Source of the DNA: Chitinophagaceae bacterium IBVUCB1
GTDB lineage: Bacteria; Bacteroidota; Bacteroidia; Chitinophagales; Chitinophagaceae
Assembly (NCBI GenBank): GCA_002127285.1
Contig: NFUW01000002.1
Coordinates: forward strand, 830,744-894,743
Direction of reading: 5' to 3'
DNA length: 64,000 nt
The notes beneath the pieces are model-generated. The model did not search any database and was not told the DNA's origin. It saw nothing but the letters and a program-made list of their open reading frames with translations. The translations under genes and the position numbers were made by a program. This document shows, one piece after another, positions 1 to 64,000 of the stretch. How positions within the stretch are numbered: position 1 is the stretch's first letter; each line of letters opens with the position of its first letter.

Positions 1-8
1 TATTACCT

Positions 9-16
9 TACCTTTG
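9..16 (+). promoter_or_regulatory. Putative -7 element for ccmC
   Basis: TACCTTTG matches the Bacteroidota -7 consensus TAnnTTTG and ends 20 nt before the ccmC start. The -33 region would fall outside the window, so only half the promoter can be judged. If ccmB lies just upstream, this could be a chance match inside an operon. Confidence 0.4.
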
Positions 17-36
17 GCAAAATTTTTTAGCCGCTT

Positions 37-702
37 ATGCGTAGCAGTTGGTGGAAGATACTTTGCGTCATACTATTGGCTTATGCCATCATCGGCGGTT
101 TGTTATTACCTGTACCTGCCAGGCATATACTGAACGAAACGGTGCGCAATCTCTACTTTCATGTACCCATGTGGTTTGGCATGATGCTGCTGTTTGGTTA
201 TTCCTTTTACTATTCACTGATGTACCTGCGCAGGCAGCAGATGGAATACGACATCAAAGCTGTAGCCTACTTGAAGATAGGTGTGCTTTTTAGCTGCCTT
301 GGCATGATAACGGGTATGGAATGGGCTACCTACACATGGGGAGAGCCCTGGAGCAACGACCCTAAGCAACTGGCTACTGCCATCTGTATGCTCTCCTACT
401 TTGCCTACCTGATACTGCGTGGCGGTATTAAAGATGAAGAAAAACGCGCCAAAATATCGGCAGTATATAATGTATTCGCCTTTGCGCTGATGATACCCCT
501 GTTGTTTGTATTGCCCCGCATGGTAGATTCGCTGCACCCCGGCAATGGCGGCAACCCCGGCTTTAATGCTTACGACCTCGATAGCCGTATGCGCCTGGTG
601 TTCTACCCTGCTGTTATCGGTTGGTTTTTACTGGGTATGTGGATGAGCACATTACACGCCCGTATAAATATATTACGCTACAAAAAGGAAAATACATTTT
701 AA
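37..702 (+). CDS. ccmC: Cytochrome c biogenesis heme-handling membrane protein CcmC
   Basis: This 221-residue polytopic membrane protein belongs to the CcmC/CcsA family, which presents heme to the chaperone CcmE on the periplasmic side during cytochrome c maturation. I see about six hydrophobic segments, the tryptophan-rich heme-binding signature in short form (WGEPW, residues 101-105) and two candidate heme-ligand histidines, H42 in LYFHVPMW and H167 in DSLHPG. Length and motif spacing fit CcmC rather than the longer CcmF. The next gene, 12 nt downstream, is CcmD-like, which is the usual order. CcmA and CcmB would be expected to the left, outside the window. Confidence 0.9.
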   Translation: MRSSWWKILCVILLAYAIIGGLLLPVPARHILNETVRNLYFHVPMWFGMMLLFGYSFYYSLMYLRRQQMEYDIKAVAYLKIGVLFSCLGMITGMEWATYTWGEPWSNDPKQLATAICMLSYFAYLILRGGIKDEEKRAKISAVYNVFAFALMIPLLFVLPRMVDSLHPGNGGNPGFNAYDLDSRMRLVFYPAVIGWFLLGMWMSTLHARINILRYKKENTF

Positions 703-714
703 GATTATCCTACA

Positions 715-921
715 ATGCAGAAACTATCTATATTATTCATTTTACTCATTACAAGCCTTGCCGCGCAAGCGCAGGAAAACGCCCCCGAAATGGCTGATAA
801 GTTCAGGGCAGATGGTAAAATATACGTTGTGGTTTTAGTATTAGCCACTATCTTTGCGGGGATTATTGCTTACCTGATACGTTTGGATCGCAAAATCAGC
901 AAACTGGAAAAAGAAAATTAA
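715..921 (+). CDS. CcmD-like small membrane protein
   Basis: This 68-residue protein has an N-terminal hydrophobic stretch that could be a signal peptide (ending near AAQAQ), then one clear transmembrane helix (about residues 38-56) and a charged tail (RLDRKISKLEKEN). Position directly after ccmC, size and topology match CcmD-family proteins, which in other bacteria help release holo-CcmE from CcmABCD. Sequence identity in this family is low, so the call rests mainly on context. The following dehydrogenase starts 33 nt downstream and may be co-transcribed. Confidence 0.7.
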   Translation: MQKLSILFILLITSLAAQAQENAPEMADKFRADGKIYVVVLVLATIFAGIIAYLIRLDRKISKLEKEN

Positions 922-954
922 TATTATCCAATTTATTAATAATTAAACATCAAT

Positions 955-2388
955 ATGGCAGCAACAGCTACTGAGACAACCCCAAAGCATTACAGCTTCT
1001 TTCAGGGTGTGGAACGCAACTTTGACAAAGCAGCTACATACACCCGATTTGAGAAAGGTATATTGGAGCAAATCAAAGCTTGTAACTCTATTTACCAAAT
1101 GAAATTTCCCGTACGCATCGGCGATAAGATTGAGGTAATAGAGGCATACCGTGTACAGCACTCTCACCACAAACTGCCATGTAAAGGCGGCATCCGTTAT
1201 AGCATGGATGTGAATCAGGACGAGGTGATGGCACTGGCCGCGTTGATGACATATAAATGCGCTATCGTTAACGTACCATTTGGTGGCGGTAAGGGTGGTA
1301 TCAAAATCAACCCCAAAAACTACACGGTTTTTGAACTGGAAAAGATAACACGCCGTTATGCATCAGAACTGGTAAAGAAAAACTTTATAGGCCCTGGTAT
1401 TGACGTACCCGCACCCGACTATGGTACAGGCGCGCGCGAAATGAGCTGGATTGTAGATACCTACGCATCGCTGAAACCGGGTGAAGTAGATGCAATGGGC
1501 TGCGTAACGGGTAAACCCGTAAGCCAGGGTGGCGTACGCGGACGTACAGAGGCTACAGGCCTTGGTGTATTCTACGGCATACGCGAGCTGTGCAATGTAA
1601 AAGAAGATATGGATCGCCTTGGTTTAACGACGGGCGTAAAAGATAAAAGAGTCATCGTACAGGGATTGGGTAATGTTGGCTACCACGCTGCTAAATTCTT
1701 CCACGAGGGTGGTTCTAAAATTGTAGGCCTTGCAGAATACGAAGGCGGTATCTACAATGCCAACGGGCTGGATCTGGAAGCTGTTGTGGCACACCGCAAA
1801 GCTACAGGTTCTATCCTCGGCTTCCCCGGTGCTACTGATTACAAAAACGGTTTCGACGTAATAGAACAAGACTGCGACATACTGATACCTGCTGCGTTGG
1901 AAAACGTTATCAATGCAGATAACGCTGACCGTATAAAAGCAAAAATAATAGGAGAAGGCGCTAATGGCCCATTGACACCCGAAGCAGATGAAATACTGCT
2001 GGCAAAAGGCGTTATCATAGTACCTGATATGTACCTGAATGCAGGTGGTGTTACGGTATCATACTTCGAGTGGTTGAAAAACCTGAGCCACGTACGCTAT
2101 GGTCGTATGGAAAAACGCTTCAGCGAAAACCAGAACACCAGCATACTGGAAACAGTAGAAAGCCTGACAGGCAAAAAAGTATCGGAAATAGAACGCAAGC
2201 AGTTGCTGCACGGCCCCGATGAGGTTGACTTGGTTTACTCTGGCCTTGAGGATACAATGATTGGTTCTTTCCATGAAATACGCGATACCATGCGCGAACA
2301 TAAGATGAATGATATGCGTACGGCTGCCTTCATCGTTGCCATCAACAAAGTAGGTGTGGCTTACGAAGAACTGGGTATCTTCCCATAA
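955..2388 (+). CDS. Glu/Leu/Phe/Val dehydrogenase, probable glutamate dehydrogenase
   Basis: This 477-residue protein of the amino-acid dehydrogenase superfamily probably interconverts glutamate and 2-oxoglutarate plus ammonia with NAD(P). The glycine-rich substrate-site loop with a lysine is present (VPFGGGKGG, around residue 115), followed by DVPAPDYGT and the Rossmann motif GLGNVGYH (about residue 235). [12 protein letters not shown] near the C-terminus is typical of glutamate dehydrogenases. It is somewhat longer than the usual 410-450 residues because of a C-terminal extension. It is distinct from the leucine-dehydrogenase-type gene at 17591. A strong terminator follows directly. Cofactor preference cannot be read from the sequence. 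Confidence 0.9.
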
Positions 2389-2414
2389 CGACGGCTATCA
2401 ATACCATTATATAC

Positions 2415-2442
2415 AAACGCCCCCGCAATTGCAGGGGCGTTT
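2415..2442 (+). terminator. Rho-independent terminator after glutamate dehydrogenase
   Basis: Inverted repeat AAACGCCCC / GGGGCGTTT (arms 2415-2423 and 2434-2442) with inner GC/GC pairing, followed by a T-rich tract. It lies between convergent genes and may serve both directions. Confidence 0.85.
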
Positions 2443-2465
2443 ATTTTTATAGTAACAGACCATTG

Positions 2466-3452
2466 CTACTCTTTTATAAACCTTGCGGTGCTTCGGTTGC
2501 CATCGGCATCTGTGAGCCTTGCTATATATATGCCCGCTTGCAGTCTGGTTATATCTATTGTAGTGGTATTGTGCATGTATTGTTCTTTCACCAATGCACC
2601 TTTCATATCTAATATTTGCAGGGTAGCATCGTTAGCTGTTTGTACCGTGATGCTGGTAGTTGCAGGGTTGGGATATACTTTTAACGTACCGTTTGTAATT
2701 ATGCTTTTTACCGTAGTTGGCGGTGGGGTATATTTCAACCCGCAGGCAGAATCTTTTGTATAGAGTGTTGTCATTTCGGTAGGAGATAACGCCCTGTTGT
2801 AGAAACGGAAATCGTCTATAGTACCCCTGAAATAACGTAACAGCCCCATGCCCTGTCCGCCGATATTGAAGACAGTAGATGTGGTAACGATTGAGTCTAT
2901 GAGTGTAGATGCTGTATCAGGATTGCCATTAACGTATATCACCGTCATGCCGCCTTTCGTCCACGTCATAGCTACATGATACCATGTAGTATCTAACAAA
3001 GTGCTTTTACTAAGCATGGTCAGTTCATAGGTTTTGCCTTGTAGTGCCAATGCCAGTTTGTTGTTGCTGTACAAGCCAAATAGGTACTGGTCTCCAGAGC
3101 CATTGTCCCACTTAGAGGCAATAGCCCCTTCACCCGTCATCAGTGTGTCTATGAATATCCATGCGGATATAGTCATGCCTTCTTTTACGTTGTACTTAGT
3201 ATCGTTACCGGCAGATAAGTAGCCCGCAGCGGTGAAACGAATGCCGTTGTTACCACCAAAGCGGTCTGTAGTGCGTGTATGTACTGCATTGATACTGGTA
3301 AGTATATTGCCTGAAATGCCGTCTTTAAAACTATCTGCACTGCTGAAAGCATAGCAGGCTTTGAGGCTGTCTGTAATAGTTTGCGCAGTGCCTGCCGTAG
3401 CAAAGCCTGCCATTGCTGCAAGGGAAAGTAATAGTTTTTTCATATCCATCAT
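2466..3452 (-). CDS. Secreted LamG-domain protein with T9SS sorting domain
   Basis: This 328-residue exported protein has an N-terminal signal peptide (hydrophobic run, cleavage near TAGTAQT), a concanavalin/LamG-like jelly-roll domain (about residues 55-225, ending in the typical RGTIDDFRFYNRALS motif), and a type IX secretion sorting domain (about residues 250-328, starting KVYPNPA). Such proteins cross the outer membrane by the Por/T9SS machinery and are often anchored to the surface. No catalytic motif is visible, so a carbohydrate-binding or adhesive role is only suggested. Three ATG codons lie in the first four residues (MMDMKK), so the exact start is uncertain by up to 9 nt. Confidence 0.85.
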   Translation of the reverse strand: MMDMKKLLLSLAAMAGFATAGTAQTITDSLKACYAFSSADSFKDGISGNILTSINAVHTRTTDRFGGNNGIRFTAAGYLSAGNDTKYNVKEGMTISAWIFIDTLMTGEGAIASKWDNGSGDQYLFGLYSNNKLALALQGKTYELTMLSKSTLLDTTWYHVAMTWTKGGMTVIYVNGNPDTASTLIDSIVTTSTVFNIGGQGMGLLRYFRGTIDDFRFYNRALSPTEMTTLYTKDSACGLKYTPPPTTVKSIITNGTLKVYPNPATTSITVQTANDATLQILDMKGALVKEQYMHNTTTIDITRLQAGIYIARLTDADGNRSTARFIKE

Positions 3453-3552
3453 TGTTTTGTGATGGTAAAACTATGGCAGCAATAAAAGGTGCGATAACGC
3501 AAATTCACCAACGGTATATATCAATTCACCAATATGCCATTATTGGCATAAG

Positions 3553-4314
3553 CTACTGCCCTACCCTTACTTCTTTCAGCACTTCTTCCAACTCGTGCTT
3601 TTTTTCTTTTGATACGGGTACAGATATTTTATTGTCCATCACCAGCATGCTTTCGCCTTTGTTATATTTAGTAACAAAGTTGAAATTGACCATATAAGAA
3701 CGATGCGGACGGTAGAAGTGTTTGCGTGCATTCAGTACGTCTTCAAAAAACTTCAGCTTTTTGCTTACCAGTATCTTAGAGCCATTGCGTAGCCATACAT
3801 GCGTATAGGCACCATCTGCCTCAAGCAGTATGATGTCTATTACTTCTATAAACAACAAGCCGTCTGACACGGGCAAGGCAATGCGTGAGAACTCGTTGCT
3901 ATGGTGGTTTTCTTTAAACAACTCTACCCGCTTCTGCATATTAGACGCATGCAGCTTTTGCGATACTTTTTCTATCGCAGCATTTAGCTGGTCTATGTTT
4001 ACTGGCTTCAGCAAATAATCTATAGCAGACACTTCAAATGCTTTCAGTGCATACTCGCTATAGGCGGTGATGAATATGATTTCAAAGTTTACTTCTTTAA
4101 TAAAGTCCAGCAATTCAAAGCCATTGTAGCCCGGCATTTCAATATCCAGCAATACCAGTTGGGGATTGGTTTTGTTTATCAGCTTTACGCCATCGGGTAT
4201 ATTGTTGGCTTCTCCCTGTAGTTCTACCTGCGGGCAATACAAGTCGAGGATATTTTTCAACGCGCGCCTTGCGGGCTCTTCATCATCTATAATGATGGTT
4301 TTTATCTTTTCCAT
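3553..4314 (-). CDS. LytTR-family response regulator
   Basis: This 253-residue regulator has an N-terminal receiver domain (acidic pocket D10/D11, phosphoacceptor D57 in LLDIEMPG, conserved lysine in LLKPV) and a C-terminal LytTR DNA-binding domain (about residues 145-250, with FYRPHRSYMVN). It is the partner of the sensor kinase whose stop codon lies 3 nt upstream, so the two form one operon on the minus strand. The target genes are unknown. The LamG/T9SS gene just downstream and the small secreted protein upstream of the kinase are the nearest candidates. Confidence 0.95.
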   Translation of the reverse strand: MEKIKTIIIDDEEPARRALKNILDLYCPQVELQGEANNIPDGVKLINKTNPQLVLLDIEMPGYNGFELLDFIKEVNFEIIFITAYSEYALKAFEVSAIDYLLKPVNIDQLNAAIEKVSQKLHASNMQKRVELFKENHHSNEFSRIALPVSDGLLFIEVIDIILLEADGAYTHVWLRNGSKILVSKKLKFFEDVLNARKHFYRPHRSYMVNFNFVTKYNKGESMLVMDNKISVPVSKEKKHELEEVLKEVRVGQ

Positions 4315-4317
4315 ACG

Positions 4318-7242
4318 CTATATATATTCTGCGGGCAGATGCAGCACCACCATTGTGCCTGCTGCCTGCTCGTCTGTACCTAAGTCTATGATTTGCAGTT
4401 TTATTTTTCCGTGATAGTATTTATTCAACAGGTCTATACGCTTTTGTGTGGCTTGCACGGCAAAGCTGTTGTGTGTTTTGGCACGGCGTTCATTTATTTC
4501 GCCCGCTTTCTTTCTGCCAATGCCATTATCTGTTATTGTGCACACTAACTGTGTATCTGGCTGTTTCAGTTCAAACTGAATGAACAGTTTTTTATCGCCC
4601 TCTTTGTGCAGCAAGCCATGTTTCAGCGCGTTTTCTACAAAGGGTTGTATAGCCATCGCAGGTATAGCCATCGCGTCTTTATCTGCCACACCCACAACGG
4701 TGATGGTGTATTCAAACTGTTTGCCAAAGCGCAGCTTTTCCAGTTGCAGGTATAGTTCCAGCACATCCAGTTCTTCTTGCAGCGATATCTTGTCTTTGCC
4801 CGATGCGTCCAGTATCTTGCGCATCAGCGTGCTGAATTTGCTGAAGTAGGTATTGGCATTCCGCACATCGTTTTGCAGCACCAAGTCTTGTATAGAGTTC
4901 AGCGCGTTATACACAAAGTGCGGGTTCATCTGCGCTTTCAGTGCCGATAGTTGTGATGAGCGTATGCCTTGTTCCAGCACGTTTCTTTCGTTGATAGCCC
5001 TGATGCGCAAAAAGAAAATACCTGATACAGTGCCTATTATGAACAAACCGACGAGGGTATAAAACCACCATGTAGTCCAGAATGGTTGTGCGATGGATAT
5101 GGCTATGGTTGCTGTGTTGGCAGACAGACCGCCATCTTCGTTATATGCCCGTACCATAAACACATAATTGCCTGGGGGCAGCGCGTTGAAACGGGCAAAG
5201 TCGGTATTATTATCAGTATAGGTCCACCCTGTATCCAGCCCCTTCATCATGTAGCTGTAAGAGTATTGGTGCTTATGTGTAAAGCCTTTGGCACCAAAGT
5301 AGATGATGAGTTTGTTTTGATTGTGCTTCAGCAACAGTTTATCAGCTACGTTGCGTTCTTCATCATTTACCTGCAGGCGGGTTATCTGTATATCGGGGCG
5401 AATGCTATTAATGGTTTTCATGTTGGCAGGCAGCGTTATCAGGCCCTTGTTAGTAGCTAAGTACACCGTTTCATCATCCACATATATCTGCCTTATTTCG
5501 GCATTTGGCAGCCCGTCGTGTGCATCCAGATACGCTACACTGCCGTTGTGGTTATGTATGATGTTGAATGCTTTTTCAGTAGCTACCCACACCAGCGAAT
5601 CGTTGCAATAAATGGCACGTACATTATTACCTCTCAAACTACCTGCGGCAGATATGTGTTGTATCACTTTTGCATTCTTCACCAGCATCAACCCGTTGGA
5701 TACAGTTCCTATCCACAACCTGCCACTATTATCGGTCTTCATAGCAGTGGCATATACTTTCTGCCCGTTATACAACAATTCGTGTTCTCTGTTCAGCGTG
5801 TCGTAGTAATACGTACCGTCAGAATAACCTACCCATTTCAACTTATCGGGCGTGGTATATGCTACATAGCGTGCTGCTTTGTTTTTTAATATGTGCAAGC
5901 TATCTACACGGCTGCCCCTCAACTGCAGCCAACCTGCGTTTTGTATAGAAGCAAAGAGCAGGGCATTGCTACCCGCATAGCAAACATCGCGTAGCCCTGC
6001 TATCGGCATATTGCTTGTTCTTTGATTATCGGCATCGTAATACGATACAGGGCCATGTGCGATGATGTAATGCCGTTCTGCCGTATCGGTAATGATTTTG
6101 CGAACCATCGTTACGGCTTGTCGTGGTTTTACGGGATGCGATAGCCTGCCATTTCGCAAAAGATCAATACTACCGTTAAAGAACCCAAGCATGATTTCTT
6201 TATTTCGGTTTACATACATAGCTGTTACATTATCGTCTGTGATATCTGCCGAAGATTTGCTGTATTGCCAGATGTCTATATTCGGAACGATGTAAATACC
6301 ATTATCCAGCGTGGTAAACCAGTAGTTGTTTTCATCGTCCACCATCACGTTCGATACGTCTGCATCTTTAAAAAAACGAGTCGCATTGTACATTGTACGC
6401 ATATCTGCATCCACACATATTGCCCCCTCTTGCGTACAGAGCCATATCGCATCGTTGCCTACAGGGCTGCAAGTAAACACACGGCTACCTGTTATGTGTT
6501 TGGGTATTTGTGTCAGCACTATCAGCGAGTCGTTTCTTACTTCAGACAAATAATAGGCTCTTTCAGGGTTCTTTTCAGTAAACATCAACAGGCGATTGCC
6601 CAGGTAGAATAAAAAATTGCGGTGAAATACAATGTCGGATAGCAAAGGGCTATTAGTATTATCTATTTTTTTCAGCTTATTACCACTTAGTTTGTAGATA
6701 CCCGATTTGATAGCAGATACATATAACTCACCGTCTTTTGATAACAACATGCCCGATGCCAATACATCCTTCGCATCGGCGGGGTATTGCCATTTACGTA
6801 CTTTGCCTGTTGTGGCATTATAATGCGCCACACCGCCTACTATGCTATAATAAACACCATCGTTACCAAAAGTATTTTCGGGAAATGTGGGGTATTCTTT
6901 CGATACGTCAACAGCTATCTTCAGGCTATCGCCCGATACAAAAAATATTTGTCCGTTGAAATTTTTACACCATATCCGTCCGCGTTCATCTTCTTTCAGG
7001 TCAGATATGCTCTTGCCGTTTTGCTTGGGGTTGGTGTATTGTTTTACCTGCTTGCCATCGTACCTGAATACACCTTCATTGCCCGCTATCCATATATAGC
7101 CCTGCCTGTCTTGCCTGATGCTGTATATCTCGCTGCCTATAATATTTTCCGTTTCCTTCAACTGGTAGAAATAGGGATGCTGCGCCGATGCAGGTGCAAG
7201 CGCGCACAACAATACAATCCATATCCATATGCAGAAACGCAT
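4318..7242 (-). CDS. Beta-propeller sensor histidine kinase (LytS/YehU type)
   Basis: This 974-residue membrane sensor kinase has a signal sequence (to about residue 20), a long periplasmic region of two-component-regulator propeller repeats (motifs such as IRQDRQGYIWIAG and DNSGRLWIGT), a Y_Y_Y domain (about residues 640-715, with YSYMMKGLDTGW), one transmembrane helix (about 725-750), then a His_kinase domain (phosphorylatable H775 in NPHFVYN) and an HATPase_c domain (PFVENALKHG, DNGIG). This is the architecture of one-helix Bacteroidota kinases that pair with LytTR regulators. It is not a hybrid: the regulator is a separate gene 3 nt downstream. The ligand cannot be predicted. Confidence 0.93.
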   Translation of the reverse strand: MRFCIWIWIVLLCALAPASAQHPYFYQLKETENIIGSEIYSIRQDRQGYIWIAGNEGVFRYDGKQVKQYTNPKQNGKSISDLKEDERGRIWCKNFNGQIFFVSGDSLKIAVDVSKEYPTFPENTFGNDGVYYSIVGGVAHYNATTGKVRKWQYPADAKDVLASGMLLSKDGELYVSAIKSGIYKLSGNKLKKIDNTNSPLLSDIVFHRNFLFYLGNRLLMFTEKNPERAYYLSEVRNDSLIVLTQIPKHITGSRVFTCSPVGNDAIWLCTQEGAICVDADMRTMYNATRFFKDADVSNVMVDDENNYWFTTLDNGIYIVPNIDIWQYSKSSADITDDNVTAMYVNRNKEIMLGFFNGSIDLLRNGRLSHPVKPRQAVTMVRKIITDTAERHYIIAHGPVSYYDADNQRTSNMPIAGLRDVCYAGSNALLFASIQNAGWLQLRGSRVDSLHILKNKAARYVAYTTPDKLKWVGYSDGTYYYDTLNREHELLYNGQKVYATAMKTDNSGRLWIGTVSNGLMLVKNAKVIQHISAAGSLRGNNVRAIYCNDSLVWVATEKAFNIIHNHNGSVAYLDAHDGLPNAEIRQIYVDDETVYLATNKGLITLPANMKTINSIRPDIQITRLQVNDEERNVADKLLLKHNQNKLIIYFGAKGFTHKHQYSYSYMMKGLDTGWTYTDNNTDFARFNALPPGNYVFMVRAYNEDGGLSANTATIAISIAQPFWTTWWFYTLVGLFIIGTVSGIFFLRIRAINERNVLEQGIRSSQLSALKAQMNPHFVYNALNSIQDLVLQNDVRNANTYFSKFSTLMRKILDASGKDKISLQEELDVLELYLQLEKLRFGKQFEYTITVVGVADKDAMAIPAMAIQPFVENALKHGLLHKEGDKKLFIQFELKQPDTQLVCTITDNGIGRKKAGEINERRAKTHNSFAVQATQKRIDLLNKYYHGKIKLQIIDLGTDEQAAGTMVVLHLPAEYI

Positions 7243-7331
7243 ACTGCCAAAATACAGGTTTACAGCGTTTTATAATAGGCGTTCTTCACGAATTGCCCGT
7301 TTCGGTTCATAAACCAGGCAAGGCATAAAGA

Positions 7332-7847
7332 TTAATACTTTGGCATCTTATCCCTGTTGGCTTTTTGCAGGTATTCGTTCACTTTGGTAAGGTTGGAGAG
7401 TATTGGGCACATGTATTCGGGAAACTTTTTGATACTCTGGTATTTGGTAATATTTATCATCACCGCATTGCTCTCGCTGCGTATAACGGTATTGGTGCTT
7501 ATTTCTTTGTCGGCGTCTGCCAGCATATCGCGTAGCAGGGCTTCCCACACATAGCCGCTGAAAGTGTATTTATGTTTATCGAAGAAAGGTTTGTAACGTT
7601 TGATAACCCGAATATCATCGAGGTATATCACATAGTCATACAGATGATAATCTTTATCTGCACTTAGCGGAAAGCACATGGTACTGTCCCACTTAGCAGG
7701 TACAGGTGCTACTACCGTATCTCTGCGAACAACGGGTTTTGCTTTGATAACCATCTTTTTGTTTTTGCCACGGTTGCTTTGCGCATCAGCCGATACGCTT
7801 ACAGCCAGCAAAGACAAAACCACTAATGCTATTTTTTTCATATCCAT
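7332..7847 (-). CDS. Small secreted protein of unknown function
   Basis: I do not recognise a family. The open frame extends upstream to 7913, but the sequence MDMKKIALVVLSLLAVSVSADAQ is a classic signal peptide, so I place the start at 7847 (7841 is an alternative ATG). The mature part is about 150 residues, begins with a basic stretch (NRGKNKKMVIKAKP) and then looks globular, without transmembrane helices or known catalytic motifs. It is transcribed toward the sensor kinase, about 90 nt away, so periplasmic co-function is possible but unproven. Confidence 0.7.
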   Translation of the reverse strand: MDMKKIALVVLSLLAVSVSADAQSNRGKNKKMVIKAKPVVRRDTVVAPVPAKWDSTMCFPLSADKDYHLYDYVIYLDDIRVIKRYKPFFDKHKYTFSGYVWEALLRDMLADADKEISTNTVIRSESNAVMINITKYQSIKKFPEYMCPILSNLTKVNEYLQKANRDKMPKY

Positions 7848-8041
7848 ACTTTTACACACTACTCCTACCTCTATATGGCATCGAAAATACAGATATATCC
7901 CGTAACGAAGCAATATAAATTAAGATATATCTTATATCAATAGCAGCAAATCCTACAAATTTTCACTTTCTATTATACCTGCTTTTCGGTAACTTCGCGA
8001 CGTCATTTTAACCTCTAACAATTCAAAATATACTTTAAGCA

Positions 8042-10306
8042 ATGGCTTTTGATTTAGATCTCATCCAGCGAGTTTACAGCGAATTACCGGGTAAGGTAGC
8101 AGCTGCTCGTGCACTGTTGGGGCATCCGCTTACATTGGCAGAAAAAATATTGTATGCACATAGCTACGAAAAAGCAGCACAGGCATATACACGCGGCAAA
8201 GACTATGTAAACTTTGCCCCTGACCGTGTTGCAATGCAAGATGCAACAGCCCAGATGGCATTGCTGCAGTTTATGACTTGCGGACGTGCAAAAGTAGCCG
8301 TACCAAGCTCTGTACACTGCGACCACCTGATACAAGCCAAAGTAGGTGCAACACAAGATCTTGCAACTGCCAATGATGTGAACAAAGAAGTGTACGACTT
8401 CCTTTCTTCAATATCTGATAAATATGGTATCGGTTTCTGGAAAGCTGGTGCAGGTATCATTCACCAGGTGGTATTGGAAAACTATGCTTTCCCCGGTGGT
8501 ATGATGATAGGTACAGATAGCCACACACCAAATGCGGGTGGCTTGGGTATGATAGCTATTGGTGTGGGTGGCGCAGATGCTGTGGATGTGATGGCAGGCC
8601 TGCCGTGGGAACTGAAAATGCCTAAACTGATAGGTGTGAAGCTGACAGGCAAAATGAATGGCTGGACAAGTGCCAAAGACGTGATACTGAAAGTAGCAGG
8701 CATACTGACTGTAAAAGGCGGTACGGGTGCTATTGTTGAATACTTTGGCGATGGCGCCGATAGCCTGAGTGCTACGGGTAAAGGTACTATCTGCAACATG
8801 GGTGCAGAGATAGGTGCTACCTGCTCGCTTTTTGCATACGACGAAAAAATGGCTGACTACCTGCGTGGCACTGCCCGTGCAGATGTGGCTGCGCTGGCAG
8901 ATGGTGTGAAGGAACACCTGCGCCCCGATGCGGAAGTATATGCAGACCCTGCTAAATATTATGACCAACTGATAGAAATAAATCTGGATGAACTGGAGCC
9001 TTATGTAAATGGCCCCTTCACGCCAGACCTTGCTACACCCATCAGCAAAATGGCAGAAGTAGCTAAACAAAACGGCTGGCCGGAAGATGTAGAAGTAGCA
9101 TTAATAGGTTCTTGTACCAACTCTTCTTATGAAGATATTTCCCGTGCTGCATCTATTGCAGAAGATGCAATGGCAAAGGGCTTGAAGGCGAAGAGCGAAT
9201 ACACCATCACACCGGGTTCGGAAATGGTACGCTTTACCATAGAGCGCGACGGCTTCCTCAATACATTCGACAAGATGGGCGGCGTGGTACTGGCAAATGC
9301 CTGTGGCCCTTGTATAGGCCAGTGGGCGCGTCATATAGACGACCCCAACCGTAAGAATACAATCGTTACTTCTTTCAACCGCAACTTTGCTAAACGCAAT
9401 GACGGCTTTGCATCTACACACGCATTCGTAGCTTCACCCGAAATCGTTACGGCTTTTGCCATATCGGGCAAACTGACTTTCAACCCGTTGAAAGACAAGT
9501 TGGTAAACGAAAAAGGCGAAGAAGTGATGCTGGCAGAACCATCAGGTTTTGAATTACCTTCAAAAGGATTTGCGGTAGAAGACGCAGGCTATCAAGCCCC
9601 TGCTGAAGACGGCAGCAAAGTAGAAGTAAAAGTAAGCCCAGAGAGCAACCGCCTGCAGTTACTTGAGCCATTCGCAGCTTGGGAAGGTACTAACCTGCAT
9701 GGCTTGAAGTTGCTGATAAAAGCATTCGGCAAGTGTACAACCGACCATATATCTATGGCAGGCCCGTGGTTGAAATTCCGTGGACACTTAGACAACATCT
9801 CTAACAATATGCTGATAGGTGCGGTAAATGCTTACAACAACGAAACCAACAAGGTTAAAAACCAACTGACTGGTGAATACGGTGAAGTGCCTGCGGTGCA
9901 ACGCGCATACAAAGCGCAAAGCATCGGCAGCGTAGTAGTAGGTGATGAAAACTATGGCGAAGGCAGCTCTCGCGAGCATGCTGCTATGGAACCACGCCAC
10001 TTGGGTGTACGCGCCATTGTTGTTAAGAGCTTTGCACGCATACACGAAACCAACCTGAAAAAGCAAGGTATGCTGGCACTTACATTTGCCGATAAAGCAG
10101 ACTACGACAAAGTACAGGAAGATGACAGTATAGACATTTTAGGGCTTACTGATTTTAAAGAAGGTACACCACTTACAATGATATTGCATCATGCTGATGG
10201 TAGTGTTGATGAAATAATGCTGAACCATACCTACAATGCACAACAGATAGAATGGTTTAAAGCTGGCGGTGCGTTGAATGTAATACGTGCTGAATTTGCT
10301 AAGTAA
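8042..10306 (+). CDS. acn: Aconitate hydratase, mitochondrial type
   Basis: This 754-residue aconitase interconverts citrate and isocitrate in the TCA cycle in the cytoplasm. The three cysteines that hold the 4Fe-4S cluster are recognisable, one in IGSCTNSS and two in [10 protein letters not shown]. Other active-site blocks are [12 protein letters not shown] and [17 protein letters not shown] in the swivelling C-terminal domain. The length fits the mitochondrial-type enzyme (about 750-780) rather than AcnA/IRP1 (about 890). It stands alone with its own terminator. A weak -7-like element (TAACTTCG, 7990-7997) lies upstream. Confidence 0.97.
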
Positions 10307-10333
10307 TTAATAGCACTATACTTTAAATAGAAA

Positions 10334-10355
10334 AAGAGAGCCTTAACGCTCTCTT
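10334..10355 (+). terminator. Terminator after aconitase
   Basis: Stem AAGAGAGC / GCTCTCTT (10334-10341 and 10348-10355) with a 6-nt loop, then a run of T. Confidence 0.85.
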
Positions 10356-10377
10356 TTTTTTATTGTATTTTGCATAT

Positions 10378-10578
10378 ATGGATGAAAAGTTCCGCTTAGA
10401 TAAATCGGCATTTAAGGCAACAAGTGCTAAGGAAGCAGACAACCATGTTACCTACTGGCGTACCAAAACCATATCTGAAAGGCTGCAAGCAGGCTTTTAT
10501 CTTATCAATCAATTTTATGGTACTACCAATTCAACCCCATTAGACAGAACTGTTTTTTCAAAAAGAAATCGGGACTAA
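10378..10578 (+). CDS. Short conserved-looking protein of unknown function
   Basis: The frame is open from 10363, but the ATG at 10378 (MDEKFRLDKSAF) gives a more natural 66-residue start, just after TATTTTGCAT, a near match to a -7 element. The protein is basic, soluble, and ends in LDRTVFSKRNRD. I associate this ending and size with short Bacteroidota proteins sometimes annotated as antitoxin-like partners of nucleotidyltransferases, but no such partner is present here and I would not assign a function. Its 3' end overlaps the convergent tcdA by 4 nt. Confidence 0.6.
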   Translation: MDEKFRLDKSAFKATSAKEADNHVTYWRTKTISERLQAGFYLINQFYGTTNSTPLDRTVFSKRNRD

Positions 10579-11297
10579 CCTTCCATCAAATCTCTGATAG
10601 CTACAGAGGCAACACACGCACCAAATGTAGCAGGGAGATATGATATAGTACCATAGGCAGACTTCTTAAAATTACTTCCATCCGTCAGCATCAGCGATTC
10701 TTTGATAGGCTCTTCGGGCGAGAACACGACTTTAATCCCTTTACGGATATTAGACTCTTTCAGCTTCTTGCGTATTTGCTGCGCAAAGGGGCAGTTATAT
10801 GTTTTGGATATGTCAACCACACGCAGTTGTGTAGGGTCTAACTTGGCACCTGCACCCATAGAACTAACAATACGCAAACCCTTAGCATGTGCAGCTTTTA
10901 TAAATGTTACTTTGGGGGTAATGCTGTCTATCGCCTCTACTACATAATCGTATTGCGTATCTAATACGGCTTCTACTTTTTCGGGGGTAATGAATTCTTT
11001 AATGCTGCGCAACTGCAATTCGGGATTGATAGCTAACAAGCGTTCTGCCATAATATCTGCTTTAGATTGTCCGTGAGTGGTAGCTAATGCAGGTAGCTGT
11101 CTGTTGCGGTTGCTCGGATCTACCACATCGCCATCTACAATCGTCATGCGTCCTACACCGGCACGGCATATAAACTCTGCCGCGAAAGAGCCTACCCCAC
11201 CCATACCAACTACCAATACATTGGCATTGATAAGCCTGTTCAGTTTTTCTTTACCTACCAGCAGTTCAGTCCTCGATAGCCAGCTTGTATCTTTCAT
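10575..11297 (-). CDS. tcdA: tRNA threonylcarbamoyladenosine dehydratase
   Basis: This 240-residue E1-like ThiF/MoeB-family enzyme cyclises t6A to ct6A at position 37 of ANN-reading tRNAs in an ATP-dependent step. The nucleotide-binding loop GMGGVGSFAAE and the following DGDVVDPSNRNRQ are diagnostic of this subgroup. Length is close to the family norm of about 250-270. It overlaps the upstream TatD-like gene by 4 nt, so both are translated from one minus-strand transcript. TcdA needs a CsdE/CsdL-type sulfur system in E. coli; none is seen here. Confidence 0.92.
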   Translation of the reverse strand: MKDTSWLSRTELLVGKEKLNRLINANVLVVGMGGVGSFAAEFICRAGVGRMTIVDGDVVDPSNRNRQLPALATTHGQSKADIMAERLLAINPELQLRSIKEFITPEKVEAVLDTQYDYVVEAIDSITPKVTFIKAAHAKGLRIVSSMGAGAKLDPTQLRVVDISKTYNCPFAQQIRKKLKESNIRKGIKVVFSPEEPIKESLMLTDGSNFKKSAYGTISYLPATFGACVASVAIRDLMEG

Positions 11298-11932
11298 ATA
11301 TTAAATACCGTATGAAGGTTTTTTTGAAGCTGCAAAATAAGGCTATCTGTATCAGTTTTCCTTAGCGATGCTGCTTTTTCATATATCGATTTAATAGAAA
11401 CAGGTGCGTCATCCGTTTCAAGGAAAAGCCGATTGGCAGGGCAATTTGTCAATACCTGCTGCACCGCTGATGAATCACTAATAATGGCTGCACCAAACGA
11501 CAAATAATACCCCACTTGCAATATCCGCTGCGCTATTTGTTCATTTTTATTATACCCATGAAAGACAACCGGTACTTGTACGCTTGCTTGTTTCAGTATT
11601 TGTAATACCTCGTCGTAAGCACGGACGCAGTGTATTATCAATGGTTTGCGTAACTCATTTGCCAACGCTATTTGCAACCTGAATAGTTTTTCCTGCAATT
11701 GCCAGTCGGTTGTTGTCAGTTTATCCAGTCCGCACTCGCCTATTGCTACCACATTGGGCAGTGCAGCATAGCGGGTTAGTCTATCCATATCGTACCCATC
11801 CGCATACCAAGGGTGTATGCCTATGCTACAATATGGTAGATTAACGGCATCCTCATACCCTGCATACAGGCTGGTAATGATGGTATTATCATCTTCCTTT
11901 TTCTTGTGCGTATGTATGTCTATATACTGCAT
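11294..11932 (-). CDS. TatD-family metal-dependent hydrolase (short form)
   Basis: This 212-residue TIM-barrel hydrolase has the TatD/YcfH metal ligands in order: HTH (residues 6-8), GECGLD, IHCVRA, HGYN and LETDDAP. Family members are 3'-5' nucleases or D-aminoacyl-tRNA-related hydrolases. It is clearly shorter than typical TatD (about 255-265 residues), with the deletion spread over loops, a form often seen in Bacteroidota. The substrate cannot be fixed from sequence. It is the first gene of a two-gene unit with tcdA. Confidence 0.85.
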   Translation of the reverse strand: MQYIDIHTHKKKEDDNTIITSLYAGYEDAVNLPYCSIGIHPWYADGYDMDRLTRYAALPNVVAIGECGLDKLTTTDWQLQEKLFRLQIALANELRKPLIIHCVRAYDEVLQILKQASVQVPVVFHGYNKNEQIAQRILQVGYYLSFGAAIISDSSAVQQVLTNCPANRLFLETDDAPVSIKSIYEKAASLRKTDTDSLILQLQKNLHTVFNI

Positions 11933-12014
11933 CTATGCCTTGCTAATGTATCAATATAATAACAGATAGCCTTGTTTGGTTAAGCGTTATTTTATTATTT
12001 TTACAATAGTCATT

Positions 12015-12245
12015 ATGAAGCCACTGTACGACATCAAGAATTTTATAGAATGGAAAGCCTTTGGCGTATGTGCCGCCATTGGCGAAAAATTAGGCGTAGC
12101 GACATCGCGCATACGCCTATGGTTCATTTATATTTCTTTCCTTACACTCGGTTCGCCGCTTATCGTTTATATGATACTTGCTTTCTGGATGAATATGAAA
12201 AACTACATCCTGATGCGCAGGCGCAATCCCGTTAAGTGGTTGTAG
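12015..12245 (+). CDS. PspC-domain membrane protein
   Basis: The upstream part of the open frame (from 11976) looks non-coding; the ATG at 12015 begins MKPLYDIKNFIEWKAFGV and gives 76 residues. The pattern of a short amphipathic lead, GEKLGVATSRIRLWFIYISF and one long hydrophobic segment matches the PspC domain (phage shock protein C-like, inner membrane stress). No other psp genes are nearby. The stop codon directly abuts that of the convergent coiled-coil gene. Confidence 0.75.
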   Translation: MKPLYDIKNFIEWKAFGVCAAIGEKLGVATSRIRLWFIYISFLTLGSPLIVYMILAFWMNMKNYILMRRRNPVKWL

Positions 12246-13733
12246 TTACTCCTCTTCCTTTTCTCTTTCTGCCCTGCGCTGGTCTCTTTTTTCCTTGCGC
12301 TCTTTTTTAGCCTGTTCTTTTTCTACCTCTTTACGTATGCGGGCTTCTTCTTCGGCAGCTTCCTCTTTTTCACGTTCCCGCTCTTCACGGGCAATTCGTT
12401 CTTTTTCTCTTTGAGCTTCACGCTCCTCACGGGCTTTTTGTAGTTTTTGTTCGCGCTCTTCTTCTGCAATACGTGTTGCTTCAACCGCTTCTGCCTGCTT
12501 TTGCTTTTGAACCTTCTCTTGGCGTTTGCGCTCCATTTCTGCCTTCACTTCAGCCTCTATTACTCTTTCGCGTACGCTACGTTCATATTCCCTTGCTTCA
12601 TTATCTTTTTTAGCTTTTTCAATTTCGGCAGCAGTGCGTGCTTTGTTGGCTTTTTCGGCAGCTTCTTTTTCTTTTTGTATTTGCGCTGCTATGGCTGCTT
12701 TACGCTCCGCTTCTTTGGCACGGGCAGCTTCTTCGGCAGCAGCACGGGCTATAGCGGCTTTTTCTTCTTCTATCCTTGCCTTCTCTGCAGCTTCCCTTGC
12801 TCTTTGCTTTTCGGCGGCTATGGCAGCTTTGCGTTCTGCCTCTTTATTAGCAGCCGCTTCTTCTTCTGCCGCAATACGTGCAAGCTCGGCTTTCTCTTCC
12901 TCTATCCTTGCCTTTTCTGCAGCTTCTTTAGCTTGTCTTTTTTGTGCGGCAAGTGCTGCTTTGCGGGCAGCTTCTTTATTGCGTGCTTCTTCCTCTTCGG
13001 CAGCTAAGCGGGCTATCTCTGCATTTTCAGCTTCTATTCTGGCTTTTTCTTTGGCTTCTTTTGCTTGTTGTTTTTGTGCTGCTACTGCGGCTTTGCGCTC
13101 TGCTTCTTTAGCTATGGCTTCTTCTTTAGCTGCACGTTCGGCAGCGGCTTTGGATTCTTTCTCTGCTTTAGCTGCAAGCATTTCTGCCTCTTTTGCGGCT
13201 TTTTCAGCAGCTTCTTTTTGTTCTTGGGCTTGCCTTTCAGCCAGTCTTTGTTTTTCACGCTCTACTTTATCAAGGCTAATACGTTTTTGCTCTTTACCCT
13301 CATCATCGCAAAAAACGAGGTTTTTTACAAACCTGTTTTTAGGTATAGCGGCTATTACTATCGGCTTGGTGAAATAATCCAGTTTGTTGCTCTCCATTTT
13401 TATACAATGGATTTTCATGTCTTTCTCGTTCTCTATCTCTACCCGCTTGATGGCAAGGTATGTTTCCATCCTTGTTTCGGGTACTGCCAGTGCTACGATG
13501 TAGTTGTTTTCAAAATCGGGCTCTACGATAGTATTATTCATAGTCTTAGCTATGCCAAACATCGCGTCAAATTCATCTTTATCTTGAACCCATATATAGG
13601 TCAGCTCTTTCTTAGCCACATCGTCGTACGACTTCAGAAAATAGTTCTGTAATTCTTTATAGTCAACACGCCTCACCTGTGCGTTCATTTGCAAAGACAA
13701 GGTAGCCGCTACTATCAACAATATTTTTTTCAT
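12246..13733 (-). CDS. Secreted protein with N-terminal domain and long Ala/Glu/Lys coiled coil
   Basis: This 495-residue protein has a signal peptide (residues 1-19, ending MNAQ), a globular domain (about 20-155) and then an almost uninterrupted charged helix (156-495) rich in Ala, Glu, Lys and Arg. The globular domain resembles the neighbour at 13805-14263: DEFDAMFG against [18 protein letters not shown] against [10 protein letters not shown], and PIVIAAIPKN against [10 protein letters not shown]. The helix recalls TolA stalks but there is no TolA C-terminal domain and no transmembrane anchor beyond the signal peptide. It could span the periplasm or bind envelope partners. Function is unknown. 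Confidence 0.75.
   Translation of the reverse strand: MKKILLIVAATLSLQMNAQVRRVDYKELQNYFLKSYDDVAKKELTYIWVQDKDEFDAMFGIAKTMNNTIVEPDFENNYIVALAVPETRMETYLAIKRVEIENEKDMKIHCIKMESNKLDYFTKPIVIAAIPKNRFVKNLVFCDDEGKEQKRISLDKVEREKQRLAERQAQEQKEAAEKAAKEAEMLAAKAEKESKAAAERAAKEEAIAKEAERKAAVAAQKQQAKEAKEKARIEAENAEIARLAAEEEEARNKEAARKAALAAQKRQAKEAAEKARIEEEKAELARIAAEEEAAANKEAERKAAIAAEKQRAREAAEKARIEEEKAAIARAAAEEAARAKEAERKAAIAAQIQKEKEAAEKANKARTAAEIEKAKKDNEAREYERSVRERVIEAEVKAEMERKRQEKVQKQKQAEAVEATRIAEEEREQKLQKAREEREAQREKERIAREEREREKEEAAEEEARIRKEVEKEQAKKERKEKRDQRRAEREKEEE
12603..13109 (-). repeat. Tandem 44-residue (132-nt) repeats inside the coiled-coil gene
   Basis: Four successive units begin KEA(E/A)RKAA at residues 209, 253, 297 and 340 of the protein. 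The first two are exactly 44 residues, the third 43, and the fourth decays. 44 equals four hendecads, a period typical of weakly twisted coiled coils. Confidence 0.8.
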
Positions 13734-13804
13734 ATATACTTATTTATGAAAACGCTTGAAAATTCAGAGCGTACAAAGTAATAAAAACTACGGTAAAGCC
13801 AAAG

Positions 13805-14263
13805 CTACTCTATCACCACGTTGGCAAGCGGTTTCAGCCTTTTGCCATCGTAAAAATTCACTTTATTGATACCCTTGTAGCTCGGTATCACGGCTACCCG
13901 TATGGGGTAGTTATCATAAGTGAGCTTATGCCTGCCCTCAAACACTTTGGTATACACCTCTATAAAAGAGCCTGCTTTCATAGAAATGTCCTTTATATCA
14001 ATCTTGGCATCCCACTTGGTTTTGGGCATAAGCAATACAATCATCCATTCTTTGCTGAAATCGGGCGTATCAGGGCGTTTTGTTTCCCCAAAAAGCTTTT
14101 TAAATTCTTTGCGGGATGTTACCACAAAAGCATTGACACCATCCTTTAGCGGTGATGTGCCGAAGTAGTAATAATCTTGCAAAAAACGCATGGGTACTTG
14201 CTGCGGTTGGGCATACAATAGACAAGGCACCAAGCAAAACATGATAAAAATCAGCCGTTTCAT
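13805..14263 (-). CDS. Small secreted protein, paralogue of the neighbouring coiled-coil protein
   Basis: The frame is open to 14416, but [19 protein letters not shown] at 14263 is a good signal peptide and gives 152 residues. After the signal, the protein is a single domain sharing motif order with residues 20-155 of the coiled-coil protein downstream ([29 protein letters not shown]). It lies 71 nt upstream of that gene on the same strand, so the two look like a duplicated pair in which one copy gained a helical stalk. No known domain was recognised. Confidence 0.75.
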
Positions 14264-14287
14264 AGGTTTAAAAATACCAATTTGGCT

Positions 14288-14295
14288 TAAATTTG
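14288..14295 (+). promoter_or_regulatory. Putative -7 element for trhO
   Basis: TAAATTTG fits TAnnTTTG and ends 47 nt before the chosen trhO start, in the gap between two divergent genes. No convincing -33 TTG was found at the usual distance. Confidence 0.5.
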
Positions 14296-14342
14296 CACTG
14301 CAAATCATTTTTAACCTCAATAAAAGAAAAGGAAGGTACACA

Positions 14343-15410
14343 ATGCCAGTGTTACACAACCGCATCTCGAACGAGGAACTGAAGCAGCGTATGCTGGCGG
14401 AAACGGAATTTCGCAAGACAGTTTCTTTTTACAAGTATTTCAATATTGCCAACCCGCAGCAGTTTCGCGACGACTTGTGGATAGCATTTGACAAGCTCAA
14501 AGTTTTCGGGCGGATATATATTGCCAAAGAGGGTATCAACGGACAAATAAGTGTACCTGAAAGTAATTACGAAGCATTCAGGGATGGACTTTATGCCGCC
14601 GCACCCGAACTGAATGGCATCCGCATGAACATAGCTGTTGACGATGATGGCAAATCATTCTGGGTACTGCGTATGAAAGTACGCGACAAAGTAGTGGCAG
14701 ATGGCATTGACGACCCTACGTTCAACCCATCTAATACAGGCAAATACCTGAAAGCGAAAGAATACAACGAGCTATCTGAACAGCCAGACACCATTATTGT
14801 GGATATGCGCAACCACTACGAATATGAAGTGGGGCATTTTGAAAACGCAATTGAAGTACCGTCAGACACATTTCGCGAACAGCTACCGATGGCTGTTGAT
14901 ATGCTGAAAGGGCAGGAAGATAAAAACATCATCATGTACTGCACGGGTGGCATACGCTGCGAAAAAGCCAGTGCCTATATGCTGCACAATGGTTTTAAAA
15001 ACGTGTTCCATGTAGAGGGTGGTATTATAGAATATGCGCGCAAGGCAAAAGAAGAAGGACTTGAACTGAAATTCAAAGGTAAAAACTTTGTGTTTGACGA
15101 GCGGCTGGGCGAACGTATAACGGACGATATACTATCTGTATGCCATACCTGCGGCAAGCCTTGCGATGCGCATACCAACTGCAAAAACGATGGCTGCCAT
15201 TTATTGTTTATACAGTGCGATGATTGCGCGAAAGAATTAGAGGGTTGTTGCAGCATAGATTGCCGCACCGAACACAACCTGCCCGAAGAAGAACAACGCG
15301 CACACCGTGCAGGCAGAGAAAACGGGCAAAAGATTTTCAACAAATCAAAAGACCATCCACTACGCAAACACCGCGCACAGTGGCAAGAAGAAAGAGAAGC
15401 GAAAAGATAA
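14343..15410 (+). CDS. trhO: tRNA uridine(34) hydroxylase, rhodanese family
   Basis: This 355-residue protein of the TrhO/YceA (UPF0176) family hydroxylates wobble uridine U34 in tRNAs, independent of prephenate. It has an N-terminal acylphosphatase-like part ([14 protein letters not shown]), a central rhodanese domain with the active-site cysteine in [12 protein letters not shown], and a C-terminal cysteine-rich segment ([21 protein letters not shown]) that may bind zinc. Length is close to E. coli YceA. The start at 14343 is preferred over upstream in-frame codons because it follows AAAGGAAGG and begins where homology is expected. Confidence 0.93.
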
Positions 15411-15415
15411 TCATC

Positions 15416-15444
15416 AAACCGTCATAATCTAAATATGGCGGTTT
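15416..15444 (+). terminator. Terminator after trhO
   Basis: Stem AAACCGTCATA / TATGGCGGTTT (one G-T wobble) with a 7-nt loop followed by a T run. Confidence 0.8.
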
Positions 15445-15493
15445 ATTTTTTTGTGGAAATACAATTAGTAACCGTCTGCATTGTAAACATATT

Positions 15494-16015
15494 ATGGCAG
15501 ACATACAGATTAACCAGACAGGCAATAAACGTACAAAGCGCATACCATCGCTCGACCTGACACCGATGGTAGATTTGGGCTTTATACTCATTACATTTTT
15601 CATCTACACCACTACCATTACAGACCCTCATGTAATGGATATAAACATGCCTTACAAACCTGCAACAGAGGGCACTTCTTATATTGACACTGCTACACTC
15701 ACCATCATCCCTACTAAAGGGCATTTGTTTGCGGTATATGGTGGTACTTTCAACGAACAAACGCAATTCAAAACATATACGCAAACCACGCTACGCGATG
15801 CTATTATGCAAAAGCAAGCTGCGCTAAAACGGCTACCGGCAACGTTCACTGAGCAGGCACACAAACTGCATATCATCATAAAACCAAACGATGATTGCGA
15901 ATATCAGGATGTAGTATCGCTATTAGACGAAATGGCTATAAACAAGGTAGTTTATTATGCCATAGATGATATTACACCCACCGAAAAAACTATTCTGACA
16001 AAACAATTACAATAA
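15494..16015 (+). CDS. exbD: ExbD/TolR-family proton channel protein
   Basis: This 173-residue inner-membrane protein has one N-terminal transmembrane helix carrying the conserved proton-path aspartate (PMVDLGFILITFF, residues 18-30) and a periplasmic domain. With ExbB it would couple proton motive force to TonB. It lies 50 nt upstream of a tonB gene, which supports the role. No exbB is present next to it, so the motor would need an ExbB from elsewhere. The region before it (LTPM) is typical of ExbD rather than MotB. Confidence 0.88.
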   Translation: MADIQINQTGNKRTKRIPSLDLTPMVDLGFILITFFIYTTTITDPHVMDINMPYKPATEGTSYIDTATLTIIPTKGHLFAVYGGTFNEQTQFKTYTQTTLRDAIMQKQAALKRLPATFTEQAHKLHIIIKPNDDCEYQDVVSLLDEMAINKVVYYAIDDITPTEKTILTKQLQ

Positions 16016-16065
16016 GTTTTGTGGAATAGCATGGGTTAGTACGTTTTAATAATAAACTAACTACT

Positions 16066-16851
16066 ATGGACGCAAAAGCATTATTACAAGCCAATTATCT
16101 TGACATCCTGTTCGACAACAGGAACAAGCAATACGGCGGTTACGAGTTGCGAAAGAACTATCACAAGCGTATGCAGAAAGCCATATTATTTGTTGTATTA
16201 GCTGCAACAGCATTATCAGCATCTACGCTCATCAAAACAACAAACGCCGTTACACACGCACTACCCAAATTGTACGATACCATTAGCTTTACACCTATCA
16301 TAGACATACTACCCCCACCACCCTCTCCACCAGCCAGCACTGCCGTAAAACCAACTGTAGCTAACATATTGCCCAAAATAGTTGAGGATAATCAAACAAT
16401 CGAAGCGCCTAAAACGGTAGATGACCTAATAGGTAAAGAAAGTGGTAAGGTAGATGCTGTTGGCAGTGCAGATGGTACTGAACCTGCCACTACGAACACA
16501 AACAACAGTGGTGGTGGCAGCGCACACACCTCACCTGTAAGCAACGAAATACCGGTATGGACAGAGCAAATGCCCGAATTTAATGGCAACCTTTCTGCAT
16601 ATTTGCAAAAGCACCTGCGTTACCCCGATGCGGCTCGGGAAAGTAATATTGAGGGGCGTGTTGTGGTGCAGTTTGTAGTAAATGAAGATGGTAGTATTGG
16701 TAATGCGGTGATAAAGAAAGGTATTGGCGGCGGGTGTAATGAAGAAGCACTACGGGTAGTGAGGGCTATGCCTAAATGGAAAGCCGGCATGCAAAACGGG
16801 CGTGCGGTAAAAGTATATTACACATTGCCCATCACATTTATGTTGCAATAA
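16066..16851 (+). CDS. tonB: TonB-family energy transducer
   Basis: This 261-residue TonB has a cytoplasmic lead with the Bacteroidota motif DNRNKQYGGYELRKNY, one transmembrane helix (about residues 40-57), a short proline-rich stretch (LPPPPSPP), a low-complexity Gly/Ser/Thr linker, and a C-terminal TonB domain (about 170-261: RYPDAARESNIEGRVVVQF, ending LPITFML). It energises TonB-dependent receptors; several such receptors lie at 41-43 kb and 56-63 kb. It follows exbD and ends in a strong terminator, so the two form one transcription unit. Confidence 0.92.
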   Translation: MDAKALLQANYLDILFDNRNKQYGGYELRKNYHKRMQKAILFVVLAATALSASTLIKTTNAVTHALPKLYDTISFTPIIDILPPPPSPPASTAVKPTVANILPKIVEDNQTIEAPKTVDDLIGKESGKVDAVGSADGTEPATTNTNNSGGGSAHTSPVSNEIPVWTEQMPEFNGNLSAYLQKHLRYPDAARESNIEGRVVVQFVVNEDGSIGNAVIKKGIGGGCNEEALRVVRAMPKWKAGMQNGRAVKVYYTLPITFMLQ

Positions 16852-16855
16852 CTGA

Positions 16856-16891
16856 TACAAAAGCTTGCGGCTATTACTGCAAGCTTTTGTA
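16856..16891 (+). terminator. Strong terminator after tonB
   Basis: Perfect 13-bp stem, TACAAAAGCTTGC / GCAAGCTTTTGTA, with a 10-nt loop followed by TTTT. The next gene starts only 15 nt beyond the stem, so its promoter must overlap the terminator or it depends on read-through. Confidence 0.88.
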
Positions 16892-16905
16892 TTTTGCACA
16901 CCCCG

Positions 16906-17547
16906 ATGCTCGAAATCAGTTTACAAGGCGAAACCATTTATCTGCTACCCGAAAAAGCCATCTACTGGCCTGCGCAAAACGCCATCATTGTTGCCGATAT
17001 GCATTGGGGCAAAACAGGGCATTTTCGTAAGCATGGTATTGCTGTACCTGTCAATACGCAGATACATGATGAGATAAGGCTGGCAGAGATTATTCGTCAG
17101 TACAGCGCATCGCACCTTATTGTAGCAGGCGATTTGTTTCATAGCGTACATAATAAAGAAGTAGAGAGCTTTGGCTATTGGCGCGGTAAACATCCTGATT
17201 TAGCCATCAGCCTTGTAGTAGGCAATCACGATATACTGGACGAAAAGCTATATACTGATTGGGGTATAGCACTGCATACGGATATATTAAACATCGCCAC
17301 GTTTACCATCAGCCACGATGCGGTTACAAATGCGGATGGCTTTGTGCTGCACGGACACATACACCCAGCCGTTAAGGTAGCGCACAATAACAACCGCATG
17401 GGGCTGCGCCTACCAGCTTTTTGTATGGATGCCAACCGTATGGTATTGCCTGCATTTGGCGACTTTACAGGCTCCAAACTATTGGAAATGAATAATTTTC
17501 AACATATATATGTTGTAGCAGATACGGCGGTAATACAGTGGAAATAA
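16906..17547 (+). CDS. pdeM: Ligase-associated metallophosphoesterase PdeM
   Basis: This 213-residue calcineurin-like phosphoesterase has motifs in family order: ADMHWGK, AGDLFHS, GNHD and GHIHP, which bind two metal ions. The DMHWGK start and overall length match PdeM, a nuclease usually encoded with an Lhr-like helicase and an ATP-dependent ligase in DNA-repair clusters. Here it stands alone between tonB and leucine dehydrogenase. The ATG at 16906 is used; an upstream TTG in frame at 16894 sits in the terminator T tract and is unlikely. Confidence 0.88.
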   Translation: MLEISLQGETIYLLPEKAIYWPAQNAIIVADMHWGKTGHFRKHGIAVPVNTQIHDEIRLAEIIRQYSASHLIVAGDLFHSVHNKEVESFGYWRGKHPDLAISLVVGNHDILDEKLYTDWGIALHTDILNIATFTISHDAVTNADGFVLHGHIHPAVKVAHNNNRMGLRLPAFCMDANRMVLPAFGDFTGSKLLEMNNFQHIYVVADTAVIQWK

Positions 17548-17562
17548 ATTAAGCCTTTTTAG

Positions 17563-17570
17563 TAAGTTTG
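17563..17570 (+). promoter_or_regulatory. Putative -7 element for leucine dehydrogenase
   Basis: TAAGTTTG fits TAnnTTTG; the start codon is 20 nt downstream. Confidence 0.55.
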
Positions 17571-17590
17571 CACCCTAATTTAAAAATTTC

Positions 17591-18664
17591 ATGCAGCCAT
17601 CGGTTTTCGATTTAGTACAGCAAATGGGGCACGAGCAAGTTGTCTTCTGCCACGACCCTCATTCAGGACTTAACGCCATTATAGCCATACACAATACCAC
17701 ACTGGGACCAGCACTGGGCGGCACCCGCTTGTGGAACTATAGCAGCCATCAGGATGCCGTTGTAGATGCCCTGCGACTGAGCCGTGGCATGACGTACAAA
17801 GCTGCCATCAGCGGACTGAACTTAGGTGGCGGTAAAGCAGTTATCATTGGCGATGCGGCAACTGTAAAATCGGAAGGATTGTGGCGCAGGTATGGCAAGT
17901 TTGTAAACAGCCTGAACGGTAAATACATTACAGCCGAAGACGTAAACACATCTGCGAGAGATATGGAATACATATCGCTGGAAACGGAACACGTAACGGG
18001 TGTACCAGAATATATGGGCGGCAGCGGCGACCCATCGCCTTTCACGGCTTACGGCGTATTCATTGGCATGAAGGCATCTGCCAAAAAAGTATGGGGCAAC
18101 GATAGCCTGAGCGGTAAAAAAGTATTGGTACAGGGTGTAGGCCATGTGGGGCAATACTTGGTAGGGCATCTGATAGAAGAAGGCGCGAAAGTATATATAT
18201 CAGACATCAACGAGGCTAAAATCAAAGAAACGACTGATAAGTTTCGCAGCGTAGAGGTAGTAGCAGGCGATAAAATCTTTGATATGGAAATGGATGTGTA
18301 TGCCCCATGCGCGTTGGGTGCTACCGTCAATAACGAGAGCATTGCCAAAATGAAATGCCCCATTATAGCGGGTGCAGCCAACAACCAATTGGCAGACGAA
18401 AACGTACACGGCCCTATGTTGGTGCAGAAAGGCATAGTTTATGCACCCGACTTCCTGATAAACGCTGGCGGATTAATAAACGTAGGTGCAGAACTGGATG
18501 GATACAACCGCGAACGTGTGATGGGTAATGTAGAAAAGATATACGACCGTACATTGGAAATCTACAAACTGTCTGAAACGGAAAATATACACGCGCAGGC
18601 AGCCGCCATGAAGCTGGCAGAAAAACGCCTTGCGGATATAGCGAATGTAAAAGCGAGATTGTAA
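17591..18664 (+). CDS. Leucine-dehydrogenase-type amino acid dehydrogenase
   Basis: This 357-residue NAD-dependent enzyme of the Leu/Phe/Val branch removes the amino group from branched-chain amino acids to give 2-keto acids, feeding branched-chain fatty acid synthesis and amino acid catabolism. Seen are the catalytic-lysine loop LNLGGGKAV, the segment ITAEDVNTSARDMEYI typical of leucine dehydrogenase, and the Rossmann motif GVGHVGQYL. Length fits the 350-370 norm, against 477 for the glutamate-type paralogue at 955. Own promoter and terminator indicate a single-gene unit. Confidence 0.9.
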   Translation: MQPSVFDLVQQMGHEQVVFCHDPHSGLNAIIAIHNTTLGPALGGTRLWNYSSHQDAVVDALRLSRGMTYKAAISGLNLGGGKAVIIGDAATVKSEGLWRRYGKFVNSLNGKYITAEDVNTSARDMEYISLETEHVTGVPEYMGGSGDPSPFTAYGVFIGMKASAKKVWGNDSLSGKKVLVQGVGHVGQYLVGHLIEEGAKVYISDINEAKIKETTDKFRSVEVVAGDKIFDMEMDVYAPCALGATVNNESIAKMKCPIIAGAANNQLADENVHGPMLVQKGIVYAPDFLINAGGLINVGAELDGYNRERVMGNVEKIYDRTLEIYKLSETENIHAQAAAMKLAEKRLADIANVKARL

Positions 18665-18682
18665 TACAATAGTTTTATATAT

Positions 18683-18708
18683 AAATGCCTCTCAAAAGAG
18701 AGGCATTT
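18683..18708 (+). terminator. Terminator after leucine dehydrogenase
   Basis: Perfect stem AAATGCCTCTC / GAGAGGCATTT, loop AAAA, then CTTTTTTT. Confidence 0.9.
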
Positions 18709-18714
18709 CTTTTT

Positions 18715-18722
18715 TATTTTTG
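18715..18722 (+). promoter_or_regulatory. Putative -7 element for purC
   Basis: TATTTTTG fits TAnnTTTG and lies right behind the terminator of the preceding gene, 51 nt before the purC start. Confidence 0.5.
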
Positions 18723-18773
18723 CAGTGTGCCATTGGGGCATGATTCATACAACGTTCAAAGAGCCAAATATCA

Positions 18774-19697
18774 ATGCTAAGCTTACCACGTCAAACCAAT
18801 TTTTATAAAGGGAAAGTACGCGATGTATATACCATTGCCGATGAATACTTAGTAATGCAGGTAAGCGACCGCATATCGGCTTTCGATGTAGTGCTGCCCC
18901 GCCCCATACCATATAAAGGGCAGGTATTGAACCAGATTGCCGCACAATTTCTGAATGCTACAAAAGATATTGTACCCAACTGGCTGATAAGCTCCCCATT
19001 ACCCAATATCAGCATCGGCTACAAATGCGAAACCTACCCTGTAGAGATGGTAGTACGCGGCTACCTCACGGGCCATGCATGGCGTACCTACAAAAGCGGT
19101 GGACGTGTATTATGCGGTGTAGCCCTACCCGATGGTATGAAGGAAAATGAACGCTTCCCCTCGCCTATCATTACCCCAACTACCAAAGCACACGAGGGGC
19201 ACGATGAAGACATCAGCAGAGAAGAAATCATAAATCGTGGTTTAGTAACAAAAGAAGAATACGAACAATTAGAAAAATATACACTCGCCCTGTACCAACG
19301 CGGGCAGGAAATAGCTAAAGAGCGTGGATTGATACTGGTAGATACGAAATACGAATTTGGCAAGCGCAATGGGGTGATACATTTGATAGACGAAATACAC
19401 ACACCCGATTCATCGCGCTACTTCTATCTTGAAAGTTATGAAGAAAGACAAGCGAACAATGAAGCACAAAAGCAGCTATCTAAAGAGTTTGTACGCGAGT
19501 GGCTGATGGCCAATGGCTTTCAGGGCAAAGACGGACAGCAAGTACCCGAAATGACAGACGAGGTAGTTGCCAACATATCTGCCCGCTATATAGAGCTATA
19601 TGAAAAAGTAACCGGCAAACAATTTGTGAAAGAAGATGTTAGTGATGCAGACGCGGTGAAAAGGATTGAAGAGGAGTTGAGGAAATTAGCAAACTAA
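18774..19697 (+). CDS. purC: Phosphoribosylaminoimidazole-succinocarboxamide synthase
   Basis: This 307-residue SAICAR synthetase performs the ATP-dependent ligation of aspartate to CAIR in purine biosynthesis. Family blocks are visible: [10 protein letters not shown] (phosphate loop), [31 protein letters not shown] and [12 protein letters not shown]. It is of the longer type (about 300 residues, as in yeast) rather than the 237-residue E. coli type. No other pur genes are adjacent. Confidence 0.96.
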
Positions 19698-19716
19698 ACC
19701 CCTGCCCCTAAAGGGG
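19698..19716. repeat. GGGG-rich repeat, copy 1 (inverted)
   Basis: On the minus strand this reads CCCCTTTAGGGGCAGGGGT, matching the copy at 19769-19788 in opposite orientation. The two copies can pair across a gap of about 52 nt. A third copy lies at 21711. Confidence 0.75.
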
Positions 19717-19768
19717 AAAAATATCACTCATGGAAATGACAAAATAATATTATCAACAAAATATAAAA

Positions 19769-19788
19769 GCCCTTTAGGGGTTTGGGGT
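19769..19788. repeat. GGGG-rich repeat, copy 2, touching the hutU start codon
   Basis: GCCCTTTAGGGGTTTGGGGT ends directly at the ATG of hutU. It is almost the same as 21711-21731, which touches the ispF start codon in the same way. Confidence 0.75.
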
Positions 19789-21441
19789 ATGAACACAACA
19801 CAACGAATAATACGCTCGCCAAAAGGCAACCAACTGAACTGTAAAAACTGGGTAAGCGAAGCCGCATTCCGTATGCTGCAAAACAATCTGGACCCCGAAG
19901 TAGCAGAACGCCCCGAAGACTTGGTAGTATATGGCGGCATAGGCAAAGCTGCCCGCAACTGGGAGAGCTTTGATAAAATACTGGAACTGCTGAAAGGGCT
20001 GAATGAAGATGAAACCTTATTGGTGCAGTCGGGCAAGCCGGTGGGTGTGTTGCGTTCTCATAAAGATGCGCCGCGTGTTATCATTGCCAATTCAAACCTT
20101 GTGGGGCGTTGGGCTACATGGGAGCATTTTCGTGAACTGGAAGCCAAAGGCCTGATGATGTACGGACAAATGACGGCTGGTAGCTGGATATACATTGGCT
20201 CTCAAGGCATTGTACAAGGCACATACGAAACCTACCTGTCGCTGGCAAATATGCACTATGGCGGCACACTGAAAGGCACGCTGAACGTAACGGCAGGCCT
20301 TGGTGGCATGGGTGGCGCACAGCCGCTTGCCATCACCATGAACGAGGGTGTATGCCTTGCTGCCGAGGTAGAAGAATGGCGCATACAGAAGCGTATAGAA
20401 ACACGCTATCTTGATAAATACTCGCTTGATATTGACGAAGCAATAGACTGGGCATTGGCTGCCAAAGCCAATAAAGAAGCCATATCTATCGGTGTATGTT
20501 GCAACGTAGTTGACCTGCTGCAACGCCTTATAGACCGCAACATAACACCCGATACGCTTACAGACCAGACATCTGCACACGATGAATTGATTGGCTATTT
20601 CCCCGAAGGCATAAGTGTAACAGAAGCGAATGCACTCCGCACAGCAAATCCTGACGAATATATGTCGCGCTCATTAGATACAATGGCGCACCATGTACGC
20701 CTGATGCTGGAACTGCAAACACGCGGTGCCATCACATTCGACTACGGCAACAACCTGCGCGGACAGGCACATGATAAACGAGGTGTGCAAAACGCATTCA
20801 ATTTCCCCGGCTTTGTGCCTGCATATATACGCCCGTTGTTTTGCGAGGGTAAAGGGCCATTCCGTTGGGTAGCGCTCAGTGGAGACCCTGAAGATATTTA
20901 TACAACAGATAAAGCCCTGATGGAACTGTTTCCTGAAAACAAAGGGCTGCAACGCTGGCTGACGATGGCGAAAGACCGCATCGCTTTTCAGGGCTTGCCG
21001 GCGCGTATATGCTGGCTGGGTATGGGCGAGCGCGAAAAAGCAGGTTTACTCTTTAACGAACTGGTGCGTACGGGCAAAGTAAAAGCACCTATCGTCATAG
21101 GGCGCGACCATCTGGATTGCGGCTCGGTAGCATCGCCCAACCGCGAAACGGAAGCGATGAAAGACGGCAGTGATGCCGTGGCAGACTGGCCAATACTCAA
21201 TGCGTTAATCAATACGGCTGGTGGTGCCAGTTGGGTATCTTTCCATCATGGTGGTGGTGTGGGTATGGGCTATTCGCTGCATGCAGGTATGGTGATAGTG
21301 GCAGACGGTACACAAGATGCAGAACAACGACTACGCCGTGTGCTGCACAACGACCCTGCCATGGGTGTGCTGCGCCATACAGATGCAGGTTACGAACTGG
21401 CAGACGAAAACGCCAAGAAATTTGGATTGGATATTTGGTAA
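19789..21441 (+). CDS. hutU: Urocanate hydratase
   Basis: This 550-residue urocanase converts urocanate to imidazolonepropionate in histidine catabolism, with tightly bound NAD as electrophile. Recognisable blocks are [20 protein letters not shown], the NAD-binding [10 protein letters not shown], the region with the active-site cysteine [13 protein letters not shown], and [13 protein letters not shown]. Length matches the family (about 550-560). No hutH, hutI or hutG lies in the window. A GGGG-rich repeat sits immediately before the ATG, where a ribosome binding site would be expected. Confidence 0.97.
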
Positions 21442-21459
21442 GACCAATTATATCTGAAT

Positions 21460-21696
21460 ATGAAATTACAAGATGCGAAAGAAAAGTTACATCAGTGGAT
21501 TGATTGCGCAAATGAAACGCAAATCCTGACTATATTGTCATTAGTCGAAAATATTAAGTACGATGTATTTCAGTATGATGATGCTACCATAGTAATGTTA
21601 GAAAAGAGAAGCAAAGAATATTTATCAGACGAGGCAAAAACATATACTTTAGAGAAGTCTATGAATAACATAAAGAACCATAGACTTAACAAATAA
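21460..21696 (+). CDS. Small antitoxin-like protein, orphan
   Basis: This 78-residue acidic, helical protein (MKLQDAKEKLHQWIDCANE...) resembles the short Bacteroidota proteins that precede RelE/ParE-type toxins: a first helix with a conserved KEKLHxxID core, then a Met/Leu-rich middle and a lysine-rich tail. No toxin gene follows; the next gene is ispF after only 35 nt of AT-rich sequence and a repeat. It may be an orphan antitoxin or an unrelated short protein. It starts 18 nt after hutU. Confidence 0.6.
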   Translation: MKLQDAKEKLHQWIDCANETQILTILSLVENIKYDVFQYDDATIVMLEKRSKEYLSDEAKTYTLEKSMNNIKNHRLNK

Positions 21697-21710
21697 TAAA
21701 AAAATAAAAA

Positions 21711-21731
21711 AGCCCCTTTAGGGGTTGGGGT
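21711..21731. repeat. GGGG-rich repeat, copy 3, touching the ispF start codon
   Basis: AGCCCCTTTAGGGGTTGGGGT, a near-copy of the element at 19769-19788, again ending exactly at an ATG. Confidence 0.75.
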
Positions 21732-22208
21732 ATGTACAGAATAGGACAAGGTATAGATTTTCATCAATTGGCAGCGGGGCGAGAGCTATGGCTGGGTGGT
21801 GTATTGATACCACATACCAAAGGAGCGGTAGGGCACTCCGATGCCGACGTTCTGCTACATGCTATTTGTGATGCTATGCTCGGCGCACTGGCATTGGGCG
21901 ATATCGGCAAGCATTTTCCTGACACGGACATGAAATACAAAGGTATAGACAGCAAAATACTGCTGAAACATTGCTACGAACTGATACATGCCAAAGGCTA
22001 CAAATTAGTGAATATAGACAGTACCCTGCTGCTGCAAGCCCCTAAAATAAAACCATACATAGAGCAGATGCAAGTTGCCATTGCAAACATTGTAGGGCTG
22101 ACGGTTGATGATGTATCCATCAAAGCTACTACTACCGAGCACCTTAGCTTTATAGGCAGAGAAGAAGGCTTGGTAGCTACTGCTAATGTTTTGTTGCAGA
22201 AAATATGA
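21732..22208 (+). CDS. ispF: 2-C-methyl-D-erythritol 2,4-cyclodiphosphate synthase
   Basis: This 158-residue enzyme of the non-mevalonate isoprenoid pathway converts CDP-ME 2-phosphate to MEcPP with release of CMP. Zinc ligands are visible in GIDFHQL (Asp and His) and [19 protein letters not shown], and [15 protein letters not shown] closes the active site. Length is typical. It follows a GGGG-rich repeat that abuts the start codon. No ispD is fused or adjacent. Confidence 0.97.
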
Positions 22209-22320
22209 TTTAATGCAGAATTAAATCTACAAATCCATTTCAGTGCTTGGCATCTACAAGGTTATCTATTATATTTATTACACATCAACATTCGATAACC
22301 TTTTTTAATTTCTGCACGGT

Positions 22321-23067
22321 ATGGATACTAACAAAAAATACGTCGCGCTGGTAACGGGCGGCACGGGTGGTCTGGGCACGGCTATATGCAAACGTCTTGC
22401 CAATGATGGCTTTCATGTAGTGGCCAATTACAGCAACAAAGAAAAAGCCATGAAGTGGCAGGAGAAAATGAAAGCTGAGGGATATAATATAGATATGTAT
22501 CAGGCCGATGTGTGCGACTACGAGGCTGTTGGCAATATGGTGCAGCATATAGAAAATGAAATAGGTCCGATAGATGCCCTTGTCAATAATGCAGGTATTA
22601 CACGCGACGGGCAGTTTCGCAAAATGACACCCGAAAACTGGGATGCTGTTGTGAAAACAAACCTGTACAGCGTATTCAATTGCGCGCGCCATGTCATCAA
22701 TCAGATGATAGAGCGCAACTACGGTCGTATTATCAATATATCGTCCGTAAACGGGCAGCGTGGCCAGTTCGGGCAGGCCAACTACTCAGCCGCCAAAGCA
22801 GGTATGCACGGCTTTACCAAAACGCTGGCCATGGAAGTAGCCAAAAAAGGGATAACGGTCAATACCATTTCTCCCGGCTATATAGCTACTGATATGGTTA
22901 TGGCAGTACCTGAAGAGCATCGCAACAAAATCATTGCTGAAATACCCGTGGGCCGTATGGGCGGTACGGAAGAGATAGCCCATCTTGTTTCTTTCCTCGC
23001 ATCAAAAGACACCAGCTTCATTACAGGTGCCAACTATGCCATCAACGGCGGTCAGCACGTTTATTAA
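22321..23067 (+). CDS. phaB: Acetoacetyl-CoA reductase-like short-chain dehydrogenase (PhaB/FabG)
   Basis: This 248-residue SDR enzyme has the NADPH motif TGGTGGLG, NNAGITRD, and the catalytic Ser-Tyr-Lys triad in ISSVNGQRGQFGQANYSAAK. The stretch SVNGQRGQFGQxNYS is characteristic of PhaB, which makes (R)-3-hydroxybutyryl-CoA for polyhydroxybutyrate, more than of FabG. No phaA or phaC is present in the window, so a polymer role needs a partner elsewhere. It is monocistronic with a terminator. Confidence 0.85.
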   Translation: MDTNKKYVALVTGGTGGLGTAICKRLANDGFHVVANYSNKEKAMKWQEKMKAEGYNIDMYQADVCDYEAVGNMVQHIENEIGPIDALVNNAGITRDGQFRKMTPENWDAVVKTNLYSVFNCARHVINQMIERNYGRIINISSVNGQRGQFGQANYSAAKAGMHGFTKTLAMEVAKKGITVNTISPGYIATDMVMAVPEEHRNKIIAEIPVGRMGGTEEIAHLVSFLASKDTSFITGANYAINGGQHVY

Positions 23068-23094
23068 TATTTTTAGCTGCTTCAGCATACAGAT

Positions 23095-23120
23095 AATGGC
23101 TCAATTTGCATTGAGCCATT
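23095..23120 (+). terminator. Terminator after the phaB-like gene
   Basis: Perfect stem AATGGCTCAA / TTGAGCCATT, 6-nt loop, then GTTTTTT. Confidence 0.9.
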
Positions 23121-23152
23121 GTTTTTTATACAGATATGACGCATTAAAGCCG

Positions 23153-23160
23153 TACATTTG
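23153..23160 (+). promoter_or_regulatory. Putative -7 element for lepA
   Basis: TACATTTG fits TAnnTTTG, 18 nt before the lepA ATG, implying a very short leader. Confidence 0.55.
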
Positions 23161-23178
23161 CACCTCGTTTTCGGAAGC

Positions 23179-24975
23179 ATGGAAAATATCAGGAATTTTT
23201 GCATAATAGCTCATATAGACCACGGTAAAAGCACGCTGGCAGACAGGTTGCTGGAGTTTACCAAAACCATATCAGACCGCGATATGCAGGCGCAGGTGCT
23301 GGACGATATGGATTTGGAGCGCGAGAAAGGCATCACCATCAAGAGCCACGCCATACAGATGGACTATGAGTACAAGGGCAAAAAGTATGTGCTGAACCTG
23401 ATTGACACTCCCGGCCACGTCGACTTTTCTTACGAAGTATCTCGCGCGCTGGCGGCTTGCGAGGGCGCACTGCTGCTGGTAGATGCATCGCAGGGCATAC
23501 AGGCGCAAACCATATCCAACCTGTATCTGGCATTAGAAAACGACCTCGAAATCATCCCTGTTATCAACAAGATAGACATGGAAGGTGCCATGATACCCGA
23601 AGTAACCGACCAGATTGTTGACCTTATTGGCTGCAAGCCCGAAGACATCATACTGGCAAGTGGCAAGAGCGGTATTGGTATTGAGGAGATTATGGCGGGC
23701 ATTGTAGAACGCATACCTGCCCCCAAAGGCAACCCCGATGCACCATTGCAGGCTTTGATATTCGATAGTGTGTTCAACTCTTTCCGTGGTATCATTGCCT
23801 ACTATCGTATCTTAAACGGCAGTATCAAAAAAGGAGAGAAAGTAAAATTTGTACATACAGACAACGATTACTTTGCAGACGAAGTAGGCGTACTGAAACT
23901 GGGTCTTGCTCCCAAACAGGAAGTAAAGACAGGCGATGTGGGCTATATCATCACGGGTATTAAAAATGCCAAAGATGTAAAAGTGGGCGATACCATTACA
24001 TCTGCTGTCAATCCTACACAAGAAGCTGTAAAGGGTTTTGAAGAAGTGAAGCCGATGGTATTCGCAGGTATCTTCCCTGTAGAAACGGATGATTTTGAAG
24101 AGCTGCGCGATTGTATGGAAAAGCTGCAACTCAACGATGCATCGCTGACGTTTGAGCCTGAAACTTCGCAAGCACTCGGCTTCGGTTTCCGTTGCGGTTT
24201 CCTTGGTATGCTGCACATGGAAATCATTCAGGAACGTCTGGAGCGCGAGTTTAACCAAACCGTTATTACTACCGTACCCAACGTTAGTTTTAAAGCATAT
24301 ACCACCCGCGAGCCTGAAACAGCCATCATCGTAAACAACCCCACCGAAATGCCCGACCCAAGCCGTACCGATAGGATAGAAGAGCCTTTCATACGTGCGC
24401 AAATCATTACTCTGCCCGACTATATAGGCAATATCATGAGCCTTTGCCTCGGCAAGCGTGGCATACTCATCAACCAACATTACCTTACACCCACACGCGT
24501 AGAACTGATATTTGAATTGCCACTGGCAGAAATCGTATTCGATTTTTACGATAAGCTGAAATCATCTACCCGTGGTTATGCATCGTTCGATTATCAACCA
24601 CTCGACTATCGCGAGAGCGACATCATAAAAATGGACATACTGCTGAACGGCGACAAAGTGGATGCACTCAGTGCATTGATACACCGCAGCCGTGCGCAAG
24701 ACTTTGGCCGTAAGCTCTGTGCCAAGCTGAAAGAACTATTGCCACGCCAGCAGTTTATGATAGCCATACAAGCAGCGGTAGGTGCTAAAATCATAGCCAG
24801 AGAAACCATCTCTGCCATGCGCAAAGACGTAACTGCTAAGTGTTATGGTGGCGACATCAGCCGTAAACGCAAACTGCTGGAAAAACAGAAAGAAGGTAAA
24901 AAACGTATGCGCCAGATAGGCAGTGTAGATATACCACAAGAAGCATTTCTTGCAGTGCTGAAACTGGATGAATAG
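23179..24975 (+). CDS. lepA: Elongation factor 4 (back-translocating GTPase)
   Basis: This 598-residue translational GTPase acts on stalled ribosomes. G motifs are AHIDHGKST (G1), DTPGH (G3) and NKID (G4); switch I lies near [11 protein letters not shown]. The C-terminal LepA-specific domain contains [14 protein letters not shown]. The start at 23179 ([10 protein letters not shown]) gives exactly the usual family length; an upstream TTG at 23158 lies within the promoter element. Only 3 nt separate its stop from the convergent next gene. Confidence 0.97.
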
Positions 24976-24978
24976 GCA

Positions 24979-26562
24979 TTACCTATCTTTCTTCAAATAT
25001 ACTTCAGCCCATGCAATACCTTTTTGAGTTCTGAATACTAACTTAAAATTAGTATCAAGTTTTAATGAAGTACTGCTATCAACTGCTCTGTTATTCTCAA
25101 TATTATCTAAACAGACGATTTCCGTCTCAGGCTTTATACCCCATAACACTTTTTTATATGGAGTATTGTCATTGATGAAACCAGTAGTAGTATCTGTCAA
25201 ACGAAGCATTTGTAAGTTTTCATAAACAGATATATACTTATTCTTCCAATTATTTTTTTCAATAAAGTCCATAGATGCTTGTTGCACATACAACCCGTCA
25301 AATGCCCCTATTTTTGCATCGCTTAATCCTATCTCTTTCTTATATCCATACGCTTCAATAGCTAATACAATAATTAACACAGGAACAAAAAGTTTAGGGT
25401 TTATTTTCCTGACAATAGAGGTAAGGTAGATGGTGGCAATAAATAACACAGGTACAAAAGCTAAGAGCAAATACCTGTCTATAAAAAACATATTGATAGC
25501 CGTATAGTAGAAAAACACAATCACTACGCATATCTGCAGCAATACAAATCGCTTCTGTAGCGTATTTGTATAACCTGTAATGAGAAACATGGCATACACG
25601 ACAAACAGCAGCACGACAGGCAATAGAGATACCGTTAAGTAGTTTGGTAATAGCCAATGATAACTATCGCTGCAAAGCAATGCCACTACAGGCAGGGCAA
25701 TAAACATAGACAGCATGGCAGGCTTTCTGTTTTTTATTGCCGCTATTACCGATAGCAAGAGCAGTAATGCAAAAAAATATTTTCGTAAATCATCTCTGAA
25801 ACAAACCTTGCTTGCAGAGCGTATTTTTTCGTAATACGCAGGCCAGCTTTCTTCCAGCCCGTTCGAGTAGAGGGGCAATACATACCACCCGCTTACCTGT
25901 TTTTGCAACACGAAAAATAGAGCTATAGCAATTATCGGCGTTCCTAATGCCAATATGCCGTATAGTTTTTCTTTTGCTGGTTTTTGTTTGCCGAACAAAC
26001 CGATGATGGCATCAATACCCAATACAAGCCCTACCATCATGCCACTCTCTTTGGTGTAGTAGAGCATGGTAAGTGCTATAGCGGCAAGCAGGTAGCGCTT
26101 CGTCACATAAAAATAAACACTCACAAATGCAAGAAAGGCAAGTAACACCTCGAGCAATACAAAAGACGACTGCACAAAATATATCTGCTGAAATGCTACT
26201 AACAGTAATGCCGCGGCAGCTACTTGTTTATCAAACAAACGCAGCCCTGCTTCATGAATCGCTATCAGGAATAATATGGCGATGAACAAGGGAAAAGTAT
26301 GCATCGCAATATGAGATGTGCCGAAAACCTTCATCCAAAGCGATGTAAGAAAATGAAACATCAATGGGTGTCCCCTGCTCAGTTCTCCGTCAATAGCACC
26401 CGGCATCAGGCTGGGGCCGTGCTCATACATACGTATCACTCCCGATGCATAAGGCCAGCTCTCGTCCCAATAAAAAGGGTATGATAAATGTGGCAGCTTT
26501 AGTATAGTGAATACAAGCAGCACTATTATCAATAGCCATCTGTTTTTCAAAAACGCAATCAT
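24979..26562 (-). CDS. GT-C-type glycosyltransferase, ArnT/PMT-like
   Basis: This 527-residue polytopic membrane protein has about ten or more hydrophobic helices. The first periplasmic loop after helix 1 holds an acidic pair (YPFYWDESWPYA) typical of GT-C glycosyltransferases (GT39/GT83), which transfer sugars from polyprenyl phosphate donors. Further support comes from HPLMFHFLTSLWMKVFG, as in the PMT_2 domain. The C-terminal 120 residues are a soluble tail. The acceptor is unknown, and no cell-wall or lipid A cluster is adjacent. Confidence 0.75.
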   Translation of the reverse strand: MIAFLKNRWLLIIVLLVFTILKLPHLSYPFYWDESWPYASGVIRMYEHGPSLMPGAIDGELSRGHPLMFHFLTSLWMKVFGTSHIAMHTFPLFIAILFLIAIHEAGLRLFDKQVAAAALLLVAFQQIYFVQSSFVLLEVLLAFLAFVSVYFYVTKRYLLAAIALTMLYYTKESGMMVGLVLGIDAIIGLFGKQKPAKEKLYGILALGTPIIAIALFFVLQKQVSGWYVLPLYSNGLEESWPAYYEKIRSASKVCFRDDLRKYFFALLLLLSVIAAIKNRKPAMLSMFIALPVVALLCSDSYHWLLPNYLTVSLLPVVLLFVVYAMFLITGYTNTLQKRFVLLQICVVIVFFYYTAINMFFIDRYLLLAFVPVLFIATIYLTSIVRKINPKLFVPVLIIVLAIEAYGYKKEIGLSDAKIGAFDGLYVQQASMDFIEKNNWKNKYISVYENLQMLRLTDTTTGFINDNTPYKKVLWGIKPETEIVCLDNIENNRAVDSSTSLKLDTNFKLVFRTQKGIAWAEVYLKKDR

Positions 26563-26583
26563 ATAGAATATAGGCTAAATAAA

Positions 26584-26603
26584 AAGCACCCCGAAAGGTG
26601 CTT
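26584..26603 (-). terminator. Terminator of the sigma/anti-sigma/Spy-like operon
   Basis: Stem AAGCACC / GGTGCTT; read on the minus strand it is followed by TTTTTATTT. It ends the operon that runs from 28100 down to 26698. Confidence 0.7.
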
Positions 26604-26697
26604 AAAAATAGTTTATTTCCACTCAATTAACACCAATGCAAAAAGCCGATGCTTACACACCGGCCTTGTAGAATGCAACACCCCTATTGCATATTCT

Positions 26698-27183
26698 TTA
26701 ATGTCTTTTATCGTGGTGAGGATGAGGTGGTGGCCCGAATCTGCGGGCTATGGATTCAATAAATTCGTCGTACAATTTATATTGCTCCGGTTTTAGTATC
26801 GTTTTCAATTCTCTGAAGTGGTTGAAGTTTACCATTTCTTTCGCACGGTTGTTGGCACTTATCAGCAGCATCAGGCTATCGGTCTTTGTGCTATCAACCA
26901 CCTCGTCGTGCAGCAGCTTAAAGAGCGCATCATGCAGTTGTTTACTTTCCTCGCGCAGTTGCCTCGTATTGTGCTGGTGCTTATCTCGCAGTCCGTCAAA
27001 TTGTACCTGTTGCGCCTCGTCCAGTTGCAGACTTTTTATAATAAATGGTGCAGGCTCGCCCTGCCTGTAGCGCCCCATATCTTGCGGTGCGGCATCCCTG
27101 CCCATCCACAAATAAGCCAGTACGCCAAGGTTCAGCAATAGCAGCGATACGATGATAACCCTGTAAAATGTTTCCTTGCTCAT
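26698..27183 (-). CDS. Spy/CpxP/CnrX-like periplasmic protein
   Basis: This 161-residue protein has one N-terminal transmembrane segment (about residues 8-27) and a helical periplasmic domain with the LTxxQ-family pattern (SLQLDEAQQVQFDGLRDKH, then LKTILKPEQYKLYDEF). The C-terminus is rich in His and Pro (PPPHPHHDKRH), suggesting metal binding. It overlaps the anti-sigma gene by 4 nt and is third in an ECF-sigma operon, the arrangement of CnrYXH-type metal-stress or envelope-stress sensors. The signal, metal or misfolded protein, is an inference. Confidence 0.8.
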   Translation of the reverse strand: MSKETFYRVIIVSLLLLNLGVLAYLWMGRDAAPQDMGRYRQGEPAPFIIKSLQLDEAQQVQFDGLRDKHQHNTRQLREESKQLHDALFKLLHDEVVDSTKTDSLMLLISANNRAKEMVNFNHFRELKTILKPEQYKLYDEFIESIARRFGPPPHPHHDKRH

Positions 27184-27491
27184 ATACCCAACATTTCGCC
27201 GTTATTCATAATACCATAATACTCTACCACCTGCGTGGCAGGGTCTCCGCCTTTGGAGGGTACAGGCGTGTTTTGCTTCCACAGCATAGCCATATTCATA
27301 CACACCAACAGAGCCACACTCGCCGCCGCCGCAGATAGCGTGCCCAGCGATATGGTTTTACCCTTTGTAAAAGGCAGGGCAATACGCTGCTCTATCAGTG
27401 GCAACAGCCCCTCTCTGGGTATTGCCCTTGCTGCCCCGTCCATACTTTGCAGTATGTCATCAGTCTGCCCGTTCAATGTTTGTGGTTTCAT
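27180..27491 (-). CDS. Small membrane-anchored anti-sigma factor candidate
   Basis: This 103-residue protein has a soluble N-terminus of about 45 residues, one transmembrane helix (about residues 50-70, LGTLSAAAASVALLVCMNMAM) and a short periplasmic tail. No zinc-binding HxxxCxxC motif is present. It lies 30 nt after the ECF sigma gene and overlaps the Spy-like gene, which is why I propose an anti-sigma role; sequence alone would not show it. Confidence 0.6.
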   Translation of the reverse strand: MKPQTLNGQTDDILQSMDGAARAIPREGLLPLIEQRIALPFTKGKTISLGTLSAAAASVALLVCMNMAMLWKQNTPVPSKGGDPATQVVEYYGIMNNGEMLGI

Positions 27492-27521
27492 CTGTCTTCT
27501 TTTTAGACGTTATGTTTTGCT

Positions 27522-28100
27522 TTATCCTTCGTTCGGTTTGTAAAAATCTGATAATATTTTTCGCAGGTTGCCCTTGGCCCTTTGCAGTAGCGATTCTACC
27601 GCTTTTTCGCCTACCCCCAGTACATCGGCTATTTCTCTTTGAGACAGCCCTTCAATTTGTTTTAATATGAAAGCCGTCTGCTGGTTTTCGGGTAGTTCGC
27701 GGATGGCTTTGAACAGCATCACCGATTGCTCCCTGTTTTCAGCCTTCGCACCCGGATGTTCAAAATGGGGCGCGTCGTGCATCAATGCCCCCGTATCTTT
27801 ATGAAACAGGCTGGTAAGAAACGAAAAACGTTTTTGTCTGTTATTGTATCGCAGCCTGTCAAGGCATTTATTTACCGTTATGCGGTATATCCAGGTAGAT
27901 GCACCCGCATGTCCCTTATAACTACCTGCCGCATGGTGTATCTCTACAAACACATCCTGCATGGCTTCTTCCGCATCGCCCTCGTTTTGCAGGTAGGATA
28001 TGCAGGTATTGTAAACCCTCGCCTTGAACAGTTCATACAACTGCCTGAAGGCGTTGGCATCGCCCTGCGCTATGTGTTGCAGTAATTCTTCAGGCAGCAT
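27522..28100 (-). CDS. ECF RNA polymerase sigma factor
   Basis: This 192-residue sigma-70 family protein has region 2 (DAEEAMQDVFVEIHH, followed by STWIYRITVNKCLD) and region 4 (ELPENQQTAFILKQIEGLSQREIADVLG with a helix-turn-helix). It is the first gene of a three-gene operon with a membrane protein and a Spy/CnrX-like periplasmic protein, so it probably mediates an envelope or metal response. It is not part of the FecI-type unit at 55 kb. Confidence 0.93.
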   Translation of the reverse strand: MLPEELLQHIAQGDANAFRQLYELFKARVYNTCISYLQNEGDAEEAMQDVFVEIHHAAGSYKGHAGASTWIYRITVNKCLDRLRYNNRQKRFSFLTSLFHKDTGALMHDAPHFEHPGAKAENREQSVMLFKAIRELPENQQTAFILKQIEGLSQREIADVLGVGEKAVESLLQRAKGNLRKILSDFYKPNEG

Positions 28101-28176
28101 TTTTTACAATAAGTTTTACAATATATAGAAATCCTCTGCAATCAATCAAACATAGGAATAAGTATTTTCGCAATAG

Positions 28177-29229
28177 ATGATGAACAACGCGCGGAATTTG
28201 ATTGCCCTGCTACTGCTTTCCATGCCTTATGTATTGTGTGCGCAAGATGCAAAAACCATCAGGCTGAAGCCTAATAAAAACCTGTATAAGCCACGCAACT
28301 ACTATGTTAGTAAAGTAGTTGATGATCGTACTGATACTACGAGCATTGGTACCATGCGTGCGGGTATTGCACAAAAAACGGTACCACTGCAAATAGAAGG
28401 TGGTGTTGCAAGTGCCATATATCATTTCATCAACAACAGCATACGTCAGGATGTAGCTGCAGATGCGCTTGAAATGCACATAACGCAACTCAATGTTTCT
28501 GAAAAAAATGCTGACTTGCGCCAGCAGGCAGATGTAGCTTTTGGAGTTGCCTTTTATCAAAATGGCAATAAACTGGTAGAATATACAGGCTCTTCCTACG
28601 CACAGACGGGCTTTGATGCCAGTGCCTATATAGAGAGGCTGATAAAAAACAGCATTGAGCGTAGCCTGAAAGACTTTGATAACTGGTACACCAAAACAGA
28701 AGGCAATGCAGGCGTGCTGGCAACTGTCAATTTTATGCGTATTGCAGATGATAAAGACTTGATATTGTATAGTAATGAACGTAAGCTATCACTCAACGAT
28801 TTCAAGGGCGAACCTGATGATATGAGCAAGGGGAGCGCAGCTACCTATAGCGGCATTGGCATGAAGTATAGCCACGAAAGAACGGGCAGAACCGTGAAGC
28901 TGGATGTATCGCTGTACGTGTATTTTGATAAGTCCAAATCTTGGTGCAAAGAAGTAGGAAAAAGTGCTAAGACACTGAACCACGAGCAGCTGCATTTTGA
29001 CATCACTGCCCTTAATGCATGCAGGTTGGCCGAAAAGATAAAAGCATACAATTTCAGTATAGAAAACTACAGTGCCGAGCTGGAAGCCTTGCTGAAAGAA
29101 GCTGATAAAGAGGGTACACAGCTGCAAAACGACTACGACAAAGAAAGCACGCATGGCATTAAGCAAGATATACAACAGCAGTGGGATGAGGACGTACGCA
29201 GCAAGTTGGCAGATACTAACTGTTACTAA
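28177..29229 (+). CDS. DUF922-type putative zinc protease with extra N-terminal domain
   Basis: This 350-residue exported protein has a signal peptide (to about residue 22), an N-terminal domain (30-175) resembling lipoprotein-like periplasmic domains, and a C-terminal domain (about 195-340) with a zinc-protease-like motif HEQLH (H269, E270, H273) in the context TLNHEQLHFDITALNACRLAE. That context matches DUF922, a family of predicted secreted metalloproteases. The third metal ligand is not obvious. Two ATG codons in a row make the start uncertain by one codon. It diverges from the ECF sigma gene, 76 nt apart. Confidence 0.7.
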   Translation: MMNNARNLIALLLLSMPYVLCAQDAKTIRLKPNKNLYKPRNYYVSKVVDDRTDTTSIGTMRAGIAQKTVPLQIEGGVASAIYHFINNSIRQDVAADALEMHITQLNVSEKNADLRQQADVAFGVAFYQNGNKLVEYTGSSYAQTGFDASAYIERLIKNSIERSLKDFDNWYTKTEGNAGVLATVNFMRIADDKDLILYSNERKLSLNDFKGEPDDMSKGSAATYSGIGMKYSHERTGRTVKLDVSLYVYFDKSKSWCKEVGKSAKTLNHEQLHFDITALNACRLAEKIKAYNFSIENYSAELEALLKEADKEGTQLQNDYDKESTHGIKQDIQQQWDEDVRSKLADTNCY

Positions 29230-29276
29230 ACATCGATTTAACAGAGCTTTATAAAATAGCTTTCATTTTTTACTCA

Positions 29277-29284
29277 TAGCTTTG
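29277..29284 (+). promoter_or_regulatory. Putative -7 element for the AIM24-family gene
   Basis: TAGCTTTG fits TAnnTTTG, 25 nt before the start codon. Confidence 0.5.
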
Positions 29285-29309
29285 GCTAAACGATTACAGA
29301 AACACAACC

Positions 29310-30104
29310 ATGCGTAGCAACCACGAGATAGATTATCGCATCATCGGCGAAGAGATGCAATATGTAGAAGTAGAACTGGACCCGCAGGAAACGGCTATTG
29401 CCGAGGCAGGCAGCTTTATGATGATGGACGATGGTATACAGATGGAAACCATATTTGGTGATGGCAACCAGCAAAACAAGGGCATCATGGGCAAGCTGCT
29501 GTCTGCGGGCAAACGTCTGCTGACGGGAGAAAGCCTCTTTATGACTACCTATACCAATGTAGGGCAGGGCAAAAAGCGTGTATCATTCGCATCACCCTAT
29601 CCCGGCAAAATCATCCCGCTCGATTTGGAGCAACTGGGTGGTAAAATCACTTGTCAGAAAGATGCGTTTCTATGTGCTGCAAAAGGTGTAGCAATCGGTA
29701 TTGAGTTTCAGAAAAAATTGGGTACTGGCTTATTTGGTGGCGAGGGCTTTATCATGCAAAAGCTGGAAGGTGATGGTATGGCTTTCGTACATGCGGGCGG
29801 TCACGTACTGGCACGAGAACTGCAGGCAGGCGAAATGCTGAAGATAGACACGGGCTGTGTAGTAGCTTTTACCCGTGGTATAGATTATGATATTCAATTT
29901 GTAGGTGGTGTAAAGAATACATTGTTTGGCGGAGAGGGCGTTTTCTTTGCTACACTACGTGGCCCCGGCACGGTATGGATACAAACGCTGCCCATCAGCA
30001 GGCTGGCAGGGCGCATACTGGCTTACGGTACTTACAATAGAAAAGAAGAAGGAAGCATATTGGGCGGCATTGGCAACATGCTGGATGGCGACGGTTGGCG
30101 ATAA
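29310..30104 (+). CDS. AIM24/TIGR00266-family protein
   Basis: This 264-residue soluble protein is of the AIM24 family, a beta-rich fold related to tryptophan-RNA-binding attenuator-like proteins and to yeast mitochondrial Aim24. Typical blocks are [34 protein letters not shown] and [24 protein letters not shown]. The biochemical role of the bacterial family is not established. It has no signal peptide. A bidirectional hairpin follows. Confidence 0.88.
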
Positions 30105-30130
30105 GCAATACCTACCGTCTTAAAGTTAAA

Positions 30131-30187
30131 TAGGTTAATAAGTAAGCAGCATTTGTACAATACATATGTTGCAAGCTTATTAACCTA
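30131..30187. terminator. Hairpin between convergent AIM24 and DUF4412 genes
   Basis: TAGGTTAATAAG (30131-30142) pairs perfectly with CTTATTAACCTA (30176-30187) around a 33-nt loop, followed by TCCTATTTTT on the plus strand. The loop is long for an intrinsic terminator. Confidence 0.5.
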
Positions 30188-30220
30188 TCCTATTTTTAGT
30201 CGTGTCTCAGTGGACGATAT

Positions 30221-30249
30221 GTGCTGTCAGGAGAAACTCCTGACAGCAC
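30221..30249. repeat. TCAGGAG hairpin repeat, copy A
   Basis: Perfect 13-bp stem GTGCTGTCAGGAG / CTCCTGACAGCAC with loop AAA, followed by AAGAAC. It is related to copies at 31160 and 31213 on the other side of the DUF4412 gene. Confidence 0.75.
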
Positions 30250-30290
30250 AAGAACTGGTCAACTAATTAACTAATCAACAAAACATCCAA

Positions 30291-31082
30291 TCACCGCCCC
30301 ATCCCCTGCCTGTAATTGCTCATTACAATGTTCAGGTTGGCTTGCTGGTTCAGGTTGGTTATCTGCATTTTGCTTTCTATCTGGTCGTTTTTATAAAAGC
30401 TGCCTTCCATCATCATGCCTGCCATTTTGTTGGTACCCATATAGGCATAGGGGCTGCGCATAAAGCTCTGCGATATATCTATCGGTAGCTTGCCTGCAAT
30501 CCATATTTCGCTGCGACGGTTGCGGTCTTCGTCTGTGCATACATACTCCTCGCAGGTATAGCCCTCTATGGTTTTTGTTTTGCCTGTTTTTTTGCAGTCG
30601 TTTTTATATTTTCCTTCCGTTGTTTGCTTACCTCTGTTTGCTTGCGCTTCAGCACTCATAAAGGCATTGATGTTCATTGCCATATAGGTCTTCTCGTTTT
30701 CATCTATCATCACCGTGCTGTTATTGTCGTAGTCATATATCATAAACATCACGCTGCGCTTGCGCTTATTATTCTTATCGTCCATTCTGGCAGCAAAGTA
30801 TTTTTCATTGCCATTCAGGTAGTAGTCAATGTCGTTCTCATCGCGCACCTCACCGTCTTTGTATGTAGTTATATGCATCCGCAGCGACATGGGAAATTTA
30901 TACTCCTCTTCTGTCTTGCCATTCATGGCATTGTTCAGCCAATCCATGCCCTTTTGTTTATCGGCGGCATGTTCGTTTTCATACTTCTTTTCTATAGCGC
31001 GCCTTGCATAGCCGCTACCCGGCTGGGCATACGCACCTGCGTATACAGCAGCCAATACCGTAGTTATGATTATCCTCTTCAT
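30291..31082 (-). CDS. DUF4412-domain secreted protein
   Basis: This 263-residue exported protein has a signal peptide (MKRIIITTVLAAVYAGAYAQ). The body contains a fold seen in DUF4412 proteins: YDYDNNSTVMIDENEKTYMAMN and a later KTIEGYTCEEYVCTDED block, then WIAGKLPIDISQSF. The family is periplasmic or outer-membrane associated, related in shape to LolA/LppX-like half-barrels, with no known reaction. Both sides of the gene carry copies of a hairpin repeat. Confidence 0.75.
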   Translation of the reverse strand: MKRIIITTVLAAVYAGAYAQPGSGYARRAIEKKYENEHAADKQKGMDWLNNAMNGKTEEEYKFPMSLRMHITTYKDGEVRDENDIDYYLNGNEKYFAARMDDKNNKRKRSVMFMIYDYDNNSTVMIDENEKTYMAMNINAFMSAEAQANRGKQTTEGKYKNDCKKTGKTKTIEGYTCEEYVCTDEDRNRRSEIWIAGKLPIDISQSFMRSPYAYMGTNKMAGMMMEGSFYKNDQIESKMQITNLNQQANLNIVMSNYRQGMGR

Positions 31083-31159
31083 ATTTGGGTAGATTTATTG
31101 ATATAAAATTAGTAAAACTATTTATGTGTGCGTATTATTTCCCTTAGTTATATAAAGTG

Positions 31160-31183
31160 CCGTCAGGAATTACTTCCTGACGG
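31160..31183. repeat. TCAGGAG hairpin repeat, copy B
   Basis: Perfect stem CCGTCAGGAA / TTCCTGACGG, loop TTAC. It shares the TCAGGA core with copies A and C. Confidence 0.7.
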
Positions 31184-31212
31184 TTCGCGTTGTGTACACG
31201 CGCTATTCCATA

Positions 31213-31227
31213 CAGGAGAAACTCCTG
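31213..31227. repeat. TCAGGAG hairpin repeat, copy C
   Basis: CAGGAG-AAA-CTCCTG with the same loop and the same right flank (GCACA..AAGAAC) as copy A about 1 kb away. The left arm is shorter. Confidence 0.7.
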
Positions 31228-31326
31228 ACTGCACACAAGAACCTTTTACCTTATTACCCTATTAACTTATTACCCAATCATCTTATTTACATTTAACAGA
31301 TTCTTGCAGCAGGATTACTTATTTTC

Positions 31327-32721
31327 ATGCACGGATATATGCGTTGGAAACAACTGAAACGGCTGCTGCGGTATTACCTGCAATACATACCCTTTACAAT
31401 CAATACATGGCTGTATGGCTTAGCCGCATACATAGGCTACCGCGTCCTATACCAGCCTTTGCAAAAAGATGAGGTAGCACCCTTTCGCCCGTTTGTGATA
31501 CTGATGGGCAAAATCGTATTCTGGTTTTTAGTTGCGTTGGTTGCGCTATCCATCATCAGTACCATTGCCAGTTGGCTCTATTATCTGTGGCTGAAGCGTA
31601 CCAAGCAATACAAACTGGAACTGGCCTTCACCACCGAAACGGTGAATGGTAAAAAGAACAAGCTCTTTGTGCAGGCTGCCATCAATGGCGTGTACCGCCC
31701 GCTGCTGGGTTTTGTAAAGGGGCGTTTGTTTTACGACAATTATCAGCTAACGGATACCTTCAGCCTGTTGAGCAATAAGCGCAGGGAAAAGAGCATCTGG
31801 CGAGCAGCCATTACGGGACGCAGCCGTGTAGAGTTACCCGATATAAAAGAATATGAGCTGAAAGGCGGCTTTGTGTTTTTTGAAGATATGCTGCAAGTGT
31901 GCCGCTTTGCAGTGTCGCAACCCATCAGCGGACATTTTTCGCAGCCGCCTGTGCTGAAGGAAGATGACGACCGCGAAGTGTACCCCAAGAAAACCGAAAG
32001 CATGGATGTGCGCATAGACCAGCTAAGGCGCGTAGAGGGCGAATACCTGAATTATAAAGACTTTGAGTCGGGCGATGATGTGCGCAGAATAGTGTGGAAA
32101 GTATATGCCAAGAGTGGCGAACTGGTAGTACGCGTACCAGAAATGTTTGAGCCTTATGCATCGCACCTGTATTTCTATGCCTCTTTCCAAAGCATACTGC
32201 AACCGCAATGGATAAATGAGGGCTATTTCAAAGAAATGCTGAACTACTACAAAAACAATGTATGGACGGTGTATGATGCCCTTAGCAAAAAAGAATGGGC
32301 ACTGCGATATATACCCGACCAGCAGTTCAGCATACCCGAACACCTGAGCGATGCGGACAAAACATCGCGCATCATCAGCAATAGCGTATGGAATAATGAA
32401 AAGACCTTACAGCAATACTTCAACCCCAAGCATGGCACGGTATTGTGTATCTCATCACTAACGGATATAGAAGAATTGGAAAACCTGCTGCACCAGTGCG
32501 ATGCAAGCACGGTGATATACTTCGTAAAGCTATCGGGTGTATTCCGCCAATTTGCCGCATGGACATGGCTGAAACGCATCATACTGCTGCCACCCAAAGA
32601 CAGGCTGAATAAACTGCGTGCCACATGGATACTATCGCCCCTGCGCTTGCAGGTATTGAAACGCGAAAAAGCCATTGAGGCACTGCTGCAAAAAGCCAAT
32701 GCCACTACGGGCATATTATAG
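31327..32721 (+). CDS. DUF58-domain membrane protein
   Basis: This 464-residue protein has two N-terminal transmembrane helices (about residues 28-48 and 65-85), a beta-rich extracytoplasmic part, and a DUF58 core at about residues 245-262 (FESGDDVRRIVWKVYAKSGEL), the signature of this family. DUF58 proteins are usually encoded with a MoxR ATPase and VWA-domain proteins; none is adjacent here. An alternative start is the ATG at 31339. Function is unknown. Confidence 0.82.
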   Translation: MHGYMRWKQLKRLLRYYLQYIPFTINTWLYGLAAYIGYRVLYQPLQKDEVAPFRPFVILMGKIVFWFLVALVALSIISTIASWLYYLWLKRTKQYKLELAFTTETVNGKKNKLFVQAAINGVYRPLLGFVKGRLFYDNYQLTDTFSLLSNKRREKSIWRAAITGRSRVELPDIKEYELKGGFVFFEDMLQVCRFAVSQPISGHFSQPPVLKEDDDREVYPKKTESMDVRIDQLRRVEGEYLNYKDFESGDDVRRIVWKVYAKSGELVVRVPEMFEPYASHLYFYASFQSILQPQWINEGYFKEMLNYYKNNVWTVYDALSKKEWALRYIPDQQFSIPEHLSDADKTSRIISNSVWNNEKTLQQYFNPKHGTVLCISSLTDIEELENLLHQCDASTVIYFVKLSGVFRQFAAWTWLKRIILLPPKDRLNKLRATWILSPLRLQVLKREKAIEALLQKANATTGIL

Positions 32722-32807
32722 TTTCATTACCAAACCAATAATTCTACAAATCTTGAGAACTTAATAGTTTAATTTGCCATTATTATTCATTTCATAAAAC
32801 ATATAGT

Positions 32808-33305
32808 ATGCTCGACCAATTGATGAACATCATAAAAGAACACGGACAAAAAGCCGTGGTTGAAAACAACGAAGTACCAAACGAACACAACGATGCCGTG
32901 ATGCAGGAAGCGGGCAGTTCCATATTCGGTGGCTTGCAGCAAATGATTAGAAACGGTAAGATGGAAGACCTGACGGGCTTGCTGCAAGGCAATAATAACA
33001 ATGCCGCAAACGGGCTGGCAGAAAACTTTGCCGGCAGCATAGCGCAGAAGTTTGGCATCAATGCAGAGTCTGCTAAAAACATTGCTGGCGGGCTGATACC
33101 GCAGGTACTTGGCTCTTTAGTAAGCAAAGCCAAAGACCCAAACGATAAGAGCATAGACCTGCAAGGCATCCTTGGCTCGCTGACAAGCGGCAAGGGTGGT
33201 GGTGTACAAAATATACTCAATTCTGTAGGCGGTCAGTTCGGGCTGGATAAAGACAAAGACGGCGATGTAGATTTTGGCGACATCACCAAGATGTTTGGTA
33301 AATAA
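32808..33305 (+). CDS. DUF937-like protein with C-terminal EF-hand-like loop
   Basis: This 165-residue soluble protein starts with a helical region (MLDQLMNIIKEHG...), then GGLQQMI and LTGLLQGN motifs and a Gly/Leu-rich centre (IAGGLIPQVLGSLVSKA) resembling DUF937/YidB-like proteins. The last 20 residues hold DKDKDGDVDFGDI, which fits the calcium loop DxDxDGxxxxxD of EF-hand or dockerin type. There is no signal peptide. Family assignment is tentative; the calcium loop is clear by pattern only. Confidence 0.65.
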   Translation: MLDQLMNIIKEHGQKAVVENNEVPNEHNDAVMQEAGSSIFGGLQQMIRNGKMEDLTGLLQGNNNNAANGLAENFAGSIAQKFGINAESAKNIAGGLIPQVLGSLVSKAKDPNDKSIDLQGILGSLTSGKGGGVQNILNSVGGQFGLDKDKDGDVDFGDITKMFGK

Positions 33306-33310
33306 GCAAA

Positions 33311-33342
33311 AAAGAAAGGGTTGTGATTACAACCCTTTCTTT
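33311..33342. terminator. Bidirectional terminator overlapping the DUF6048 stop region
   Basis: Perfect 14-bp stem AAAGAAAGGGTTGT / ACAACCCTTTCTTT with loop GATT, flanked by A and T runs. The right arm lies inside the last codons of the convergent gene (Lys-Lys-Lys-Gly-Leu). Confidence 0.88.
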
Positions 33343-34013
33343 TTCCACCTGATGGCGTAGCTGATATAAAAATTAAAATCGAAGATGCTGTTCTTATCAC
33401 CCCTTCCATAGCCTGCTACATAGGGAGGCGGCAGGTCTTTAAATTGTTTGCCGTTCAGCAGAAACTTACCCCTGATAGTCCATCCTGTAAACAAGCCCTT
33501 TGCCAGTTCTACCCGCACACCACCTGTCAGTTCCACCCAATGCGCTGTTTGGTTTTTGCCTTGTATGATGCCGCTTGTATTTCCCCAGAAGCTATCAAAT
33601 ATGGTATAGCGGGCATCAGAGCGTTCTATAAATGCCAATGCGTAACGCACACCTACGAAAGCTTGGTCCCAATCGTTGGGGAATAACCTTGTAAACAAAC
33701 CTTTATTGATACCCGCTTTCACAAATGTATTGCTGCTCTTGTAGTTGAGATAGGCAGAATCCTGATAACCCCTGCCCCATCCCGCGTCCAGCACATAATA
33801 CATATCTTTCTTTCTGTAAAAGTCCAGTTCAAACTCGTATGCCTGCCTTTCGTGCACAAAATTAGTAATGATGGGTTTACTGATGTCGAAACCCAAACGT
33901 AGCTGATAAAACGAATCAATAGCAGCAGGCTTGTCCGTTTCTTCCTCATCATCCTGCGCATACACGCTGAAGCTGAACAACAAAAATAATATGCTAGTAA
34001 AATATTTTGACAT
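33327..34013 (-). CDS. DUF6048-family outer-membrane-type protein
   Basis: The open frame extends to 34037, but MSKYFTSILFLLFSFSVYAQ at 34013 is a clear signal peptide and overlaps the end of the previous gene, giving 228 residues. The mature part is beta-rich with aromatic ends of strands and a C-terminal FDFNFYISYAIRWKKKGL, consistent with a small outer-membrane barrel. I assign DUF6048 from overall appearance and from its fixed position behind a DUF6452 gene. Function is unknown. Confidence 0.7.
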   Translation of the reverse strand: MSKYFTSILFLLFSFSVYAQDDEEETDKPAAIDSFYQLRLGFDISKPIITNFVHERQAYEFELDFYRKKDMYYVLDAGWGRGYQDSAYLNYKSSNTFVKAGINKGLFTRLFPNDWDQAFVGVRYALAFIERSDARYTIFDSFWGNTSGIIQGKNQTAHWVELTGGVRVELAKGLFTGWTIRGKFLLNGKQFKDLPPPYVAGYGRGDKNSIFDFNFYISYAIRWKKKGL

Positions 34014-34488
34014 GCTGAACATCGGCTTTGCCGTCAATATTTCCGTTGTTAATTTTTAATGAGTCTATCCTGTTAAATGTATATCTCACATCATTAATCA
34101 CATAGTTGTAACTGTACCCGCAAGACTTTGACAGAAACACAAGATTGCGGCTGTAAAACAGTGTGATGGTATCGAGCCCCGCCGCTGTGGAGTCTGGGGT
34201 AATGAACCACTTCACGCTATCCTGCATGGGCGACAGCTGCATGTAAAACTCCTTCACGTTCTTGCTACCCAGATATATTGCCTGATTAGTAGCCGTATAT
34301 CCTAATATAGGATTGGGCAGCAAGCTGTCTTTACCCAATGAACCTGTATCTGCTGGCTGAAACGTACCAATCTTCACATATACAGATTTGGGTTGCAGGC
34401 AAGGGTCTGCTATACGTTGGCAGGCTACCTGCATAGCCACTACCCAAAACAATATGATGAACGGAATGTATGTACTGCCCTTAGTCAT
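33994..34488 (-). CDS. DUF6452-family lipoprotein
   Basis: This 164-residue protein has a lipoprotein signal (MQVAC lipobox, lipidated Cys near residue 23), followed by DPCLQPK and, near the C-terminus, FLSKSCGYSYNYVINDV, both typical of DUF6452. It overlaps the downstream DUF6048 gene by 20 nt and the upstream coiled-coil gene by 8 nt. The tight coupling suggests the two envelope proteins are made together, but no role is known. Confidence 0.75.
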   Translation of the reverse strand: MTKGSTYIPFIILFWVVAMQVACQRIADPCLQPKSVYVKIGTFQPADTGSLGKDSLLPNPILGYTATNQAIYLGSKNVKEFYMQLSPMQDSVKWFITPDSTAAGLDTITLFYSRNLVFLSKSCGYSYNYVINDVRYTFNRIDSLKINNGNIDGKADVQHVKIFY

Positions 34489-34756
34489 TCAGTGTAGCCA
34501 GTAGTTTATCTATTTCGCCAAGTACGGTGTCTAATTGTTTCTTTACTACATCTTTATCACTTTCGTTCAGCAATGAAGAAGACATCTGCGCTACCATCAG
34601 GTTCTCTTCCAGCAGTGTCAGCTTACCGCTTAGTGTGTCTATTTCTTTCGCTTGCTGGTCAATAGTAGTGCGCAGCCGATTGTTTTCGGCTTGCAGCAAT
34701 GCATACTTTTTCAGCAATGCATCCAGTTTATCGTTCAGTAGCGATAGCTCCTGCAT
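34481..34756 (-). CDS. Short coiled-coil protein, ZapB-like
   Basis: This 91-residue protein is almost entirely heptad-like: LNDKLDALLKKYALLQAENNRL, then IDTLSGKLTLLEENL and a final helix. It has no signal peptide. It shares one nucleotide with the pheT stop codon (TAATG), so it is translationally coupled. In Bacteroidota the gene after pheT is often a ZapB-like coiled coil followed by zapA; zapA is absent here and DUF6452 follows instead. A cell-division role is inferred from context only. Confidence 0.65.
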   Translation of the reverse strand: MQELSLLNDKLDALLKKYALLQAENNRLRTTIDQQAKEIDTLSGKLTLLEENLMVAQMSSSLLNESDKDVVKKQLDTVLGEIDKLLATLND

Positions 34757-37158
34757 TATTCGCGTATTTGTGCCTGTAGTTTGGTTTTGTATGCATTCAT
34801 CAACTGTTGCATCACGGCTTCTATTTCCGCATCTGTTAAGGTACGGTCTTGCAGTTGAAAAGTATAACTCAATGCATAAGATTTTTTTCCTGCACCCAGC
34901 TTCTCGCTTTCAAATACATCAAACAAACCAAAGCCTTTCAGCGCGTCTATCTTTTGCTGCTCTGTTATCTGCTGCACATCGTGGTAGCTGACGGTTTTAT
35001 CCAGCACTATTGCCAAGTCCCTTTCTACCGCAGGGTATTTGGCTACTTCGGCATATTTTATCTTGTTGGCTGCAACTGCTTTCTGCCATACATCCCAGTT
35101 GATGCAGCCATAGCATACGGCTTGCTTCAGGTCAAAGGCTTGCAGCAATTTAGCATCTACCTGCGTGATGGTTGCCAGCACTTCATTCTTCCATTTCCAC
35201 GATGTGCCATGCTCGTCATACACCAACGATGTTTTGCTGATGCCGCTTTGCAGCAGCAGGTTTTGCATTACACCTTTCAGGTAATACAAATCGGCAGGCG
35301 CGGGTTTGCCATTCCAGTTTTGGGTAGTAATGTTGCCCGTCAGGTACAGTGCCAGTTGGTTGGTTTCTGCATACTTCCCGTCTTGTTGTGCATACACTTT
35401 ACCAAATTCGTATAGTGCAAGGTTGGCATTCTTACGGTTCACGTTGTATTGCATTACTTCCAGTCCGCTTTCCAGCATAGACGGGCGCAGTACATCCAGT
35501 TCACTCGTCAGACTGTTCAGCATTTTTACCAGCCCTGTATGTTCAGGGTAATATTTACTATTGACGATGGAATTGGTAACGATTTCGCTAAAGCCTATGC
35601 CCGTCAGCAGGTTAGCCACTTTATCGCGCAGCCTGCGGTCGTTTTCCATCGGCTTGGTCAGCGATATATTCAGCCTAGCAGGTATCTCAATATTATCCAG
35701 TCCGTCTATACGCAGTATCTCCTCTACTATATCCGCAGGATGATGTACATCGGTTTTATTGCTCGGTACGGTTAATTGCAAACCATCCGCATCTTCCTTG
35801 CTTATCTCAAAACCAAGCGCAAGCAATATATTTTTTATAGTATCCTTGCTATACTCTTTACCGCTTAGTTTGCGTATGTAATCGTAGGTAGCATGTACTT
35901 CTACAGGCACTAATTCTTTGGCATACACATCCACAATGGCAGATGCTATTTCGCCCCCCGCTATCTCTGTTATCAAAGCAGCAGCGCGTTGCAATGCAGG
36001 CAGCACATTGTTCATATCCACACCTTTTTCAAAATGCGTTGCCGCATCTGTACGCAATCCGTGGTGCATAGACGTACGGCGTATATAGGTAGGATGGAAA
36101 TAAGCACTCTCTAAGAATATGTTAGTGGTACTATCCGTAACGCCGCTATGCACACCACCAAAAACACCTGCTATACACATACCATCGCTGCTGTCGCATA
36201 TCATCAGGTCGTTATCATTCAGCTTGCGTTCTTTTTCGTCCAGTGTAGTAAACTTGCTGTCTTGCGGCAAAAACTGCACATTGATGGTTTGGCCCTTTAT
36301 CTTGTCAGCATCAAATGCATGCAATGGTTGCCCGAATTCGTGCAGCACATAGTTGGTAATATCCACCACATTATTAATGCTCCTTGCACCGATAGCTTTC
36401 AGGCGTTGTTGCAGCCATTCAGGACTGGCGCCTACTTTCACTCCTTTGATACTTATACCCGTGTATCGAAGGCAGGCTTCAGATGCTTTGATATTCACTT
36501 TTATTTCAAGCGTATCTGCACCTTTATTTGGTATGGTAGTGGGTGGCAATAATACTTCATATTTACTACCCCGATGGTGGGTGAGGTAGGCACACACATC
36601 ACGCGCTACGCCTATATGGCTCATGGCATCGCTGCGGTTGGGCGTGAGGCCTATGTGTATCACTTCATCCGCATCGGGTATATTAAAGTATGTTTTAGCA
36701 GCCATACCTATGAGCGCATCCTGTGGCAATACCATAATGCCTGCATGGCTGCTGCCAAGCCCTATTTCGTCTTCGGCACATATCATGCCTTCGCTCTCTT
36801 CACCCCGTATTTTGGCCCTTTTTATCAGGAAAGGCTCACCTGTACTGGGGTGTACGGTGGTGCCTACGGGGGCTACCACTACCCTTTGCCCCGCCGCTAC
36901 GTTGGGTGCGCCACATACAATGCTTAGCTCCAAACCATTGCCTGTATTCACTTTCGTCAGGCTCAGCTTATCAGCGTTCGGGTGTTTTTGACATTGAACT
37001 ACCTCGCCAATCACAAGCCCCTCAAGGCTTCCCGGCACATATTCCGCTTTTTCTACGGCTTCTACTTCTAATCCTATGGATGTCAATATTTTAGTCAATT
37101 CGGCTACCGGTATGGGTTCCGGCAGGTACTGCAACAGCCACTGGTACGAAATGGTCAT
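34756..37158 (-). CDS. pheT: Phenylalanine-tRNA ligase beta subunit
   Basis: This 800-residue beta subunit of the tetrameric PheRS contains an N-terminal tRNA-binding (EMAP/OB) domain (VIGEVVQCQKHPNADKLSLTKVN), B3/B4 editing-domain sequences (NRSDAMSHIGVARD, VVDITNYVLHEFGQPLHAFD), the B5 domain, and a C-terminal anticodon-binding FDX-ACB domain (KYPAVERDLAIVLDKTVS). The frame opens at 37203, but MTISYQWLLQYL at 37158 matches the normal N-terminus. pheS is not adjacent. Confidence 0.96.
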   Translation of the reverse strand: MTISYQWLLQYLPEPIPVAELTKILTSIGLEVEAVEKAEYVPGSLEGLVIGEVVQCQKHPNADKLSLTKVNTGNGLELSIVCGAPNVAAGQRVVVAPVGTTVHPSTGEPFLIKRAKIRGEESEGMICAEDEIGLGSSHAGIMVLPQDALIGMAAKTYFNIPDADEVIHIGLTPNRSDAMSHIGVARDVCAYLTHHRGSKYEVLLPPTTIPNKGADTLEIKVNIKASEACLRYTGISIKGVKVGASPEWLQQRLKAIGARSINNVVDITNYVLHEFGQPLHAFDADKIKGQTINVQFLPQDSKFTTLDEKERKLNDNDLMICDSSDGMCIAGVFGGVHSGVTDSTTNIFLESAYFHPTYIRRTSMHHGLRTDAATHFEKGVDMNNVLPALQRAAALITEIAGGEIASAIVDVYAKELVPVEVHATYDYIRKLSGKEYSKDTIKNILLALGFEISKEDADGLQLTVPSNKTDVHHPADIVEEILRIDGLDNIEIPARLNISLTKPMENDRRLRDKVANLLTGIGFSEIVTNSIVNSKYYPEHTGLVKMLNSLTSELDVLRPSMLESGLEVMQYNVNRKNANLALYEFGKVYAQQDGKYAETNQLALYLTGNITTQNWNGKPAPADLYYLKGVMQNLLLQSGISKTSLVYDEHGTSWKWKNEVLATITQVDAKLLQAFDLKQAVCYGCINWDVWQKAVAANKIKYAEVAKYPAVERDLAIVLDKTVSYHDVQQITEQQKIDALKGFGLFDVFESEKLGAGKKSYALSYTFQLQDRTLTDAEIEAVMQQLMNAYKTKLQAQIRE

Positions 37159-37581
37159 CTGTTTTGTATAAAATTTGTTGTAAAGATAGCCCATCGGGGG
37201 CATGTTTTAAGTAATTCGCATCATTAATGAAATATCTCCGAAAAAAAGATTTATTCACAATTAAATGTGTTTATCGTGTGGATTGCTGTGATTACAGCCG
37301 TAACTTTGTTAGTAACCACGGGTATTTATGTTCCACACGTGGAAAACTTGTCAGCATCCCGTTAATAAGCTGCATATAATTATTGTTTGGCAAGGCTATT
37401 GGAGATTGATGTTTCGCGTTTACATTAGTCCTCCGCCTCTGGAAAAACGCTTAAAAAACAGGACTGACAGATGATGAAATTGTTAATGAAAGATTACCCC
37501 AAGGTTAAAACAGTGTAAACAAATACAGGTGCGGATTTAAGATAACAGAATTACATAAAGACTAAAAAGACTAACCCAACG
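37159..37581. promoter_or_regulatory. Control region between pheT and dnaB with DnaA-box-like sites
   Basis: This 423-nt gap has no convincing gene. It contains TTATTCACA (37251-37259), which fits the relaxed DnaA box TTWTNCACA, plus weaker candidates TGTGGATTG (37278-37286) and the dyad TTCCAC-AC-GTGGAA (37331-37344). TAACTTTG at 37301-37308 fits a -7 element, giving dnaB a leader of about 270 nt. The stretch just before dnaB is AT-rich. It could be a DnaA-controlled promoter or, less likely, an origin. Confidence 0.45.
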
Positions 37582-39261
37582 ATGGCAGTTAACATCAAAA
37601 AAGACTTTGGCAATACAAGGAACAGGAAACCGGACATTACCAACCTTGTATATGGCAAAGTACCACCACAAGCACCTGAGCTGGAAGAAGCAGTGCTCGG
37701 TGCAATCATGCTTGAAAAAGATAAACTGGCTGAGGTACTCGAAATCATCCAGAGTGAAGACTGTTTTTATGTAGATGCCCACCAAAAGATATATGCAGCC
37801 GTTCGCCGCCTCTTTGATAAGGGTATGCCCGTTGACCTGCTGACCGTTACCGAAGAACTGCGCAAAAGCGACGAACTGGAAATAATAGGCGGTGCATACT
37901 ACCTTACCCGCCTTACGATGAGCGTCGTATCGAGCGCGCACGTAGAGGCACACGCCCGTATAGTGATGGAGAAATTCATACAGCGCGAACTGATACGCAT
38001 CTCGGGGCAGGTAATAGGCGATGCATATGAAGACAGTACCGACGTGTTCGACCTGCTGGACAAGGCAGAGAGCAATCTGTACGAGATAACGGACAAGCAC
38101 CTGCGCAAGAATTTTACCAGCCTGAAAGATGTATTGGTACGCACCGTACACGAGATAGAAGAAGCCAAAAACAAAAAAGACGACCTGACGGGTGTACCAT
38201 CCGGTTATGTGCCTTTGGATAAACTGACGAGTGGTTGGCAAAAGACCGACCTCATCATACTGGCTGCCCGCCCTGCGGTGGGTAAAACAGCCTTCTGTCT
38301 GAACCTTGCCATGAACGCAGCCATGCACACCGGCAAGCCATTTCCAGTAGCTTTCTTCTCGCTGGAGATGGGTGCAGGGCAGTTGGTAAAAAGGATGCTG
38401 GCTGCCGTTACAGAGGTGCGCATGGATGCCATTACCAAAGGGCGTATGGAAGAGCACGAGTTTGTGCAGATGACACAACGCATGAACAAACTGGCACAGG
38501 CCCCCATCTTCCTCGACGACCAAGCCGCTCTGAATATATTTGAATTAAGAGCCAAAGCTCGCAGGCTGAAGCAAAAGCATAATATTCAACTGATTATAAT
38601 AGACTACTTACAGTTAATGCAAGGGTCTGTTAACAATGGAGGCAACCGAGAGCAGGAGATTTCAAAGATAAGCCGCGACCTGAAAGCACTGGCAAAAGAA
38701 CTGGAAATACCCATCATTGCCCTGTCGCAGCTAAACCGTTCTGTAGAGAGCCGCAAGGAAAGCAAAGTACCCCAACTGAGCGACCTGAGGGAATCGGGAG
38801 CGATAGAGCAGGATGCGGATATGGTCATGTTCCTGTACCGCCCCGAATACTACGGTATTAATAACGATGCCATGGGGCAGCCCATAGAGGGTGAAACCCA
38901 CGTACACATAGCCAAGCACCGTAATGGTAGCACCGATACGGTAAAAGTGCGCTTCATTAAAGAATACCAGAAGTTTGTGGATCTGCCCGATGATGATTTT
39001 GGCGGTGGCAATTTTGGTGGCTTTGGCGGCAATAGCGGCGGCGGCGGCTTTACTCCTACCCAGCCCGGCGACAACCCGAGTGCAGGCATTCGCAGAGACA
39101 GGAACGACCTGAGCGATTTTGGCGGCAGCAAGATGTTTATACCGGGCGGTTTCCAGACCATGCCATCCAAAGCCAACGACTTCAGCTTTGACGATGACAA
39201 TCCCCCATCCTCACCATTCATCAAGCGGCCCAACCCACCCGATGAGGATGCCCCGTTTTAA
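37582..39261 (+). CDS. dnaB: Replicative DNA helicase
   Basis: This 559-residue hexameric helicase has an N-terminal DnaB domain (PPQAPELEEAVLGAIML...), linker, and C-terminal RecA-like motor with Walker A (ARPAVGKTAF, about residue 235), Walker B (IIIDYLQLM), arginine-containing SQLNRSVESR and SDLRESGAIEQDADMVMFLYR. A Gly/Phe-rich, disordered C-terminal extension of about 85 residues (GGGNFGGFGG..., then Pro/Asp-rich) goes beyond the usual length of about 470. Such tails may bind partner proteins. No intein is present. Confidence 0.97.
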   Translation: MAVNIKKDFGNTRNRKPDITNLVYGKVPPQAPELEEAVLGAIMLEKDKLAEVLEIIQSEDCFYVDAHQKIYAAVRRLFDKGMPVDLLTVTEELRKSDELEIIGGAYYLTRLTMSVVSSAHVEAHARIVMEKFIQRELIRISGQVIGDAYEDSTDVFDLLDKAESNLYEITDKHLRKNFTSLKDVLVRTVHEIEEAKNKKDDLTGVPSGYVPLDKLTSGWQKTDLIILAARPAVGKTAFCLNLAMNAAMHTGKPFPVAFFSLEMGAGQLVKRMLAAVTEVRMDAITKGRMEEHEFVQMTQRMNKLAQAPIFLDDQAALNIFELRAKARRLKQKHNIQLIIIDYLQLMQGSVNNGGNREQEISKISRDLKALAKELEIPIIALSQLNRSVESRKESKVPQLSDLRESGAIEQDADMVMFLYRPEYYGINNDAMGQPIEGETHVHIAKHRNGSTDTVKVRFIKEYQKFVDLPDDDFGGGNFGGFGGNSGGGGFTPTQPGDNPSAGIRRDRNDLSDFGGSKMFIPGGFQTMPSKANDFSFDDDNPPSSPFIKRPNPPDEDAPF

Positions 39262-39288
39262 GATATACGCTTACTAACCATTATATAG

Positions 39289-39309
39289 AGCCACCCATTG
39301 CGGGTGGCT
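39289..39309 (+). terminator. Terminator after dnaB
   Basis: Stem AGCCACCC / GGGTGGCT, loop ATTGC, then TTTTTTT. The convergent lipoprotein gene ends 5 nt beyond. Confidence 0.9.
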
Positions 39310-39313
39310 TTTT

Positions 39314-39748
39314 TTATATCCGCTTCCCAATTCTGTTCCAGATAACGGTTTTGTATTTTCGTTGGGTGGCAAACATCAGTGTCATGCTGTCTTTTTGCGA
39401 GTAGGTATTCAATTGCCATGTGCAGGTATCGCCACCGGATATGCCATGCCCTATATAGTTGCCATCGCCTTGTTGTGTGCAAATGGCTTTGGGTAGGTAG
39501 GTACCATATAATATCAGGCTGCTGCCCTCTCCTTTGGCTATCAGTATGGTGTCTTTATACAGCAGGCTATCATCTAATACAAGCCCTGTATTTATATCTA
39601 CTACACGTATATCGTGCATCACCACATCGCAACTATAATAGCCGTGCGCATCAAAATTGTAAAGAGGGGGCTGAGGCTTTTGCCTGCGGCAACCATAGCT
39701 GCCCAGCAAGGCAACCAAAACAAGGGCAAGAACAGGTTTTTTATACAT
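39314..39748 (-). CDS. Putative lipoprotein of unknown function
   Basis: This 144-residue protein has a lipoprotein signal ending at LGSYGC (Cys20). The mature part (about 125 residues) looks beta-rich, with four further cysteines in SCDVV, AICTQQ, DTCTWQ and others that could pair. No known domain was recognised. The conserved-looking GEGSSLILYGTYLP and GISGGDTCTWQL segments suggest a lipocalin-like fold at most. It is isolated on the minus strand. Confidence 0.65.
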   Translation of the reverse strand: MYKKPVLALVLVALLGSYGCRRQKPQPPLYNFDAHGYYSCDVVMHDIRVVDINTGLVLDDSLLYKDTILIAKGEGSSLILYGTYLPKAICTQQGDGNYIGHGISGGDTCTWQLNTYSQKDSMTLMFATQRKYKTVIWNRIGKRI

Positions 39749-39912
39749 AAAAAGGGCGTTTATATATAATTATCATACAATTTAGGATATTCAGGCTAAT
39801 AAACAGTCATTAGAAATTCACAATTTGTCAAGAATAATAACAAGAAAATAGCCGGATTATTACATTACTATATAAAAAATTTTGTAGTATTATGTCACTA
39901 AATCCGATATAA

Positions 39913-40047
39913 ATGAAGAGAATTATTGCCTCGTTATTACTACTTGTTTTTGGTGCTATCTTATTGAGCAGTTGTTATGGTGCTAAACACAAAACAAAAT
40001 TGAATCATCAACGCAGCCACAATAGCCGCCACCTTCGCTGGGGCTAA
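39913..40047 (+). CDS. Very small lipoprotein (44 residues)
   Basis: MKRIIASLLLLVFGAILLSSC is a complete lipoprotein signal with lipobox LLSSC (Cys21). The mature peptide is only 24 residues, strongly basic and rich in His, Arg and Asn, ending RHLRWG. The gene is preceded by an AT-rich promoter-like region and followed by a terminator. Such tiny lipoproteins are usually missed by gene finders. Function is unknown; binding of nucleic acid, metal or LPS is a guess from charge. Confidence 0.6.
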   Translation: MKRIIASLLLLVFGAILLSSCYGAKHKTKLNHQRSHNSRHLRWG

Positions 40048-40088
40048 TACAATTCGTTTTTACACTTTATACTAACATACACAAAGCA

Positions 40089-40114
40089 CAAGACAGCCTA
40101 CACGGGTTGTCTTG
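40089..40114. terminator. Bidirectional terminator
   Basis: CAAGACAGCC pairs with GGTTGTCTTG (one wobble), followed by TTTATTTAT on the plus strand. It separates the small lipoprotein gene from the convergent hydrolase gene. Confidence 0.75.
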
Positions 40115-40115
40115 T

Positions 40116-40739
40116 TTATTTATAGTCCTTCTTTGCCCAGCGAATAGCCGGTTGCATCCATTCGTCCATGGGTTTGTACAGGAATCCGTGCTTCAAACCC
40201 GTATTCAGTTCTATTTCTTTATAACGCACAACGTCTTTGCCTGCTTCTTGCTTCAAGGGTTCGCAGGTTTTACCTATTACGTCCGATTTTTCGTAGATGG
40301 AGAGTATGCTTCCATAAAAATGTAGCCGAGGATTACCTATCATATCATCATCGCAACTGGCTATGAATACGAAATTGAGTTTCTTATTGCGTTGCAAGCC
40401 CGATACGCACATAGCGATATACGAACCTTTGGATGTGCCAACTACCGTAATATCTTCTGCCTTCACACCCATCTTTAACAGGCTATCTATCTGCCCGCTT
40501 ACCTTGGCTGCATACTCATGGGCATCCGTACCGCGCTTGCGCAGCTCGCTGACAACAACAAAACCAGCATCCCGAAACTTATTGATGATGGCACTGTATT
40601 CTGCCTTGCCGTATTCCGGATGCACACCTGCTTCTCCCTGTATCTCTAAAAAAGAATTGTGCAGAAAGAAGATATATGACTGCGCATGGATTGATGCACT
40701 AAACAGTATGGTAAATAAGAGAAAAACAATCTTTTTCAT
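40116..40739 (-). CDS. Exported alpha/beta hydrolase
   Basis: This 207-residue protein has a signal peptide (ending SIHAQ). The nucleophile elbow GTSKGS (serine in G-x-S-x-G, about residue 104) lies after a beta strand DITVVGTSKGSYIAM, and a C-terminal histidine (LKHGFLYKP) could complete the triad; the acid may be the aspartate run SCDDDM. The fold fits the alpha/beta-hydrolase superfamily. The substrate is unknown. Confidence 0.75.
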   Translation of the reverse strand: MKKIVFLLFTILFSASIHAQSYIFFLHNSFLEIQGEAGVHPEYGKAEYSAIINKFRDAGFVVVSELRKRGTDAHEYAAKVSGQIDSLLKMGVKAEDITVVGTSKGSYIAMCVSGLQRNKKLNFVFIASCDDDMIGNPRLHFYGSILSIYEKSDVIGKTCEPLKQEAGKDVVRYKEIELNTGLKHGFLYKPMDEWMQPAIRWAKKDYK

Positions 40740-40866
40740 ATAATCGGTATTATACTAATGGCAACAATAAATCAATTTCGTTTCATTTTGATATACATTA
40801 CTAACAAACCAATCAATTAAATTTCAATTATTTACGCTTTTAAACATTTATGTTTTGTTGCTTTTT

Positions 40867-40899
40867 GTTGCCGTTTTTTAATTGGTTGAAAACGGCAAC
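40867..40899. promoter_or_regulatory. Palindrome in the hydrolase upstream region
   Basis: GTTGCCGTTTT and AAAACGGCAAC form an 11-bp perfect inverted repeat around 11 nt. It lies between the hydrolase start (40739) and the 3' end of the TonB receptor gene. There is no T run on either side in the right place for a terminator, so an operator or a structured leader is possible. The rest of 40740-41015 is AT-rich without other signals. Confidence 0.35.
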
Positions 40900-41015
40900 A
40901 ATTCGAAACAATTGGCAATTTGCTGGTTATATTATTCATGATGCGAGGTATAAATACACCTATTCAACTCACTAATTTTTCATAACAAATTTACAAAAAA
41001 ATATACAACAATACA

Positions 41016-43205
41016 TCACAATCTTACTTTGAAACCCCAATTGAAAACAATACCATCAAGCGGGGCCCATACCTCTGTTAGCTGTGGTGTATTGTAGGGT
41101 TGCGAGCGCAGGCTGGCATAGTTTGTTTGGCGGATGTTGGTAAAGTTTTCTACATTGGCAAAGAGTGTAAAGTGCTTCCACATACGTTCTGCAACTGCAC
41201 CGAAAGTCCAGTAGCTGGGTGTTGTGGTGCCATTAGTTAATACCTGACTACTTTTATATTCATAATCGAAGCCGATGCGCCATTTGTGAGCAAGGCTATA
41301 CAATACATCGCCTTTGATGCTGTGATTGGGTGTAAGTGGCACGTCTCTTACTGTACCGAGAATATGGTTAGTAGCATTGGTATAAGTATAACCTACGAAT
41401 ACGGTGAAATCATTGAATCCGAATTTGAAAAACGTTTCCGCACCATAGCTTTGGGTATAGCCTGCCGCGTTGACAAAACTGTACAAGCCTGCAATACGGT
41501 CGTAGTTAAGCACAAGTGGCTTATCGAGATAGGTGTAGAAAAACATCTGATTGATAGCTATGAACATACGCCTGCCGAGGAATGTCTTATACCCAACATC
41601 GGCACTGCCACCATAAGACTGTTCTGCCTGTGTAGGGAATGTATTGATAGGCAATACATTTTGATAACCTAGTATCTCAGCTTCCTGATTGAAGATGGTA
41701 GGATTGCGATAACCCAAACCACCACCAATGCGTGTGGTGAGCTTGCTCGTCCATTTGAACAAGGCAGATATACGAGGCAGCACATATACTTTATCGTTCA
41801 GCACATAATCGGCACGCAGCCCGCTTTCTATGGCTACATGGCTGCCGAGGTCAAAAGTATAATTGGCAAAACCACCGATGGTATTAAATCCCTCATCGCG
41901 CAAGGTGGTTGCCTGCAAGCGTTGCTCTTTAAAATTGTCTGTATAATAATTGACACCCGTTATCAGTACGTTTTTTTCTTTGGTGTATGTAAGAGCTGCT
42001 TCTGAAAATGTTGATAGCTGCCTGCCACCAAAGCGATACTGCGCCAACGACGGTGAGGGTGTAATAACAAGGCTGCGGTTGAACACATTGAAGCTATTGC
42101 GTATGGCAAGTGTATAATTATCCGTCAGGCGATGCTCGAATTTGAACTGTGTAGTAACACGGCTGATGTCGTTGGTTTCTTTATAAAAATTGGCAGGTGT
42201 GGCATATTCATTATTAAGCAGTTTCATATCGCCACCCTGACGCACTTCGTTGGTAAGTGTACCACCCAGCGATAGTTTGGTGCGACTATTAAAATTGTAA
42301 AACAGCTTGGGGTTGAAGTTGTATTTGGTAAGTTGCGGGCAGTCGGTATAGCCGTCTTTATCGGCATCAAAAGCTCGGTGCGTATTGCGTTGTGCCAATA
42401 ACGTAACGCCCATCTTATCGAACTTGCGGCTCATAAACGCATTCACATCTACCGCACCTATCTGCGATGCATTGAGGTGCAGCAGGGTTTCATTGCCCGA
42501 TGGCTCTTTAGATATGAGGTTGATAAGCCCCGCAATAGCACCACCACCATAGAGGGTAGATGCAGAGCCTTTGATGTATTCTACCTGTCGCAAATCAAGA
42601 GGGGGTATCTGCATAATGCTAAGGCTACCCGAAAAGCCACCGAATAGCGGGAAGCCATCTTTCAGTATCTGGGTGTATCGCCCGTCGAGCCCCTGTATGC
42701 GCACGTTGGCAGTATTGGTGGTTGCCGATGTTTGCTGCACTTGTATGCCCGTACTATGTGTAAGCAAGTGTGCTACTTTACTGGGGTCCATGGTGCTGGC
42801 TTCGTCTATCTCTTCGGTCAGCACCTCTACCCTTGTGGGTATATTGGCAATGCTGCGGTTGCTGCGTGTGCCCTCTACTATTATTTCGCCAAGCGATGCG
42901 TTGTTGGCTTGCAGCAGTATCGTAACGGCTGTGGTATCGCCCAATGGAAATGTGATGCTATACGTGCGCTGCTTGTACCCTACCTGTGCTATGATGATGG
43001 TTTGCGCACCATCGGGCAGATTGCCAAGTTTTATCAAACCATTTTCGTCTGCTACTGTACCATTGGTTGTTCCTTGCAGTGCTGCGGTAGCACCTATCAG
43101 GGGTTCTTTGCTGGCACTATCTATTATATATGCTTTGAAACTATGCTGGCTGTAGGCTGTACAAGCAACCAGACAGCAAAATATTAAGAGGTAAAAACGC
43201 TTCAT
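41016..43205 (-). CDS. TonB-dependent outer membrane receptor
   Basis: This 729-residue receptor has a signal peptide (to about 19), a carboxypeptidase-regulatory-like beta domain (about 22-105, KEPLIGATAALQGTTNGTVADENG), a plug domain (about 120-230, IQGLDGRYTQILKDGFPLFGGFSG, GSASTLYGGGAIAGLINLISKEP) and a 22-strand barrel ending FNWGFKVRL. The plug resembles siderophore and vitamin receptors (BtuB/FepA-like) rather than SusC. No SusD-like partner is adjacent. A -7-like element lies 33 nt upstream of the start. Confidence 0.9.
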   Translation of the reverse strand: MKRFYLLIFCCLVACTAYSQHSFKAYIIDSASKEPLIGATAALQGTTNGTVADENGLIKLGNLPDGAQTIIIAQVGYKQRTYSITFPLGDTTAVTILLQANNASLGEIIVEGTRSNRSIANIPTRVEVLTEEIDEASTMDPSKVAHLLTHSTGIQVQQTSATTNTANVRIQGLDGRYTQILKDGFPLFGGFSGSLSIMQIPPLDLRQVEYIKGSASTLYGGGAIAGLINLISKEPSGNETLLHLNASQIGAVDVNAFMSRKFDKMGVTLLAQRNTHRAFDADKDGYTDCPQLTKYNFNPKLFYNFNSRTKLSLGGTLTNEVRQGGDMKLLNNEYATPANFYKETNDISRVTTQFKFEHRLTDNYTLAIRNSFNVFNRSLVITPSPSLAQYRFGGRQLSTFSEAALTYTKEKNVLITGVNYYTDNFKEQRLQATTLRDEGFNTIGGFANYTFDLGSHVAIESGLRADYVLNDKVYVLPRISALFKWTSKLTTRIGGGLGYRNPTIFNQEAEILGYQNVLPINTFPTQAEQSYGGSADVGYKTFLGRRMFIAINQMFFYTYLDKPLVLNYDRIAGLYSFVNAAGYTQSYGAETFFKFGFNDFTVFVGYTYTNATNHILGTVRDVPLTPNHSIKGDVLYSLAHKWRIGFDYEYKSSQVLTNGTTTPSYWTFGAVAERMWKHFTLFANVENFTNIRQTNYASLRSQPYNTPQLTEVWAPLDGIVFNWGFKVRL

Positions 43206-43237
43206 CAGTTATGTATCAACACATTATGTGCAGGCAT

Positions 43238-43245
43238 CAAAAATA
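43238..43245 (-). promoter_or_regulatory. Putative -7 element for the TonB receptor
   Basis: Read on the minus strand, TATTTTTG fits TAnnTTTG, 33 nt before the start codon. Confidence 0.45.
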
Positions 43246-43324
43246 GTAAAGATGTGTAGAATATTTGCCACGAGTTAACCACCCCGATTGGCTTACGACA
43301 AGCTTCGCATGTCTGCGCCAATAT

Positions 43325-43346
43325 CCCCTCCTAAAAACAGGAGGGG
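43325..43346. repeat. Hairpin CCCCTCCT / AGGAGGGG in an intergenic region
   Basis: 8-bp perfect stem with loop AAAAAC. A second GC-rich inverted element with GGGTTTGGGG follows at about 43424-43472, related in sequence to the repeats at 19769 and 21711. The gap 43206-43478 otherwise holds nothing I can name. Confidence 0.5.
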
Positions 43347-43478
43347 ACTTATTGTACATTACTCTTGTTACACCTCATCTCAACTAATCCCTTTAATCTC
43401 TACTATCCCTTCTAACACTCCCTAAAAGCCCTACGTTGGGAGGCCCTTCCTGCCGCAGGGTTTGGGGAGTCTAATTTA

Positions 43479-44030
43479 TCACACCCTTAGCGAGCCGCGA
43501 AAGCCACGGGCGGCATAATAAGATTCTGCTCCATTGTGGTAAACGAAGACGGTATTGAAACGGCGGTCGCAGAAGAGGGCTCCACCCAGCTTGCGGATGC
43601 CGGCAGGAGTATGTACCCAACTGGATGTTTTGAGGTCGAACTCGCCGAGTGTTTGTAGTTCACTGTATTGCGCTTCCGTCAATATCTCTATGCCCATATC
43701 GGTAGCCATGTTTTCGGCACTGTCTTTGGGTTTGTTTTCTTTACGGGCTTCCAGTGCCTGATGGTCGTAGCAAATACTACGGCGGCCTTTGGGGCTTTCG
43801 GCAGCGCAGTCGTAGAATATATATTCGCCTGTTTTCTTATCAAAGCTCACTACATCGGGTTCACCACCTGTTAGTTCCATCTCATTGAGCGACCATAGCT
43901 TTTCGGCCGTGAGCCTTGCCTGTACTTTTGCCCATTCTATACCCTTGTGGCGTTGTGCGTTTTTCTGAAAACGCTGCTGCAATATCTCTAGCAGTTCTTT
44001 GCTTTGTGCAGATGATAATTTTTTGCCCAT
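43479..44030 (-). CDS. DUF4256-family protein
   Basis: This 183-residue soluble protein has family landmarks: EWAKVQARL near the N-terminus, ELTGGEPDVV, FYDCAAESPKGRRSICYDHQAL and GGALFCDRRFNTVFVYHNGAESYYAARGFRG at the C-terminus. These strongly conserved blocks are known from many bacteria as DUF4256. No biochemical function is established. It stands alone; the flanking regions contain several hairpin repeats. Confidence 0.88.
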   Translation of the reverse strand: MGKKLSSAQSKELLEILQQRFQKNAQRHKGIEWAKVQARLTAEKLWSLNEMELTGGEPDVVSFDKKTGEYIFYDCAAESPKGRRSICYDHQALEARKENKPKDSAENMATDMGIEILTEAQYSELQTLGEFDLKTSSWVHTPAGIRKLGGALFCDRRFNTVFVYHNGAESYYAARGFRGSLRV

Positions 44031-44120
44031 GTGGTAAGATACGAGATTTTTTAACCGCTAAGGCGCTTATGGAAATCGTATATTTACATTACTCGCAAAT
44101 CAGGAGATTTGCTACCAATG

Positions 44121-44141
44121 CAGCGTAGTCAGAGACTACGC
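44121..44141. repeat. Short hairpin before the AT-rich gene
   Basis: AGCGTAGTC-AGA-GACTACGCT, a 9-bp perfect stem in the gap between DUF4256 and the AT-rich gene, next to repeat copy 1 at 44168. Confidence 0.55.
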
Positions 44142-44167
44142 TAAACGGGGTATTGAATGTATGAACA

Positions 44168-44212
44168 CCGCCGTGTCCTTTGCAAGAGACACGTCGGGGA
44201 CAAAACTTGCAG
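44168..44212. repeat. CGCCGTGTC hairpin repeat, copy 1
   Basis: Starts CCGCCGTGTCCTTTGCAAGA, continues with GACACG..GGGGAC and ends in TTGCAG. It matches 44889-44939 in the same orientation (with small changes); both flank the AT-rich gene 44255-44827. Confidence 0.75.
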
Positions 44213-44254
44213 TCTTTTGCTTTTTAATAGGCAGGCTGTAACTATATAACGTAT

Positions 44255-44827
44255 TTATAAACATAGTAACAGTCCTCTATGAGTTATAGAATAAGATCCT
44301 TCGTTAAGAAAGATGAGCCCATTATCTAATAAGCTTGATAAATCTTCTAGTAAATTATCATATTTATTAGATATAATTTTTTTATCTCTTATACTAGCTA
44401 AAATATCATTAATATTTGACTCTCTGTTAGCCAATATTTTTAATATTAAAAATTTAGCATCACCAAATTCTGACAAGTCATAAATGAATAATTTACCTTT
44501 TTTTGTTATGGTTTGTTCAAAAAGAGAAGATAATGAAAGGAGTACAGCCAATTCAAATTCTTTTTGCATATTTATAACCAAACTCCTTTGCTCGAATATA
44601 CATGTAACAACTGGTATAAATCCATCTGGTTCAACTTCTACTCTTTTACTAATTTCTAATAATATACGTGCTTTGATACTCTTGAGATATTGTTCCAATA
44701 AAGAATCAGAAATCAACACTTCAAAATAATTTGTCTCTTTAAAAAGATCGCCTAAAATTGAAAAAAATATTTCTTTCGTGCATATTACACTGCTGTTGCT
44801 AACTATGCTTTTTATTTTATAACTCAT
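44255..44827 (-). CDS. Unknown AT-rich gene, possible C-terminal winged helix
   Basis: This 190-residue protein is rich in Ile, Leu, Ser, Lys and Asn, with no signal peptide or membrane span that I trust. Base composition is clearly lower in GC than the neighbours and codons are AT-ending, unlike surrounding genes. The last 70 residues (LILKILANRESNINDILASI, then LLEDLSSLLDNGLIFLNEGSYSITHRG) resemble a winged-helix layout: helix, turn, helix, then a beta wing. I do not recognise a family. It is framed by two direct copies of a hairpin repeat, which suggests acquired DNA. Confidence 0.65.
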   Translation of the reverse strand: MSYKIKSIVSNSSVICTKEIFFSILGDLFKETNYFEVLISDSLLEQYLKSIKARILLEISKRVEVEPDGFIPVVTCIFEQRSLVINMQKEFELAVLLSLSSLFEQTITKKGKLFIYDLSEFGDAKFLILKILANRESNINDILASIRDKKIISNKYDNLLEDLSSLLDNGLIFLNEGSYSITHRGLLLCL

Positions 44828-44885
44828 TTCTTATTTTGTAAATGTTGCTTGAATACCATTATCTAATTGCGATATCATAACTCCC

Positions 44886-44939
44886 GTCCCCGCCGTGTCC
44901 TTTTCAAGAGACACGGCGGGGACAGATTTTGCAATGCAG
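44886..44939. repeat. CGCCGTGTC hairpin repeat, copy 2
   Basis: Perfect 14-bp stem GTCCCCGCCGTGTC / GACACGGCGGGGAC (44886-44899, 44910-44923), 10-nt loop, then AGATTTTGCAATGCAG. It is the better-formed member of the pair with 44168-44212. Confidence 0.8.
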
Positions 44940-44958
44940 TTGCGATGGTTTTTACAAA

Positions 44959-45378
44959 TTACGGTGTCCTCAATTCTTTCCGCCCATAGATGAAGTACGC
45001 TATAAGTCCGGCTAAAATTTTGAGGCCGCTACCTATAAAAAATTGTGTAACCCAACTTTCCGTATCGTCCATAGCAATTGAAATAATAATGTAGTCTATA
45101 ATCGTATAAACTATCGGGAGGGCTAAAGCGTACAGTAACTGTTGCTGATTGAACCGCTGAACAAATCTTTTGACAAATAAGAAAACAAACAGTGAACCAA
45201 AGATGTATGATACCCAAGGTGCCGACCGGGTTGCATGGGCTTCGTAAAACACATCATCGTGCCCGGGATTGATGAGGAAAGAATATATGACAACTTCAAT
45301 AATAGAAAGCAATATAAGAAGTACGTGGAGCAGCATTGCCGTACCCACTAGTTTTAACCAAAAGTATTTTTGTTTCAT
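44959..45378 (-). CDS. Four-helix membrane protein of unknown function
   Basis: The frame is open to 45429, but the ATG at 45378 (MKQKYFWLKLVG) gives a sensible 139-residue protein. It has four hydrophobic helices (about residues 10-32, 52-72, 82-101 and 113-130) joined by short loops, and a C-terminal YGRKELRTP. I recognise no family. It follows the repeat-bordered AT-rich gene on the same strand and could be part of the same small accessory patch. Confidence 0.6.
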   Translation of the reverse strand: MKQKYFWLKLVGTAMLLHVLLILLSIIEVVIYSFLINPGHDDVFYEAHATRSAPWVSYIFGSLFVFLFVKRFVQRFNQQQLLYALALPIVYTIIDYIIISIAMDDTESWVTQFFIGSGLKILAGLIAYFIYGRKELRTP

Positions 45379-45764
45379 ATCTCTAATTGGTTGTTTACTT
45401 GTATCTTTTGCCGATATTATACAACACAATAAAAATAATACTTAAATTTAAATAACGGCTAAATAACCATTTTTCGCCCAACCATATTAGAATTGAAGTA
45501 AGGTATATATTCAATAAATAAACGTCCCGCTGTTCCAAATGTTCCGCAGGGCATTTGGAACAACTAATAATACTCAGTTTTCTGAACGGCGTTATTAGCA
45601 CCAAAGCTGTATTACAGAGGCATTAACAATAGTACAGCGAATCCCGTTCGCAGAACGGCTCATTATAAATAGTTGTAGATGCTATACTACAATATTTGTA
45701 GCACAAAAAACGCCGCAGATAGCGGCGTAAATAACATGTCTAATAAAAATGTATGCAGGTGTTC
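45379..45764. other. Intergenic region with hairpins
   Basis: 386 nt without a convincing gene. It holds an 11-bp inverted repeat TGTTCCAAATG / CATTTGGAACA (45531-45541 and 45552-45562), an imperfect CCGTTCG/GAACGG element near 45647-45658, and the terminator of the operon to the right. No promoter is obvious for the membrane-protein gene. Confidence 0.5.
45711..45727 (-). terminator. Terminator of the MORN/DUF3857 operon
   Basis: CGCCGC / GCGGCG stem with loop AGATA; on the minus strand it is followed by TTTTTTG. It closes the operon running from 52942 to 45765. Confidence 0.8.
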
Positions 45765-47717
45765 TTAAACTTTCTCAAGTACTAATACTACTTTATTGAA
45801 ATCTGCTGCGGCATTTATTATTTTCTTAAATACTTCAATATCACTTGCAGGATAGTTGACCTGACCATAAAATTCTTTTATGGTAATAAATATCTTTTTG
45901 CCTTCAATTTTATAGTCTGAAATAAAGGCCATTGTCTGTACACCAGAGGCAGACTTATGGTCTACCATAATTTTAATCGCTTCAGGATTTGACACTTTAT
46001 ATCCATCCGGTATGTTGACGGTAATGGTGCGATATAAAGTATGCGGAAATACAATATCTATAGGCAGTTTGCGCTTCTTTTCCTGATACATTTCTACTTG
46101 TCTGCCTATTACATCACCCAGTTTGAAGAGATATTTTGCACCTGCTTTTTCCATCAATTGCGGCGACTCTACTTTAGCAATAACATTAAGCGGTTTGTTA
46201 TCATTATAATTACTGAATGCAGCATTTTCTACTTTATACGACTTTATATCTTCGGGCTTTAACGCCACATTGACAGTAGATTGTACTAATTCTTTTTCTT
46301 TATCTTTTGGTATGTACACAAAACTTTCTCTAATACCATTTGCGCTATGTCCGTCAAATGTCACTTTAATATCCAGCTGGGGTATCATATTTGCGTCAAA
46401 ATGAACGTCAGCATATATGTTGTTATTAGACATTTCAACAGGCATGAAAGGTATTTTACGAACAGATGCGATGGCAGATGTCATACCACCGAGTGTAGTC
46501 ATTTTCAGAAATATGCCTTTATTGCCTGTAACAGCAGTCGGTATAATAGGCATACGGTAGAATATACCATTTACCGAACCCCATTTTTTCAGCTTCGGAT
46601 AATATACTATCGAAATATCCAAAGAGTTCCAGTTTTCAAACTTATCGTCTAACGGAGACGTAAATCGATTTGACGTAAGCCCGTATTCGTGCTCGATACC
46701 CGCCACCTGAAGACATGCTAAAAACAGGGCTGTAAAGCCAGACTCTGTTGTGAGTTTTTTGTCAATAATCTTATCGAATTTCAGGTAAGATTCGTCGTCA
46801 ATATCCTCACTCATCATAATATTTGTTTTCATCTCATCTTCTATCTTACGGATTTTCTGTTCTTCGCTATCCGTATCTGCAACACCGATGCTTCTCAGGT
46901 ATTTTTCAACTATTTTTTTGTCTTTATCACTGATTTCGTAATAATTATTATACAGTCTCTTGGCCAGGTCGTTCCATGTAAACAGTCGCACATCGGGATT
47001 TTCTTTATCAAGATAACTCATCCTGTATTCAATATTCATCAAAAAAGCCTCCCGGTTGCTATACTGTTCTTCGTCAAGAGCGGGTATGTTGCTTGCTGTT
47101 GCATAATAAAAATGTTTGCCGTCAATAATACTGTCATTAGCCGTAGGAAAACCATTGTAGCCTTTAGTTTCAAAACGTACTCCTTCAGGTATTATCAACG
47201 TAAACTCTGCTTTGAGAGTAGGAATGCTGAACTGAAGCTGCTCTGCCCCAAATACCGAAAAGTTTCTCTTTTCTCTGTACAACAACTCTACTTCGGCATT
47301 TTTCTCAACACCTTCCATTGCAAATATGTATGACTCTTGCCCTTCTTCATTTTTGCTTCGTTTTATTTTGTCTTTAGAAACTTCTTTTACCGTACCGTTT
47401 GCCAGTATGGTTCTTGCCTGTATTACTTCAATTTCATTTCTGCCAATAGGCACTTCAATTTTATTAAAGCTCTCTATACCTTTATTATCCAACACTTTAA
47501 TAATACGGTGCATGGTTCGGTACACGAAGGTTTTATCGCCCTCATTCTTGTAATGCAGATGCCTGCTATCAAGTACGAACACTGCCGACTCTGTTATAAA
47601 TTCTTTTGGTATCTGGTGCAGTTTGGGGTTGGCCTCCCATGTTTCCTGCAGTTTGTATTGCGCGTGTGCTGAAGTGAGTATGGCACAGCTTGCCAAGAGG
47701 CTCAATAATTTTTTCAT
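45765..47717 (-). CDS. DUF3857 protein with degenerate transglutaminase domain
   Basis: This 650-residue exported protein (signal peptide MKKLLSLLASCAILTSAHAQ; an alternative ATG lies two codons upstream at 47723) has a DUF3857 domain at about 50-230, a transglutaminase-like region at about 290-390 and a C-terminal beta domain. Where the active paralogue next to it has GDC-KDMA, this protein has TTESGFTA, so the catalytic cysteine is replaced (Glu or Ser), and the His and Asp positions are also lost (FENWNSLD). The LFLACLQVAGIEHEYG block shows that the fold is kept. It is the last gene of a three-gene operon. A binding or scaffold role is inferred. Confidence 0.8.
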   Translation of the reverse strand: MKKLLSLLASCAILTSAHAQYKLQETWEANPKLHQIPKEFITESAVFVLDSRHLHYKNEGDKTFVYRTMHRIIKVLDNKGIESFNKIEVPIGRNEIEVIQARTILANGTVKEVSKDKIKRSKNEEGQESYIFAMEGVEKNAEVELLYREKRNFSVFGAEQLQFSIPTLKAEFTLIIPEGVRFETKGYNGFPTANDSIIDGKHFYYATASNIPALDEEQYSNREAFLMNIEYRMSYLDKENPDVRLFTWNDLAKRLYNNYYEISDKDKKIVEKYLRSIGVADTDSEEQKIRKIEDEMKTNIMMSEDIDDESYLKFDKIIDKKLTTESGFTALFLACLQVAGIEHEYGLTSNRFTSPLDDKFENWNSLDISIVYYPKLKKWGSVNGIFYRMPIIPTAVTGNKGIFLKMTTLGGMTSAIASVRKIPFMPVEMSNNNIYADVHFDANMIPQLDIKVTFDGHSANGIRESFVYIPKDKEKELVQSTVNVALKPEDIKSYKVENAAFSNYNDNKPLNVIAKVESPQLMEKAGAKYLFKLGDVIGRQVEMYQEKKRKLPIDIVFPHTLYRTITVNIPDGYKVSNPEAIKIMVDHKSASGVQTMAFISDYKIEGKKIFITIKEFYGQVNYPASDIEVFKKIINAAADFNKVVLVLEKV

Positions 47718-47723
47718 AATCAT

Positions 47724-49643
47724 TTAATCTTTTGTGATAATAATAGACTCTTGGTATTGTTTTCTCAATGCCTCAATCAATTTGTTATTTTCTTCAAACT
47801 GCTTTGGTTGTATATAGAGTGTCTTTACTTCAAACTCTTTAATAAGGCGTACTTCTTTACCCAGATTTTCATATACAATCTTACACTTTAACAGATTGTC
47901 GGCACTTTTCTCGAATACAGGAGGCAAATAACTTACATGATAGCCTTTAGGGATTTCCATAGTTACTACCTGCCTGATAATACTATGATAATCAATTTCC
48001 ATAGGCACAGTTCTGTCTTTTGTATCAATCCATTGGTTTTGGTAGCTGCGTTCAAGGTTCATATTAATATACCATTCTTTGCCTACCTGCAACGGATAGT
48101 CCGGTATTTCAAAATTTGAATAGACACGTATAGCATTATCTTGCAACACTTTAAAATCGAATTCTTTCTGGATATATTTATTAGAGCCTCGAGATGTGAT
48201 GGATTTGATTGCATCTTCCTGTTCCCCGGCATTTCGGTACTGCATCATATCTGCTAATCTGTATGCAGTGTAGCCTTTCATGTTAATCACAACATTGCCC
48301 ACCAATGCCTTGCCAGCCAGTGATATATGTGTTGAGTCTTGTATCAGGTTGTGTGTGCCCGGCGTTACAGGAATTGTTATTACTTTATAACTCTCTTTGC
48401 TTATTTGCACTAAGGCATCCTTGCCTTGTAGGTTGAAAGGGGGAATGCCAAAAGGAATGGTAGCGTCTGTTGCATCTAAAAAAACAAAGTTGCCATCAAT
48501 TTCTACTGCACAAATCATATGATTATCTGTAACAGGTAGTGGAGTTTCCTTGTACTTATATGGCTTTTTTCGTGTGCCTATCCAAGTGTAGTAAGATTTT
48601 AAGCCTGCGTACCTGCACATGGTAACCAATAGTCCTGCCATGTCTTTGCAATCGCCGTATTTTCTTTGGCAAACAATATGCGCTTCTCTGGGAATAAAAC
48701 CTCCCATGCCATCTTCAAATGCTACATATTTTATATTTGCCTGTACCCATTGATATATTTTTTTTGCTTTCTCAGCATCTCTTGTCGCGTCTTTGGTAAT
48801 ATCTGCTACCAGTTTCTTCAGGTGTTCGTCAGGCTTGGCATTTACATCTTTGATGAAGCCGTAATAAAACCTGTTGAGATCTGATACAGTACCGAACATC
48901 TGTCGGGGACCTTCATCAGCAGATGGTGTATAGCTTTCTATATATAAAAGCAAATGCGGCAAATAATAGGATGCATTGGGTGCATCTTCAAATATCTTGT
49001 ACTTATCCAGGTTTTCTGCAGCCCATGTATAGGTTATTTTGTTTCTGCTTTCATCCATTGTCATTTTGACCATATCAGTATTCTGCCCTTTCAACTGCCA
49101 TTTAATCTTTACATCCTTCGGCACAGTAACACTAAACTGGGAATTGACAGTTGGTATATATGACTGGAAATAGTACGATGGCATGAAATGAAGGTCTGTA
49201 TGTTCTATTTGATATTTAACGACTGTTTTTGCTCCTTTTACTAAGCCCGGGTAAGACAAAATAGTCTCGTAATCATCATCATAAAATATACCCTCTGACG
49301 TAGATTTTTTTTCTTTAAAATCTTTCACTTTCAGCTTATCATATCCATTCTTTGCAGGTATTAAAGAATAGCCTTCTACGTTTTTCAGTTTTTCAAAATT
49401 AGTACGATAAACACTTGCATTATTATAAAGCCCCGGTGCAACATCTGTAAGCAGCAATATTTCTTTCTGAACCTCCATTAAGCCCTTTAAAACACCATCT
49501 TCAACCTTTACTTGCAGGTGTTGCTTATGACTGGTAACAATAGCATTTTCGCCCTTATACTTCTCTGCCAAAATCAGTTCTGCATCCTGGCTAAAGGCAC
49601 TATGTGTTGCTGTAAGCAACAATAACGATAATATCTTTTTCAC
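47724..49643 (-). CDS. DUF3857 protein with intact transglutaminase domain
   Basis: This 639-residue exported protein (signal peptide ending AFSQ) has DUF3857 at about 40-210 and a transglutaminase-like cysteine peptidase or transferase core with the complete triad: Cys332 in KYGDCKDMAG, His375 in TDNHMICAV and Asp390 in FLDATDA. A beta-rich C-terminal domain follows. The family is periplasmic or surface-associated; the reaction (cross-linking, peptide cleavage or another) is not known. It lies 2 nt after the MORN-protein gene and directly before its degenerate paralogue. Confidence 0.88.
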   Translation of the reverse strand: MKKILSLLLLTATHSAFSQDAELILAEKYKGENAIVTSHKQHLQVKVEDGVLKGLMEVQKEILLLTDVAPGLYNNASVYRTNFEKLKNVEGYSLIPAKNGYDKLKVKDFKEKKSTSEGIFYDDDYETILSYPGLVKGAKTVVKYQIEHTDLHFMPSYYFQSYIPTVNSQFSVTVPKDVKIKWQLKGQNTDMVKMTMDESRNKITYTWAAENLDKYKIFEDAPNASYYLPHLLLYIESYTPSADEGPRQMFGTVSDLNRFYYGFIKDVNAKPDEHLKKLVADITKDATRDAEKAKKIYQWVQANIKYVAFEDGMGGFIPREAHIVCQRKYGDCKDMAGLLVTMCRYAGLKSYYTWIGTRKKPYKYKETPLPVTDNHMICAVEIDGNFVFLDATDATIPFGIPPFNLQGKDALVQISKESYKVITIPVTPGTHNLIQDSTHISLAGKALVGNVVINMKGYTAYRLADMMQYRNAGEQEDAIKSITSRGSNKYIQKEFDFKVLQDNAIRVYSNFEIPDYPLQVGKEWYINMNLERSYQNQWIDTKDRTVPMEIDYHSIIRQVVTMEIPKGYHVSYLPPVFEKSADNLLKCKIVYENLGKEVRLIKEFEVKTLYIQPKQFEENNKLIEALRKQYQESIIITKD

Positions 49644-49645
49644 TT

Positions 49646-52600
49646 TTACAAGTTTTCTATGGTCATCAGTTCGCCGTATTCATAAGTAAGTTTGAAGCCC
49701 TTGCCTGCAGAGTTATAATATAACTGAACTCCATGGCGTTCTCCCATCACAAAGTTGGAGTGTATTAATAGCTTCCCGTTCTCTGAATACGTCTTCTCCT
49801 GCCCGTTTATTACATTGTCTTTGTAAGTTGTTTCGTAAGAAGGTTTGCCATTAGGAAAATAACGTTTAAAAGCCCCGTTTAACTCGGTACGTACATAGTT
49901 CTTCTCTTCCGCTATATTGCCGTTACTGAAATAAGTAATTACTTTGCCATCATATAAATTTTCAACCGTGCTGGCTTCAAATGCCTTTTTACCGTTCGCA
50001 TAGTAAGTCTGAACTTTACCTGTGCCATTTTTTAATGGTATCAATGGCAATAACTTACCGTCATTGCCTTCATAAGTATAACCAATAAGATTACGCTCAT
50101 CGTAATGATACACTAAAGCTATCTTTTCTTCTTCTCCGTAGAATATCTGATTACCTTCCATGTAATCGTAGTCCATATTATATTCTGCTCTCAACTGCCC
50201 ATTTTGATACATCTTATCCTTACCATGCTCATCCCCATTTACAAAATACATATCCCTTTCAAGTTTGCCACTGAAATCGTGATGTATCCACCTGCCGTTC
50301 TTGTTTCCATTGGAGAAACTGCCATTGAACGCCTCTTTGCCACCTGGAAAATAATTCAGCACCAAGCTATCCCGATTACCATTTTTATAGTACCCTTTTT
50401 CTCTGATCGTTTTATCGGGGTAATATGAAGTGTATGCACCCTCATACTTACCGTTTTTTAATTGTGCTTCAAACGATATATTCCCATTCGGGTAAATGAA
50501 GTAGTATTTGCCTGTTCCTAACGGGAATTTTAGTTTATGAATAATCTTGCCCTTATTATCATACTGCTCCATGCGCATTATCAGGCCTTTGTCATAATAA
50601 TCCATGTATATGATCTTGCCATCTGAATTATAATGTCTTGAAGGGCCATTGGGCTCGTCATCAAGATAAAAAGCTTCGCGTTCCAATTTTCCGTTTACAG
50701 TATAATAACGCCAAACTCCTTCCTTCTTATTATCAAACAACCAGCCCTCAGCCTGTAGTTGCCCATTACCGAAGTAACCTTTGTATGGGCCAGTACGCTC
50801 ATTTTTTACATACTCGCTTTCTATGTACTTTTTACCTGTTTTATAATATTCGATTGTAGTGCCTTGCCTCAGATCATTTTCAAAATTTATGACTTGGCGC
50901 AGGCTACCAGTATTGAAATAATACTTTGCCTGTCCATGAACATCCCCGTTTTTTAATGGTAAATCTGCTTGAAGACTTCCATCTGCATAATAGCGTTTCA
51001 AGGATTGTAATTGCGCAGATGCTTCTTTTATTTCTTTGCCGTCTACTCCTTTGAAAGTATATCCTACTGGTTGACTATTTTTATAATCAATAATATAGTA
51101 TTCTCTCTCTTTGCTGAAGGTTATATCTGCGCCATTGCGTTTTCCGTCTTTGAATGTTGTCTTTTCTGTTACCTGCCCCTGTTCGTTATATGATGTATAT
51201 ACTCCATCTGCTTTGCCTGCTTTATAATTCAGTTCTGTTTCTTTTTTACCGTTTTCATAATAAGTGGTATATATACCGTCGCGGTCGCCTTTGCGGTAAA
51301 TTCCTTCTTCTTTCAGTTTACCGCTCTCATAATACTCTTTATATTCTCCTGTTTTCTTGCCATCCGATATATTTACCTCTTGCTCAATACGACCATTGCT
51401 GTGATACCATTTATATTTTCCATCCATCAGCGATTTATCCTCTACTTTCAGAACAGCTTTTACATTGCCGTTAAGGTGGTATAAAATAACTTCATTTGTT
51501 TTGTCGGGCAACACTGTGGTCTTTACGGAAAGTATGCCATTATTAGTATACTCCAGTTCTTCTGTTTGCTCGCCTGCATTGTTGTATTTGCGAACTTCTT
51601 TCAGGAAACCATTTTTATAGTATTCTCTTGCTTCGCCCTGAATCACACCATTCTTATACGTTTCTGTGAGGCGGATATTACCGCTTGGGTGATAATAAAG
51701 CCAAGCACCGTCTTTTTCTCCATTGTTATTAAACTTTCCCTCGGCAGTCAGGTAGTAATTACTATACAATTTTGTATGCCCTTCTCTAAAAACTACTTTC
51801 CCATCTTCCATTGAAAGATTACCAACCACATATACATTACTATTGTTATCATACGAGTATTGCATAGGGGCTTTTTCTCGCTTGTGGTACTCTATAGTGC
51901 GTGTAGCCACTATTCTATTCCAATAAGGAAATACAAGTTCTCTCACTTCTGAAATATCTCTTTTTTGCTTTTTAGCATACTGTTCAACTACATCAATACC
52001 GTAATTAGAAAACATTAGCAGTATAAGCGGGTCGAACATACTCTTGTTGTACACATCTTTAAAAAGCGGTACATAATATTGCATTGCAAAGTTTTTTGAG
52101 TTCTTATCGTAGCTAAGTTTATCCATCATGGCATAGGCTACTCTTACTATTTGGTCTTCGCCCATTACAGAAGGAATGTTGTACCCTTGGTTTAATGCCA
52201 GTTTCGCGTATATTATCTCATCTATTTCGCTAAATAGTTCGTAACCTTCTTTTCGCTGGTCGTAGTACTCAGCAATTTCCTTACTTTGACGGGCTATGGC
52301 ACTAAGTGACAGGATTGCCCCTCTTGCAATATTTACATCGTTCGTAAAAAGCAAAGCTGCTAAAAAAGACATATACGCCTCTGTCAGTCGCCCCTGCCGT
52401 ACATATATGTTTCCCAACAAGGCATGAGAACGGTAGTGATAGGGGTTCATCATTAGCGCAGTTTCCAGCAAAGACATAGCTTTGTTGTAATCTTCTTTTT
52501 GAAAATAAACAACTGATTTTTCATAGTACACAATATTGTCGGTAGGATGCATTCGCATTAAGCTGTCGTAATAGTAATTTGCACTATCAGACTTACCCAG

Positions 52601-52942
52601 ATAGTCATACGCATGTGCTGCCAGATACAACATCTTGCGTTTGTCAATATTGTCAAGTTGCATCCCTTCAAGCGCAACCTGTTTCGATTTTTCAAATGCA
52701 CTATCTGCTAAGTATGAAAGTGCTATTTCGTACTTAGCAATGGCATAGTTGGTGTCGCCTTCAGGTACTTGGATAAAATAAGAGAGCGCATTTTTAAAAT
52801 CATCCTTATCGTATAGTTCAATACCCTTTTCTAATAGCTCTCTTGAGTCTTTCAAGGTATTTTGTGCAGCAACATCTGATGTAAAAACTAATGACTGTAA
52901 GAATATTAGGGAAGCAATCCCTGCTATAGAGCGTTTAGGCAT
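49646..52942 (-). CDS. Large TPR plus MORN/YwqK-repeat exported protein
   Basis: This 1098-residue protein has a signal peptide (to about residue 26, ending AAQ), tetratricopeptide-like repeats (about 30-220, for example KSVVYFQKEDYNKAMSLLETAL), a linker, and from about residue 370 to the end a very long run of short beta-hairpin repeats of MORN/YwqK type (YYENGKKETELNYKAGKADG, YFGNGQLQAEGWLFDNKKEG and many others), each about 22-24 residues. It is first in an operon with two DUF3857 proteins and has a candidate ECF promoter about 260 nt upstream. It may act as an elongated scaffold in the periplasm or at the surface. Confidence 0.85.
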   Translation of the reverse strand: MPKRSIAGIASLIFLQSLVFTSDVAAQNTLKDSRELLEKGIELYDKDDFKNALSYFIQVPEGDTNYAIAKYEIALSYLADSAFEKSKQVALEGMQLDNIDKRKMLYLAAHAYDYLGKSDSANYYYDSLMRMHPTDNIVYYEKSVVYFQKEDYNKAMSLLETALMMNPYHYRSHALLGNIYVRQGRLTEAYMSFLAALLFTNDVNIARGAILSLSAIARQSKEIAEYYDQRKEGYELFSEIDEIIYAKLALNQGYNIPSVMGEDQIVRVAYAMMDKLSYDKNSKNFAMQYYVPLFKDVYNKSMFDPLILLMFSNYGIDVVEQYAKKQKRDISEVRELVFPYWNRIVATRTIEYHKREKAPMQYSYDNNSNVYVVGNLSMEDGKVVFREGHTKLYSNYYLTAEGKFNNNGEKDGAWLYYHPSGNIRLTETYKNGVIQGEAREYYKNGFLKEVRKYNNAGEQTEELEYTNNGILSVKTTVLPDKTNEVILYHLNGNVKAVLKVEDKSLMDGKYKWYHSNGRIEQEVNISDGKKTGEYKEYYESGKLKEEGIYRKGDRDGIYTTYYENGKKETELNYKAGKADGVYTSYNEQGQVTEKTTFKDGKRNGADITFSKEREYYIIDYKNSQPVGYTFKGVDGKEIKEASAQLQSLKRYYADGSLQADLPLKNGDVHGQAKYYFNTGSLRQVINFENDLRQGTTIEYYKTGKKYIESEYVKNERTGPYKGYFGNGQLQAEGWLFDNKKEGVWRYYTVNGKLEREAFYLDDEPNGPSRHYNSDGKIIYMDYYDKGLIMRMEQYDNKGKIIHKLKFPLGTGKYYFIYPNGNISFEAQLKNGKYEGAYTSYYPDKTIREKGYYKNGNRDSLVLNYFPGGKEAFNGSFSNGNKNGRWIHHDFSGKLERDMYFVNGDEHGKDKMYQNGQLRAEYNMDYDYMEGNQIFYGEEEKIALVYHYDERNLIGYTYEGNDGKLLPLIPLKNGTGKVQTYYANGKKAFEASTVENLYDGKVITYFSNGNIAEEKNYVRTELNGAFKRYFPNGKPSYETTYKDNVINGQEKTYSENGKLLIHSNFVMGERHGVQLYYNSAGKGFKLTYEYGELMTIENL

Positions 52943-53203
52943 AAACGAAGTTTATAAATAAGTAGTATAAAAATAACTGAATTTCTGATTTATCCTACTT
53001 GCTGCACAGGTAATAGATGCAAAGAGATAAAAAGTATAGGCTTACAATAAAACATACACACTTAATATATATGACTTAAGTACACTTGAATATTAGATAG
53101 TATAAGACAAAAGCTATTGAGGTGGTTCATTTTTTGAGTGCAGAACATGTTTTTCTGTTGAGAAATTAGATAGTTAGAAAAAACCGGATTAATAATCCAC
53201 GGC

Positions 53204-53231
53204 CAAAACGCAGATATGTGGTAATACCCCT
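53204..53231 (-). promoter_or_regulatory. Candidate ECF promoter toward the MORN/DUF3857 operon
   Basis: On the minus strand: AGGGGTATT, 12 nt, then CGTTTTG. Same spacing as the three plus-strand sites. The start codon is about 260 nt downstream. Confidence 0.6.
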
Positions 53232-53257
53232 ACGTTAAAAAATATATTTTTTTAGGT

Positions 53258-53285
53258 AGGGGTACAGTCATACTCGTACGTTATT
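53258..53285 (+). promoter_or_regulatory. Candidate ECF promoter of the T9SS-protein gene
   Basis: AGGGGTACA, 12 nt, CGTTATT. Identical boxes and spacing to the site before fecR. The start codon is 98 nt downstream. Confidence 0.65.
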
Positions 53286-53383
53286 CTGGTGTATGTAGCT
53301 ACAATACACAACCTCGAAAAATGAAGGCTTGAATACGGAGGTAACATCAATCAACTTATTAATAACATTAAAAACTTACAAAA

Positions 53384-54373
53384 ATGAAACAATATCTTAC
53401 AATCATCGCCGCTGCCCTTACGCTGGGTTATTCATCTGTAAAGGCTCAAATGCCCTATACGCTGACCGTTCAAAATCAGGCGTACGCACCATTAACAGGT
53501 GCTACTAGTGTAAACGGCACAAAACCCTGGACAGACACCAGTAATTTTTCAGTACCAATAGGCTTTAACTTCAAAATGGGTGGTAAAACCATTACAAGGT
53601 TAAGTTTGGCTAATATGGCAACATTTGCGACAGATACAACGGGTACTATTTCCGGCTTTGATTTTATAGGTACATCTCTTATAGACAGAGGCATAAAAGG
53701 AACTACATCAAAATCGCCCATACGTTATAGCACGACAGGTACAGCAGGTAGCCGCATATTTAAATTGGAGCTTTTCAACGCAGGGTTTTATGATGAAGAT
53801 GCAACCTACAATACATTGAACGACTCCGTTAATCTTCAGGTATGGTTATATGAAGGTACCGATGTTGTGGAGTTACGTTATGGTACTTCCAAGATATCAA
53901 ACTATAGCGATTACTTTTTTATAGGTGGTCCATTGGTTGGTTACTCAAAAAATGTAAAAACTGAATCAGGTGATTTTGAAAAAATCTACTTGCTGAAAGG
54001 TAATCCAACAGTTCCTACTATTGATAGTGTAAGTATGCCGCCATCTATGAACATTCCACACTTATCTGCCTATCCTGCCAATGGTACTGTGTATCGCTTT
54101 GCACCTAAAACAACCACAGGCATAGCAGGTGTGTTAGAAGCTGACAATATCAAAGTGTTTCCAACATTGTGTACGGATAAATTGATGGTTGTAAACAAAA
54201 ACCAGCAAGAGATGCAATACCAAATCATATCATTATCAGGCAGTGTGCTTGCTAAGGGCAATATTGCCAATGGATACAATACTCTGGAAGTAAGCAACCT
54301 GCCTGCAGGTATGTATGCACTCACATTGATGGATAACAGGGGGCAGGCTACTTATAAGTTTGCGAAACAATAA
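53384..54373 (+). CDS. T9SS-secreted protein of unknown function
   Basis: This 329-residue exported protein has a signal peptide (ending SVKAQ), a beta-rich body (about 30-235) with no recognised domain but repeated Gly/Thr-rich strands (SNFSVPIGFNFKMGGKTITRL), and a C-terminal type IX sorting domain (about 255-329: NIKVFPTLCTDKLMV ... LEVSNLPAGMYALTLMDNRG). It should be exported to or anchored at the cell surface. It is the first gene after a candidate ECF promoter and is followed 47 nt later by a small outer-membrane-type protein. It could be a ligand-binding surface protein for the neighbouring uptake receptors; that is inference. Confidence 0.82.
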   Translation: MKQYLTIIAAALTLGYSSVKAQMPYTLTVQNQAYAPLTGATSVNGTKPWTDTSNFSVPIGFNFKMGGKTITRLSLANMATFATDTTGTISGFDFIGTSLIDRGIKGTTSKSPIRYSTTGTAGSRIFKLELFNAGFYDEDATYNTLNDSVNLQVWLYEGTDVVELRYGTSKISNYSDYFFIGGPLVGYSKNVKTESGDFEKIYLLKGNPTVPTIDSVSMPPSMNIPHLSAYPANGTVYRFAPKTTTGIAGVLEADNIKVFPTLCTDKLMVVNKNQQEMQYQIISLSGSVLAKGNIANGYNTLEVSNLPAGMYALTLMDNRGQATYKFAKQ

Positions 54374-54420
54374 TCGACATAGGCTTTAGTAAGCGATAGC
54401 ATCAGATAAAAAAAGCAACA

Positions 54421-55032
54421 ATGAAAAACTTAATAATATGCGGCATGATGTGTATACTGTCTGTAACAACAGTAAGTGCACAAAGCACTAGCAGACTTAG
54501 TGAAAGGAATGGTTTTAGTTGCCCCAAATTATATGTAGGTACTAGTATTGGCGTAGATAATCCGGCAGGTGCATGGGGTATCAATATAGAAGTGCCTGTT
54601 GCCAAACACTTGTCGGTAGGTACAGGTGCTGGGCTTAGTTCTTGGGGAGCTAAAACTTTTGGGGAACTGAGGTATTACCTTGGCGAATGTCATAGAGGAT
54701 GGGCGGCAGGTGCAGGGGTTGCATACAATACAGGCATCAGACAGATTACGGTTGGTGTACCAACTACTACAACTGCAGCCAATACAGATGTAGTGATGCA
54801 GATGAACCCACGCAGCAGCCTGTTTTTTGCAGCCTACCGTTTCTGGAATATGGGCAAGCGTGGACACAGGGTAAATGCAATGCTTGGCTACGCTATGCAA
54901 ATGGGCAATGGCAGCAACTACACTGTAAAAAACGGCCATACCTTACTCGATGCCACAGATAGGGCTATCAATACATTTGCCCCAGGGGGCATCATGATAG
55001 GTTGCGGCTTTACGTTCGGGGTGATACGATAA
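54421..55032 (+). CDS. Small outer-membrane-barrel-like protein
   Basis: This 203-residue exported protein has a signal peptide (ending TVSAQ). The remainder alternates hydrophobic and polar residues with Gly-rich turns (VGTGAGLSSWGAKTFGELRYYLG, HRVNAMLGYAMQMGNG) and ends in a strand GCGFTFGVIR, as in small eight-strand barrels. I recognise no specific family. It follows the T9SS gene and precedes a terminator, so both are probably one unit. Confidence 0.7.
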   Translation: MKNLIICGMMCILSVTTVSAQSTSRLSERNGFSCPKLYVGTSIGVDNPAGAWGINIEVPVAKHLSVGTGAGLSSWGAKTFGELRYYLGECHRGWAAGAGVAYNTGIRQITVGVPTTTTAANTDVVMQMNPRSSLFFAAYRFWNMGKRGHRVNAMLGYAMQMGNGSNYTVKNGHTLLDATDRAINTFAPGGIMIGCGFTFGVIR

Positions 55033-55047
55033 ATGGCGCAATTGTAG

Positions 55048-55073
55048 CAAAGCCGCATAGATGTGCGGCTTTG
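55048..55073 (+). terminator. Terminator after the small barrel gene
   Basis: Perfect 10-bp stem CAAAGCCGCA / TGCGGCTTTG, 6-nt loop, then TAATTTT. It isolates the T9SS unit from the sigma gene. Confidence 0.85.
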
Positions 55074-55142
55074 TAATTTTATGCAGAAGGGTGATTTTAT
55101 CATTTTTAATAGGATACCGTTTTTACGCATGGCTATATTTAT

Positions 55143-55150
55143 TAGATTTG
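55143..55150 (+). promoter_or_regulatory. Putative housekeeping -7 element of the ECF sigma gene
   Basis: TAGATTTG fits TAnnTTTG, 23 nt before the start. The sigma gene itself lacks the AGGGGT/CGTT promoter, so it appears to be made by the main sigma factor. Confidence 0.5.
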
Positions 55151-55173
55151 CTTCGTAAGCGCATCATTGCCCC

Positions 55174-55734
55174 ATGGCCAACGCAGACAAGGCATTTAAA
55201 GATTTATTTGACAGAGAGTATCAAAACCTTTGCCGTTATGCGCTTTCTTATCTGCAAGACAGCCACCTGGCAGAAGACGTAGTACAGGAAACATTCGTAA
55301 AATTCTGGGAACAGAAAAAGGATTTGATAGATAGCCCGGATGCCAAATTTTACCTTGTTACAGCAGTACGGAACAATAGCATAACCGCATTGCGGAAACA
55401 GACTAAAGCCGGTGTGCAACTGGCAGAGAATACACCTGAACCCGAGCCTGAACCATTTATTACCAACAGGCAGGCAAGGGAAGACGCGAACGAACAAGCC
55501 CGTAAAGTGGCACAGGCGCTGGAGCAGCTACCCCCTAAGTGCAAAGAGGTGTTTTTGATGGTAAAGATGCAGGGGATGAGCTACAAGCAAGCCGCAGAAA
55601 CGCTTGATTTATCTGTGAAAACCGTTGAAAACCAGATGGGTAAAGCCATTAAGACATTGAGAGATTATGTGCAGCAATCCGTAGTAACTATTATCATTTT
55701 TGTATTAATATTAATAAATATGTTCGGCGGATAG
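55174..55734 (+). CDS. FecI-like ECF sigma factor
   Basis: This 186-residue sigma-70 family protein has region 2 (LFDREYQNLCRYALSYL, AEDVVQETFVKFWEQKKDL), region 4 (EQLPPKCKEVFLMVKMQGMSYKQAAETLDLSVKTVENQM) and a hydrophobic C-terminal tail of about 17 residues (TIIIFVLILINMFGG) that is long for the family and could touch the membrane. It is followed by fecR, an STN-type TonB receptor and DUF4249 genes, the standard cell-surface signalling order. Its stop codon overlaps the -35-like box of the next promoter. Confidence 0.95.
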   Translation: MANADKAFKDLFDREYQNLCRYALSYLQDSHLAEDVVQETFVKFWEQKKDLIDSPDAKFYLVTAVRNNSITALRKQTKAGVQLAENTPEPEPEPFITNRQAREDANEQARKVAQALEQLPPKCKEVFLMVKMQGMSYKQAAETLDLSVKTVENQMGKAIKTLRDYVQQSVVTIIIFVLILINMFGG

Positions 55735-55760
55735 GGGTACATGTTTAACCCTGCGTTATT
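55733..55760 (+). promoter_or_regulatory. Candidate ECF promoter of fecR and downstream genes
   Basis: AGGGGTACA, 12 nt, CGTTATT. It begins inside the sigma stop codon and ends 15 nt before the fecR ATG, implying a leader of only about 9 nt. Confidence 0.65.
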
Positions 55761-55775
55761 ATTACAGAGTGTGTT

Positions 55776-56753
55776 ATGGAAATGAATGAACAAATAGATT
55801 TGATAATTGCCAAAAAACTGGTAGGCGAGGCATCGGCAGACGAGCAACGCCTGCTGGACGAATGGCTGGCAGCCGATACGCGCAACCAGGCAGCGTATGA
55901 CGGCATAGCCGCTATGTGGCATCAGTCGGACGATTTGTTTAACAGTGCAAGTTTTGATACAGGTGCCGCATGGCAGAAGATAGCCCCACAAATAACAGCT
56001 AAAGTACCAAAAGGGCGCACTATAGCTATGCCGCAATGGACTAAATATGCATCAGGTATTGCTGCCATATTGCTGATAGGTTTTGTATTGATGAAGCCCG
56101 GTGCAGATAGTGGTATGGTAACACTACTGGCAGATGCGGGCAATAGTGAAGTAATACTACCTGATCAATCTAAAGTAACACTGCGAAAAGGCAGTAAACT
56201 GACATATCCTAAAACATTTGATGGTGCGCAACGCAATGTATCACTTGAGGGAGAAGCTTTTTTTGAAGTGCAACGAAACGAGGCAAAACCATTTGTAATA
56301 GATGCACAGTCAGTTTCGGTAACGGTACTGGGTACATCGTTTGATGTAAAGAGCGGCACTACGGGTGCTACCGTAACAGTAGCGTCGGGCAAAGTGCGCA
56401 TGGCTGCAAAACAAGCTAATACTACACCCCTTATATTAACCAAGGGTGAGCATGGCGACTATACAGGTGCCGAACTGAAAGAAAGCCTGCTGGAAGGAGA
56501 TAATTATCTGTTTTGGAAAACAGGCGTACTACGCTATGACAATAAACAATTGGCATTTATAACAGCAGAGCTATCGCATTATTATAATACCCAGATAACT
56601 ATAGATAACAATATGCCTGCCAATGTGCAAGCACAGTTAATAACTATCAACTTCAACAACCAAAGTATAGATGCCGTGCTGAACGAGCTATGTATGGTTG
56701 CCAATTGCCGCATACAACAAAATGGAGGTAAATACGTTATAATGCCACATTAA
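55776..56753 (+). CDS. FecR-family anti-sigma factor
   Basis: This 325-residue protein has an N-terminal cytoplasmic sigma-binding domain (about 1-85, DAEEQRLLDEWLA-type helices and the conserved tryptophan motif), one transmembrane helix (about 90-107, YASGIAAILLIGFVLM), a periplasmic FecR domain (about 125-215, SKLTYPKTFDG, VSLEGEAFFEVQ, FVIDAQSVSVTVLGTSFDV) and a C-terminal DUF4974 domain (about 255-325). It should hold the ECF sigma factor inactive until the STN receptor signals. The start could also be the ATG two codons downstream (55782). Confidence 0.95.
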   Translation: MEMNEQIDLIIAKKLVGEASADEQRLLDEWLAADTRNQAAYDGIAAMWHQSDDLFNSASFDTGAAWQKIAPQITAKVPKGRTIAMPQWTKYASGIAAILLIGFVLMKPGADSGMVTLLADAGNSEVILPDQSKVTLRKGSKLTYPKTFDGAQRNVSLEGEAFFEVQRNEAKPFVIDAQSVSVTVLGTSFDVKSGTTGATVTVASGKVRMAAKQANTTPLILTKGEHGDYTGAELKESLLEGDNYLFWKTGVLRYDNKQLAFITAELSHYYNTQITIDNNMPANVQAQLITINFNNQSIDAVLNELCMVANCRIQQNGGKYVIMPH

Positions 56754-56757
56754 ATCA

Positions 56758-59319
56758 ATGCGTCTTTTCATCACCCTTTTTACTGCATTGCTGATGAGCT
56801 GCCTGTATGCACATGCGCAGCAAAGCGTGTTTTCTCAAAAATATAAACCGGCATTTACCAGTGGTACTGTTAAGAAGTATATCAAAGATATGGAGCGCCA
56901 GACACGAGTATCCATTTCTTATAGCACGGCGTATGTAGATGTGAAGCGTGTAGTGCAACTACAACAGGTAGAGCAAACACTGTATGACGCGCTGACAATG
57001 ATACTCGACGGGCAGAACCTGCGACTTGAGGAAAGCAACGGCAAGATATTAGTAATGCATGCTGCCGACAACAAGCAACCAACAACAAGCAGGCAAGTAT
57101 TGAATGGCTATGTGAAAGAGCAGCAGACGGGCGAGGTATTGATAGGTGCGGTAGTATATGTACCCGAATTGAGCATAGGTACTGCTACCAATAGTTACGG
57201 GTTCTACAGCCTGTCGTTACCTGCAGGCAGGCATCGGGTTATATGTTCTTATATTGGTTATGCTTCCGATAGTTTTTATACAGACAAAATACAGGCTGGC
57301 AGGCACGATGTGCAGATGAAACTGCATAGCGAACTGAAAGAAGTAGATGTAGTGTCTGACAAAGAAACATCGCCCGACCATGTGCACCTTACCAACAGCG
57401 ATATAAAAAGCCGTCCATCTATATTGGGAGAAAATGATGTAATGCGCGCACTGCAATATGTATCTGGTGTACAGTCGGGCGTTGATGGTACAAATGCTGT
57501 GATGGTAAGGGGCGGAGACCCGGGGCAAAACCTGAATCTGCTGGATGGTGTGCCGCTATACTATGTTGACCATTTCTTCGGGTTGACGTCGGTTTATAAT
57601 TCGGAAGCAATTCGTTCGGTTGATTTTCATAAAGGTGCGTTCCCATCCCGCTATGGTGGCAGGCTTTCTTCCGTAATAGATGTGAATACCAAAGATGGGG
57701 ATATGCAGCGTTGGGGCGGACAGTTCAATATGGGTATTGTAAAAAGCAGCCTGAGTATTGAGGGGCCTATAAAAAAAGATAAGGCTTCAATCATGCTATC
57801 TGCAAGGCGCACATGGTTCGATTTATTGTGGCGGCCATTTACTAAAGAACTGGCTATCAATTTTTATGACATTAATGGCAAGGCAAACTATATTATCAAT
57901 AAGAACAACCGTGTATATCTGAGTTTTTATAACGGCAGAGATGGCATCAGGTCAACTTTTTTTGGTACGGGCACAGAAGCACGTTGGGGCAATACACTTG
58001 CCAGTGCCAAATGGAATACGGTAGTGAATCCCAAACTGTTTGTGAATACAATACTTACCTACAGCCGCTTCAGATATACGTTGGAAGACACAAGGCAGGT
58101 GTTAGATAATGGTACGGTTAACAGTAGTGGAAAATATACCGGCAACTCGTCTATTAATGAAGTGGCATTGCGTGTAAGGGCGCAGTGGTATGCCACAGCA
58201 TCGCAGCGTGTAGAAATCGGGGGGCATTTCAGTACGGCTCAGTTTATACCTACAGAGTTATTGTCTTTCGACAGTAAGAGTGTATATACTACAACGATTG
58301 TGCCTGCAGATAAATTTCAATCGAACGAGTTTGCGTTTTTTGTAGAGGATGAAATAAAACTGACGGATAAGTGGATGATACGCCCCGGCATACACATTGC
58401 CAACTGGTTTAGCGAACGCTTTGATTATTCCAATGTTCAGCCACGTTTCTATACCAACTACGCGTTTACACCTAAGCATAGTATATATGGTTCGTTTACC
58501 AAAATGGCGCAGTTTCTTCATCTCATCAGCAATAACACATACGGGCTGCCAACTGATTTCTGGTTGCCCAGTTCGGATAGAATAGAACCTGAAGAAGCAA
58601 CGTTATATACAATAGGTTATGCAGCGAAACCTGCGCGGCGTTTGTCTTTCAATATAGAAGGGTATTATAAAGACCTGAAAAATACCATCACGTATAATAT
58701 GGGTAAGAACCTGTTTGACAACTCGCTGCAATGGGATGAGAAAATAATACAGGGAACCGGATGGAGCTACGGCGGAGAGGTGTCTGCCAAATGGGATTTA
58801 GGAAAGATAACATGGACAACGGCATACACGCTATCGTGGACGTGGCGCAAGTTTGCGCAACTAAACGAGGGGCGACCATTCCCTTTTCGGTTTGACAGAA
58901 GGCACAACCTGCGCACCTCTTTATTGTATAAGCCATCGCAAAAACTGGACCTTGCTGCAAGCTGGACATATATGACGGGCGAAGCCATTACCATGCCCGA
59001 CCAGATATACCCCGACCTGGATAACAACCTGCACATTGCCCCGTCTTCTATAACTACCAGTTCCAACTACACATATAACTATGTGCAGTGGAATAACTAT
59101 CGTTTGCCAGCCATTCACCGTTTGGATATTGGTGCCAATTTTACAAAGAAACGGGAAAAAGCAGAACGCACATGGTCGGCTGGGTTCTTCAACGTATATG
59201 GCAGGCCGAATGTAATGTTTGTAGAACTGGTAAGCGAAGGTGCCAATGGTGCATTTAAACTGAAAGGTATTAGTGTACTGCAGTTTGTGCCATATCTATC
59301 GTATAAATTAGATTTTTAA
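56758..59319 (+). CDS. TonB-dependent receptor with STN signalling domain
   Basis: This 853-residue receptor has a signal peptide (to about 20), an STN domain (about 35-100, with TRVSISYSTAYVDVKRVV and LYDALTMILDGQNLRL) that contacts FecR in related systems, a carboxypeptidase-regulatory-like domain (about 115-200), a plug (about 220-330, VMVRGGDPGQNLNLLDGVPL) and a barrel. It begins 4 nt after fecR. STN plus FecR plus ECF sigma means ligand binding can switch on the regulon. Its plug is very similar to that of the receptor at 60437. The substrate is unknown. Confidence 0.93.
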   Translation: MRLFITLFTALLMSCLYAHAQQSVFSQKYKPAFTSGTVKKYIKDMERQTRVSISYSTAYVDVKRVVQLQQVEQTLYDALTMILDGQNLRLEESNGKILVMHAADNKQPTTSRQVLNGYVKEQQTGEVLIGAVVYVPELSIGTATNSYGFYSLSLPAGRHRVICSYIGYASDSFYTDKIQAGRHDVQMKLHSELKEVDVVSDKETSPDHVHLTNSDIKSRPSILGENDVMRALQYVSGVQSGVDGTNAVMVRGGDPGQNLNLLDGVPLYYVDHFFGLTSVYNSEAIRSVDFHKGAFPSRYGGRLSSVIDVNTKDGDMQRWGGQFNMGIVKSSLSIEGPIKKDKASIMLSARRTWFDLLWRPFTKELAINFYDINGKANYIINKNNRVYLSFYNGRDGIRSTFFGTGTEARWGNTLASAKWNTVVNPKLFVNTILTYSRFRYTLEDTRQVLDNGTVNSSGKYTGNSSINEVALRVRAQWYATASQRVEIGGHFSTAQFIPTELLSFDSKSVYTTTIVPADKFQSNEFAFFVEDEIKLTDKWMIRPGIHIANWFSERFDYSNVQPRFYTNYAFTPKHSIYGSFTKMAQFLHLISNNTYGLPTDFWLPSSDRIEPEEATLYTIGYAAKPARRLSFNIEGYYKDLKNTITYNMGKNLFDNSLQWDEKIIQGTGWSYGGEVSAKWDLGKITWTTAYTLSWTWRKFAQLNEGRPFPFRFDRRHNLRTSLLYKPSQKLDLAASWTYMTGEAITMPDQIYPDLDNNLHIAPSSITTSSNYTYNYVQWNNYRLPAIHRLDIGANFTKKREKAERTWSAGFFNVYGRPNVMFVELVSEGANGAFKLKGISVLQFVPYLSYKLDF

Positions 59320-59325
59320 CATCAG

Positions 59326-60378
59326 ATGAAAAAAAGGGAATACGGTACAATATGTTTGTTGCTTGCAGCGTTTGTGATGCTGTTGCAGGCGTGCCGTAAA
59401 GACCTGCCACTGCCGGATGTGGGTGGTGAAAAAAAACTGACTATGCTGGGGGAATTTGTATTGGGTGATACTTTTTTGCTGCGTGCAGGGCAGAGTGTAT
59501 CTGTATCGGCTAATAGTAAACTACAGTTTGATTTGCTGCAAAATATTTCGATAAGCTTAGAAGAGCCAACAGGTGCTAAATACAATATGGCTGCCTATAC
59601 TGACTCGTTTTCGTGGCGATTGTTTACATATCCGTTTTCGCTCAGCAGGAAAGTGCAGGCTAACAGTACCTATAAGGTAACAGCTACGCACCCTACCCTT
59701 GGTACGGCTACAGCAATTGTAAATATACCTGCACAAGTTGATGCTTTTGTTGTTGATACTGCCGGAGTGCAATATAGTGGTGATACTACTTTGCGAATAA
59801 AAGTGCAGATAAATGACCCTGCTAACACGACGGATTATTATGTGATAGAAGCCGTAAAACAGAAGATGAACGTGATAGGATATTTTCAGCAAAACGGTGG
59901 CTGGAAATTGATAAATGAAGACCGGATAATGTATGACGAACTGAAAGCTAATGGCACAGTTGTAACCCGTTTCGATACCATTTATTATAACGACTATATA
60001 CGGCAGCCTATTTACACTACCGATGTGAATACGGAAAACCTGTTGGACGTAGGCTCTTTTACGCGCAGCAGGCGTGTATTGCTGAAAGACCAGCGCATCA
60101 ACGGCACATCGTACCGAACAGATGTATATGTGATAAAAAATACAGACCCTGCAACTGAAAACGGTTTATGGAAAGGCAGGATAATCCTGTATATAAAAGC
60201 AGTCTCTGCCGATTATTTTAAATTTCTGAAATCTTATGAAGTATATAACCCGTCATCAGGTTTCAACAGCTTTGAACAACCTGTAAAGATTGAAGGTAAT
60301 GTGAAAAACGGTATGGGTATCATAGGTGGTGTGTCTGTACAGAAATACACGTATATGTACGATATCTGGAATTATTAA
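59326..60378 (+). CDS. DUF4249 lipoprotein, first copy
   Basis: This 350-residue protein has a lipoprotein signal with lipobox LQAC (Cys23). Beta-rich domains follow: a first Ig-like part (GEFVLGDTFLLRAGQSVSV...), then the DUF4249 core with DPANTTDYYVIEAVKQK, and the C-terminal ADYFKFLKSYEVYN and FEQPVKIEGNVKNGMGIIGG that mark this family. DUF4249 proteins nearly always sit behind a TonB receptor and are taken to be its surface ligand-binding partner, like SusD but unrelated. It starts 6 nt after the receptor stop codon. Confidence 0.9.
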   Translation: MKKREYGTICLLLAAFVMLLQACRKDLPLPDVGGEKKLTMLGEFVLGDTFLLRAGQSVSVSANSKLQFDLLQNISISLEEPTGAKYNMAAYTDSFSWRLFTYPFSLSRKVQANSTYKVTATHPTLGTATAIVNIPAQVDAFVVDTAGVQYSGDTTLRIKVQINDPANTTDYYVIEAVKQKMNVIGYFQQNGGWKLINEDRIMYDELKANGTVVTRFDTIYYNDYIRQPIYTTDVNTENLLDVGSFTRSRRVLLKDQRINGTSYRTDVYVIKNTDPATENGLWKGRIILYIKAVSADYFKFLKSYEVYNPSSGFNSFEQPVKIEGNVKNGMGIIGGVSVQKYTYMYDIWNY

Positions 60379-60387
60379 CCATTACAT

Positions 60388-60415
60388 AGGGGTTGCACCC
60401 CAAGATTACGTTTTA
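60388..60415 (+). promoter_or_regulatory. Candidate ECF promoter of the second receptor unit
   Basis: AGGGGTTGC, 12 nt, CGTTTTA. Same layout as the fecR site, less perfect in both outer halves. The receptor ATG is 21 nt downstream. Confidence 0.6.
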
Positions 60416-60436
60416 CTGTTAAATACAATATAGTAC

Positions 60437-62728
60437 ATGAAACAAAGCATGTTTGTTTTACTACTGCTTTTGTTTGCTGCACGTTTGTGCGCACAGCAAG
60501 TAACCATCAGCGGCTATGTAACGGAAAAGAAAAGCGGTGAGCGCCTGATAGGTGCTACGGTCTTCATACCCGAAAAAAATGCGGGTACTACTACCAACGC
60601 TTATGGCTTTTACTCTATAACCATAGCAGCGGCAGACGTAACGCTGAAGGCATCATATATAGGGTATGTACCTTTTTCGCAAACCATGCAGCTAAAGCAA
60701 GACATCAGCCTGAACATTGAACTGGAAAACGCAAGGGATATGAAAGAAGTAGTAGTGACAAGCAAAAAAGATGCTATACAGGAACGAACACAAATGAGCA
60801 GTATAGACTTGCCGATACAAACTATCAAATCGTTGCCCGCATTTCTGGGAGAAGTGGATGTGATGAAAGCACTGCAACTGCTGCCAGGTGTACAGGCAGG
60901 TAATGAAGGTGCAACAGGCATCTATGTGCGTGGTGGCGGCCCAGACCAAAACCTGATACTGTTGGATGGTGTGCCGGTATATAACGCGAGCCATTTGTTT
61001 GGTTTTTTCAGCGTGTTCAACGCAGATGCAGTACGCAGTGTAGAGTTGGTAAAGGGTGGTTTCCCCGCACGGTATGGCGGACGTTTATCGTCTGTAGTTG
61101 ACATCAACATGAAAGAAGGTAATAAAAACAAACTGCATGGCGAAGGTGGTATAGGTCTTATCGCATCAAGGCTGACGCTGGAAGGCCCGATACAAAAAGG
61201 TAAATCATCGTTTATGATTTCGGGCAGGCGCACGTATTTCGATTTAATCGCAAGGCCCTTTATGCGTGGTAATGTAAAAGGCGGATATTATTTCTACGAC
61301 CTGAACGGTAAAGTAAACTTTAAGCTGAGCGAAAAAGACCACTTGTACGTAAGCGGGTATTTCGGAAACGATAAGTTTTATGCCAAGCAAAATCAAGATG
61401 GGAATGCGTTGAGTACATCTTTCAATTCGGATTTGAAATGGGGCAATGCTACGGCAGTAGCGCGCTGGAATCATCAGTACAATAAAAAATTATTCGGCAA
61501 CCTGACGGCTTATTACGGGCAATACCGCTTTTTGATAACTGCACAAACACGCAGTACGTTTTCCGGTACAAACGAGGATTTTTTGCTGAAGTATTCATCA
61601 GGCATTAACGACAAAGCGGTTAAATACGACTTTGATTATATACCACACCCCAACCATTATATAAAAGCAGGCGTAGGTTATGTGTATCATACCTACAAGC
61701 CGGGTGCGCAACAGACCAAGGTAAATACCGCAGGCTTGAAACAAGATACTACCATTGGTATTAAAGACATTAATGCAGGAGAGATAGATGCGTACATAGA
61801 AGACGACATAAAAATATCGAACGCGCTGAAAGCTAATATCGGTGTACACTGGACGGGCTTTGCAGTACAGAACAATTTTTACAACGCTATACAACCCCGT
61901 GTAGCATTGCGTTACCTGATAAATGAGCAGCTAAGTGCCAAAGCCTCTTTTGTACAGATGAACCAGTTTATACACTTACTCACCAATTCATCCATCGGGC
62001 TGCCTACAGATTTGTGGGTACCTGTAACGGCGCGCATCCCTATGCAGCAGTCGTATCAGGGAGCAGCAGGCTTTGCATATACGCACAACACAGGTATAGA
62101 AGTAACGTTAGAGGGCTATTATAAAACAATGGATAATGTACTGGAATATAAAGAAGGTGCCAGCTTCTTTAACGCGGGTAGTAACTGGGAAGATAAAGTA
62201 GAGGTAGGCAAAGGCTGGAGCTATGGGGGTGAACTGTTTTTGCAGAAAAAGAAAGGACGATTTACAGGCTTGATGGGTTATACACTATCGTGGACGAACA
62301 GGCAGTTTGCTAACCTGAACAAAGGAGAGGCATTTCCTTACCGATACGACCGCAGGCACGACTTTAAGATTGCAGGTATATACGAATTGGCTAAGAATAT
62401 AGAAGTAAGTGCCGAATGGGTATATGGTACGGGCAACGCCATCACCATGCCAATAGGATATTATAACGGACCGGACGGTGCAGCCGTACAAGTATATGGC
62501 AGCCGCAATGGCTACAGGATGCCTGCTTATCATCGTGCAGATGTAAGCATCAAGTTTATGAAACGCAAACCCAACTGGGAACGCGCTTGGGTAATAGCGG
62601 CGTATAATGTGTATAACAGGTACAATCCGTTTTACATCTATGCCAGCACTACACAAGGAAGGACAGTGTTTAACCAGGTGAGCCTCTTCCCCATAGTGCC
62701 GTCTATCAGTTATCAATTCAAATTTTAA
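60437..62728 (+). CDS. TonB-dependent receptor without STN domain
   Basis: This 763-residue receptor has a signal peptide (ending LCAQQ), a carboxypeptidase-regulatory-like domain (about 22-105), a plug (about 120-235; IYVRGGGPDQNLILLDGVPV, FPARYGGRLSSVVDINMKEGN) and a barrel ending PSISYQFKF. It shares many motifs with the receptor at 56758 (LLDGVP, YGGRLSSV.D, GRRTYFDL against ARRTWFDL), so the two are tandem paralogues, but it lacks the STN domain and cannot signal to FecR. It probably adds transport capacity or ligand range. Confidence 0.92.
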   Translation: MKQSMFVLLLLLFAARLCAQQVTISGYVTEKKSGERLIGATVFIPEKNAGTTTNAYGFYSITIAAADVTLKASYIGYVPFSQTMQLKQDISLNIELENARDMKEVVVTSKKDAIQERTQMSSIDLPIQTIKSLPAFLGEVDVMKALQLLPGVQAGNEGATGIYVRGGGPDQNLILLDGVPVYNASHLFGFFSVFNADAVRSVELVKGGFPARYGGRLSSVVDINMKEGNKNKLHGEGGIGLIASRLTLEGPIQKGKSSFMISGRRTYFDLIARPFMRGNVKGGYYFYDLNGKVNFKLSEKDHLYVSGYFGNDKFYAKQNQDGNALSTSFNSDLKWGNATAVARWNHQYNKKLFGNLTAYYGQYRFLITAQTRSTFSGTNEDFLLKYSSGINDKAVKYDFDYIPHPNHYIKAGVGYVYHTYKPGAQQTKVNTAGLKQDTTIGIKDINAGEIDAYIEDDIKISNALKANIGVHWTGFAVQNNFYNAIQPRVALRYLINEQLSAKASFVQMNQFIHLLTNSSIGLPTDLWVPVTARIPMQQSYQGAAGFAYTHNTGIEVTLEGYYKTMDNVLEYKEGASFFNAGSNWEDKVEVGKGWSYGGELFLQKKKGRFTGLMGYTLSWTNRQFANLNKGEAFPYRYDRRHDFKIAGIYELAKNIEVSAEWVYGTGNAITMPIGYYNGPDGAAVQVYGSRNGYRMPAYHRADVSIKFMKRKPNWERAWVIAAYNVYNRYNPFYIYASTTQGRTVFNQVSLFPIVPSISYQFKF

Positions 62729-62752
62729 AACCAATACCAAAACAGATATAAG

Positions 62753-63664
62753 ATGAAAAGGTATTATAATATAGGTTTCATAGCCATTTTGGCATTGGCA
62801 TCTTGCCAAAAAGAAATAACGGTAAACGTACCCGAGTATAAGGAAAAGCTGGTGATCAATAGTAATACGATTGTGGGCGATCCATTCAGCATATCGGTAG
62901 GCAAGTCTATCGGCATATTAAAGTACAATGCACTGCAAGACCTGTATGTACGCAATGCCAGCGTAGTACTATATAAAGGCAATGTGCCTGCTGATACCAT
63001 GCGATACGATAATACTGTGGGCAAATATGTATCGGACATCATAGCCGAAGAAGGACAATCGTACAATGTGAAAGTAAACGCTGCAGGTTATAGTGAAATA
63101 TCTGCTTCTACGATAGTGCCTGCCGATGTGCCCATAGCAGGTATTCAGCGCATACGCGATGTGCGGCTGGATATAGAGGGGCAAAAGCTGGATGAGATAC
63201 GCATAACATTTAACGACCCGCCTGCCAAAGGAGACTATTATATATTGAGCATTACAAAAAGCAGTAGTGATACCATGAACGGGATAAGCCGTAGCTATTC
63301 GTGTGTCTATACAGCCGATGCAAGTATTGAGAGCGTGTATGACGAAACCATAGACCAGAATACCTGCCTGAACGGCGACGCGTTATTTATGAGAGACGCA
63401 TTGTTTAATGGTACTACCAAAGAATTGCGCCTGTATGTAAATGGTTCGTTTCTAGAGCCAACTATCATGTTCGGACAAGAGGTGAGAGCTACCCTGGTGC
63501 TGATGCATGTAACGGAAGACTTTTTCAAATTCAGAAAAACATACCAGTTTGCCTTAGATAATGAAGGTAATCCCTTTGCCGAACCAACCAATGTGCATAC
63601 GAATGTAAAGAACGGGTATGGCACATTCAGCGTGATGAGTTATGATGAGGTAGAGATAAAGTAG
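62753..63664 (+). CDS. DUF4249 lipoprotein, second copy
   Basis: This 303-residue protein has a lipoprotein signal with lipobox LASC (Cys18). It has the same domain plan as the copy at 59326 but is about 45 residues shorter: FNDPPAKGDYYILSITKS matches NDPANTTDYYVIEAV, and EDFFKFRKTYQFALDNEGNPFAEPTNVHTNVKNGYG matches the other C-terminus. It lies 24 nt after its receptor, repeating the receptor/DUF4249 pair. A terminator follows about 150 nt later. Confidence 0.9.
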   Translation: MKRYYNIGFIAILALASCQKEITVNVPEYKEKLVINSNTIVGDPFSISVGKSIGILKYNALQDLYVRNASVVLYKGNVPADTMRYDNTVGKYVSDIIAEEGQSYNVKVNAAGYSEISASTIVPADVPIAGIQRIRDVRLDIEGQKLDEIRITFNDPPAKGDYYILSITKSSSDTMNGISRSYSCVYTADASIESVYDETIDQNTCLNGDALFMRDALFNGTTKELRLYVNGSFLEPTIMFGQEVRATLVLMHVTEDFFKFRKTYQFALDNEGNPFAEPTNVHTNVKNGYGTFSVMSYDEVEIK

Positions 63665-63811
63665 CGGTATGCAATTTGCGATTAACCATAAGCAACATGA
63701 TTTCTTTTTTGATTTGGAACACCAAAGAATAACGTGCAGAAAAACGGGTACTACTTATTTTTTTAAGATGCCACACAGAACATCTTGAACAACATCATTT
63801 AATAATACTAC

Positions 63812-63838
63812 AAACGCCACTCAAATTGAGTGGCGTTT
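63812..63838 (+). terminator. Terminator after the second DUF4249 gene
   Basis: Long inverted repeat AAACGCCACTC / GAGTGGCGTTT with a 5-nt loop, followed by CTTT. It may also shield the convergent tRNA gene. Confidence 0.8.
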
Positions 63839-63846
63839 CTTTCGAG

Positions 63847-63920
<74 letters not shown>

Positions 63921-64000
63921 AAAATGCGGTGCAAATCTAATGAAATTTTGCCTTAATCAGCGGCTTAGTTATCGCCCCTGCCCTTGTATGGCTGCGGTAC

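Follow-up and report, generated by a model that had tools for sequence, protein, structure and literature searches.

Within the window, by which we mean the whole stretch of 64,000 nucleotides that was analysed, a gene for an ECF sigma factor lies at 55174..55734 on the plus strand. Its product matches TIGR02985 (Sig70_bacteroi1) with 146.7 bits, the curated cut-off being 126.4, and both Sigma70 regions 2 and 4; it carries the recognition helix SVKTVENQMGKA and a hydrophobic C-terminal tail. Encoded downstream on the same strand are a FecR-type anti-sigma factor (55776..56753; FecR PF04773, 63.3 bits; FecR_C PF16344, 37 bits), a TonB-dependent receptor (receptor 1; 56758..59319) with its DUF4249 partner (59326..60378), and a second TonB-dependent receptor (60437..62728) followed by a second DUF4249 protein (62753..63664). 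Receptor 1 has a weak N-terminal STN match (residues 51-99, E 4.4e-4; 20.5 bits, under the Pfam cut-off of 28.4) and is likely the signal transducer; the second receptor is without an STN match and is likely an output of the regulon, as is the Type IX sorting-domain protein encoded at 53384..54373 (plus strand). The MORN/DUF3857 operon, whose first gene (49646..52942, minus strand) encodes a MORN/TPR protein, is divergent from the sorting-domain gene and situated upstream of the sigma gene. The sequence-only reading that preceded this analysis had assigned the sigma gene a different, housekeeping-like element, and indeed a -7 box, TAGATTTG (55143..55150, plus strand), which follows the TAnnTTTG housekeeping consensus (PMC9723704), stands 31 nt ahead of its ATG.

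Two-box sites at the locus and in the genome

Four promoter-like sites are exact matches to one two-box pattern. Site 1 (53206..53232, minus strand; -35 box TAGGGGTA at 53225-53232, -10 box CGTTT at 53206-53210) faces the MORN/DUF3857 operon, about 264 nt from its ATG. On the plus strand, site 2 (53257..53283; -35 box TAGGGGTA at 53257-53264, -10 box CGTTA at 53279-53283) lies upstream of the sorting-domain gene, site 3 (55732..55758; TAGGGGTA at 55732-55739, CGTTA at 55754-55758) upstream of fecR, and site 4 (60387..60413; TAGGGGTT at 60387-60394, CGTTT at 60409-60413) upstream of the second receptor. The earlier description, AGGGGT plus three bases, 12 nt and CGTT at 53204-53231 (minus), 53258-53285, 55733-55760 and 60388-60415 (plus), is read directly in the sequence, and the two best sites do have both boxes in common (AGGGGTACA and CGTTATT). 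Its nine-base box was over-specified: the core (TAGGGGTW; CGTT, then mostly W and T) stands, just the first of the three bases after GGGGT (W) is kept in relatives, and the T preceding the A is kept as well. In site 3 the -35 box begins with the TAG that ends the sigma gene, and the site meets the final base of the sigma ORF at 55734; it is also covered by a 123-aa antisense ORF, judged spurious because it overlaps fecR too. Canonical ECF promoters are marked by AAC at -35 and CGT at -10 (PMC8103513). Our sites resemble them in having two boxes, ECF-like spacing and CGT in the -10 box (4/4), and differ in that AAC occurs in none of the four -35 boxes; all four have TAGGGGTW, with GGGG for AAC, and part of the wider class described below has TGTC or TGTT at -10.

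Some features would also suit an operator to which an activator or repressor binds, working with the housekeeping sigma factor. A 40-nt imperfect palindrome (53225..53264; 20-nt arms, 90% complementary), whose AT-rich centre joins the divergent -35 boxes of sites 1 and 2, and an inverted repeat included in site 4 (GGGGTTGCACCCC) recall the inverted repeats of many operators. The asymmetric two-box layout, the near-fixed spacing and the CGT or TGT at -10 argue otherwise. A scan confined to the regions ahead of the second receptor, the sorting-domain gene and the MORN gene (for the last, the 358 nt at 52943-53300 on the minus strand) showed no TAnnTTTG. We consider an operator improbable, also in view of the comparisons with other sigma genes given below.

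Exact 27-nt matches to TAGGGGTW-N14-CGTTW number exactly four in the genome of 3,412,171 bases (3.41 Mb), and they are the four sites. The looser GGGGT-N15-CGTTW has five matches in the window, where shuffled sequences average 0.14 and 0/100 reach five; the fifth match (2803-2827) is inside an ORF. Genome-wide the bare total is not enriched (18 matches, versus 23 for the reversed pattern), so a surplus of the bare pattern was rejected, and this total is what speaks for a chance or compositional coincidence picked post hoc. Against chance, 4 of the 18 matches fall in 7.2 kb where 0.03 would be expected from the other 14, all four lie outside real ORFs, and the conservation among orthologs described in the next section refutes it; its probability is practically negligible. 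Thirteen further matches fall within ORFs 100 aa or longer and one (L010) is ambiguous, straddling the end of one ORF 78 nt ahead of another gene. The genome count of upstream versus coding matches, which had been proposed as a check, hence gives a total not above the reversed control together with a position outside ORFs that stands out. A large perfect-match regulon was rejected as well: beyond the four exact sites, the regulon may include the weaker-site genes C2:808068 and C2:983831 and the ambiguous L010 match.

Conservation within the genus

An ortholog of the sigma gene is present in 12 of 14 other genomes of the genus (65-74% identity), the exceptions being G007 and G012, and a FecR match was obtained in all 12 orthologous regions. 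Upstream of fecR, GGGGT-N15-CGTT is found in 10/12 regions; the site is degenerate in two close relatives (L074 and L075, from G009 and G014), where GGGGT is accompanied by AGTT for CGTT. In 9/12 orthologs the -35 box of this site opens with the sigma gene's TAG stop. Once four near-identical rows of 13 had been removed, nine distinct sequences remained, and their mean consensus reaches 0.93 and 0.87 in the two boxes but drops to 0.52 in the spacer. Close orthologs of the second receptor occur in 10 of the 12 regions and are preceded by the site with 15-nt spacing in seven (L067-L071, L073, L077), with 14-nt spacing in two (L076, L078) and with one -35 mismatch in L072. Seven regions contain the sorting-domain gene, with GGGGT-N15-CGTT in two (L072, L073) and GGGGT-N15-TGTT in five (L067, L068, L070, L074, L075). 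In three relatives (L076-L078) the sigma gene itself is preceded by a site.

The MORN site differs in this respect. Full-length MORN orthologs occur in 3/15 genomes of the genus (our own, G013 and G003), in G013 and G003 on contigs other than that of the sigma gene, and in the loci read the site is absent upstream of both orthologs (L225 and L226), so its conservation was rejected. The GC content of the MORN stretch is 0.36-0.38, versus about 0.44, and in our reading the MORN operon may have come to lie beside the regulon. The earlier proposal that one sigma factor drives all four sites is supported by conservation at fecR and receptor 2, and finds no such backing at the MORN operon. Here the site is complete, comparative support is absent and the leader measures 264 nt; control of the operon by the sigma factor is nevertheless likely, because of the completeness of the site and the lack of TAnnTTTG in the 358 nt scanned.

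In the 15 genomes the listing for GGGGTW-N14-CGTTW holds 143 matches, and that for the reversed pattern 114. When distinct matches were sorted by a simple ORF rule, 48/138 came out as non-coding, compared with 1/30 in a sample of 30 of the 114 reversed-pattern loci (P 2.6e-4). The sigma-gene regions hold 24 of the 138 matches, 21 of them non-coding; elsewhere the non-coding share is 27/114 (P 0.009 versus the same 1/30). In G007 and G012, the genomes without the sigma gene (sigma 1), a single match of 12 is non-coding, and that one is without TAGGGG. Outside the locus in the sigma-bearing genomes, TA precedes GGGG in 17/26 non-coding versus 7/76 coding matches (P 5e-8). The content of the regulon probably differs between species. 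Some further sites stand ahead of secreted-looking proteins which, judged by eye, resemble one another between genomes (L109 and L175, with L141, scored as coding under the ORF rule; L139, L181 and L190). Several of the 27 off-locus non-coding matches are unlike promoters in appearance; L123 and L154, in a hairpin, are examples.

A -35 box shared among sigma factors

The -35 half of the sites is not private to sigma 1, for the genome has another ECF system that uses the same box. The paralogous sigma factor C2:1502796 has 34% identity to sigma 1 and is accompanied by three TAGGGGTW sites, with TTGTCATA, TTGTCATA and TTGTCATT; the -10 box of this system is TTGTCAT in our genome. Both sigma factors carry the helix SVKTVENQMGKA and differ in region 2. 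That two paralogs with the same helix have the same -35 box is a further argument against an operator. Similarly placed sets of three TAGGGGT...GT[CT][AT] sites accompany the paralog in L372-L375, L378, L382 and L384; L377, L379 and L380 have two such sites and L383 has one. L376, L381 and L385 have none; L376 and L385 are short, and the helix of L381 is SVSTVKNQVGKA.

The same facts bear on the possibility that the four sites are real ECF promoters of which some or all are driven by another sigma factor, such as this paralog. The shared helix and -35 box are in its favour. Against it, the paralog's own sites read TTGTCAT here and GT[CT][AT] in most relatives, and G007 and G012 keep the paralog with its three sites and lack sigma 1, with the low non-coding share of CGTT-type matches given above (1/12). 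We regard such a substitution as unlikely. The -10 specificity is inferred to come from the divergence of region 2, on the example of two paralogs. A 140-aa gene, C2:808116, found in 7/15 genomes, keeps TAGGGGT and the 15-nt spacing in 7/7 species, with CGTT at -10 in G003, G009 and G014, AGTT in G000 and G004, and TGTT in G006. G007, which alone among the seven lacks sigma 1, has TGTC; another copy of the gene in G007 has no site. The gene thus hints at a change of regulon through the -10 box, with an imperfect fit, as three species with sigma 1 are without CGTT.

To look outside the genus, named genomes were scanned with the sigma alignment, which yielded 80 loci, among them loci of Taibaiella, Pedobacter, Niastella, Chitinophaga, Aquimarina, Chryseobacterium, Rufibacter and Bacteroides; the scan demanded the peptide ENQMGKA or LPPKCKEV and is thus silent on sigma factors with another helix, and some entries are closely related to each other. 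A position weight matrix (PWM) built on 26 genus sites was applied to the 110 nt that precede the gene following sigma in 76 of the 80 loci. At least 10 bits were reached in 38/76 loci, seven of which are genus records (L261-L267), and outside the genus in 31/69 fecR upstream regions, including Aquimarina, Chryseobacterium, Pedobacter, Niastella and Rufibacter. At the same threshold the reverse strands gave 0/76, a sense orientation that also argues against an operator, and shuffles 0/380; at 8 bits the numbers were 38 loci, no reverse strands and two shuffles. The -35 box of these hits is mostly ATAGGGGTW, and common -10 boxes are CGTTTTA, TGTTATA and TGTCTTA or TGTCATA.

The link with the recognition helix was examined in 85 distinct loci out of 89 (three were without an HMM match, one was a duplicate), chosen independently of the promoter and of the ENQMGKA or LPPKCKEV peptide from the sigma factors of our own genome, distant sigma hits and the best TIGR02985 hits. 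Helices were taken from the HMM alignment, two loci with unaligned helices being placed among the others. TAGGGGTW occurs in sense orientation near 13/20 ENQMGKA-like sigma genes versus 10/65 others (P 4.4e-5), and this preference for sigma factors of one helix type again does not favour an operator; within -350 to +300 of the ORF there was none at the remaining 7/20. When classes were drawn after seeing the data, the counts were 13/20 for ENQMGKA-like helices, 10/35 for related KTxxx[QH] helices and 0/30 for the rest. All 23 of the 85 loci with TAGGGGTW nearby carry [CT]GT[CT] 12-15 nt further on. In our own genome, two of 16 sigma-like loci have SVKTVENQMGKA, and these are the two with TAGGGGTW sites (of 18 loci found, the two whose ORFs were longest and whose matches were weakest were left out). 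A phylum scan for TAGGGGTWN{14,15}GTYWTA found matches in 26/148 genomes, and the 34 matches listed are below the reversed control; the TAGGGGTW class shows beside sigma genes and not in raw genome-wide counts. We propose a Bacteroidota promoter class, TAGGGGTW followed after 12-15 nt by [CT]GT[CT] near a sigma gene with a KTxxx[QH] helix, into which the four-site system would fit.

Proposed scheme and relation to known systems

In the best explanation, the 55174 sigma factor recognises the four sites as its ECF promoters, and we give the full scheme of signalling and regulon a probability of roughly 0.88. The earlier ECF-promoter reading has gained support from the footprints in 12 relatives, the preference for non-coding positions, the single non-coding match of 12 in the sigma-less genomes and the recurrence beside related sigma genes. 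The position and conservation of the sites and their link with sigma family and helix are observed; recognition, signal flow, ligand and regulation we infer as follows. Region 4, with the helix SVKTVENQMGKA, would read the -35 box TAGGGGTW and region 2 the -10 box CGTTW, 14 nt beyond it. The sigma factor would be made from the housekeeping promoter and held by FecR; on binding of a ligand, the N-terminal domain of receptor 1 would signal to FecR and the sigma factor would be freed. It would then turn on fecR-receptor 1-DUF4249, receptor 2-DUF4249 and the sorting-domain gene; the MORN/DUF3857 operon would probably join them in this species via the palindromic divergent promoter. Since the -35 box is common to many Bacteroidota FecI-type sigma factors, including that of the second system (TTGTCAT), regulon specificity would reside mainly in the -10 box.

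The system resembles FecI-FecR-FecA of E. coli, in the account of PMC9249621, which also treats the grouping of FecI-like sigma factors: ECF sigma, FecR and TonB-dependent receptor stand together and the sigma gene is apparently not self-regulated here. It differs in the receptor paired with DUF4249, in several outputs including a sorting-domain protein, in the -35 box TAGGGGTW and in the site which the sigma gene possesses in the three relatives mentioned above. Receptor-DUF4249 operons recall the DUF4249-TonB transporter pair BT2172/BT2173 (PMC11003636), and here two such pairs lie beside one ECF system. In Flavobacterium psychrophilum, the SM6 promoter set (PMC9723704) shares a CGT -10 box in a Bacteroidota ECF set that includes T9SS genes; the passages compared, logo aside, describe no GGGG box at -35, and the sigma factor of SM6 is not certainly assigned. 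For B. thetaiotaomicron SigW-1/SigH-1 (PMC7366714, PMC12596196) there is likeness in TGTT near -10 at two SigW-1 sites, whereas the PM2 motif is near-palindromic and the passages compared, logos aside, describe no TAGGGGT. Bacteroidota genomes can carry tens of ECF sigma factors, B. thetaiotaomicron having 50 (PMC12596196). Non-canonical ECFs are described in PMC8999054, and a 5' end inside the anti-sigma gene of PUL24 in PMC11501099. The 2013 promoter survey (PMC3817407), which states that -10 and -35 are read by separate sigma domains, omitted six FecI-like groups from its motif search as non-autoregulating; its legend gives groups 5-10 one common model, inactive in the survey's tests, and the model itself lies outside our comparison with TAGGGGTW. 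A text search of the literature for AGGGGT with ECF sigma listed titles on Streptomyces, Mycobacterium and Neisseria, and in the other literature listings no motif of this kind was named; the motif may already be in print, as figure logos lay outside this search.

The local regulon is ordinary in kind, and the interesting part is the pattern across the phylum. Our best reading is a FecI-type promoter class with one common -35 box, in which -10 boxes would separate the regulons. In its wider form, Bacteroidota FecI-type sigma factors with a KTVE-type helix (commonly KTVENQMGKA) would read a phylum-wide -35 box TAGGGGTW, and parallel regulons would be set apart mainly by -10 boxes (CGTT, TGTT, TGTC) matched to region 2; we hold this to be moderately probable, its standing being lowered by the three sigma-1 species without CGTT at the 140-aa gene. 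If true, a change of the -10 box alone could move genes between regulons. It would offer a testable account of how sister sigma factors in one cell avoid cross-talk, by the same -35 and different -10 boxes. A readable promoter code would moreover allow regulons of this class to be predicted from sequence and would supply separable parts for genetic tools.

The divergent promoter-like region and the MORN/DUF3857 stretch

The two divergent promoter-like sites are joined by an imperfect palindrome of 40 nt with an AT-rich centre (window 53225-53264). The MORN/DUF3857 operon itself lies within a stretch of low GC (window 44000-52942), and full-length MORN orthologs occur in only 3 of the 15 genus genomes.

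A second ECF system and further candidate sites

The same genome holds a second ECF/FecR/receptor system (locus L371, G000:C2:1500800-1511000), with TAGGGGTW and TTGTCAT sites at positions 1878, 5387, and 6557 of that locus; counterparts of this system are present in the majority of the same-genus loci fetched. Upstream of a 140-aa gene (own copy at C2:808116), TAGGGGT is retained in all seven species (L459-L465), and the -10 box varies among them: AGTT, TGTT, CGTT, or TGTC. No site was found upstream of the second copy of this gene in genome G007 (L466). Three secreted-looking proteins of 258-263 aa, similar by eye and from three genomes (L139, L181, and L190), each have a CGTT-type site, with differing spacers. 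In our genome (L010) and in G004 (L164), GGGGT-N15-CGTTT spans an ORF end and lies 78 nt ahead of a secreted-looking protein; this match may reflect coding constraint or be a fifth site. A secreted-looking protein of 275 aa begins 21 nt downstream of a weak extra candidate, TAGGGGTA-N14-CGTATTA (L396, G000:C2:983831, minus strand).

C-terminus of the sigma factor and the site upstream of its gene

The sigma factor (window 55174-55734) ends in a hydrophobic stretch that is found in all 13 aligned sequences, with a mean hydropathy of 1.5-2.7 over the best 17-residue window; its paralogs have similar tails. This tail possibly brings the sigma factor into contact with the membrane. Because a CGTT-type site stands upstream of the sigma gene itself in three relatives (L076, L077, and L078), self-regulation of this gene may vary within the genus.
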